NCBI GenBank assembly: GCA_030538675.1 | Contig: JAUNTM010000014.1 | Span: 1-37,417, forward strand | From: Capnocytophaga sp. | GTDB lineage: Bacteria; Bacteroidota; Bacteroidia; Flavobacteriales; Flavobacteriaceae | DNA: 37,417 nt | Direction of reading: 5' to 3' | In this document: positions 1-37,417 of the stretch, in pieces | Position numbering within the stretch: position 1 is the stretch's first letter | Layout: every line of letters starts with the position of its first letter | The notes under the pieces: model-generated | Database searches by the model: none | What the model was told of the DNA's origin: nothing | What the model saw: only the letters and a program-made list of their open reading frames with translations | Program-made: the position numbers and the translations under genes

Positions 1-24
1 TTATTTATCAAAATCATAACAATT

Positions 25-2046
25 ATGAAAAAGTTTCTACCAATATTGTTAGCGGTAACACAAGTGGCATATTCACAGATGATAAACGATGCCAATATAC
101 CCGCACTGAATGAGCAAATACAAAAACGCGTGCAGCAATACGAACGTAGCACTACGCCCGTAATAGCTTCAAAACCAACGGCAATAGCAGATTTTTTCTA
201 CCTCATAACCGATGAACCCGAAGCGTTCTTACAAGCAATCGGTCAAGCAGCCAATTCAGAGGAACTGCGTACCGTATTGAAAGGAAAAATAACAATGATA
301 TGTGATTTGCCTATCAGTAAAACGGATTATATTTCTTATGAAGGAAAGCCTTCCGTCTATCTTACCACGCTTTTGCCGGAAGAGCATTTTAATGCGCAAC
401 TATACGTAGAAGCTACCGAAGGAAATACAGTGGCTGACGCCCGGTATATTATGCAGCAATCTTTTTGGGGAGGCGAAACTACTTTTAGAGGATTTTTTTT
501 AAAAACGGCGTTTCAACAAAAACCGGTTCCTGCAAAATATGCAGATTGGATACACTATGCGGATATCGTCATACACCCTTCGACAAAAGTAATTCAAGCA
601 AAGGAAACAAAGGAGGTTCGTTATAGAACAGACCCGTTGGTGGAATATTTCAGAAAAAAAACGAATTTTCCGTCGGTAAATGAAGATACCGATACCGAAA
701 CAGCCAACAAACGGATTGACGAATGGTATCAAAAAAGACCGCATTTATTGGATAGTATATTGAAAAACGATGAAAAATTCGCGAAATTGGTACAAAAAGA
801 ATTTCGTTTGGCTGAAAAAAACAACAATCCCAGCGATTTTCTTAAAGAAGTAGCCGGAAAATATATTCCAAAAGAACGGATATTAAATTTACTCCGGAAG
901 CAACGGGTTGAAGGCTCTTGCAGTTTTGACAGCAGTCCTAACGAACATTTGCGCAAAATAGCAAGGCTGTCGGCAGAGGTTGGCAATTGGGATGTTTTCA
1001 TCAAGGCATATCTTGATTATGTTAACGGAAATGTGGAACGGGTGGCTTACAGCAATATCGGCGATATGGCACAACAGATGCCCGACGACGAATTGTCATT
1101 ACTTGATGTAGACAAAGACAAATTATACTTAGGAACACTGCTTAGCACCGACAGCCCTGAGACACATTACCATTCCGATAGGGTCCGTATGGCAAAGTTA
1201 TATGCAAACAATCCGAGTTCCCATCGTTTTGAAACAGAAATACTTGGCATTATTCAAAATGAGGAAGTAGACATTGCCAATCGGTTGGGAATGTTGCACC
1301 AGCTCGACCTGTACGCATATTTCCTAAAAGATTCCGTACATGCCGATCAAGTACGCCGCCAACGGTCAGAAACCATACAAACACTGCCGGTTATCATCCG
1401 GAATAGTTTACTTCAAAAATCCAAACCGATATATGATTTGTACCCCGACGTGAAAGACGAATTGGACAAATACATCTGGAACGAAGATAGATTTCCAAGA
1501 AATTATCTCCCGAACATGAATTTTACTGCCAAAGAGAAAAATCAGCCGGATATTGAATACGATTTGGATTTGCTTGTAGAAAAAGAATTCCCCGACATAA
1601 AAGATTTTTTTGCAATGCAAACGATAGCCCGCCAACGGATAGAATCACATCCTTACCTGAAAAAGATAAGAGAGGCTAATCCCGATTTCAAGCTAAAGGT
1701 TGAATATTACAACAGTAATAAGAGAAAAATGCGTATTTTTAAAGAAATTCCTAAAGAACTGTTGCAGGCAATAAATACAGAAGATGCTATAAGCATCGTA
1801 ATGGACAAAGGCGGGTACAAAAGCCGGTTTATCTTGCTTGCTGACGGACATTTGTTGATGAAAACGATGCCAAAAGGCTTTGAAATGCCGGGCTATACAT
1901 TTGTGCAGTTATTGCCCGAAAGGAAAGAATACCCCGGTGTAACCACGTACATAACAAATAAAATGTTTACTTCGGAAGGGGAGGTTACAAATCCCATTAA
2001 AGCGAAAGTGATACCGCAAATACCGCTCAGAGAACAGAAGAACTAA
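25..2046 (+). CDS. hypothetical exported protein, 673 aa
   Basis: I do not recognise this family. The protein opens with Met-Lys-Lys and a hydrophobic stretch ending in VAYSQ (residues 1-18), a plausible type I signal peptide with the mature protein starting near Gln18, so it is probably periplasmic or surface exposed; there is no lipobox Cys. The rest is soluble, rich in Lys, Glu and Asp, with a glycine-rich patch (FWGGETTFRG) in the N-terminal quarter and no transmembrane segment. The ATG at 25 is preceded by an A-rich stretch typical of Bacteroidota starts, but only 24 nt of upstream sequence are present, so an operon partner outside the window cannot be excluded. It is convergent with the sigma-54 activator gene. 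The reading frame is certain; the function is unknown. Confidence 0.85.
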   Translation: MKKFLPILLAVTQVAYSQMINDANIPALNEQIQKRVQQYERSTTPVIASKPTAIADFFYLITDEPEAFLQAIGQAANSEELRTVLKGKITMICDLPISKTDYISYEGKPSVYLTTLLPEEHFNAQLYVEATEGNTVADARYIMQQSFWGGETTFRGFFLKTAFQQKPVPAKYADWIHYADIVIHPSTKVIQAKETKEVRYRTDPLVEYFRKKTNFPSVNEDTDTETANKRIDEWYQKRPHLLDSILKNDEKFAKLVQKEFRLAEKNNNPSDFLKEVAGKYIPKERILNLLRKQRVEGSCSFDSSPNEHLRKIARLSAEVGNWDVFIKAYLDYVNGNVERVAYSNIGDMAQQMPDDELSLLDVDKDKLYLGTLLSTDSPETHYHSDRVRMAKLYANNPSSHRFETEILGIIQNEEVDIANRLGMLHQLDLYAYFLKDSVHADQVRRQRSETIQTLPVIIRNSLLQKSKPIYDLYPDVKDELDKYIWNEDRFPRNYLPNMNFTAKEKNQPDIEYDLDLLVEKEFPDIKDFFAMQTIARQRIESHPYLKKIREANPDFKLKVEYYNSNKRKMRIFKEIPKELLQAINTEDAISIVMDKGGYKSRFILLADGHLLMKTMPKGFEMPGYTFVQLLPERKEYPGVTTYITNKMFTSEGEVTNPIKAKVIPQIPLREQKN

Positions 2047-2067
2047 GGGTAAATCAATGTGTTAATT

Positions 2068-2209
2068 CCTCACCCCCGCCCCCTATATCTCATTTTTATT
2101 AGTTTACATTTTGGTTTCGATGAATCTTCGATTTCCAAGGGAGAGGGGAGCCACTCGGATACCATTGAGCTTTTTCTCCCCTCTCCTTTGGAGAGGGGCG
2201 GGGGTGAGG
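2068..2209. repeat. nested inverted repeat between convergent genes
   Basis: The two ends are perfect 15-bp inverted copies: CCTCACCCCCGCCCC at 2068-2082 and its reverse complement at 2195-2209. Inside lies a second inverted pair, GGAGAGGGGAG near 2140 and CTCCCCTCTCC near 2177-2187, and the short palindrome CTCCTTTGGAG. The GGAGAGGGG/CCTCACCCC words resemble the core of the element at 30511-30652, so this may be a composite or decayed relative of it. It lies between two gene 3' ends and could fold as a bidirectional terminator or mRNA stabiliser. Confidence 0.7.
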
Positions 2210-2229
2210 GCTTTATTCTTTGAACTTCT

Positions 2230-3477
2230 CTACCCTTCCAAGCCGTACTGTTTTATTTTCCGGTATAAAGTCCGTTCGGAAATCCCGAGTTCTTTGGCGG
2301 CTTCTTTGCGTCGTCCGTCATTGCGGTCGAGGGCTTTAACGATGAGTTCCAGCTCTTTATCTTGCAACGAAAGCGTTTCTTCCTCCTCTTCGATATTTTC
2401 GGCATAGTCGTAATCGTCATCGTTTGTTTTTTGGGAAGACGGTGCATTCATCGGAATAATGGAAACGGACGGTTGCGAAGCAGACGGTTTGTCGCCGTAT
2501 ATTTTATGAATGAGCGATTGGTTTTCTTCTTGCACTTTCGTGGAATTGCCGTGCTGCATGAGTTCCAGCGTGAGTTTTTTCAAGTCGTTGAGGTCGTTTT
2601 TCATATCGAAAAGCACCTTGTAGAGAATTTCACGTTCGTTACTAAAATCACTTTCGCTTCGGGAGGTTTGCGTTATAGCAGGCAATTGGCTGCCTTCGTT
2701 CGGCAGATACGAATGCAAAACGGAAGCCGAAATTTCACGTTTTTGTTCCAACACGGAAATTTGTTCGGCGATATTTCGCAATTGGCGGATATTGCCCGCC
2801 CAACGGTAATTTACAAGGATTTGGACGGCATCATCAGTAAGACGGATGGCAGGCATTTTGTATTTTTCGGCAAAATCCGAAGCAAATTTTCTGAAAAGCA
2901 AATACACATCATCTTTTCGTTCCCGCAACGGCGGAAGATGGATTTCAACCGTACTCAACCGATAATACAAATCTTCGCGAAAACGTTCCTTGCGGATAGC
3001 TTCCTGCATATTCACGTTGGTTGCCGCAACAATCCGAACGTTCGTTTTCTGTACCACCGATGAACCCACTTTGATAAACTCGCCGTTTTCAAGCACACGC
3101 AGTAGCCGCACTTGAGTGGTAAGCGGCAGTTCGCCCACTTCGTCAAGAAAAATCGTACCACCGTCGGCTTCTTCAAAATAGCCGCTTCGGGTAGCGGTTG
3201 CCCCCGTAAACGCCCCTTTTTCATGTCCGAAAAGTTCCGAATCAATCGTGCCTTCGGGGATTGCCCCGCAGTTTACGGCAATATATTTCCCGTGCTTACG
3301 GTGTGAGAGCGAATGGATAATCTTCGGGACAGCTTCCTTGCCTACGCCGCTTTCGCCTGTTACCAACACCGAAATATCGGTGGCGGCTACTTGTACAGCT
3401 TTTTCTATGGCACGGTTGAGCTTCGGGTCATTGCCGATGATGCCGAACCGCTGTTTGATAGTTTGAATATTTTCCAT
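2230..3477 (-). CDS. sigma-54-dependent transcriptional activator (AAA+ with Fis-type HTH)
   Basis: An enhancer-binding protein that would remodel sigma-54 RNA polymerase by ATP hydrolysis. Visible motifs: Walker A GESGVGKE at residues 41-48, the sigma-54 contact loop GAFTGA at 88-93, Walker B GGTIFLDEVGEL near 106-117, and the RFREDLYYRL segment and the PLRERKDD segment of the AAA+ core. The C-terminal ~25 residues (KEAAKELGISERTLYRKIKQYGL) form a Fis-type helix-turn-helix. Between them is a low-complexity acidic linker. There is no N-terminal receiver, PAS or GAF domain, because the AAA+ core starts at about residue 12; activity may therefore be set by expression or by a partner protein. 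It lies 64 nt downstream of vapD on the same strand and may share its transcript. Confident in the family; target genes are unknown. Confidence 0.93.
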   Translation of the reverse strand: MENIQTIKQRFGIIGNDPKLNRAIEKAVQVAATDISVLVTGESGVGKEAVPKIIHSLSHRKHGKYIAVNCGAIPEGTIDSELFGHEKGAFTGATATRSGYFEEADGGTIFLDEVGELPLTTQVRLLRVLENGEFIKVGSSVVQKTNVRIVAATNVNMQEAIRKERFREDLYYRLSTVEIHLPPLRERKDDVYLLFRKFASDFAEKYKMPAIRLTDDAVQILVNYRWAGNIRQLRNIAEQISVLEQKREISASVLHSYLPNEGSQLPAITQTSRSESDFSNEREILYKVLFDMKNDLNDLKKLTLELMQHGNSTKVQEENQSLIHKIYGDKPSASQPSVSIIPMNAPSSQKTNDDDYDYAENIEEEEETLSLQDKELELIVKALDRNDGRRKEAAKELGISERTLYRKIKQYGLEG

Positions 3478-3541
3478 AGTGAAGAGTTGTTTATCTGATT
3501 GTGAGGCGGTTGTTAATTGTGATTATTGAAGAAAAACAGTG

Positions 3542-3820
3542 TTATTCATTGAACATTTGGGTAAAATCCGACCAGTTTTTAATTTCAAAAGCCCTTATAT
3601 CCCGGACAGATTTCCGAAACCAAACAATACGATTAAGTGCATTCATGGCTTTTGTAACAGTATATAAATCGTCATTATTTGTTACATAAACGCTCCCTTG
3701 AATCCATGAAAAACCACATTCGGGCAACACTCTCTTTATTTCGCCGTAGGCAGAATGGTAAGGTGTTCCGTATTGTTTTTCTAATTCGGAAATGACCATA
3801 TCGAAACTAATGGCAAACAT
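3542..3820 (-). CDS. vapD: VapD-family endoribonuclease (Cas2-like fold)
   Basis: At 92 aa it has the usual VapD length and the family's hallmark segments: the opening MFAISFDMV with the conserved first-strand Asp7, the central GFSWIQGSVYVTNN, and the C-terminal FRKSVRDIRAFEIKNWSDFT. VapD proteins of Haemophilus and Helicobacter are known as Cas2-fold ribonucleases linked with persistence, usually paired with a small cognate gene. Here the ATG lies 2 nt beyond the stop codon of the 74-aa upstream gene, so the two are almost certainly translationally coupled. No CRISPR repeats or cas1 are nearby, so a CRISPR role is not indicated. The family call is strong; toxin activity in this organism is inferred. 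Confidence 0.88.
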   Translation of the reverse strand: MFAISFDMVISELEKQYGTPYHSAYGEIKRVLPECGFSWIQGSVYVTNNDDLYTVTKAMNALNRIVWFRKSVRDIRAFEIKNWSDFTQMFNE

Positions 3821-3822
3821 GC

Positions 3823-4047
3823 TTAATTTATTTTTTTAAATAAATATTCTTTTTCAAAAACTCCTCCTAACTCTTTTGTTTTTGCTGTGATGACAATCCC
3901 TACGAAAGGATTGTTTTCAACCTCAATGACAATTCCTTTGACCCATTCTTTTTCGTGAGTTACCTGCGGAGAAATTAGAACCTCATCTCCTACGCTGAAC
4001 GCTGATTTTAGGTTGTAGTCTTTGTTTTTAGTAACCGTTGTACTCAT
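3823..4047 (-). CDS. small hypothetical protein, possible VapD partner/antitoxin
   Basis: This 74-aa protein has no family I can name. Residues ~17-73 (SVGDEVLIS..., WVKGIVIEVENNPFVGIVI) alternate short hydrophobic and polar strands with turns at VGDEV and ENNPF, which reads like a small SH3-like beta barrel, a fold seen in some nucleic-acid-binding proteins. Its stop codon is 2 nt from the vapD start and it has a TAnnTTTG promoter box just upstream, so it heads the vapD operon, the position antitoxins usually take. Antitoxin function is inferred from this arrangement only. It does not look like the H. influenzae VapX sequence as far as I can judge. Confidence 0.72.
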   Translation of the reverse strand: MSTTVTKNKDYNLKSAFSVGDEVLISPQVTHEKEWVKGIVIEVENNPFVGIVITAKTKELGGVFEKEYLFKKIN

Positions 4048-4070
4048 ATCTTTAGTTGTTTTATTCCCGA

Positions 4071-4078
4071 CAAAGATA
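4071..4078 (-). promoter_or_regulatory. promoter -7 box of the vapD operon
   Basis: On the minus strand this reads TATCTTTG, an exact match to the Bacteroidota -7 consensus TAnnTTTG, 23 nt upstream of the 74-aa gene's ATG. I see no convincing -33 TTTG at the usual ~20-nt spacing. Confidence 0.6.
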
Positions 4079-4198
4079 CGAAAAAATACTATTGCGATAT
4101 TTTTACGTGGATTTTGAAAACAGTTACGCGGAATAAAGTCTTAATTTCTCAAAATGTTAAACTTTATTTTAGGATGCTGCTTACCTAAAATGATTTCG

Positions 4199-4206
4199 TA
4201 CATTTG
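4199..4206 (+). promoter_or_regulatory. possible -7 box upstream of the small membrane protein gene
   Basis: TACATTTG matches TAnnTTTG, but it lies ~135 nt from the next ATG (4342) and has no clear -33 element. Chance matches are common in DNA this AT-rich. The stretch 4079-4198 shows no other feature. Confidence 0.3.
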
Positions 4207-4341
4207 GTTCAAAATAACATCATTGTAAACGAAGTAAATGCAGATTGCTGAGTTTTTCGCATGCCGAATTAAGGCAAATCACAATCCTTGCACAGGACGA
4301 GGAAAGCTATGGGGAAATAAAAACTTTTAATACAACATAAT

Positions 4342-4563
4342 ATGGATGGATTATTTTTAGAAGGAACGATTTTCACAATCCTTCAGCTTGGGTTACTATT
4401 TGCTATATTTGTTTTACCGGTCATCGCGTTGGTAGGATTGTACCGGAAAAGAGAATATCTGATCCAGAGCCAGATTGTTCTGTGGGTTTTTGCCATTGGG
4501 CTTGTTCCTTTGTTTGGTTCGGTCGCTTCTTTTTTCCTTATTAAGAAAGAAGAAACCGTTTAG
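4342..4563 (+). CDS. small membrane protein, PLDc_N-like
   Basis: A 73-aa protein with two hydrophobic helices (residues ~8-32 and ~42-66) separated by the short basic loop LYRKREYLIQS. The second helix ends in the motif LVPLFGSVASFFLIKKEE. This two-helix pattern with a proline/glycine-containing turn (VPLFG) and a terminal basic tail resembles the phospholipase D/cardiolipin synthase N-terminal domain (PLDc_N) that also occurs as a free-standing small protein. No catalytic domain is attached. It is monocistronic, followed at once by a strong hairpin terminator. Function unknown; the domain assignment is by pattern only. Confidence 0.72.
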   Translation: MDGLFLEGTIFTILQLGLLFAIFVLPVIALVGLYRKREYLIQSQIVLWVFAIGLVPLFGSVASFFLIKKEETV

Positions 4564-4594
4564 AATTTACGTGAACAAGGCTTTCTAAAAAAAC

Positions 4595-4637
4595 AAAAAC
4601 GGCATTGTGAAGTTATCTATTTTACGATGCCGTTTTT
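4595..4637 (+). terminator. intrinsic terminator after the small membrane protein gene
   Basis: A perfect 11-bp stem, AAAAACGGCAT (4595-4605) with ATGCCGTTTTT (4627-4637), encloses a 21-nt loop and ends in a T run. A-rich and T-rich flanks make it potentially bidirectional. Confidence 0.85.
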
Positions 4638-4830
4638 TGATACGCTTGTCATTTCAATATATTTCGAAAGAAAACGACAATTTTAACATTTGGTAAATTT
4701 ACATAATTGTGTTTTTACTTTTATTTTTTAATGCATTGATTAATAGTTACTTATATCAAAAACCTGTTGTGTGCTAAATTAATTTTTCAAAATATTTTAT
4801 TTCGAAGCATTGCGTTTTAATTTCGTTTTG

Positions 4831-4862
4831 TTTGTTTTATTTATTTTTGTTTTATACTTTTG
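4831..4862 (+). promoter_or_regulatory. promoter of SusC/D unit 1
   Basis: A -33 TTTG (4831-4834) and a -7 TACTTTTG (4855-4862), 20 nt apart, match the Bacteroidota promoter (TTTG-N19/20-TAnnTTTG). This is the best two-box promoter in the window. It lies 47 nt ahead of the ATG at 4910 and supports that start over any internal one. Confidence 0.75.
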
Positions 4863-4909
4863 TAATGAAAATTTAATTGTTTCATAACCATACCAAACTA
4901 TAAAACCGT

Positions 4910-7900
4910 ATGAAAAAGCAAACCACACGGAAGGTTTGGGAGTTTTATATTAAAACTTTCAGCCTTGCACTACTGCTTTTAGGTAGTGTTAAAATCTATG
5001 CGGGGGGGGTAAATTAGATAATCTATCTAACGAATCGGCTCTTCAACAAGAAACCAACATCACGGGAACGGTAACAGACGCTTCAGGCGTGCCGTTGCCC
5101 GGAGTAACCATCCTCATCAAAAATTCCACCAAAGGAACTTCTACTGACTTTGACGGAAATTTTGAAATCAACGCCAAAAGTACCGATGTACTTGTATTTA
5201 CCTACATTGGTTTTGCCAAGCGGGAAGTAACCGTCGGCAGAAACCGTACTCTCAAAATCACTTTAAACGAAGACACCCAGCAGCTTGATGATGTGGTGGT
5301 GGTCGGTTTTGGGCAGCAGAAAAAGGAAAGTTTGGTCGTTTCCATCAGTTCGGTCAAGCCGAAAGACATTTCCACGCCCACCCGTAACCTTACCAATGCC
5401 TTAGCCGGACAGGTTGCCGGACTTATCGCCGTGCAGCGTTCGGGTGAGCCGGGCTATGACAACGCCGAGTTTTGGATACGCGGTATCAGCACGTTTGCCG
5501 GAGGTTCCAAGCCGTTGGTGCTTGTAGACGGCGTTCCCCGTTCTATTAATGACGTAGAACCCGACGAAATCGAAACCTTTTCTATCTTGAAAGATGCTGC
5601 CGCAACCGCCGTGTACGGGGCACAAGGGGCGAACGGCGTAGTGCTTGTAACCACCAAACGCGGTAAAGTAGAAAAAGCCCGTATCTCATTCCGCACCGAG
5701 CATACGGTATCCATGCCCACGCGTCTGCCTAAGTTCGTAGGTTCGGCAGACTATATGTCGCTTTTTAACGAAGCCCGTAGGAACGACGGCGAAGTACCGC
5801 AATTTTCGGAAGAATTAATCCAAAAATACCGCGACAATGCCGACCCCGACCTCTATCCCAGTACCAATTGGATTGACGAAATGCTCGATGATTTCACGAC
5901 TAACCAACGCTACTCGCTCAACGCACAAGGCGGAACGGAAAGAGCCCGCTATTTCGTGTCGGGAGCATTGTACCGCGAAACCGGGATTTTCAAAAACAAG
6001 CCCGACGAAAAATACGATACCAGTATCGGGCTGAAAAGGTTCAACCTCCGTTCCAATGTAGATATTGATATTACGGAAAGTACAGCCGTTTCGGTAGACC
6101 TTTCGGGACAGTATATGGTCAATTCCTACCCCGGTACGGGAACTCCGCAGATATTCAGAGCCATGCTCATCACGCCGCCCCACACGTTTCCGGCGGTGTA
6201 CAGTGACGGTACGATTTCCACCTACCTGCAAGAGCGGGATTCCAATATGCGCAATCCGTACAACCAACTGATGAATTCTGGTTATGCCAAAGAATGGCGT
6301 ACCGCAATACAGTCAAAAGTAACGTTAAACCAAAAATTAGATGCCATTACCAAAGGACTGAAATACAGAGCGTTCATTAGTTTTGACTTTGATAATAATT
6401 TTCTCAGCCGCCGCACGTTCAATCCCACCCGTTACCATGCCACGGGGCGTGATGCCGACGGTAAGTTGATATTCACGCAAGTGGTATCGGGTACGCCCGA
6501 CCTCTCGAACCATAGTCCGTCTTCAGAAGCCAACAAAAAAATCTATTTTGAAACGGCATTTGACTACGCCCGTAATTTCGGCGACCACAGAGTAACAGGG
6601 ATGACCCTCTTCATGACAAGAGATTCGCAAGCACATAACAATGCCCTGCCTTTCCGCAGCATGGGGGCTGTCGGGCGTGTTACTTACGGGTATGCCGACC
6701 GCTACTTTGTAGAAGCCAACTTCGGGTACACAGGTTCTGAAAAATTTGCCAAAGGCTACCGCTTCGGGTTTTTCCCGGCGGTGGGCGTAGCGTATTTTCT
6801 TTCCAATGAAGACTTTTATCCGCAAGGGCTGAAAGACTATGTGTCAAAAGTGAAAATCAGGGCTTCGCTCGGGCGTACCGGAAATGATGACACAGGCGGT
6901 TCTCGCTTTTTGTACCGTCCTACGTTTGTTACCAATGCCGGAGGTTTTAACCAAGGTATTGGCGACAACGGAGCATTGAACGGCATCGGTAACGGTATCT
7001 ATGAAGACCGTCTTGCTTCGCCACATCTCACGTGGGAAATTGAAACCAAACGCAACTTTGGTGTGGAACTCGGCTTCTGGAAAAACCAGATACAGCTCGT
7101 AGCCGACTACTTTGATACCCAGCGTGACGGCATCCTTTTGCAGCGTCGTACCCTGCCGCAAGTGAGCGGTTTCCGTTCCGACCCTTGGGAAAACTACGGT
7201 AAAGTACGAAACCGGGGAATTGACGCATCGCTTGACGGACAAACCAAACTCGGCGATTTTACCGTCGGGCTTCGCTCCACATTTACCTTCGCCCGTAACA
7301 AAGTCATCGAATATGACGAACTGCCCACACGCTACCCTTGGATGGCGGTTACAGGAACGCGGATTTCCGAAAATACGCTCTACATTGCCGACAGGCTCTA
7401 CACCGAAGATGATTTCACATCGGTAACGAACCCCAACGGCACAAAAACGTATTCATTGAACCCCAACCTGCCGCAACCTACGCTCGGCGGTATTTTAGGT
7501 CCCGGCGATATTAAATATGTAGACGTGAACGGCGATGGCGTGATTGACAATTATGACCGTGTACGCGGTGTAGGAAATCCTGCCGTGCCGGAAATTGTGT
7601 ACGGTTTCGGATTTTCGGTACAGTACAAAAGGGTGTACATCAATGCCTTTTTCCAAGGCGTAGCGAATACGTCCGTACAGCTTGGCGGCAATGAAGCACA
7701 AGGCTGGTATCCGTTCGCTTGGGGCGTTGACCAGTCCAACTACCGTGAGTTTGCCCTCAGCCGCTGGCAAGAAGGAGCCGATAACAGCAACGTACTGATG
7801 CCCCGGCTGCACTCAAGCAATGCCAATAATGCGAACAACCGCGTGAACAGTACGTGGTGGCAACGCAACGGCTCATTCCTAAGGTTTAAAAATGCTGAAA

Positions 7901-8091
7901 TAGGCTGGAACGTACCCGAAACAATTCTTCAAAAAGCCAAAATCAATTCGGCAAGAATTTATCTGATGGGCTACAACCTCGCCGTTTGGGACGACATCAA
8001 GTATTTTGACCCCGAATCCGGAAATGCAAATGCCGGATTAAATTATCCGCTGCCGCGAAATTTCGCTTTCGGCGTTGACCTGTCTTTTTAA
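4910..8091 (+). CDS. SusC-family TonB-dependent receptor 1, frameshifted (phase OFF) at a poly-G tract
   Basis: An outer-membrane glycan importer energised by TonB. Translation from the ATG at 4910 gives a signal-peptide-like start (MKKQTTRKVWEF, then hydrophobic FSLALLLLGSV, ending IYA at residue 31), then meets eight Gs at 5002-5009 and stops at TAG 5015-5017 after 35 codons. The remaining frame is open to 8091: CarboxypepD_reg-like domain (TGTVTDASGVPLPG onward), TonB box DDVVVVGFG, plug domain (LVLVDGVP, ILKDAAATAVYGAQG), then a 22-strand-type barrel ending in a terminal aromatic, VDLSF. One added G (or two lost) gives a continuous 1060-aa protein. No upstream ATG exists in the downstream frame: a TAA at 4990-4992 closes it. 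There is no STN signalling domain. SusD1 follows after 24 nt. Confidence 0.9.
5002..5009 (+). repeat. homopolymeric (G)8 tract in susC1, likely phase-variation switch
   Basis: Eight consecutive Gs begin in the third position of codon 31. With eight, the frame closes at codon 36; with nine the codons read GCG GGG GGG GGT and the receptor frame is open. The tract is longer than any G run in the non-receptor genes here (6-7). Confidence 0.85.
5014..5030 (+). other. inverted repeat 4 nt after the susC1 G tract
   Basis: TTAGATA (5014-5020), loop ATC, TATCTAA (5024-5030): a perfect 7-bp stem. It starts 4 nt after the last G, exactly as in susC2, and contains the OFF-frame TAG stop. Being AT-rich it is weak, but its position could promote polymerase slippage or recoding. 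Confidence 0.6.
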
Positions 8092-8115
8092 CCAACTCTT
8101 TAAAAACAACGTATC

Positions 8116-9945
8116 ATGAAAAAGATAAAATATTCATTCTGGATGTTTATTTCCTTATTGACAATGGGTTCGTGCAGCGATTTCTTGGACGTATCCGATG
8201 AAATGGCAGACGGGCTTCAGAATATCGACCAAATATTTGACAACGTAGACTATACCCGGCGGTATTATGCCAACGTATTTACGGCAGTTCCGGATTATTC
8301 GGGAGTGGTCAACTCCGGAGGATTTAAAAACCCGTGGATGGGAATGACCGATGAGATTATTTCTACTTACGGCGATGTAGGGGATTATTCCATTTCGGAC
8401 AAAAACGAAGAAAACGTAAAATTCCACCGCTGGGGCGATGCGTACAAACTTATCCGCCAAGCGAATATTTTCCTTGCCAACGTAAAACCGCTCGTGGCGG
8501 AAGGTTCGCAAGCCGACGTATTGCGTCCCGCCGAAGTTGCCGAAATGAAGGCAAATGTCCGCTTTATGCGTGCTTTCTACCACTATATGCTTTTTGAGCA
8601 ATACGGTTCTATCCAATTGGTGAAAGACCGTATTTTTGCAAGTTCCGATGATATGGACATTCCGCGTGCACCGCTCGATGAGGTCATCAATTATATTGAC
8701 GAAGAACTGCTCGCCGTATCGCAAGAGCTTCGGCAAGCACCTATTGAAGACGAGCAATACCGTGCGTGGCCAACCAAAGGCGTTGCCCTTGCCGTGCGTG
8801 CCAAACTCTGGATGTACGCCGCAAGTCCGCTTTTCAACGGCGGTTACCGCGAAGCCTTGTCGGTAATGACCCCTGCGGGCGATAACGGAGCGATGGTACG
8901 TATGTATCCCGACCATGATGCCTCAAAATGGCAGAAAGCCAAAAATGCCGTCAAGGATTTTATCGATTATGCCGAAGCCGGAAATTACGAACTTTATTCG
9001 ACAGGCAACCCAGCGACCGATGTGTACGAACTTTTCCAGAAATACACCAAAGAAATCGTTTGGGCTACGGCGACCACCAATTGGGGCGGTATGGACGGCG
9101 ATGCTTTTGACCGTCGTGCCACGCCGAGAAGCGAGCAGAACGGACTGGGTTCAATAGCGGTTTTCCAAGAATTGGTGGACGATTTTTATATGGCAGACGG
9201 ATTGCCCATTGCCGACACCGATTTCTTGCCGGCATCACCCGATTATACTGAAAATGGCTTCTCCGCTATGAATGGAGTGCAGGTGTCAAATATGTGGGTG
9301 GGCAGAGAGCCTCGTTTTTACAACACCGTTTTCTTTCAAGGGAGAAAATGGCATATCACCAATAACGTTATCGAGTTCCATCTCGGTTCGCCCAATGACA
9401 TGACGGGGCAGCACACCCGCACAGGATATATGCTTTACAAGCGTTTCAACCGCCAAGTGCACAAGCGTACTCCGGGCGTAACCAGCCGTTTCCGTCCGTC
9501 AATTATTTTCCGTTTGGCGGATTTCCATTTGCTGTACGCCGAAGTGCTGAACGAAACCGACCCTGCCGATACCAACGTTTTGGTCTATCTGAACAAAGTG
9601 CGTACCCGTGCCGGACTTCCTGCCATCGAAACGCTGAATCCTGCCGTTGCAGGCAACCAAGATTTGCAGCGAAAAGCCATCCGCAGAGAACGCCGCATTG
9701 AACTTGCCACCGAAGGACAGCGCTATTTTGATGTCCGCCGATGGATGATTGCCGATACCGATGAAGGACAGCAAAACAGAGATTTGCACGGAATGAATAT
9801 GGGAGCGGCATTGCCCGGATTCTTCACCCGAACCAGAGTGCAACGCAACGTGTTCAACCGTAAAATGTACCTCTATCCCATACCGTTCTACGAACTGCAA
9901 AAATCAAAAGGAGCAGTAGTGCAAAACCCCGGTTGGAGAATATAA
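8116..9945 (+). CDS. SusD/RagB-family glycan-binding lipoprotein 1
   Basis: The surface lid of the SusC1 importer, binding glycan and closing over the barrel. The 609-aa protein starts with a lipoprotein signal ending LLTMGSC, so Cys20 is the lipidated residue, followed by SDFLDVSDE. The N-terminal half has the TPR-like SusD pattern (EMKANVRFMRAFYHYMLFEQYG) and the C-terminal half ends with the family signature RRERRIELATEGQRYFDVRRW followed by YPIPFYELQKSKGAVVQNPGW. Length is in the upper normal range for the family. It begins 24 nt after susC1 and is probably on the same transcript, so an OFF susC1 could reduce its expression by polarity. The ligand cannot be read from sequence. Confidence 0.95.
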   Translation: MKKIKYSFWMFISLLTMGSCSDFLDVSDEMADGLQNIDQIFDNVDYTRRYYANVFTAVPDYSGVVNSGGFKNPWMGMTDEIISTYGDVGDYSISDKNEENVKFHRWGDAYKLIRQANIFLANVKPLVAEGSQADVLRPAEVAEMKANVRFMRAFYHYMLFEQYGSIQLVKDRIFASSDDMDIPRAPLDEVINYIDEELLAVSQELRQAPIEDEQYRAWPTKGVALAVRAKLWMYAASPLFNGGYREALSVMTPAGDNGAMVRMYPDHDASKWQKAKNAVKDFIDYAEAGNYELYSTGNPATDVYELFQKYTKEIVWATATTNWGGMDGDAFDRRATPRSEQNGLGSIAVFQELVDDFYMADGLPIADTDFLPASPDYTENGFSAMNGVQVSNMWVGREPRFYNTVFFQGRKWHITNNVIEFHLGSPNDMTGQHTRTGYMLYKRFNRQVHKRTPGVTSRFRPSIIFRLADFHLLYAEVLNETDPADTNVLVYLNKVRTRAGLPAIETLNPAVAGNQDLQRKAIRRERRIELATEGQRYFDVRRWMIADTDEGQQNRDLHGMNMGAALPGFFTRTRVQRNVFNRKMYLYPIPFYELQKSKGAVVQNPGWRI

Positions 9946-9959
9946 ACCTTTTAAATTTG

Positions 9960-11306
9960 ATGAAAATGAAATATTCTATAGTATTTTTTGCAATTTGTGC
10001 CGCATTTTTGTACGGATGCGACAAGAATGATACGGCGGAAGGAAAAGCTCCGGGCGTGCTGTACCTTTCAGAGAATGGCGTGAACAAACTAACGTCGTAT
10101 GATGTGGGCGAAACCTTTGAAAAAGAAATCTGGGTAGGCAAAGGCGGTCTGTCAAGCGCCGCCATTCCGTACCGTGTGGAAGTCGCCGCACAGTGGCTCG
10201 ATTCGGTCAATGTTGCCAACGGCACCTCATTCAGCCTGTTGCCTGCCGACAGCTATGAGTTGGTTGCCGAAGCCGAAGCCATCGGAGGAATTTCGGGCGA
10301 AATAAAAACCGTACTCCGCTATGACCCCGACAAAATATTGTCGCATTCGGGCAACCAATACGATGCGGAAACCTTTATGCTGCCGTTGCAATTGACATCA
10401 ACGCAGGCAGGAGTAGTCAATCCCGCCAAGAGAAGTGTTTTTTATACCTTCGCAGTGTCTGACCCGATACTTCAGATTATGGACGAAGGCATTGTTACCG
10501 TAAATTTGTCGGGAACAGATGCGATTGATTTGAAAACGACATTAGGCGTTCCGTTTTCCAATAAATGGGATATTACCGCTACGATTGGGCATAAACAGGA
10601 GACTATTGATGCGTACAACACGACCAACAATTCGTTTTTTGCACTGTTGCCTTCAACGAGCTATTCGGGCGAAGACACTGCTGTATTGGCTTCGGGAGAG
10701 AACAGCAAAGAAGTGGTTTATACCGTCAATGCTTCGCAGATAGCCCCCGGCAATTACATTCTGCCCGTACAGATTTCGGCAATCACATCGTCATTAAACG
10801 GCACGGTTACGGACAATATCAAGTTCAATGCCGAAAAAAGCAAGTTGTTTATTTTCTCCAAAATGGGTGAAAAACTCTCCAAAACAGGTTGGACAATCAC
10901 GTCTGTCAATTCCGAAGAAAAAACAGGCGAAGGAACAAATAACGGACAGGCAAAACACATGATTGACGATAATCTCAACACGTTTTGGCACAGCAGATGG
11001 CAAGGCGGAGATGACCCGTTGCCTTTTGAAATTGTGGTGGATATGGGAGCGGAACATTTAGTATCGCAGATAGAAATCATTCCGAGAAACAATGCCAATA
11101 ACGGTATTACGCACCTGCGGTTTGAAACCAGTACCGACGGCACTACGTGGGAATACGTAGGAAGGTTTGAGTTTGTGTATTCGGCAGCTTCATTGGTATA
11201 TGCCGTAAAAGCGAGCAATTGCCGCTACATCAAAGTCATTGTTCCCGAAGACGGGGCAAAATCAAGAGTTGCCGCCATAAGGGAAATGAACGCCTACGGA
11301 AGGTAA
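9960..11306 (+). CDS. DUF1735 plus F5/8 type C (discoidin-like) surface lipoprotein
   Basis: A likely surface glycan-binding protein of unit 1. The 448-aa product from ATG 9960 begins MKMKYSIVFF and has a lipobox ending LYGC (Cys20). The open frame reaches back to a TTG at 9933 inside susD1, but the ATG at 9960 gives a clean lipoprotein signal. Residues ~30-290 contain two repeats of the DUF1735/BT_3987 type, each with a hydrophobic core and a phrase such as NGTSFSLLPADSYEL or NNSFFALLPSTSYSG. Residues ~305-448 form an F5/8 type C jelly roll: GWTITSVNSEE, then ...HMIDDNLNTFWHSRW, then EIVVDMG and the closing NCRYIKVIVPE...VAAIREMNAYGR. It carries no catalytic domain. It lies 14 nt after susD1, so it completes the operon. 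Confidence 0.88.
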   Translation: MKMKYSIVFFAICAAFLYGCDKNDTAEGKAPGVLYLSENGVNKLTSYDVGETFEKEIWVGKGGLSSAAIPYRVEVAAQWLDSVNVANGTSFSLLPADSYELVAEAEAIGGISGEIKTVLRYDPDKILSHSGNQYDAETFMLPLQLTSTQAGVVNPAKRSVFYTFAVSDPILQIMDEGIVTVNLSGTDAIDLKTTLGVPFSNKWDITATIGHKQETIDAYNTTNNSFFALLPSTSYSGEDTAVLASGENSKEVVYTVNASQIAPGNYILPVQISAITSSLNGTVTDNIKFNAEKSKLFIFSKMGEKLSKTGWTITSVNSEEKTGEGTNNGQAKHMIDDNLNTFWHSRWQGGDDPLPFEIVVDMGAEHLVSQIEIIPRNNANNGITHLRFETSTDGTTWEYVGRFEFVYSAASLVYAVKASNCRYIKVIVPEDGAKSRVAAIREMNAYGR

Positions 11307-11309
11307 TTT

Positions 11310-11379
11310 AACGTGAGGTTGGTTTGATAAGTAATTGAATAACAGCATCTTACTTTTGTTCTTATGTCGAACTCACGTT
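11310..11379. repeat. MITE-like inverted-repeat element, 70-bp internally deleted copy
   Basis: The ends are AACGTGAG and CTCACGTT. Read on this strand it matches the reverse complement of the 142-bp element at 30511-30652 at both ends: the TTGAATAxCAGCATCTTACTTTTG block is almost identical and the right end (TCGAACTCACGTT) is identical. About 70 bp of the centre, the GGAGAGG-type core, is missing. It is inserted between the lipoprotein stop codon and that gene's terminator. Confidence 0.78.
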
Positions 11380-11402
11380 AGTTAATGTTTTTACGTAAGC
11401 TC

Positions 11403-11438
11403 AAAGTCGTGCTTTTTCCGAAGAAAAAGCACGACTTT
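11403..11438 (+). terminator. intrinsic terminator of unit 1
   Basis: AAAGTCGTGCTTTTTC (11403-11418) pairs perfectly over 16 bp with 11423-11438 around a CGAA loop. It is A/T-rich at the base, so it may act on both strands. The terminator after susD2 has the same architecture. Confidence 0.88.
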
Positions 11439-11501
11439 ATTGTAAAAAACCGCTTGCTGTACAAAAGTCAGGCTGGAAACTCCCACAAGTCGTATTACTA
11501 C

Positions 11502-11563
11502 TACCTTTGTAGATAATCAAAAGAGATGGATAAAAAAGTGCTTTTACTGTAGTAAGCATTTTT
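11502..11563 (+). ncRNA. possible short leader RNA or mini-ORF upstream of unit 2
   Basis: A TACCTTTG box (11502-11509) is followed by ATG at 11526, an 8-codon frame MDKKVLLL ending at TAG 11550-11552, and an imperfect hairpin (11539-11558) running into TTTTT. Promoter box, short transcript and hairpin plus T-run are in the right order for a ~50-nt RNA. No -33 element is evident and all parts are weak, so this is tentative. Confidence 0.25.
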
Positions 11564-11689
11564 CTTAGAAAATGCAGAAAAACAACATCCCGCCAAGCCT
11601 GAAAAGCAGTTTTGTTTCAAAGTTGCGTTTTTCAAACGGAAGATAAATATTAAAATAGGATTTGCAGGTGTTTATTTAAAAAAAATAAA

Positions 11690-11697
11690 TATCTTTG
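11690..11697 (+). promoter_or_regulatory. promoter -7 box of SusC/D unit 2
   Basis: TATCTTTG matches TAnnTTTG exactly and lies 41 nt before the ATG of susC2. The nearest upstream TTTG (11661-11664) is 25 nt away, wider than the usual spacing. Confidence 0.6.
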
Positions 11698-11738
11698 CCC
11701 TACATTTAACCAATTACATAACCAAAACCTAAAGTAAT

Positions 11739-14700
11739 ATGATTCGACTTTGTTTGAAAAGATGCGAAAAAAACGCATTTGTAATCGTATGGCTGCTTTT
11801 ATGTGTACCGATGAGTATACATAAAAATTATGGGGGGGGGTATTTTGATAGAGAAAATCTATCAACCACTTCGCTTTTGCAGCAACATACTCTTTCCGGA
11901 ACAGTAACCGATGCACAAGGAATGCCACTTCCGGGAGTGAGCGTTGTCGTAAAAGGAACGACACGAGGCGTAGCAACAGACTTCAACGGACGCTACGAAA
12001 TAGCTGTTTCGGCTTCTGAAATTCTTGAATTTTCATACTTAGGTTACAAAACCGTAGAAGTAACCGTAGGTACATCGGCAACACTGAACGTAACCTTACA
12101 AGAAGATTCCCAACAACTCGATGAAGTAGTGGTTGTCGGCTTCGGGACGCAGAGAAAAGTAAACCTCACAGGATCAGTGGCTACGGTCAATACCGAACTG
12201 TTGGATTCCCGTCCCGTATCACAATTGGGGCAGGCATTGCAAGGAGCGGTGCCGGGGCTGAACCTTAATGTGGGGTCGCTCGGCGGACAGCTCGGGCAGA
12301 CAATGAACATCAATGTCCGGGGTGCAGGAACTATCGGGCAGGGGTCGGGAGCTTCGCCGCTCATTCTCATCGACGGTATCGAAGGGAATATGCAGAACCT
12401 CAACCCGAATGACATCGCCAGTATTTCGGTACTGAAAGATGCTGCTTCATCGGCAATCTACGGCTCAAGAGCGGCATTCGGTGTTATCTTGATTACCACC
12501 AAACGGGGCTTGGAAGGCAAAATGACCCTCACGTACAGCAGCAATCTCCGCTACAGCGGGCCTGCCAATCTTCCCAACCAACTTGACTCGTGGCGTTTTG
12601 CCAATTACTTCAACGAAGCCGCCGCCAACCAAGGACAAGGAGCTATTTTTGATGACGATACGCTCAACCGCATCCAGCAATATATGGCAGGCGAAATCAC
12701 CACCACCACCATTCCCAACGGACGCAATTGGAATTTCCACCAAAGAGCCAATGACAACGTGAACTGGTGGAAAACCCACTTCGGGTGGAGCTGGGCAAGT
12801 GAGCACAACGTATCGCTCAGAGGCGGTTCGGAACGGCTCAAATACTACGCTTCCGCCAATTTGCTTGACCAAGACGGAAATCTTACCTACGGGAAAGACA
12901 CTTACAAGCGTGTCAATGCAATGCTGCGTATCGATACCAAAATCAACGATTATCTAGAGTTTAACGTCGATACGAAGTTTATCCGCTTTACGCTCGATAA
13001 TCCGTTGCTGGTAGAGTTGCCCGGCAATTCGGGTTTGTTCTATCACAACATCGTGCAAATGTGGCCGATGATGCCGTTCAAAGACCCCAACGGGTACTAT
13101 ATGCGTAACGGACGGTTGGCTTCAATGACCAGCGACAGCCGTGCCGTAACCAATAATGATAATTTGTACGCACAAGGGCAATTCATCTTGCGTCCGCTGA
13201 AAAACTGGAACATCTACGCACAGGCAGGAACGAGGATTGTCAACCAGAACAAGCACTCGCAATTGGTTCCTGTATTTGAATACGACATTGACGGAAACCC
13301 GCTCCCGATGCTCTATGCGTTGGGCGTTTCGGCATTTCCGGCAGGAGCTACTTTTGCCGAAGACGAGTACGCAAACACCAATTTCTATACCACGAGCCTC
13401 TATTCCGATTATTCGTTCGGCATCGACCGGCACGATTTCAAAATAATGCTCGGTATGAATACGGAAGAAAGCAAAAGCAAAGGTTTGGGTGCCCGCCGCC
13501 CCGATTTGATTACACCTTTGGTACCGCAAATTAGTGCGGCTACGGGCGAAGACAAAATACAGAGTTCGTATCTGCAAAATTGGGCAACTGCCGGCGTATT
13601 CGGGCGGTTGAACTATTCGTTTGCCGACAAATATATGATAGAAGCCAATTTGCGTTACGACGGTTCTTCACGCTTCCTCCGCAACCAACGGTGGACGTGG
13701 CTTCCTTCTTTTTCCGTAGGGTGGAACGTGGCGAACGAGGCTTTCTTTGAGCCGCTTGCGCAATATGTCAATACGCTGAAACCTCGTTTTTCGTGGGGAA
13801 CGCTCGGCAACCAAAATACAAGTTCGCTCTATCCGTTCTATTTGACGCAGGGCGTGAGTGCCAACGGCGGTTCGTGGTTAGTGGGCGGAAGCCGTCCTAC
13901 CATTGCCTATGCTCCGGGGGTTATCAGCGATTTCCTTACGTGGGAAAAAGTGTATAACACCAATTACGGGGTTGATGTGGGAGCATTTAACAGCCGCCTG
14001 CAGTTGAGTTTCGATTATTTTGTCCGTACTACGGAAGATATGGTAGGCCCTGCCGCCGAAGTGGGAGCGGCGTACGGTATCGGGTTGCCACCGACGAACA
14101 ATGCCAAACTCCGCAACAAAGGCTGGGAATTGCAAATCGACTGGAACGACCAAATAGGCGATTTCAAATATTCATTGGGTTTCAACCTTTCGGACAACCG
14201 TGTACGCGTATTGAGCTACCCGAATCCGTCCAATTCGCTCGGAACGTATTATAACGGACAAGAATTGGGCGAAATCTGGGGGTACACCACGCAAGGCATC
14301 GCCAAAACCGACCAAGAAATGACCGACTGGCTGGCACACACAAGCCAACAACGGCTTTCGGGCGTGTGGCAGGCAGGCGATATTATGTACGTAGATACGA
14401 ACGGCGACGGCGAAATCAGCAGTGGGGCAAACACGCTGGACGATCCGGGCGACCGCAGCATCATCGGAAATTCCAATCCGCGATTCCGCTTCGGGTTCAA
14501 TCTCGGAGCTGCCTACAAAGGCTTTGACCTCGGTATTTTCCTGCAAGGTGTGATGAAACGCGATTACTGGCTCGGCGGGTCTTATTTTTGGGGAACGTCC
14601 AGTGGCGGTATGTGGCAGGCAACCGGATTTGAAGAACATCTCGATTATTTCCGTCCGGAAGGTACTACGTCCGTATTCGGGGCAAATGTAGATGCGTACT

Positions 14701-14999
14701 ATCCGCGTCCGTATATGGGCGGGCGGGCTGCCAAAAACGAGCAGGTGCAAACCCGCTATCTGCAAAATGCCGCTTATTTGCGGGTGAAAAACATACAGCT
14801 CGGGTACAGCCTTCCGCAGGAAGTGCTTGCCAAAGTGGGCATCGACAAACTGCGGGTATATGTGAGTGGCGAAAACCTGATGACCTTCTCAAAAGTCGCT
14901 AAAATGTACGACCCCGAAGTGTTGGACGGAGGCTTTGGTTCGGGCAAATCATATCCGCTTTCGCAAACCATTTCGTTTGGCGTAAACCTTTCGCTTTAA
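11739..14999 (+). CDS. SusC-family TonB-dependent receptor 2, in frame (phase ON)
   Basis: An outer-membrane glycan importer of 1086 aa. A basic, hydrophobic N-terminus (residues ~1-27) serves as signal peptide, then Gly32-Gly33-Gly34 are encoded by nine Gs at 11832-11840. Next come a CarboxypepD_reg-like domain (~51-122), the TonB box DEVVVVGFG (~128-136), the plug domain (~140-250, with LILIDGIEG and VLKDAASSAIYGSRA) and the beta barrel ending in FGVNLSL. There is no STN domain, so it is not an ECF/anti-sigma transducer. A gain of one G would stop translation within three codons of the tract; a loss of one would stop it about 25 codons later. SusD2 follows after 19 nt. The glycan is probably the substrate of the GH20 and sulfatase downstream. 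Confidence 0.95.
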   Translation: MIRLCLKRCEKNAFVIVWLLLCVPMSIHKNYGGGYFDRENLSTTSLLQQHTLSGTVTDAQGMPLPGVSVVVKGTTRGVATDFNGRYEIAVSASEILEFSYLGYKTVEVTVGTSATLNVTLQEDSQQLDEVVVVGFGTQRKVNLTGSVATVNTELLDSRPVSQLGQALQGAVPGLNLNVGSLGGQLGQTMNINVRGAGTIGQGSGASPLILIDGIEGNMQNLNPNDIASISVLKDAASSAIYGSRAAFGVILITTKRGLEGKMTLTYSSNLRYSGPANLPNQLDSWRFANYFNEAAANQGQGAIFDDDTLNRIQQYMAGEITTTTIPNGRNWNFHQRANDNVNWWKTHFGWSWASEHNVSLRGGSERLKYYASANLLDQDGNLTYGKDTYKRVNAMLRIDTKINDYLEFNVDTKFIRFTLDNPLLVELPGNSGLFYHNIVQMWPMMPFKDPNGYYMRNGRLASMTSDSRAVTNNDNLYAQGQFILRPLKNWNIYAQAGTRIVNQNKHSQLVPVFEYDIDGNPLPMLYALGVSAFPAGATFAEDEYANTNFYTTSLYSDYSFGIDRHDFKIMLGMNTEESKSKGLGARRPDLITPLVPQISAATGEDKIQSSYLQNWATAGVFGRLNYSFADKYMIEANLRYDGSSRFLRNQRWTWLPSFSVGWNVANEAFFEPLAQYVNTLKPRFSWGTLGNQNTSSLYPFYLTQGVSANGGSWLVGGSRPTIAYAPGVISDFLTWEKVYNTNYGVDVGAFNSRLQLSFDYFVRTTEDMVGPAAEVGAAYGIGLPPTNNAKLRNKGWELQIDWNDQIGDFKYSLGFNLSDNRVRVLSYPNPSNSLGTYYNGQELGEIWGYTTQGIAKTDQEMTDWLAHTSQQRLSGVWQAGDIMYVDTNGDGEISSGANTLDDPGDRSIIGNSNPRFRFGFNLGAAYKGFDLGIFLQGVMKRDYWLGGSYFWGTSSGGMWQATGFEEHLDYFRPEGTTSVFGANVDAYYPRPYMGGRAAKNEQVQTRYLQNAAYLRVKNIQLGYSLPQEVLAKVGIDKLRVYVSGENLMTFSKVAKMYDPEVLDGGFGSGKSYPLSQTISFGVNLSL
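11832..11840 (+). repeat. homopolymeric (G)9 tract in susC2, likely phase-variation switch
   Basis: Nine Gs fill codons 32-34 exactly, keeping the receptor in frame. In the ON form of susC1 the Gly-Gly-Gly also falls at residues 32-34, so the switch sits at the same place in both proteins. Confidence 0.82.
11845..11865 (+). other. inverted repeat 4 nt after the susC2 G tract
   Basis: TTGATAGA (11845-11852), loop GAAAA, TCTATCAA (11858-11865): a perfect 8-bp stem. Spacing from the tract is 4 nt, the same as in susC1, although stem and loop sequences differ. Confidence 0.6.
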
Positions 15000-15018
15000 T
15001 TATAAAATAACTGATATA

Positions 15019-16980
15019 ATGAAAAAGAATATCATACATTCCATACTACTATTGGCGGGCTTACTGACGGCTTCGTGCAATAATTTTTTAGACAGAGAGC
15101 CGTTGGATTCCGTTCCTTTGGAGCGTTATTTGTGGTCTGAGTCCGATTTGGCGGCTTATTCCATACGCCAATACGGTTTGTTCCCCACCCACGCCGGATT
15201 TGGATTGGGAACGTTCGCTTCGGACAATAACAGCGACAACCAAGCCGGCGTAGGCGAAAACGGACTGTTCGTACCCAAACGTTGGAGAGTCGGGCAAAGT
15301 GGCGGTGCGTGGGGCTTCGGCAGCATCCGCGACGTGAACTATTTCATCAATACCGTCCAGCCCCGATTGGACAATGGAGAACTTACAGGAAATGCCGCCA
15401 ATGTGCGCCATTATTTGGGTGAAATGTATTTCTTCCGTGCGTACATCTATTTTTCAAAATTAGAATCATTGGGTGATTTTCCTATCTTAAAAGAATGGAT
15501 TACCGAAGATTACGATGTGGTGCGTGAAAACAGCAAACGCCGTCCCCGCAATGAAGTGGCTCGGTTTATCTTGGAAGATTTGGACAAAGCCATTTCGTAT
15601 CTGAATACGGCAGCCCCGCAATCCAACCGTTTGAACAAAAATGCGGCATTGCTTTTCAAAAGCCGGGTGGCACTTTTTGAAGGTACGTGGCTGAAATACC
15701 ACAAAGGAACTGCCCGCGTGCCGGGAGGTCCGGGTTGGCCGGGAGCAGGAAAGGATTATTTGAGCGGTTTTTCGATAAACATCGACAGCGAAATCAACTT
15801 TTTCCTCACGGAAGCCAAAGAAGCCGCACGACAGGTTGCCGATAACGTGGCTCTTTCTCCAAATTACGAACAGATGTTCAACAGCATTACGCTCAACGTT
15901 CCCGAAGTATTGCTTTGGAGACAGTACGACGCCAACGTAACCCCGATGGTCAACCATTATGTTGTCGGTTACATACAGCGCAACGGCGGCGGCGGTACCG
16001 GGTTTACACGCAGTTTTGTAGAGTCGATATTGATGAGCAACGGACTGCCGATTTACGCTGCGGCATCGGGCTATCAAGGCGATGAAACGTTTGCCAAAGT
16101 ATTCGCCGGAAGGGATAACCGCATGAAATACAACATTCTCAACGAAGGCGACCTGCTCACGACACGGGCTTCGTTTACGGAATACATCGTTAACGGCAAC
16201 GGATATTTTTACCGTCCGCCACTCACCGAAAACGGCGAAAACCGCTCAACCACAGGCTATTCCATCAAAAAAGGCTTGATGACCGACCCTGCCCAAGGAC
16301 CGACCCTGCCTTCCACTACGGCAAGCGTGGTATTCCGTGCCGCCGAAGCCTATCTCAATTATATGGAAGCTGATTTTGAGCTTTCCAACACCCTCGACGC
16401 CAATAGTTTAAGATATTGGAAAGCACTTCGCACACGTTCGGGCGTAAGCGATGACGTAAACGCTACGATTGCCGCCACCGACCTTACGAAAGAAAACGAT
16501 TTGGCGGTCTATTCGGGCAGTACGCCGGTAGATGCCACGCTGTACAACATCCGCAGGGAAAGACGCATCGAACTGGCTGCCGAAGGCTCACGTTTGAGAG
16601 ATTTACGCCGTTGGAGGGCTCTCGACAAAATGGACGGTTACATCGTGGAAGGATTTAATCTTTGGGACGAAAATTATCTAAAATACGAAGCAGACGCAAC
16701 GTTGGGGCTTCCGAAGATAGAACTCAAAGAAACAGGCGTTGCCAATCCGAGCGTTTCGGCAAGGACAGACAGCAAATACCTGCGTCCGTACCGTATCAAC
16801 ACGTCCAATGAGGCGTTTGACGGCTACAAATTCAATCCCGTGAAATACCTTGACCCGATTGCTTTTGACCATTTCAGGCTGACAACCGACACGCCCGGCA
16901 ATACCGATTACACCACCTCGACCATTTACCAAAATCCGGGTTGGAAAATCGAAACCAATTCCTTGCCCGAAGGCGATTAG
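15019..16980 (+). CDS. SusD/RagB-family glycan-binding lipoprotein 2
   Basis: Partner of SusC2, 653 aa, long for the family. The lipoprotein signal ends LLTASC (Cys20), followed by NNFLDREPLDSVP, the classical SusD opening. The TPR-like region contains GEMYFFRAYIYFSKLESLGDFP and the C-terminal region has RRERRIELAAEGSRLRDLRRW and the closing YQNPGWKIE. The motif RAAEAYLNYMEADFEL corresponds to the conserved segment that lines the SusC interface in known complexes. It begins 19 nt after susC2 and is followed by a strong terminator, so the two genes form their own transcript. Confidence 0.95.
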   Translation: MKKNIIHSILLLAGLLTASCNNFLDREPLDSVPLERYLWSESDLAAYSIRQYGLFPTHAGFGLGTFASDNNSDNQAGVGENGLFVPKRWRVGQSGGAWGFGSIRDVNYFINTVQPRLDNGELTGNAANVRHYLGEMYFFRAYIYFSKLESLGDFPILKEWITEDYDVVRENSKRRPRNEVARFILEDLDKAISYLNTAAPQSNRLNKNAALLFKSRVALFEGTWLKYHKGTARVPGGPGWPGAGKDYLSGFSINIDSEINFFLTEAKEAARQVADNVALSPNYEQMFNSITLNVPEVLLWRQYDANVTPMVNHYVVGYIQRNGGGGTGFTRSFVESILMSNGLPIYAAASGYQGDETFAKVFAGRDNRMKYNILNEGDLLTTRASFTEYIVNGNGYFYRPPLTENGENRSTTGYSIKKGLMTDPAQGPTLPSTTASVVFRAAEAYLNYMEADFELSNTLDANSLRYWKALRTRSGVSDDVNATIAATDLTKENDLAVYSGSTPVDATLYNIRRERRIELAAEGSRLRDLRRWRALDKMDGYIVEGFNLWDENYLKYEADATLGLPKIELKETGVANPSVSARTDSKYLRPYRINTSNEAFDGYKFNPVKYLDPIAFDHFRLTTDTPGNTDYTTSTIYQNPGWKIETNSLPEGD

Positions 16981-17013
16981 CCGAATTATAGAGTAACTTA
17001 TATTCTACCTACA

Positions 17014-17050
17014 AAAGCCGTGTTTTTTCCCGAAGAAAAAACACGGCTTT
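17014..17050 (+). terminator. intrinsic terminator after susD2
   Basis: AAAGCCGTGTTTTTTC (17014-17029) pairs perfectly over 16 bp with 17035-17050 around the loop CCGAA. It separates susC2-susD2 from the enzyme genes. Confidence 0.88.
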
Positions 17051-17095
17051 ACTGTTTTGTTATTTCTGAATTCCTCCAATCTTCTAAAAAATGCG

Positions 17096-17103
17096 TATCT
17101 TTG
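17096..17103 (+). promoter_or_regulatory. promoter -7 box of the GH20-sulfatase transcript
   Basis: TATCTTTG matches TAnnTTTG and lies 28 nt before the ATG at 17132, just downstream of the susD2 terminator. This implies that the enzymes are transcribed separately from the receptor pair. Confidence 0.6.
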
Positions 17104-17131
17104 TACGAACCAACCCATACCAACTTTAAAA

Positions 17132-18733
17132 ATGAAAAAAAACACCGTATTTCTGTTTTTTTTGATATTTTCCAACGCCATAGCCCAGCATAATCTCTCG
17201 GCGTTATTGCCGTACCCGAACCAAATCGAACCGCAAAAAGGCATTTTGAAAATCACTAAAAAAGAAAAAATCCACGCTGACGGCGGATTGGAGTTCGCTT
17301 CTTCCGAATTGAAAACTATTTTCCAAAAACATTTTGGTTTTGAACCGATTTCGTCCGAAAAAGGAAATATCAGGCTAAAAATCAATCCGCAGTTGGAAAA
17401 CGAAGAGCAGTACGTGCTTGACATCCGTCCGCAAGGGATTAGCATCGAAGGGAAAACGGCTGCCGGCGTGCTTTACGGAATTTATACGTTGGAGCAGATT
17501 TTAATAGGCGATACGGCACAAACAGCCCTGCAACGCATTCAATCCGTGCGGATTAACGACCGTCCTGCCTATCCGTTTCGGGCGTTGATGCTTGACCCGG
17601 CACGGCATTTTCTTCCGCTTGACGGCGTAAAAAAATACATCGCCCAAATGGCGAAATTCAAGTATAACACCCTGCAAATCCACCTCACGGACGACCAAGG
17701 CTGGCGTATCGAAATCAAAAGCCGTCCGCAGCTTACCGAAAAAGGCAACACACCGACAAAAAATGGCGAACGGAATTTTTATACGCAAGAAGAATTAACA
17801 GAACTCATTGATTTTTCAGTACTTAGAAACGTAGAAATCATTCCCGAAATTGATGTGCCCGGACACACGGCAGCTCTTTTAGCCGCGTATCCCGACCTGC
17901 GTTGCGATTTCTTGAAAGATTCCGTTTTTGTCATCGGGAAGACGGATAACGTGATGCTTTCGGCGGCAAATCCGGAGGTATATGCACTGTTGGACGATGT
18001 TATCCGCGAGGTGTCGGCTATCTTTCCGTCGAAGAAAATACATCTCGGCGGTGATGAATCCGCCATCGGGCGAAATTGGGCAAAAAGCGATGAAAATCTG
18101 AAATTGATGTCCGAAAAAGGCTACACGAAACCCGAAGAATTGATGAATATTTTCTTCGGAAGCGTACTCGCTTCGGTCAAAAAATACGGAATGCACGCCA
18201 TTTTATGGTGCGAATTGGACAATATCCGTATGCCGGCAAACCGCTATCTGTTTGATTATCCGAAAGATGTAACCCTCGTAACGTGGCGGTACGGGCTTAC
18301 GCCCAAGTGCATCGAACTCACGGGGCTGTCGGGCAACAACCTTATTCTCGCACCGGGCGAATACGCCTATCTGGACTATCCGCAGTACAAAAACGACCTG
18401 CCGGAATACAACAATTGGGGAATGCCCACGACCACGCTCGAAAAAACCTATTCGTTTGACCCGACGTATGGTCTTTCTACGAAAGAAACAGCTCATATTC
18501 AAGGGGTTATGGGAACGCTCTGGGGTGAGGCGATTAAGGATATCAACCGTGCCAATTATATGACCTATCCTCGCGGACTGGCTCTTGCCGAAGCCGGGTG
18601 GACAGAAAAACAGTTCCGAAATTGGGACTCGTTCCGTCAAAGGATTTATCCGAATTTAACAGAATTGATGAAAAACGGCACATCATTCCGAGTGCCTTTT
18701 GAAATAGCAGAAATCAAACAAAACCAACCTTAA
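17132..18733 (+). CDS. GH20 beta-N-acetylhexosaminidase
   Basis: An exo-acting glycoside hydrolase that releases terminal GlcNAc or GalNAc by substrate-assisted catalysis. I start it at ATG 17132, which gives a clean signal peptide (MKKNTVFLFFLIFSNAIA, then QHN); the open frame extends upstream to 17057 through the promoter box and is not credible there. The product is 533 aa. Residues ~25-140 match the GH20 N-terminal domain (GISIEGKTAAGVLYGIYTLEQ). The catalytic barrel follows, with the RALMLDPARHF segment near 150, LQIHLTDDQGWRIEI near 181, PEIDVPGHTAAL near 238 and the catalytic pair Asp308-Glu309 in IHLGGDES. There is no lipobox, so it is periplasmic or secreted. It is 6 nt upstream of the sulfatase, pointing to joint action on sulfated HexNAc. 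Confidence 0.95.
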   Translation: MKKNTVFLFFLIFSNAIAQHNLSALLPYPNQIEPQKGILKITKKEKIHADGGLEFASSELKTIFQKHFGFEPISSEKGNIRLKINPQLENEEQYVLDIRPQGISIEGKTAAGVLYGIYTLEQILIGDTAQTALQRIQSVRINDRPAYPFRALMLDPARHFLPLDGVKKYIAQMAKFKYNTLQIHLTDDQGWRIEIKSRPQLTEKGNTPTKNGERNFYTQEELTELIDFSVLRNVEIIPEIDVPGHTAALLAAYPDLRCDFLKDSVFVIGKTDNVMLSAANPEVYALLDDVIREVSAIFPSKKIHLGGDESAIGRNWAKSDENLKLMSEKGYTKPEELMNIFFGSVLASVKKYGMHAILWCELDNIRMPANRYLFDYPKDVTLVTWRYGLTPKCIELTGLSGNNLILAPGEYAYLDYPQYKNDLPEYNNWGMPTTTLEKTYSFDPTYGLSTKETAHIQGVMGTLWGEAIKDINRANYMTYPRGLALAEAGWTEKQFRNWDSFRQRIYPNLTELMKNGTSFRVPFEIAEIKQNQP

Positions 18734-18739
18734 ATAGTT

Positions 18740-20194
18740 ATGAATGCAAAACGAACCAAAAACATTTTTTTGTGGTTTTTACTCTCGGTAGTTTTTCCGT
18801 TGAAAGCACAAGAGCAGCCGCCCAATTTGGTCTTCATTATGGCTGACCAATGGCGTGCCGATGCCGTTGGCTATATGGGCAAAGAACCGGTACTGACACC
18901 AAATTTAGATAAATTATCTACCGAAGGCATTACCTTTACCGATGCCGTGAGCAATACGCCTGTGTGTTCGCCTGCACGAGCTTCGTTGATGACGGGAATG
19001 TATCCGCATGCAAACGGCGTAACGACCAATTGTAACTCAGCATCAGCACCTTACGGCGTAGAACTTTCGCCCGATGCCGTTACGTGGTCGGATATTTTGG
19101 CGGAAAACGGCTATGATTTGGCGTATTTGGGCAAATGGCATTTGGATTCGCCTCACCGGCCGTTTGTCGATACCTATAATAATCGGGGGAAAGTGGCGTG
19201 GAACGAATGGACACCGCCCGAAAGACGGCACGGTTTCCGCCATTGGATAGCTTACGGAACGTATGATTACCACCTCAAACCGATGTATTGGAACACCGAC
19301 GGTGGTAGAGATGATTTTTATTATGTAGATGTATGGAGTCCTGAATATGAGGCTGATAAGGCTATCGAATACATTGAAAATAAGGGGGGTACGCTACGTC
19401 CTGCCGAGAAGCCTTTCGCCTTGGTGGTGTCGATGAATCCGCCGCATACGGGCTATGATCTCGTCCCCGATACCTACAAGGAAATCTACAAAAATCTCGA
19501 TACGGAAAACCTTGCGGCACAGTTTCCCAACATCCCCCGAAAAGGAACGGAAATGGGGGATTATTTCCGACAAAATATTGCGGATTATTACGCCTGCATC
19601 ACGGGAGTAGATGAACATATCGGTCGGATTATGAGGCAGTTGGAAGCTCAAGGTTTGGCGGAAAACACGATTGTGGTATTCACTTCCGACCACGGCATAC
19701 AGATGGGAGCTCAAGAACTCGCCGGAAAGGATATTTATTTTGACGAATCAATGCGTATTCCGTTGATAATCAAATATCCTGCTAAATTAAAACCCCGACA
19801 GACCGATTTGCAGATGAGTTTTTCCGATTTTTACGGTACGCTTCTTTCATTAATGGATTTAGGAGATAAAATACCTACGGAAGTGCAGAGTTTCGACCTT
19901 TCGGAAATGCTCGTCAATCCGAAAAAAGAACGCCCCGTAACCCAACCGTATTATTATGTAAATCTTGACAACCACCGCAACGGCTACCGGGGGCTGCGTG
20001 ACGGACGGTTTACTTTTGCCGTTCACGCAAAGGACGGAAAAATTGACGAAATCATCTTGCACGACCGCCAAAACGACCCTTTTCAATTGGAAAATATCGC
20101 TTTGAAATATCCTAATAAAATAAAAAGATATACTAAAAATCTCAAAAAACTGCTCGCTACAACAAACGACCCTTTTTTAGAAAATAAGTTTTAA
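18740..20194 (+). CDS. S1-family arylsulfatase-type glycan sulfatase
   Basis: Removes sulfate esters from sugars, using a formylglycine made from a Cys. The 484-aa protein has a signal peptide (residues ~1-23, ending LKAQ), then the metal-site motif NLVFIMADQWRADAVG (~29-44) and the sulfatase signature CSPARASLMTG, with Cys76 the residue to be converted to formylglycine and Arg80 conserved. Later motifs YLGKWHLD (Lys and His), FTSDHGIQMG and a C-terminal GYRGLRDGRFTF are typical of S1 sulfatases acting on amino sugars or uronates. No sulfatase-maturating radical-SAM enzyme lies in the window, so one must be elsewhere if the enzyme is active. Start ATG 18740 is 6 nt after the GH20 stop. The subfamily, and hence the sulfated position, is not clear from sequence alone. 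Confidence 0.93.
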   Translation: MNAKRTKNIFLWFLLSVVFPLKAQEQPPNLVFIMADQWRADAVGYMGKEPVLTPNLDKLSTEGITFTDAVSNTPVCSPARASLMTGMYPHANGVTTNCNSASAPYGVELSPDAVTWSDILAENGYDLAYLGKWHLDSPHRPFVDTYNNRGKVAWNEWTPPERRHGFRHWIAYGTYDYHLKPMYWNTDGGRDDFYYVDVWSPEYEADKAIEYIENKGGTLRPAEKPFALVVSMNPPHTGYDLVPDTYKEIYKNLDTENLAAQFPNIPRKGTEMGDYFRQNIADYYACITGVDEHIGRIMRQLEAQGLAENTIVVFTSDHGIQMGAQELAGKDIYFDESMRIPLIIKYPAKLKPRQTDLQMSFSDFYGTLLSLMDLGDKIPTEVQSFDLSEMLVNPKKERPVTQPYYYVNLDNHRNGYRGLRDGRFTFAVHAKDGKIDEIILHDRQNDPFQLENIALKYPNKIKRYTKNLKKLLATTNDPFLENKF

Positions 20195-20217
20195 GAAAGA
20201 AGCCAGATAACGAAAGT

Positions 20218-20276
20218 CCAATGTAGGATAATAATGTATTCCAGAATACATTTGAAAAATCATTGTTCTACATTGG
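20218..20276. terminator. nested hairpins between convergent sulfatase and Uma2 genes
   Basis: CCAATGTAG (20218-20226) and CTACATTGG (20268-20276) form an outer 9-bp inverted repeat. Inside is AATGTATTC-CA-GAATACATT (20233-20252), a perfect 9-bp palindrome with a 2-nt centre. There is no long T run, so termination may be weak; mRNA 3'-end protection is another possibility. Confidence 0.45.
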
Positions 20277-20282
20277 CTTGCG

Positions 20283-20867
20283 TTACCTAAATACCCTTTT
20301 CAAATCTATTTTCAACTCCGGAAACAAAGATGAATTAATTTCGTCATCGTCAAAAAAAGTTCCTTTGAATGAAAATTTTCCGTTTTCTAAAGAAAAAACC
20401 TGTAAATCTTCTCTACTTGGGTCTATAATCCAATATTCTTTTACGCCGTTTTCTTCGTAAAGTCCGTATTTTATTTTCAATTCCTTTTTGGAGTTTCCGG
20501 GCGAAAGTACTTCCACAACAAGGTCGGGAGCACCAACACAACCTTTTTTATCGAGTTTTCCAGTGTCGCAGATAACGCACAAATCGGGTTGTATCACCGT
20601 GGTAACTTCGTTATTTTTCTTGTCTTTCGTTGTTAAACGGACATCAAAAGGAGCTGAAAAAACTCTACAAGGTTTGTTTTCAAAATAGACTCCCAAAACA
20701 AGTCCCATATTAAATGAAACTTCTTGATGTTTTGTTAATGGTGTCGGCAAACGAAATATTTTTCCTTTGATAAGTTCCACCCGCTCTTGGAATTTCCAAA
20801 GCAGGTAATCGGCGTAAGTGTAAGAGCTGTTTAAATCTAAATCATTGATGTTCAATATTTCAGCCAT
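20283..20867 (-). CDS. Uma2-family (DUF820) PD-(D/E)XK endonuclease
   Basis: A 194-aa protein of the Uma2/DUF820 family, whose members have a restriction-endonuclease-like fold but mostly unknown function. Visible marks: the N-terminal YTYADYLLW...ERVELIKGKIF (conserved Glu of the fold), PLTKHQEVSFNMG, then QPDLCVICD and GAPDLVVEVLSPGNSKKELKIKYGLYEENGVKEYWIIDP, which contains the catalytic D...E-x-K-like series (Asp, Glu-Val, and Lys in KKELKIK). Length is typical. It is a single gene with its own promoter box, divergent from malic enzyme and convergent with the sulfatase. The family is especially frequent in cyanobacteria and Bacteroidota; no biological role is known that I can state. Confidence 0.88.
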   Translation of the reverse strand: MAEILNINDLDLNSSYTYADYLLWKFQERVELIKGKIFRLPTPLTKHQEVSFNMGLVLGVYFENKPCRVFSAPFDVRLTTKDKKNNEVTTVIQPDLCVICDTGKLDKKGCVGAPDLVVEVLSPGNSKKELKIKYGLYEENGVKEYWIIDPSREDLQVFSLENGKFSFKGTFFDDDEINSSLFPELKIDLKRVFR

Positions 20868-20890
20868 AATCGTAGTGTTTTATGTGTTGT

Positions 20891-20903
20891 CTTTGCAAAG
20901 ATA
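20891..20903 (-). promoter_or_regulatory. promoter -7 box and palindrome of the Uma2 gene
   Basis: On the minus strand 20896-20903 reads TATCTTTG, matching TAnnTTTG, 29 nt before the Uma2 ATG. It overlaps the 10-bp palindrome CTTTGCAAAG (20891-20900), which could be an operator or simple chance. Confidence 0.5.
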
Positions 20904-21032
20904 TGAATTTCATCGGAAAAATGTATCAGATGCTGAAATTTGGAAAATGTCCTGAAACAGCAACTTCATTAAAGAAAAGATAAATTATTGCTAAAAAACA
21001 AGAAAAGCAAATCTTTTCATCTGATTTTTCTA

Positions 21033-21040
21033 TAAATTTG
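21033..21040 (+). promoter_or_regulatory. promoter -7 box of malic enzyme
   Basis: TAAATTTG matches TAnnTTTG. The leader to the ATG at 21142 is about 95 nt, long for a simple promoter, and no clear -33 box is present. Confidence 0.45.
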
Positions 21041-21141
21041 TTGCGGTAAAAAGATGTTCCTCTGTGGTTGTAAAGGTATGATGACGTGTGTTCACGAGGG
21101 TTTATTTAGTCTAATAAAATATAACTATAAAATAAATTCCA

Positions 21142-22770
21142 ATGAAAAATTCTCTGAAAGGCAATGCCTTACTGCAAGACGCACGCCTGAACAAAGGCAC
21201 GGCATTTACTGCCGAAGAACGCCAGAAACTCGGCATCGAAGGGCTTGTGCCGCCCGTCATCGAAACCATTGATGACCAGCTCAAAAGAGTAAACCTGCAC
21301 CTTTCCACCAAAAAAACAGGCTTGGAGCAGTACATCTATTTAACGAATTTGCTCGACCGCAACGAAACGCTATTTTTCAAAACGCTGATGTCCGACCCGG
21401 CACGCTTCGTTCCTATAATGTATGACCCCGTGGTGGGCGAAGCCTGTTCCAAGTTCAGCGAAATCTACCGTGACAACAACGGTATGTACATCTCTTTGAA
21501 AGACAAAGGCAACATTAAAAATATCCTTAAAAATTGGGAAGGAAAAGACATCCGTTTCATCTGCGTAAGTAGTGGCGGACGCATCCTCGGGCTTGGTGAT
21601 TTGGGAGCAAACGGTATGGGTATTCCGCTGGGAAAACTGCAACTTTATACCGCTTGTGCCGCCATTCCGCCCGACGGATTACTGCCGCTTCTGCTTGACA
21701 GCGGTACGGACAACCAAACGCTTCTCGACGACGAATTTTATATCGGGCTGAGAAAAAACCGTCCTTCAACGGAAGAATTAGACGAATTTGTGGAAGAATT
21801 CGTACAAGCCGTTCAGGAAGTTTTCCCAAAATGCTGTATCCATTTTGAAGATTGGAAAGGCACAGATGCCATCCGCCTTTTGGCAAAATACAAAGACCGC
21901 ATCCTTTGTTATAATGACGATATCCAAGGAACGGGAGCGGTATCCGTTGCCGGTGTTTACGGAGCGTTAAACATTATAAACCAGAAACTTACCGACCAAA
22001 GCGTACTGTTCCTCGGAGCAGGTTCGGCAGGTATCGGTATCGCTAATATGATTGTCGAGGCGATGAAGCTCGAAGGCATTTCGGAAGCCGAAGCCATAAC
22101 GAAAATCAACCATTTTGACGTAAACGGACTCGTGGAAAGTTCGCGTACCGACCTCTCGCCCGAGCAACGCAGATTCGCCAAAAACAATGCTCCGACCAAG
22201 AGTTTTGCCGAAGCCGTAAACACGCTCAAACCATCGATAATCATCGGGGTTAGTACCATCGGAAAAGCCTTTACGCAAGAAGTGGTCGAGGCGATGGCAA
22301 AACATAACGAACGCCCCATTATTTTCGCCCTTTCCAACCCGACCGAACACGCCGAATGCAGTGCCGAAGAAGCCTACCAATGGTCGGGCGGACGTGCCGT
22401 ATATTGTGCCGGTGTGCCTTTCGATGAGGTAAAAATCGGAGAGAAAACGTTCTATCCCGGTCAGGCGAACAATTATTACTGCTTCCCCGGCGTGAGCTTG
22501 GCGATTTATGCCACCCAGCCCACCCGCGTAACCGATGCCCTGTGGATTGAGTCTGCCAAAGCACTTTCGCAGCTGCTTACGCCCGAAGAAAAAGCCAAAG
22601 GAATGGTATTTCCGCCGCAGAGCGATATTTTGAACGTGTCGTTGGAAGTTGCCGTCAAGGTTTCCGAAGCCATTTTCGATGCCGGATTGGCTCGCGTAGA
22701 ACGCCCTTCGGACATCAAAGCATGGATTAAAACGATGCTTTACAATCCTGTATATCAAGAATTTAAATAA
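21142..22770 (+). CDS. maeA: NAD-type malic enzyme
   Basis: Oxidatively decarboxylates malate to pyruvate with reduction of NAD(P). At 542 aa it has the length of the large-subunit bacterial/eukaryotic malic enzymes (MaeA/SfcA type), not the ~770-aa MaeB fusion. Marks in order: the Tyr segment PIMYDPVVGEACSKFSEIY, GGRILGLGDLGANGMGIPLGKL, the catalytic Lys region YIGLRKNRPS, HFEDWKGTDAIRLL, the metal/nucleotide segment YNDDIQGTGAVSVAGVYGA, the Rossmann loop FLGAGSAGIGIANMIVEAM, and FALSNPTEHAECSAEEAY. It appears intact. The AEC permease follows after 64 nt, with a terminator hairpin in between, so malate uptake and oxidation may be linked. NAD preference is inferred from the family. Confidence 0.95.
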   Translation: MKNSLKGNALLQDARLNKGTAFTAEERQKLGIEGLVPPVIETIDDQLKRVNLHLSTKKTGLEQYIYLTNLLDRNETLFFKTLMSDPARFVPIMYDPVVGEACSKFSEIYRDNNGMYISLKDKGNIKNILKNWEGKDIRFICVSSGGRILGLGDLGANGMGIPLGKLQLYTACAAIPPDGLLPLLLDSGTDNQTLLDDEFYIGLRKNRPSTEELDEFVEEFVQAVQEVFPKCCIHFEDWKGTDAIRLLAKYKDRILCYNDDIQGTGAVSVAGVYGALNIINQKLTDQSVLFLGAGSAGIGIANMIVEAMKLEGISEAEAITKINHFDVNGLVESSRTDLSPEQRRFAKNNAPTKSFAEAVNTLKPSIIIGVSTIGKAFTQEVVEAMAKHNERPIIFALSNPTEHAECSAEEAYQWSGGRAVYCAGVPFDEVKIGEKTFYPGQANNYYCFPGVSLAIYATQPTRVTDALWIESAKALSQLLTPEEKAKGMVFPPQSDILNVSLEVAVKVSEAIFDAGLARVERPSDIKAWIKTMLYNPVYQEFK

Positions 22771-22779
22771 TAAAAAATA

Positions 22780-22816
22780 AAAATGGTTTGGACACTAGAA
22801 GCGTTCAAACCATTTT
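22780..22816 (+). terminator. terminator or attenuator between malic enzyme and AEC permease
   Basis: AAAATGGTTTG (22780-22790) pairs with CAAACCATTTT (22806-22816) over 11 bp, with a further T run to 22819. It ends only ~16 nt before the ATG of the permease, and I see no promoter box between them, so it may let only part of the transcription through. Confidence 0.8.
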
Positions 22817-22834
22817 TTTATAAAAAACAAAAAT

Positions 22835-23794
22835 ATGGCACTCATTTCATCTATCGAAAGTGTTGTTTCCATCGTATTACTAATCGTTTTAGGTTTCTTT
22901 TTACGAAAAAAAGGTTGGTTTTCCGATAGTTTTGGCGGTAATATCTCTAAATTTATTATGAATATTGCATTACCGGCCTCTATTTTCGTGTCGGTACTGT
23001 CGCATTTGACCAAGGACAAGCTGCTTTCCCTTTCGGGGGGATTGCTCTACGGCGGTATTTCGGTGGCGCTGGGCTATGTTATTGCGTTGGCATTGGCAAA
23101 AATCCTAAAAATCCGTAACGGAAGACGGGGAACGTTCGTGAATATGTTTGTCAATGCGAACACCATATTTATCGGGCTTCCGCTGAATGTGGCACTTTTT
23201 GGTGAAGACAGCATTCCGTATTTTTTGGTGTGCTACGTGCTGAATACGATTTCCACGTGGGCGATTGGCGTTTTCCTCATTTCCGCAGACCCGATGGATA
23301 AAAATTCGCAAGCGAAGAAAGAAAAGTTCAACTGGAAAAAATTGCTTCCGGCACCGCTCATCGGTTTTCTGGTGGCACTTGTTTTCCTTTTTGCCGAAAT
23401 TCCCGTACCGGGTTTTATCCATTCGCCGTTGACATATTTGGGCAATACCGTTACACCGCTTTCGCTGATTTACATCGGGATTGTGCTGTGCAACGCCGGC
23501 CTGAAAAGTATTCATTTTGACAGAGATACGATAGCCGGATTGGTGTGCAAATTCGTACTCGCACCCGCACTCATCACGGGGCTTATCCTCATCGGGCGGG
23601 GGTGGATGCCGCTGCCGCTTCTGGAAGAAAAAACGCTGATTATCCAAGCCGCCGTGCCTGCTCTTGCCGTGCTTCCTATTTTGGTAAACGAAGCCAAAGG
23701 CGATGTCGCCTATGCTACGAATCTGGTTACGACAAGCACCGTACTTTTCATCGTTATTATTCCTGTGGTGGAAATGTTGCTGGGGTATTTGTAG
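22835..23794 (+). CDS. AEC-family permease, candidate malate/organic acid transporter
   Basis: An inner-membrane transporter of the auxin efflux carrier family, 319 aa, the usual bacterial length. It opens with VVSIVLLIVLGFFLRKKGWFS, the typical first helix and basic loop, followed by ISKFIMNIALPASIF (family motif with the helix-breaking Pro), VNANTIFIGLPLN near the middle, and the C-terminal repeat with TPLSLIYIGIVL and ...AVPALAVLPILVNEAKGD. About ten hydrophobic segments are visible. Bacterial members include the malate permease MleP and the malonate carrier MdcF; the position directly after malic enzyme favours malate or a related dicarboxylate. Substrate is inferred from context. Confidence 0.88.
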   Translation: MALISSIESVVSIVLLIVLGFFLRKKGWFSDSFGGNISKFIMNIALPASIFVSVLSHLTKDKLLSLSGGLLYGGISVALGYVIALALAKILKIRNGRRGTFVNMFVNANTIFIGLPLNVALFGEDSIPYFLVCYVLNTISTWAIGVFLISADPMDKNSQAKKEKFNWKKLLPAPLIGFLVALVFLFAEIPVPGFIHSPLTYLGNTVTPLSLIYIGIVLCNAGLKSIHFDRDTIAGLVCKFVLAPALITGLILIGRGWMPLPLLEEKTLIIQAAVPALAVLPILVNEAKGDVAYATNLVTTSTVLFIVIIPVVEMLLGYL

Positions 23795-23869
23795 CGGCGA
23801 ATTGAAAATTGAAAGTGGAGGGTTGGCAATAGATTTCTATTTTCAATGCTTCGCTTTTTATTTGCGTGC

Positions 23870-23904
23870 GGTTGGCTGTAAAAGTTATTGAATAGTAGCA
23901 TCTA
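23870..23904. repeat. fragment of the short inverted-repeat element
   Basis: The sequence from GGTTGG to TTGAATAGTAGCATCT aligns almost base for base with 11318-11350 inside the 70-bp element, and with the reverse complement of 30605-30635. The outer AACGTGAG ends are not recognisable here. It lies just upstream of the CopD-like gene and may supply part of its leader. Confidence 0.5.
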
Positions 23905-23911
23905 TAAAAAA

Positions 23912-24340
23912 ATGATAAAATATCTTCTTTTACTACATTTGTTGGGGGCTTCCGTTTGGGTTGGAGGGCATTTGTTATTGCTTTTGCGTTATCTCCCCGA
24001 AGCTTTGAAGTCCAAAAATCCTGCTGTGGTACAGGCTTTTGAAAAAAAATATGAGCCTATCGGTATTCCCGCACTTTTGTTGCAAGTCATCACGGGGATA
24101 TTTCTCGGAATGAAATATGACGTCAAATGGTTTTCGTTTGCCAGTCAGTTTGATATGGTGTTCAACTTGAAATTGATAACATTGGCACTCACTTTGCTGT
24201 TGGCCATTCACGCCCGATTTTTTATCATTCCGAAACTTAACGAAAAGAATTTGAACAGCTTAGCATTGCACATCGGAATGGTCAGCGTATTGGCTTTTAT
24301 ATTTGTATTCTTGGGTGTAACTTTCCGCTATGGCTGGTAG
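23912..24340 (+). CDS. CopD-like four-helix membrane protein
   Basis: A 142-aa inner-membrane protein with four hydrophobic segments (near residues 3-25, 50-68, 80-102 and 115-138 from ATG 23912). The first contains HLLGASVWVGGHLLLLLRYLP, the His-x(n)-WxGG pattern of the CopD domain, which in longer proteins is linked to copper transport; stand-alone members are of unknown function and sometimes considered haem-binding because of conserved His residues. Further His residues lie in AIHARFFIIPKL and ALHIGMV. The frame reaches back to a TTG at 23888, but the ATG at 23912 starts directly at the first helix and is preferred. Its stop codon abuts the convergent PiT permease stop with no gap. Confidence 0.7.
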   Translation: MIKYLLLLHLLGASVWVGGHLLLLLRYLPEALKSKNPAVVQAFEKKYEPIGIPALLLQVITGIFLGMKYDVKWFSFASQFDMVFNLKLITLALTLLLAIHARFFIIPKLNEKNLNSLALHIGMVSVLAFIFVFLGVTFRYGW

Positions 24341-25387
24341 TTATTCTTGTAATAACCCGTAGCTGTCGACTATGTAGATAAGTAATAACGAAAGGATAAA
24401 AGCGATAAAGGGAGCAATCATCCACATGGTGAAAAATTTTCGCACCTGGGTTTTCCTAAAAATATTTTTCCCACCCATCTTGGCAACTCCCACACCGAGT
24501 ATCGCAGCGACGTTGACTTGTACCAATGATGAAGGAACGCCTTTGACAAGCGAAGCCAGCAGCAACAAGCTTCCTGAAATAAAAGCTATGATGACCGCTT
24601 CAAATTTCCCAAAAAGGATGATTTCCTTGCCCGTATTTTTTACGATTTTATGCCCGAATAAGGAACTTCCGATACCGAAGCACGGCGCTACAATCAAAGT
24701 GGAAAGAATCATGATGAGTGTAAAATCACTTCCTTCTTTGCCCATATTGAGTTCGTTGAGTGTCATCGAGGCGATAGGTCCGGCAGCATTGGCAACATTA
24801 TTCGCTCCAATAGCAAAAGAAACGTATAATGACATGATAATCAAGATACTATTCCATACGGGTTTGAGATTTTCGTTTTGAGCACGAAGCATTGTTAAGC
24901 CACGACGGCGCATTGGTTTGTAAATGTATTTGCCACACAAAAAACTTGCGATAAATGATACCACAGGAAGCAAAAACCACATGGGGATGATTTCCAAAAG
25001 TAATTTTTTAGAATCCAACACATTAAAATATATCGCAGGGGCTGTAACTGCCAATACTGCGGCTTGGCTTGTGGATTGTGGAATTCCTGCAATATTGGCT
25101 ATCAGTAGCGTAACAGCTATCGAAAATAGAATAATTGACACGACCATAAATGACATGTAGTTCGGGTCGAGTATTCCCTTGCCCATGGTCATTGCTGTAC
25201 CTTTGCCTGCTATGATAGCACCGAGAAATACTGCAATACCAAAAATACCGGGAATAAGCGTTTTGCGAATTACATTAGCACCATAACTTGCTGAAAAAGC
25301 GGGTGCTGTACCACTACCCCCCATAGTAATGGCCAATACCATGGCGATAATATAAGGTATAAGAAGTTGGTTAAATATCGGCGACAT
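24341..25387 (-). CDS. PiT-family anion permease (phosphate or sulfate)
   Basis: An inner-membrane permease of the PiT family, 348 aa from the ATG at 25387, with ~10-11 hydrophobic helices. The frame extends to a TTG at 25417, but that codon lies inside the promoter box, so I reject it. In phosphate members both inverted halves carry GANDVANA-type motifs. Here the second half has SFAIGANNVANAAGPIAS, with Asn in place of Asp, and the first half has MGGSGTAPAFSASYGANV, with the ND pair absent; the GIPSTSQ-like loops are kept (GIPQSTSQAAVL, GVPSSLVQVNV). Short length and altered motifs fit the sulfate permease branch (CysP-like) at least as well as phosphate, and a sulfatase lies 5 kb away. The substrate is uncertain. 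Confidence 0.85.
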   Translation of the reverse strand: MSPIFNQLLIPYIIAMVLAITMGGSGTAPAFSASYGANVIRKTLIPGIFGIAVFLGAIIAGKGTAMTMGKGILDPNYMSFMVVSIILFSIAVTLLIANIAGIPQSTSQAAVLAVTAPAIYFNVLDSKKLLLEIIPMWFLLPVVSFIASFLCGKYIYKPMRRRGLTMLRAQNENLKPVWNSILIIMSLYVSFAIGANNVANAAGPIASMTLNELNMGKEGSDFTLIMILSTLIVAPCFGIGSSLFGHKIVKNTGKEIILFGKFEAVIIAFISGSLLLLASLVKGVPSSLVQVNVAAILGVGVAKMGGKNIFRKTQVRKFFTMWMIAPFIAFILSLLLIYIVDSYGLLQE

Positions 25388-25414
25388 AAACGTGTGTTCT
25401 AAGAAATAAGAATT

Positions 25415-25422
25415 CAAATATA
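25415..25422 (-). promoter_or_regulatory. promoter -7 box of the PiT permease
   Basis: On the minus strand this reads TATATTTG, matching TAnnTTTG, 27 nt upstream of ATG 25387. It decides the start codon, because the alternative TTG lies within the box. Confidence 0.6.
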
Positions 25423-25560
25423 CAAAAAATTGTGCAACAATGTTTTTTTTAACTTAGATTCTTAAGAAATTAATACCATGGAAAAAGTACCCAAACCCGG
25501 GTAGTATTTTTTAAAAGTCGGGCTCGCGTTGAGAATAAGGCAAATCGCACTAAATGGAAA

Positions 25561-25594
25561 AAAGCAGTACAAATACGAATATCTGTACTGCTTT
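25561..25594 (-). terminator. intrinsic terminator of the susC3-susD3 transcript
   Basis: AAAGCAGTACA (25561-25571) pairs with TGTACTGCTTT (25584-25594), an 11-bp stem with a 12-nt loop. On the minus strand it runs into a T tract (CTGCTTTTTTCC), placing it as the terminator of the SusD3 gene. Between here and the PiT promoter I see only a short GC-rich TACCC/GGGTA hairpin near 25490-25505. Confidence 0.82.
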
Positions 25595-25659
25595 ATAGAA
25601 TATTATTTTAATTTGTTTAATTCCGCTTCATTCTTTCAAGACGGAAAAAACGAATTATC

Positions 25660-27102
25660 CTAATAGCCATTGTTTTGTACCATATTTGAGTTTGCACCTA
25701 TCTCTGTATTAGGGATAGGGAAAGCCAATTTTGAGGCACCTGCACTGATGGATTCCGTAAAGCGCTGTCTTATATCGTCTAATAACGGAATACCCTGTCC
25801 TGTTCTTACCAAGTCATGGAACCGGAATCCTTCAAAGGCAAACTCTTTTCTTCTTTCTAAAAGAATATTATCCATATTGGCAACGGTGTAAGTGCCGGCT
25901 CCTCTGTTTTGAGGAATTCTGTTTAGCCACACCAAGGCTTCCGCAGGATCGCTTGCCAATAATGATTCTGCATAGTTGAGTACGATTTCCTCATATCTAA
26001 ACAGAGGAATCGCATCACCTCCGGTAGCGGTATCGGGGAACTTCCCGATGTTTCGGAATTGCCCGCCGCCGTCACCTGTTTTTGCTGATGACATCACGCT
26101 ACTTACCCTAACATCTCCAGAACCGAAAATATCATGCAGATTTCCTAAGCCGACGACATCTCCATAACCACTTCCGCTTGCCGGAAGGCGGTATATGTAA
26201 GCCAATCCATTAATTCCCAATGACTCGTTTGACGTGTTGGCATAAATCGAAAAAATCCAGTTGCGAGATGTTTGTCCTTTCCATGAATTAACAAAATCAT
26301 TTTCTGCTATTATGGAATATTTTGCTGAGTCAATGATTTCTTTTGAGACTGCCCGAGCAACTGTATAGTCGCCAAAATACGTAGCCATTCGGGACTTTAA
26401 TGCTCTGGGGAGGTATGAGCTGCCATAGTAATTTTCGACAGGGTCAAGGCTGGAGTCCATTAGGCTGATAGCCGTGTTGATGTCATCCATGGCATTGTCA
26501 TATACTTCCTGCACCGTATTTCTGGCCGGATACGGATTTGCCGGATCGCCTCTGAATACTTTTACATACGGGACTCCCAATGAGTTCATTCCCCCTTGTC
26601 CGGTTACATAATGCTGTCCGAAAATTCTAACCAGGTCAAAATGCCCCATCGCTCTTAGCGTATAGGCAATACCCACATAATGTTTGATTTCGGCTTCGTT
26701 GCCTTCTAATGGTAACCATCCGCCGACACCTTCGTATTTGTTGATGGCAAGATTAGCCCATCCTATTACTTCATAGATGCGGGACCAGGTATCCGGCATA
26801 TTTCCTTGGTCAGGGGTGTATCTCATTTCAGACTCAATAACGTATCTGTTTGAGTTGCCGTTTGAGAATGCGTTGTCAGACCTTACCTCTCCGTAGATGT
26901 AGTAGTCTCTTCCGTAATAATTGGTATTTCGCATCCTATTATAGAGGCCGTTCATAAAAATGCTTAAATCATTGGGCGTAATAAGGCTCTCATCCAATTC
27001 TTTATCTTGCCCCAAGGTAGGGTCTAAGTCCGATTCATTGCAAGAATTAAGTCCCAAGAACCCAACGCTTAAAGCGAATAATGTATATAGTTTCTTTTTC
27101 AT
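25660..27102 (-). CDS. SusD/RagB-family lipoprotein 3
   Basis: A surface glycan- or peptide-binding lipoprotein, 480 aa, partner of SusC3. The signal ends GFLGLNSC (Cys21), followed by NESDLDPTLGQDKELDE, so the residues after the Cys are acidic, as required for surface export in several Bacteroidota. It has the SusD TPR core (AYTLRAMGHFDLVRIFGQHYV) and the C-terminal signature LLERRKEFAFEGFRFHDLVRTGQG followed by AFPIPNTEIGANSNMVQNNGY. Its start lies 5 nt after the susC3 stop, so the two are one operon, ending at the hairpin 25561-25594. No enzyme gene accompanies the pair; the ligand is unknown. Confidence 0.94.
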   Translation of the reverse strand: MKKKLYTLFALSVGFLGLNSCNESDLDPTLGQDKELDESLITPNDLSIFMNGLYNRMRNTNYYGRDYYIYGEVRSDNAFSNGNSNRYVIESEMRYTPDQGNMPDTWSRIYEVIGWANLAINKYEGVGGWLPLEGNEAEIKHYVGIAYTLRAMGHFDLVRIFGQHYVTGQGGMNSLGVPYVKVFRGDPANPYPARNTVQEVYDNAMDDINTAISLMDSSLDPVENYYGSSYLPRALKSRMATYFGDYTVARAVSKEIIDSAKYSIIAENDFVNSWKGQTSRNWIFSIYANTSNESLGINGLAYIYRLPASGSGYGDVVGLGNLHDIFGSGDVRVSSVMSSAKTGDGGGQFRNIGKFPDTATGGDAIPLFRYEEIVLNYAESLLASDPAEALVWLNRIPQNRGAGTYTVANMDNILLERRKEFAFEGFRFHDLVRTGQGIPLLDDIRQRFTESISAGASKLAFPIPNTEIGANSNMVQNNGY

Positions 27103-27107
27103 TTTAT

Positions 27108-30100
27108 TTAAAAATTAAGGGTTAAACCAGCCATAACAGTTTTTACAGGAGGAGTGGTCAGTTGTATAGATCCATCGGCTCTTGTTTCGGGGTCTAATTT
27201 AAGATTTTTATCTTTTACCCAAGTCAAAAGGTTGCTTCCGGTAAGCTGTAATGTAACGCGGTCAATGCCTATGCTTCCGAGATATTCAGAGTCGAGGCTG
27301 TAGCCTACTTGCAGATTTCTCAAACGTACAAAAGTACCGTCGTACAGCCATCTTGTAGATGCTGCATGGAAATTATTGTTTGCGTTGTAGTTCAGTCTTG
27401 GTACATCTGTTACATCTCCCGCTTGCTGCCATCTGTCTAACAATTCTGCCGCTCCATTGTAGGTCTGTAAGGTAAAGTTATTGGTTCTCATATAGAACTG
27501 GGCAAAAGTCTCATAAATTTTGTGTCCTCCTTGGAATGTAAACAATACGTTGACAAAAACAGGGCCTATGTCAATTCGTGTACCGAGTCCGCCTTGGAAT
27601 TTGGGAATAGACACTCCTTGGTCAGCCGTTCCGGCATCTCCCCAACTTGTTGTAGTAGCACCATCTACGCCGTTCACGTACCATTGTGGTGCTCCGGTTG
27701 CAGGGTCAACACCCGCCCACTTGCGCATGTTCCAATAATTATAGGAGGTACCTACCTCACCGCCACGAGTGGTGCTGCCCGGGAATAGTACCAAATCGTT
27801 TCCGAAAGAGTCTTTACCTAAACGGACGATTTCATTTTTGAGGGTAGAGAAATTCCCGTTTACGCTCCATTTGAATTTTTCATTATTGAAAATAGCATAT
27901 GCCAGCGTAACTTCGAATCCGCTATTCCTCATATCACCAACATTCATCATTTGTTCGTCAAATCCGGAGGTTCTTGTTAGCGGAAGATATTGCAACAAAT
28001 CATAGGTCAGTTTGTTGTAATAACCCACGGAACCTGATAGTTTTCGGTCAAATAAGGCAAAGTCTAGACCGACATCGAAAGACCTGTTTTTCTCCCATGT
28101 CAGTTCGTTGTTGGCATAATTTTTAGGGTATCCTGCCACGGACTCTCCATAATTACGGTTAAAAGCCATAAGGTCTTGGTAGAGGTTCACGTCAATGCCT
28201 GCATTTCCTGTAGTACCATAAGAGCTGCGGATTCTTAATTCATCGAATACCTCACGCAAAATATCTCTATGAAGATTATACGCTATACCTGCCGACCAAA
28301 AGTTACCATAACGGTGATCAGGCGCAAACTTTGAGGAGCCTTCTCTTCTGAAAGTCGCATCTAAAACGAAGCGGTTGTCATATGAATAGTTGAACATTCC
28401 CAATACGGCGGACTGTATAAAATCTTCGTATGACGATGATGCTTGAAAGTCTGCTCCTGCATTGGCAATATTTGTCAAGCCGTCGATAGGGAATTTTTGC
28501 CCATAACCACTCAACACATAATTCTGATTTTTTTGATATTCTACCAGTGCCAACACGTCAAAACTATGTTTGTTATTAAACGTCTTGTTCCAATTCAAGC
28601 TGGTTTGGTTGACGAAATTAACATTTTGGCGGTGGTTTCGAGACGAAGTCCCTTCATTGGCAACGCCGCCTCCGTGGTATCTGTTCTGGAAATTTTGGAA
28701 GTCCCTAAAGTTATAATCCATAGCAAAGTTATTTGCCAAGGTAAGATTTTTAACGATTTCGTAATCAACCCTTACATTAGCTAAAGCTCTAAGAATCCGG
28801 TTGTTGCGTTTATTATACTTGTTTGTGTACAAAGTATTGTATACAGAAGTGTACCTGGCAATACCATTTATATTAGGCTCTCCCTCTGCATTATACGGGC
28901 TATACCACGGTGTCATCAAGTATCTCGTCAAGAAAGGGTTGTCAAAAAATGAACTTTGCTCCAATATAGGGTCTTGGTCTACTTTCGACAGCAATACTGA
29001 TGACTGTATTTTGGTTTTAGAGTTCAAGTCCGCATCTATTTTCACATTTGCGGCCGTTCTTTGAAAGCCTGTCCCTATCACGGTCGCTTCCGTCTTGTTG
29101 TGATTCAGCGAAAAATAATATTTCGTACCTTCACCACCTCCGCTAGCACTAAATGCGTGCTCATAGGTAAGTGCATTGTTATTGCGGATAGCCTCTGCCC
29201 AATCTCCGTTAGGGCGTCCTTCGGCAACCCAACCATTATAATTTCCTAAATTATTATCGCTTATTACGGCTAAGGCTGCATCCGGCGTTATGCTGCGCTG
29301 GTTCACAAGACCTTCTTGGAGCAACGTCAAGCGCTGCTCGGCTGTAAGCATGTCTCTCTTGTTATAGGCATCGTTCTGAAAACCTACGTTGGATGACAAG
29401 GTGAATTTTGCTTTGCCGCTTTTCCCTCTTTTTGTAGTGATGACAATAACCCCGTTAGACCCTCTTGCCCCATAGGCTGCAGTAGCCGAAGCATCTTTCA
29501 GCACCGTAATGCTTTCAATATCTTGCGAAGGGATAGAAGCCATTGGCGACAAGGTACTGAAATCAATTGTTCCGTCATTGTTTTTAATCCCGAAGTTGTC
29601 GTCGTTCACAGGCACTCCGTCAATCACGTATAGAGGGCGGTTACTTGCCGAAAAAGAACCTACTCCTCGGATGCGGATGTCTTGCTGGGCTCCTGGTGTA
29701 CCCGAAGCAGCCACTGCCTGTACACCTGCCACCTGTCCCTGCAAAGCAGCTTCAGGGTTTACCGATGCCGGATTCTCAATTTGCGAAGCGCTTATTTGCT
29801 GAGAACTGCCCGTGGTGTTTTGAGCTGTCCTCTTTACGTAGCCCATCACTACCACATCATCCAGTATCAATGCGTCTTCCTCCATCGTTACGTTGATTTG
29901 GTCTGACGCACCTACGGTACGTTCCGTAGTTTTCATACCCAAATACGAAAACTCCAATACTTTACCCGGTGCTACCCTGATAGAATAATTTCCGTCGAAA
30001 TCGGTTTGTGTACCGGTTCCTTCTCCTTTTACAAGTACTGCTACGCCCGGTAAGCCAATGCCCGAACCGTCTTTAATAGTACCCGTAACTGTTTTCTCTT

Positions 30101-30164
30101 GTGCGAAAGAGAGTTGTAGCGCCATAAAAAATAACGCTACCATCCAAGTTACTTTTACTTTCAT
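27108..30164 (-). CDS. SusC-family TonB-dependent receptor 3
   Basis: An outer-membrane importer, 1018 aa. A standard signal peptide (MKVKVTWMVALFFMALQLSFA, residues 1-21) is followed by a CarboxypepD_reg-like domain (~25-98), the TonB box LDDVVVMGYV (~101-110), the plug (LYVIDGVPVND, VLKDASATAAYGARGSNGVIVITTKRG) and the barrel ending MAGLTLNF. No STN domain and no poly-G tract are present. The barrel contains the SusC phrase FDVGLDFALFDRKLSGSVGYYNK. The first ~80 residues, the leader and the promoter region are very similar to SusC4. Base composition looks AT-richer by eye than units 1 and 2. Substrate unknown. Confidence 0.95.
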   Translation of the reverse strand: MKVKVTWMVALFFMALQLSFAQEKTVTGTIKDGSGIGLPGVAVLVKGEGTGTQTDFDGNYSIRVAPGKVLEFSYLGMKTTERTVGASDQINVTMEEDALILDDVVVMGYVKRTAQNTTGSSQQISASQIENPASVNPEAALQGQVAGVQAVAASGTPGAQQDIRIRGVGSFSASNRPLYVIDGVPVNDDNFGIKNNDGTIDFSTLSPMASIPSQDIESITVLKDASATAAYGARGSNGVIVITTKRGKSGKAKFTLSSNVGFQNDAYNKRDMLTAEQRLTLLQEGLVNQRSITPDAALAVISDNNLGNYNGWVAEGRPNGDWAEAIRNNNALTYEHAFSASGGGEGTKYYFSLNHNKTEATVIGTGFQRTAANVKIDADLNSKTKIQSSVLLSKVDQDPILEQSSFFDNPFLTRYLMTPWYSPYNAEGEPNINGIARYTSVYNTLYTNKYNKRNNRILRALANVRVDYEIVKNLTLANNFAMDYNFRDFQNFQNRYHGGGVANEGTSSRNHRQNVNFVNQTSLNWNKTFNNKHSFDVLALVEYQKNQNYVLSGYGQKFPIDGLTNIANAGADFQASSSYEDFIQSAVLGMFNYSYDNRFVLDATFRREGSSKFAPDHRYGNFWSAGIAYNLHRDILREVFDELRIRSSYGTTGNAGIDVNLYQDLMAFNRNYGESVAGYPKNYANNELTWEKNRSFDVGLDFALFDRKLSGSVGYYNKLTYDLLQYLPLTRTSGFDEQMMNVGDMRNSGFEVTLAYAIFNNEKFKWSVNGNFSTLKNEIVRLGKDSFGNDLVLFPGSTTRGGEVGTSYNYWNMRKWAGVDPATGAPQWYVNGVDGATTTSWGDAGTADQGVSIPKFQGGLGTRIDIGPVFVNVLFTFQGGHKIYETFAQFYMRTNNFTLQTYNGAAELLDRWQQAGDVTDVPRLNYNANNNFHAASTRWLYDGTFVRLRNLQVGYSLDSEYLGSIGIDRVTLQLTGSNLLTWVKDKNLKLDPETRADGSIQLTTPPVKTVMAGLTLNF

Positions 30165-30192
30165 AGTTGTTTTTATTTGAATTAGTCCACCG

Positions 30193-30201
30193 CAAATATT
30201 A
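30193..30201 (-). promoter_or_regulatory. promoter-like element of susC3
   Basis: The minus strand reads TAATATTTG, one base longer between TA and TTTG than the TAnnTTTG consensus. The equivalent place upstream of susC4 has TAATCTTTG with matching downstream sequence, so conservation between the two paralogues supports it. Confidence 0.45.
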
Positions 30202-30476
30202 CTATTATTTTTTAATTCACCAACGTCGATATAAAAAATGATTTATTTTTTTATTACGTAAAAAGTATTTTTAATTCATAAACAATACACAAATCGCAAT
30301 ATTTTATTAGAATAGGATGAATATATTCTTTTAGCGTCTATTCCAAATGAGTTCTACCTTTATTTTTAACATTTTATTTTTTATGAAATATTTATTTTTA
30401 GAGTTCAACTTTTAAAGTTTGTTTAACTTTTTTATTTGGGATGTGTAGGTTTACATGTTTTGCCAAAAAAACAAAA

Positions 30477-30508
30477 GAGAGGCTGCCCGAAAAGGACAGC
30501 CTCTTTAA
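30477..30508 (-). terminator. intrinsic terminator of the susC4-susD4 transcript
   Basis: GAGGCTG and CAGCCTC form the stem, with CC/GG pairing inside around GAAAA. On the minus strand the hairpin is followed by TCTTTTGTTTTTTT. The inverted-repeat element lies between it and the susD4 stop. Confidence 0.75.
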
Positions 30509-30510
30509 AT

Positions 30511-30652
30511 AACGTGAGTTCGATGTAATAAAATAGTGTAAATCAACGCTTTAATTTCCTCATCCCCAACCCCTCTCCTTTGGAGAGGAGGTAAGGGCTT
30601 TTGCAAAAGTAAGATGCTGCTATTCAACGAATTATCACATCGGACTCACGTT
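30511..30652. repeat. MITE-like inverted-repeat element, 142-bp copy
   Basis: The left end AACGTGAGTTCGATGT and the right end (reverse complement AACGTGAGTCCGATGT) are 16-bp terminal inverted repeats with one mismatch, and pairing continues weakly beyond. AAAT occurs immediately outside both ends and could be a 4-bp target duplication. The core contains CCCCTCTCCTTTGGAGAGG. There is no coding capacity. A shortened relative is at 11310-11379 and a fragment at 23870-23904. Confidence 0.8.
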
Positions 30653-30673
30653 AAATAAGTATGCGTCGGCAAG

Positions 30674-32272
30674 CTATTGTGCCCAAATCAGCTTGATGTC
30701 CATAGTATCGCCACTGCCGCCCATATTCTGTATGGCAGCTTGGTAGTTGTCTGCATTCAGTGTTTTGTACCGTGCCGAATAGCTCATTCTTCCCGGAAGG
30801 TCTGTCAGCGTAACCAAGGGAGTGAAGGTGTATGTACTGACGCTTACGGTGTTTCCGTTAGCATCTTCGTATGTGTACGGTCCATTTAGTGCATGCGTTT
30901 CACCCGGCTTTAAAAGAACGCTTGGGTATCCGGTACGGCGGTATTCATTCCATGCTTCGAGAGGCTGCATGAATAGTGCTATGTACTTCTGTGTCAATAC
31001 ATTTTCTTGGCTTGCTGCAGGCAATGTAGAAATATAGGTAGCAATATCCGAATCGGCGACTTCCCATTTTTCCATAGATGCCTTCACGCCATTTTCATAA
31101 TGTGTCTGATCCCATCCGTTGATTTCCGAAAGCAGGAAGCATACTTCGGCATACTCCATAAATATTTCGGTATAATCGGGCTTCAACACATTATGGCTAA
31201 GAAAAGATATGCCTATACTTCTTTGCGAACGGGTCATGTTGCTTCTGATACCGTAAGGCATCCCTACGTAATCGTTTATATCGGAGCTTTCGGTGTAGTT
31301 ATTGGTTCTTACGCTGGCGATGGTAATTCCTTTTGGGGTTGCCATCTTTTGTAGGCGTGGGTCTACTCCGAAATTTCCCCGCACGCCTTTGAGTATTTCT
31401 ACAAAGATATTGGAGATGGTATAGTCCGTTCTATTATCAATGAAGAAAGCCGTATAGTTAGGGGCAGGATTTACCCGATTGTTTTCGTAGGTTAGCCCTA
31501 CGCTGTCATCATTGGAGGTCATCACCCCCGAGGCTATTGCTTCGGTAATGTGTGTTGTTGCCGACGGTATCACGTTCTTGACCCGGTTGGCAATCCGCAA
31601 GCGCAGTGAATTGGCGAACTTCTTCATCTTATCGGGGGTGCCGAACAAGGCATCGCCCGATGTGAATACGCTCGATTCGGAAGTGTCGATCATTTCTGCG
31701 GCTTCTTTCAGTTCTTTCAATATATCGGTGTATATTTTCTCTTGCGAAGCATATTTCGGCTTGATGACATCCACATTAAGCGCCTGAAAATCAGCGTCAT
31801 TATTTCCGTAAGAGTAGTACGGTACATCTCCGAAGCGGTCGGCCAAATTGCTGAATACGTACGCCAGCATGATGCGTGCTGCAGCAATCTGGTTGTCATT
31901 CGACCCATACAGGGCAGTATTCACTTTCGTCTGCTCGTCGGTATTGAGTTCGATAATGCTTTTATAGTCATTGGCTACCGAATAGAGATACCGCCAGAGG
32001 TTGTCCCCCGAAGTTACTCTATATTGGTACAAATCCTCTTCGGTGTAATTCATCTGGGCAGAATATTGTACCCAAGGCAATGCCACGCGTGCAGACGAAA
32101 ACGAGCCTCGTGTGTTGTCCATAAGTTCTTTATTGGCACTGTTGAACAATCCGTATGAAGTGCCTTTTTCGGGCAGATTGGGATTGGTGTTGATGGTGTC
32201 AAACGCATGGTCGCAACTGCCCAATGAGAGCAGTCCGGCAGTGCATAATGTTATGAGAATATTATTTTTCAT
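30674..32272 (-). CDS. SusD-like lipoprotein 4 (SusD-like_2 type)
   Basis: Partner of SusC4, 532 aa. The lipoprotein signal ends LLSLGSC (Cys20), followed by DHAFDTINTNPNLPEKG. The NTNPN phrase near residue 30, the ARIMLAYVFSNLADRFGDVPYYSY segment and the closing block YRRTGYPSVLLKPG and LPGRMSYSARY are characteristic of the SusD-like_2 branch instead of classical SusD/RagB; there is no RRERRIE signature. It starts 11 nt after the susC4 stop. Members of this branch accompany SusC proteins whose ligands are mostly unknown; peptides as well as glycans are possible. Confidence 0.9.
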   Translation of the reverse strand: MKNNILITLCTAGLLSLGSCDHAFDTINTNPNLPEKGTSYGLFNSANKELMDNTRGSFSSARVALPWVQYSAQMNYTEEDLYQYRVTSGDNLWRYLYSVANDYKSIIELNTDEQTKVNTALYGSNDNQIAAARIMLAYVFSNLADRFGDVPYYSYGNNDADFQALNVDVIKPKYASQEKIYTDILKELKEAAEMIDTSESSVFTSGDALFGTPDKMKKFANSLRLRIANRVKNVIPSATTHITEAIASGVMTSNDDSVGLTYENNRVNPAPNYTAFFIDNRTDYTISNIFVEILKGVRGNFGVDPRLQKMATPKGITIASVRTNNYTESSDINDYVGMPYGIRSNMTRSQRSIGISFLSHNVLKPDYTEIFMEYAEVCFLLSEINGWDQTHYENGVKASMEKWEVADSDIATYISTLPAASQENVLTQKYIALFMQPLEAWNEYRRTGYPSVLLKPGETHALNGPYTYEDANGNTVSVSTYTFTPLVTLTDLPGRMSYSARYKTLNADNYQAAIQNMGGSGDTMDIKLIWAQ

Positions 32273-32283
32273 TTCTTTTCGGA

Positions 32284-35200
32284 TTATAATTTTATCTGAA
32301 CATTCATTCCGTAGGTTCTCGTAGAAGGCAAGGAACCTCCTTCAAGTCCTTGTATATTACCACTTCCGTAAGAAGTGTTTTCGGGGTCCATTCCTTTCCA
32401 GTCAAGCCCGGTTACCCACAGGTTGCGTCCGAATGCGGAGAACACGACTTCCTTCACGTGTTTGCCGGGTTGTATGGGCAGTTTGTACGATAGAGTAACC
32501 TCTCTGAGTTTCAAGTATGAGGCATCGAATACGTTCTGTGCATCTACTCTCGAGTAATAGTCTGCTCCCCAAGTGATGGCATCGAGCGCCGTCGTATTGG
32601 CAGAACCGTCGGCATAGACAGCATCGAGGACAATCCCGTTTTCGCGAACTCCATCGGCTGCCGTAGCCTCAAGCATCCCCGAATACATCCCCCACATGTG
32701 CGAGGTGGAGTAGTAGGAGCCTCCTTTTTGCATGTCGAACAATACCGATAGCGAGGCGTTCTTGTAGGTGAATGTATTTCTCAGGCCCGTATTGTAGTCA
32801 GGAATGATTGAACCGAGGGCTTTAATGGGCGATGTTACATAACGTCCGCTTGCGTCAACGATTCGTTTGCCGTTATCGTGGTACATGAAATCGCTACCGT
32901 ATATTTGCCCGTAAGGTTCTCCTACTTTAGCATACAGAGTAGCCTTGAAAGGGGCATTCGATATCTGATATTCGTCGGTTTCTGCCAAGCTCAGCAATTT
33001 GTTGTTGTTCTTGGTGAAATTCCATGTAACATTCCATTGGAAATCGTCTGTGCGTATGGGAGCTACGCTGAGTGTCAGCTCAATACCTTTGTTTTCCAAA
33101 CTTCCGCCGTTGAGGTATTTGTTGATGTATCCGGTGGCAACGTCAATAGAGAGCGGCATAATCAAGTCATCCGTTATGGTTTCGTAGTACGTAACATCTA
33201 CCCCCACTCTTCGGGAGAATAAGCTCAGTTCGAGCCCTATCTCTTTGGTTGTTTTCATTTCGGGCAGAAGGTCTGTCTTGTTGAAGATATCCGGATTCGA
33301 ATATCTGGGGCTGCTCAAGAAAGCGGCTCTTACGTCGGAATACGTTTCCAAGCGGTAAGGGTCGGTATCGTTTCCTACCTGTGCCCAGCCCAAGCGGAGC
33401 TTACCGAAGTTGAGCCATGGCTGTTTCACCAATGAAGAGAACACGAAACTTCCGGTTACCGACGGATAGAAAACGGATTTGGTTACGGTTGAGAACCAAT
33501 CGTTGCGGGCAGTTCCTTCCAAAAAGAGGATGTTTTTGTATCCTAACGACACCATACCGAATACGCTATTGGTACGTCGCCACAGTTGGTAATCTTCGCC
33601 TTTCGGTTGTTCAACGCTATTGGCTAAATTGTAATAATTGGGCAAAGCAAGACCGCCTACGGTAGTTCCGTACACATAGTCGTACCGGCGCTCTCTGCGG
33701 GAAATTCCGGCGAAAGCGTTCAGGCTTAGGTCTTCCGAGAGTACTTTGTCAAAATGCAAGCGCCCTTCATAGGTAAAGTCCGTCAGCGACCGCTTGATGT
33801 CTGTAAAAGAAGGCAGTGCCTGCGAGCCTATGGCAACCCGCTCCCATATTCGGGAAGCGTACGTATCGCCGTACACCTTACCCACGGCGTACAATTCGGG
33901 GAGGAAATGATAGGTAATCCCTGCGTTGCCAAAGAATCGGTTACGCTTGTCCTCTGAAGTATTTTCGTTGATTACCCAATACGGGTTGTCGGAATACACG
34001 GGAGTAGGGTCATCCCATGAGGTTCGGTTCCAGGAACGCTGTGCACCGGTCGATGCTATTTTGTAATCCCTCAACTTTACCATGTCCAATTGCCGCTGTC
34101 CCCATTGCCAGAATTTCTGTGCTACGGAATTACTTCCATATCCTTGCTCGGGGCGGTTGTAGCCGCGGGTGTATACGTAATTGAACGAGCCGTCCAAGCG
34201 GAGCTTTTCAGTGAACTTGGAATTGAAGTTGAAGTTCAGATTGCTCCTGTCCAATTTGGAGTTAGGGATAACGCCTTCGGTTTGGTTATTGGCAAATGAA
34301 AGCCTCAAATTCGTATCTTGCACAGACCTTGAGAAAGATACAGAGTTAGAGTACGTTACTCCGGTACGGAAGAATTTGTCCACGTCGTTCTCCGGACTTA
34401 CCCACGGCACCGTCTTCATATAGTCTTCGGGAAATTCGGGGTCAAATGCGTTCCAAGGCAAGTACATGGTACCATCATAGCGAGGCCCCCAACTCTCGTC
34501 ATAAGCATATTCGGCGAGATTGTAGGTGGTACCGTTGATGACTGCCGTTTCAAAAGTATTAGAACTCCCTCCTCCATACAGTTTTTGCAGGTTCGGGTAG
34601 ATGTAGATAGACTCAAAAGTAACGCCCGATTTTACATCAATATCGGTGCGTCCGTTCTTTCCGGACTTGGTGGTGTAGAGGATAACCCCATTACCGCCCC
34701 GGCTTCCGTACAAAGCCGCTGCCGGACCACCTCGGAGTACTGTTACCGACTCGATATCGTCAGGATTGATATCTGCCGAAGCATCTCCATAATCCCGACC
34801 GCCGGCACCTCGTTGGGTGTTGGTATCGTTATAGTTACCGTTGTCAAGAGGGACGCCGTCTACCACAATAAGCGGACGGTTCTCGCCAGTTACCGAGCCT
34901 ACACCGCGAAGAACGATGCGCGTAGACCCACCCATGCTTGAGGGTGAAGTGATTTGCAGTCCTGCCACATTTCCCGAAAGGGCATTTAAGGCATTTTGTT
35001 GTCCCGCTTGGGAAATACTCTCTCCGGTTACGCTCTGTGCCGCATACCCGATAGACTGTTTATCACGCGTTACCCCCAGAGCCGTTACAACGACTTCCCC
35101 GAGCTGCTGTGCATCTTCTTCCAGTACCACATTGATTTCCAGCGTGTTACCCCCCTCCATGGGAATAGTACGTTCTGTAGTTTTCATCCCTAAGTACGAA

Positions 35201-35415
35201 AACTCCAATACCTTACCGGCTGCAGCTTTGACAGAATAATTTCCGTCGAAATCGGTCTGCGCTCCGGTACCTTCGCCTTTTACGAGTACTGCCACGCCCG
35301 GCAAGCCTATCCCTGCGGCGTCTTTAACAGTACCTGTAACGGTCTTCTCTTGTGCGAAAGAGAACTGCAGTGCCATAAAGAACAACACTGCCATGCAAGT
35401 TACTTTTACTTTCAT
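32284..35415 (-). CDS. SusC-family TonB-dependent receptor 4
   Basis: An outer-membrane importer of 1043 aa from ATG 35415; an in-frame ATG two codons upstream (35421) is possible, but alignment with the susC3 leader favours 35415. The signal peptide MKVKVTCMAVLFFMALQFSF and the CarboxypepD_reg-like domain are nearly the same as in SusC3, while the TonB box region (QQLGEVVVTALGV), plug (RIVLRGVGSVTGENRPLIVVDGVPLDN, VLRGGPAAALYGSRGGNGVI) and barrel are clearly different. It ends TRTYGMNVQIKL. No poly-G tract, no STN domain. The EVVVTALGV type of TonB box usually pairs with SusD-like_2 proteins, as here. No enzyme is adjacent; substrate unknown. Confidence 0.94.
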   Translation of the reverse strand: MKVKVTCMAVLFFMALQFSFAQEKTVTGTVKDAAGIGLPGVAVLVKGEGTGAQTDFDGNYSVKAAAGKVLEFSYLGMKTTERTIPMEGGNTLEINVVLEEDAQQLGEVVVTALGVTRDKQSIGYAAQSVTGESISQAGQQNALNALSGNVAGLQITSPSSMGGSTRIVLRGVGSVTGENRPLIVVDGVPLDNGNYNDTNTQRGAGGRDYGDASADINPDDIESVTVLRGGPAAALYGSRGGNGVILYTTKSGKNGRTDIDVKSGVTFESIYIYPNLQKLYGGGSSNTFETAVINGTTYNLAEYAYDESWGPRYDGTMYLPWNAFDPEFPEDYMKTVPWVSPENDVDKFFRTGVTYSNSVSFSRSVQDTNLRLSFANNQTEGVIPNSKLDRSNLNFNFNSKFTEKLRLDGSFNYVYTRGYNRPEQGYGSNSVAQKFWQWGQRQLDMVKLRDYKIASTGAQRSWNRTSWDDPTPVYSDNPYWVINENTSEDKRNRFFGNAGITYHFLPELYAVGKVYGDTYASRIWERVAIGSQALPSFTDIKRSLTDFTYEGRLHFDKVLSEDLSLNAFAGISRRERRYDYVYGTTVGGLALPNYYNLANSVEQPKGEDYQLWRRTNSVFGMVSLGYKNILFLEGTARNDWFSTVTKSVFYPSVTGSFVFSSLVKQPWLNFGKLRLGWAQVGNDTDPYRLETYSDVRAAFLSSPRYSNPDIFNKTDLLPEMKTTKEIGLELSLFSRRVGVDVTYYETITDDLIMPLSIDVATGYINKYLNGGSLENKGIELTLSVAPIRTDDFQWNVTWNFTKNNNKLLSLAETDEYQISNAPFKATLYAKVGEPYGQIYGSDFMYHDNGKRIVDASGRYVTSPIKALGSIIPDYNTGLRNTFTYKNASLSVLFDMQKGGSYYSTSHMWGMYSGMLEATAADGVRENGIVLDAVYADGSANTTALDAITWGADYYSRVDAQNVFDASYLKLREVTLSYKLPIQPGKHVKEVVFSAFGRNLWVTGLDWKGMDPENTSYGSGNIQGLEGGSLPSTRTYGMNVQIKL

Positions 35416-35441
35416 AGTCATTTATTTAAATTAGTCTATCG

Positions 35442-35450
35442 CAAAGATTA
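35442..35450 (-). promoter_or_regulatory. promoter-like element of susC4
   Basis: The minus strand reads TAATCTTTGCG, matching the element upstream of susC3 (TAATATTTGCG), 26 nt before ATG 35415. Conservation between the two paralogues extends through the leader. Confidence 0.45.
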
Positions 35451-35966
35451 GAAGTTTTTTTAGGAAAAACAAATTTTTAAATCTTTTTTTAAAGCATTAT
35501 TGGCTTAATAAACGAATCTATGCAACGGTCTTTAACTTAAATAGTTTGATTATTAACTTTTTTTAATTACGAATCGATAATCTGTATAGAGCGAGAAGAT
35601 TTTTTATGGAATATTTGTCAAAAAAATAATTTCTCAAAAAAATAATTTTTTCTTTATTCTAACCATTGTTAGTCTATGATTATGGAAGCATTCATTAAAA
35701 AATATTAAAAACCAACAGTTCTTTTATAAATCATAAAAATAAAATCAATAATCTAAGGTGTGACAAATCTATCAAATTTTCATAAAATAAATCTATAGAA
35801 GCTGAAAGCATGCCGATTTATTTTTCAAAAATGCAACGGATACCCATAGCGTTTATTCAGGCGTAATTAATAGATTGAAAACATTTTTAAAAAAATCAAA
35901 TTTAGTTAATAATAAAAAAAAATACTTTTTTCCTCCACTATCATTATGTTTATCCGTCAGAAGTAG

Positions 35967-35988
35967 TATATTTGTTTCTGAAAACAAA
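35967..35988 (+). promoter_or_regulatory. promoter and overlapping palindrome of the hydrolase-engB operon
   Basis: TATATTTG (35967-35974) matches TAnnTTTG, 28 nt before the ATG. It overlaps TTTGTTT-CTGA-AAACAAA (35971-35988), a perfect 7-bp inverted repeat covering the expected transcription start, which could be an operator or a 5'-end hairpin. Confidence 0.5.
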
Positions 35989-36002
35989 CTGACAAAAAAT
36001 AC

Positions 36003-36767
36003 ATGATAGCAGAAATGAAGCAAGACGACAAATTTACATACCTCGAAAGAGGCGAAGGCACCCCTATAATCATTCTTCACGGACTGATGGGGGGGTTGAG
36101 CAATTTTGAAGGCGTGGTGTCGCATTTTTCTACCATTGGTTACAAAATCGTAGTGCCGGAATTACCTATTTATACACTGCCTTTACTTCGCACAAGCGTA
36201 AAAAGCCTTGTAAAATACATTCATAAATTTATTCTCCACAAAGGATTTGACAAGGTGATACTACTGGGCAATTCGCTTGGCGGACACGTAGGGTTGCTTT
36301 TTACAAAAATATATCCGGAACTCGTCAAAGGATTGGTGCTGACCGGAAGTTCAGGACTTTACGAGAAATCGATGGGCGACGGATATCCCAAACGGGGCAA
36401 TTACGATTTCATAAAAAAGAAAAGCGAAGAGGTGTTCTACGACCCCAAAGTAGCTACCAAAGAGATTGTCGATGAAGTATTTGGCGTAGTCAATGACCGG
36501 GGAAAACTCATCAAAACGCTTGCCATAGCCAAGAGTGCTATCCGCCACAATATGGCAAAGGATTTGCCGAAAATGCACACGCCTACGTGTCTTATTTGGG
36601 GTAAAAATGACGGTGTTACGCCACCGAATGTGGCTGATGAATTTCACGCATTGCTGCCCGATTCTGACCTTTATTGGATTGACAAATGCGGACACGCACC
36701 CATGATGGAGCACCCCGAAGAGTTCAACCGATTGCTCGAAGGGTGGCTGCAAAAACGAAATTTTTAA
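36003..36767 (+). CDS. alpha/beta-fold hydrolase
   Basis: A cytoplasmic serine hydrolase of 254 aa with a complete catalytic triad: the nucleophile elbow GNSLGGH (Ser about residue 90), the acid in IWGKNDGVTPP (Asp about 202) and the base in KCGHAPMMEHPEEF (His about 224). The oxyanion loop is HGLMGGLSNF near residue 25. This pattern fits the family that includes ring-cleavage product hydrolases and esterases, but substrate cannot be inferred. Codons for MGG use seven consecutive Gs (36089-36095). A second in-frame ATG at 36015 is an alternative start. No signal peptide. engB starts 5 nt after its stop, so the two are cotranscribed; this pairing with engB recurs in Flavobacteriia as far as I recall. 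Confidence 0.9.
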   Translation: MIAEMKQDDKFTYLERGEGTPIIILHGLMGGLSNFEGVVSHFSTIGYKIVVPELPIYTLPLLRTSVKSLVKYIHKFILHKGFDKVILLGNSLGGHVGLLFTKIYPELVKGLVLTGSSGLYEKSMGDGYPKRGNYDFIKKKSEEVFYDPKVATKEIVDEVFGVVNDRGKLIKTLAIAKSAIRHNMAKDLPKMHTPTCLIWGKNDGVTPPNVADEFHALLPDSDLYWIDKCGHAPMMEHPEEFNRLLEGWLQKRNF

Positions 36768-36772
36768 GCCGT

Positions 36773-37372
36773 ATGCAGATTACCAAAGCCGAATTCGTCA
36801 TCAGCAACAGCGACGTTGCCAAATGTCCCAACGAACCGCTCCCCGAATATGCTTTCATAGGGCGGTCCAACGTGGGGAAATCGTCGCTTATCAATATGCT
36901 GACCAACCAGAAGAGCCTTGCCAAAACCTCAGGACGACCGGGTAAAACACAGCTTATCAATCATTTCCGTATCAACGGCAATTGGTTTTTGGTGGATTTG
37001 CCGGGCTATGGGTACGCACGGGTATCCAAATCGGCAAAAAAAGTATTCCAGAAATTTATTACCAATTATTTTGAAAAACGCAAGCAGTTAGTGTGTGCTT
37101 TCGTATTGGTAGATATCCGCCACGAACCCCAAAAAATTGATATGGAATTTATGCAGTGGCTCGGCGAAAGCCAGATTCCGTTTGCCATCATCTTTACCAA
37201 AGCCGACAAACTCAAGCCGGGGGCTATCACAAACCACATCAACACCTACCGCGAAAAAATGCTCGAAACCTGGGAAGAAATGCCACAACATTTTGTAACT
37301 TCATCAGTAGATTTTGTGGGAAAAGAAGAACTTTTAAACTATATCGGCGAACTCAACCAAATGATGCGGTAA
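36773..37372 (+). CDS. engB: ribosome-biogenesis GTP-binding protein EngB (YihA/YsxC)
   Basis: An essential small GTPase that assists maturation of the large ribosomal subunit. From ATG 36773 it has 199 aa, the usual EngB length; the frame continues upstream into the hydrolase gene, but that part is not EngB-like. Motifs: G1 GRSNVGKSS (about residues 27-35), the SGRPGKTQLINHF switch segment with the G2 Thr, G3 DLPGYGYA, G4 TKAD (in IIFTKADKLK), and the C-terminal TSS of G5. It starts 5 nt after the hydrolase stop and is followed by a hairpin terminator at the window's end. Confidence 0.96.
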   Translation: MQITKAEFVISNSDVAKCPNEPLPEYAFIGRSNVGKSSLINMLTNQKSLAKTSGRPGKTQLINHFRINGNWFLVDLPGYGYARVSKSAKKVFQKFITNYFEKRKQLVCAFVLVDIRHEPQKIDMEFMQWLGESQIPFAIIFTKADKLKPGAITNHINTYREKMLETWEEMPQHFVTSSVDFVGKEELLNYIGELNQMMR

Positions 37373-37377
37373 AAAAA

Positions 37378-37407
37378 TACCCGAACTGTTACGGCTCGGG
37401 ATTTTTT
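37378..37407 (+). terminator. intrinsic terminator after engB
   Basis: CCCGA (37380-37384) pairs with TCGGG (37396-37400), with an upstream A run and ATTTTTT directly after. It begins a few nt after the engB stop. Confidence 0.75.
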
Positions 37408-37417
37408 ACGGTTAACA

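Follow-up and report, generated by a model that had tools for sequence, protein, structure and literature searches.

Guanine runs at two fixed sites as likely on/off switches of SusC receptor genes in Capnocytophaga

The uptake of host and dietary glycans by Bacteroidota is decided by SusC receptors, and SusC-type receptors can also be used by phages. Switching of nutrient receptors by homopolymeric runs has been described in Neisseria meningitidis, where the haemoglobin receptors HmbR and HpuAB undergo phase switching via poly-G runs, according to the available excerpt of PMC3786947. Like the genes described here, these encode outer-membrane nutrient receptors with poly-G runs inside the reading frame. 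The genes described here differ in that they belong to the SusC family of another phylum and number ten in one genome, as against the few receptors covered by that excerpt; reversible switching, which the excerpt gives as demonstrated for HmbR and HpuAB, we infer for the SusC tracts. In Bacteroides, surface structures are phase-varied by DNA inversion, as related in the accessible passages of PMC12118408 and PMC4747536. Those systems likewise give on/off surface variation in Bacteroidota, tied there to phage survival, but as presented in these passages they use recombinases and inverted promoters and mostly concern capsules and lipoproteins, whereas here G runs lie inside the genes. In the genus itself, the Gpd complex of Capnocytophaga canimorsus comprises a SusC/SusD pair and surface lipoproteins and feeds on host glycans (PMC3128124). 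SusC1 and SusC2, the genes treated here, share with it the genus and the SusC/SusD pairing; the part of that description at hand makes no mention of a tract or of switching, and we do not imply that the two genes are its counterparts. Among the matches listed for open-licence papers, judged by their titles and the beginnings of their abstracts, none reports SusC genes that switch through G runs, or phase variation in Capnocytophaga. What we describe is likely a known process, phase variation by G runs, in a family and a genus for which we found no earlier report, with two fixed sites and a seemingly exchangeable front end.

The DNA analysed, referred to as the window, is a stretch of 37,417 nucleotides that constitutes one contig (C113) of a draft genome of 2.70 Mb in 179 contigs. 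The original prediction was that two neighbouring SusC genes on its plus strand carry a G tract 92 and 93 nt from their start codons, with eight Gs leaving SusC1 out of frame and nine Gs keeping SusC2 in frame, and both points were confirmed from the sequence and by frame reading. SusC1 starts at ATG 4910 and its signal peptide is followed by eight Gs at 5002..5009, located by G-run search; the ATG frame ends at a TAG (5015-5017), so that start, signal peptide and tract are contained in 4910..5017. Past the tract, the receptor frame of the SusC/RagA family (5056..8091) stays open up to 8091. SusC2 (11739..14999) starts at ATG 11739, has its nine Gs at 11832..11840, found in the same way, and is open over 1086 codons. 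Both genes exceed the curated cut-off of 368 bits of the profile TIGR04056, SusC1 with 1029 bits and SusC2 with 881 bits. They had also been described as unlike in sequence, in agreement with an identity of 29-34% between the receptors in the two main aligned stretches. The public gene predictions for the two window genes (P0001 and P0121) begin 3' of the tract, and gene prediction is in this respect already affected. A recent exchange between SusC1 and SusC2 was considered as the cause of the equal tract position and rejected, as 50-nt windows show a DNA identity of 41-61% ahead of the tract and 34-76% past it. The linkers of the two genes are alike (LQQ before the domain) and may possibly represent an old common linker type.

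Within the window, words of seven Gs are not above chance, with six observed against a shuffle mean of 4.11 and 29 of 100 shuffles reaching six. The third G run of the window, at 36089-36095, was rejected as a candidate, since it lies in a gene for an alpha/beta hydrolase with the sequence HGLMGG and was taken as ordinary coding sequence. Enrichment against other genes had been proposed as a check on the tracts, and an enrichment was found genome-wide: of the 21 runs with at least eight Gs, 10 fall among the initial 130 codons of a SusC gene, where 0.09 would be expected. These stretches make up 0.43% of the genome, and the binomial probability of the placement is 8e-19, with the 130-codon limit set post hoc after inspection of the data. 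G runs in the SusC bodies of the 29 loci examined, 13,083 in all, reach a length of six at most. GGG accounts for 445 of 2665 glycine codons; among the 175 Gly-Gly pairs in SusC bodies, GGG-GGG and GGG-GGT occur once each. Because GGG-GGG is so rare there, the tracts are not a by-product of glycine demand. Some ordinary genes likewise hold runs of eight or nine Gs, and over 20 genomes 22 of the 77 runs of nine or more Gs (66 in other genomes and 11 in this one) lie in the front ends of SusC genes.

Ten SusC genes of this genome hold front-end runs of 8 to 10 Gs, and these occupy two sites. Site A, behind the signal peptide, is used in this genome only by SusC1 and SusC2. Site B, at about codon 80-110 and at the end of the CarboxypepD_reg-like domain, is used by the eight other genes (C11 with G8, C36 with G9, C44 with G9, C62 with G8, C96 with G8, C99 with G9, C103 with G9 and C178 with G10) and typically reads VGGGN.LTINVLLKED. 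Three of the ten tracts (SusC1, C11 and C178) are out of frame and the remaining seven are in frame. In a structure model of the relative P0123, three glycines (85-87) sit in a loop after a strand, with a mean confidence of 64 over residues 81-90, and on this model site B would be the loop that closes the CarboxypepD_reg-like domain. The statement that both SusC genes on the minus strand of the window are tractless holds insofar as neither has a run of seven or more Gs, but the gene at 32284-35421 has six Gs at site B (35150..35155, minus strand), a short relative of the site-B tracts.

To place these tracts within the genus, 20 genomes, this one included, were searched. In the 19 other genomes, the reading covered all 66 runs of nine or more Gs, 19 runs of exactly eight that have TAA directly behind them and one more G8 (L214), which makes the 27 tracts from other genomes a lower bound with respect to the remaining runs of exactly eight. 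Two contig-end runs among the 66 (L138 and L140) were scored as not SusC, and the SusC gene L179, whose G9 lies at codon 274, was excluded from the final count. A SusC list restricted to 24 scored candidates per genome at most did not enter the counts. At least 37 SusC front-end tracts were found in 10 of the 20 genomes, 10 of them here and at least 27 in nine other genomes; in the other 10 genomes the census, covering all runs of nine or more and some runs of eight, found none. Tract lengths in the genus are 8, 9, 10 and 12. Site B accounts for 34 of the 37 tracts and site A for 3, and the frame is kept in 31 tracts and broken in 6 (SusC1, C11, C178, L139, L209 and L210). In all six out-of-frame alleles a stop follows within about five codons of the tract, and the receptor frame behind it is open over the stretch read. 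The proposal that SusC relatives share the place of the tract seen in SusC1 and SusC2 was upheld by a gene of another species (L141, in G004), which has ten Gs behind codon 30 at site A and is in frame, but this place turned out to be the minority one, with site B the commoner. The broader proposal of a G-tract switch of SusC receptors is supported and extends well beyond two genes, although the usual site is later than had been thought, in the CarboxypepD_reg-like domain.

We consider it probable that the G runs of SusC1 and SusC2 are on/off switches that operate by slippage in DNA copying, that is, slipped-strand phase variation. Slippage at the run would change its length by plus or minus one base, and the resulting frame shift, which at site A falls just behind the signal peptide, would end translation early, ahead of the plug and barrel. 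A cell with the out-of-frame allele would then have no such receptor at its surface, and a later slip would restore the frame, making the change of length reversible within a clone. For SusC1 and SusC2, this would give the four receptor combinations that had been suggested for a population. The benefit may lie in mixed receptor sets with respect to diet, phage or immune exposure. The tracts have the features of contingency loci: a simple repeat stands early in the reading frame and its length sets the frame, the repeat occurs at these positions more often than codon use and chance would predict, and relatives have it at the same place with varied length and in both states, this last at the level of species with one genome per species. 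The tracts and frames, the enrichment in front ends, the differing lengths at the same place and the presence of both states together support the switch well. Runs of eight or nine Gs are short for a fast switch.

Homopolymers are prone to sequencing error, and the out-of-frame alleles are all found in drafts that consist of 80-210 contigs; genomes with at most 20 contigs have 7 tracts, none of them out of frame, versus 6 of 30 in the others. Since all six come from fragmented drafts, single alleles may be assembly errors, and if assembly or base-calling error were the whole explanation, SusC1 would truly be in frame and on, and the runs invariant. Such error covers single alleles, however; it accounts neither for where the runs are placed, in the front ends of SusC genes, nor for lengths that differ at the same place among relatives, single-contig genomes included, and we regard it as unlikely. 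A single fixed DNA length could also give a mixture of transcripts and so set the receptor level without any switching, as RNA polymerase slippage depends on homopolymers (PMC5574713, in the portion available). This is difficult to reconcile with DNA tract lengths that vary between close relatives, and 31 in-frame tracts of 37 are more than a mechanism blind to length would need, which makes it very unlikely.

That SusC1, C11 and C178 are each out of frame could mean that they are decaying pseudogenes with fixed frameshifts. Yet each of the three keeps an intact receptor frame of at least 942 codons behind its tract, and all six breaks in the genus lie precisely at the tract, so that we think decay more improbable still. 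The last alternative is a glycine loop that merely happens to use GGG codons and does not switch. Glycine does fit the loop, as L036 has Gly-Gly-Asn at site B without a tract, but its codons there are GGC GGT; with GGG-GGG so scarce in SusC bodies and 6 of the 37 alleles out of frame, we give this explanation the least credence of the four. If, on the other hand, slipped-strand switching is at work and ten receptors flip at random, cells of one clone would differ in nutrient use, in sensitivity to phages and in surface antigens, and a single genome would give wrong predictions.

The position of the switch appears to be less constant than its presence. Among the matches listed, the two closest relatives of SusC1 (P0122 and P0123) carry GGG at site B but lack it at site A, whereas SusC1 itself reads VGRNRTL at site B and has its run at site A. 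The non-tract SusC gene L060 of this genome has 74% identity to the tract gene L177. From the difference in site between SusC1 and its relatives and from the lack of a tract in L060, tracts seem to have been gained and lost within one receptor line, and the switch seems to persist while its site shifts among relatives.

Front ends were compared in 13 pairs, hand-picked after an initial comparison; a sharp pattern was seen in four of these, and the other nine were weaker or had common bodies. In the neighbouring genes L162 and L163 (G010), the 300 nt ahead of the tract are 96-100% identical, with 90-94% identity in the 100 nt that follow and 42-74% after that; further upstream, identity is 44-54% in five windows and 79% in a sixth. 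L149 (G006) and L213 (G019) are 92-100% identical from -600 nt to +100 nt around the tract and 42-68% identical beyond. The pairs L196/L197 (both G003) and L143/L198 (both G004) are 82-92% identical in the 250 nt leading up to the tract, with approximately 50-60% identity in most windows past the first 50-100 nt. In the sharp pairs, the drop in identity falls near the TonB box. The converse case is provided by L162 and L198, with 75% identity in the body and 50% in the front end. Near-identical front ends on very different bodies lead us to infer module exchange, and tract-bearing front ends look to have been exchanged between receptors by recombination. As a control, 136 non-tract pairs of this genome were examined, one of which, formed by the window's SusC genes on the minus strand (L051 and L057), has front ends that are alike (78%) on bodies of 26% identity; the front-end exchange proposed here is therefore not tied to the tract alone. 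A more far-reaching reading, which we offer tentatively and rate a little short of an even chance, is that a signal peptide, an N-terminal domain containing a hypermutable G run and a TonB box form a portable cassette, which is joined by recombination to SusC bodies that differ in specificity. Around ten receptors per genome would then flip independently, others would gain the switch by a front-end swap, and a clone could hold up to about a thousand surface states.

Outside the genus, a search for the site-B cassette pattern matched none of 394 genomes of the family, the pattern being a specific one that other forms would escape; the same search matched 2 of the 3 genomes of the genus in that draw. 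Among the 240 matches listed for homologues, 237 proteins have a recognisable TonB box. In this set, GGG is present at site B in P0122 and P0123 (both Capnocytophaga) and in P0114, and within the signal peptide in P0105 and P0120; none has GGG at site A, the window's own P0001 and P0121 being predicted from starts past the tract. The closest relatives of SusC1 outside the window, among the matches listed, are Capnocytophaga proteins with 73% identity. P0122 is 100% identical over the compared stretch to the L211 gene, which belongs to the same genus group. From these matches, the genome studied is likely that of a Capnocytophaga. In the loci L063-L068, no run of six or more Gs was found between 600 nt ahead of the match start and 700 nt past it, and L066 has one C6 in that stretch.

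The surroundings of the two tracts in the window were also described. Pattern matches to TAnnTTTG, which we take to be the consensus of the Bacteroidetes -7 element, are present on the plus strand at 4855..4862 (TACTTTTG), 47 nt 5' of the SusC1 ATG, and at 11690..11697 (TATCTTTG), 41 nt 5' of the SusC2 ATG, and are likely promoter elements of the two genes. Four bases 3' of the tract, SusC1 has a 7-bp inverted repeat (5014..5030) and SusC2 an 8-bp inverted repeat (11845..11865), both on the plus strand and each with a stem p of 0.005 in 200 shuffles, but these are not class-wide. The idea that a hairpin generally belongs to the switch was rejected, as stems of at least six were present in 2 of the 34 site-B tracts (mean z -0.26) compared with 8 of 70 other tracts (mean z -0.52), and no stem of five or more was found at L141, the third site-A tract. 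No recombinase, as would go with the invertible promoters of Bacteroides, was found among the ten window proteins scanned with domain profiles.

Directly behind each of SusC1 and SusC2 is a gene with PF07980 for a SusD-like lipoprotein, and all genes of the two loci are on the plus strand. In the SusC1 locus, the SusD-like gene (8116..9945; PF07980, PF14322) is followed by a gene for a protein with a BT_3987-like N-terminal domain and an F5/8 type C domain (9960..11306; PF08522, PF00754). The SusC2 locus contains the SusD-like gene (15019..16980; PF07980, PF14322), a gene for a glycoside hydrolase family 20 protein (17057..18733; PF00728) and a sulfatase gene (18740..20194; PF00884). The combination of glycoside hydrolase, sulfatase and SusD-like protein suggests sulfated, amino-sugar-bearing host glycans as the substrate of SusC2.

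A TAnnTTTG box, the likely -7 promoter element of Bacteroidetes, was found within 30 nt downstream of the G run in 9 of the 64 tract entries examined outside SusC genes (L152, L159, L164, L166, L167, L180, L199, L204 and L212), so that in these nine the run would sit in the promoter spacer. The gene behind the run codes for an outer-membrane beta-barrel protein at L164, where the run reaches 15 G, and for a lipocalin-like lipoprotein at L152.

A type I restriction-modification specificity gene in genome G004 of the genus (L144; contig C18, minus strand, 2201-2210) carries a G10 between its two PF01420 specificity domains, and the gene is out of frame at this run. The genus that bears the SusC tracts thus likely also has a restriction system subject to phase variation. 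An MBOAT O-acyltransferase gene in G015 (L178; contig C34, minus strand, 2201-2217) has a G17 close to its end, at codon 415 of 436, which possibly varies a surface sugar modification. Runs of 9, 13 and 21 G in three genomes of the genus (L133, L160 and L172) appear to occupy the equivalent position of one gene; Pfam returned no match for the two proteins scanned from it.

Within SusC genes, an in-frame G9 in G015 (L179; contig C47) was located mid-gene at codon 274, outside both the site behind the signal peptide and the loop ending the CarboxypepD_reg-like domain.

In the genome of the window, two non-SusC G runs (L217 on contig C135 and L017 on C80) have hairpins that resemble each other behind them, together with the string cgaactcac. 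A stretch behind the SusC1 locus at 11360-11383 of the window, tcttatgtcgaactcacgtta, resembles the sequence behind these runs and is perhaps a repeat element.
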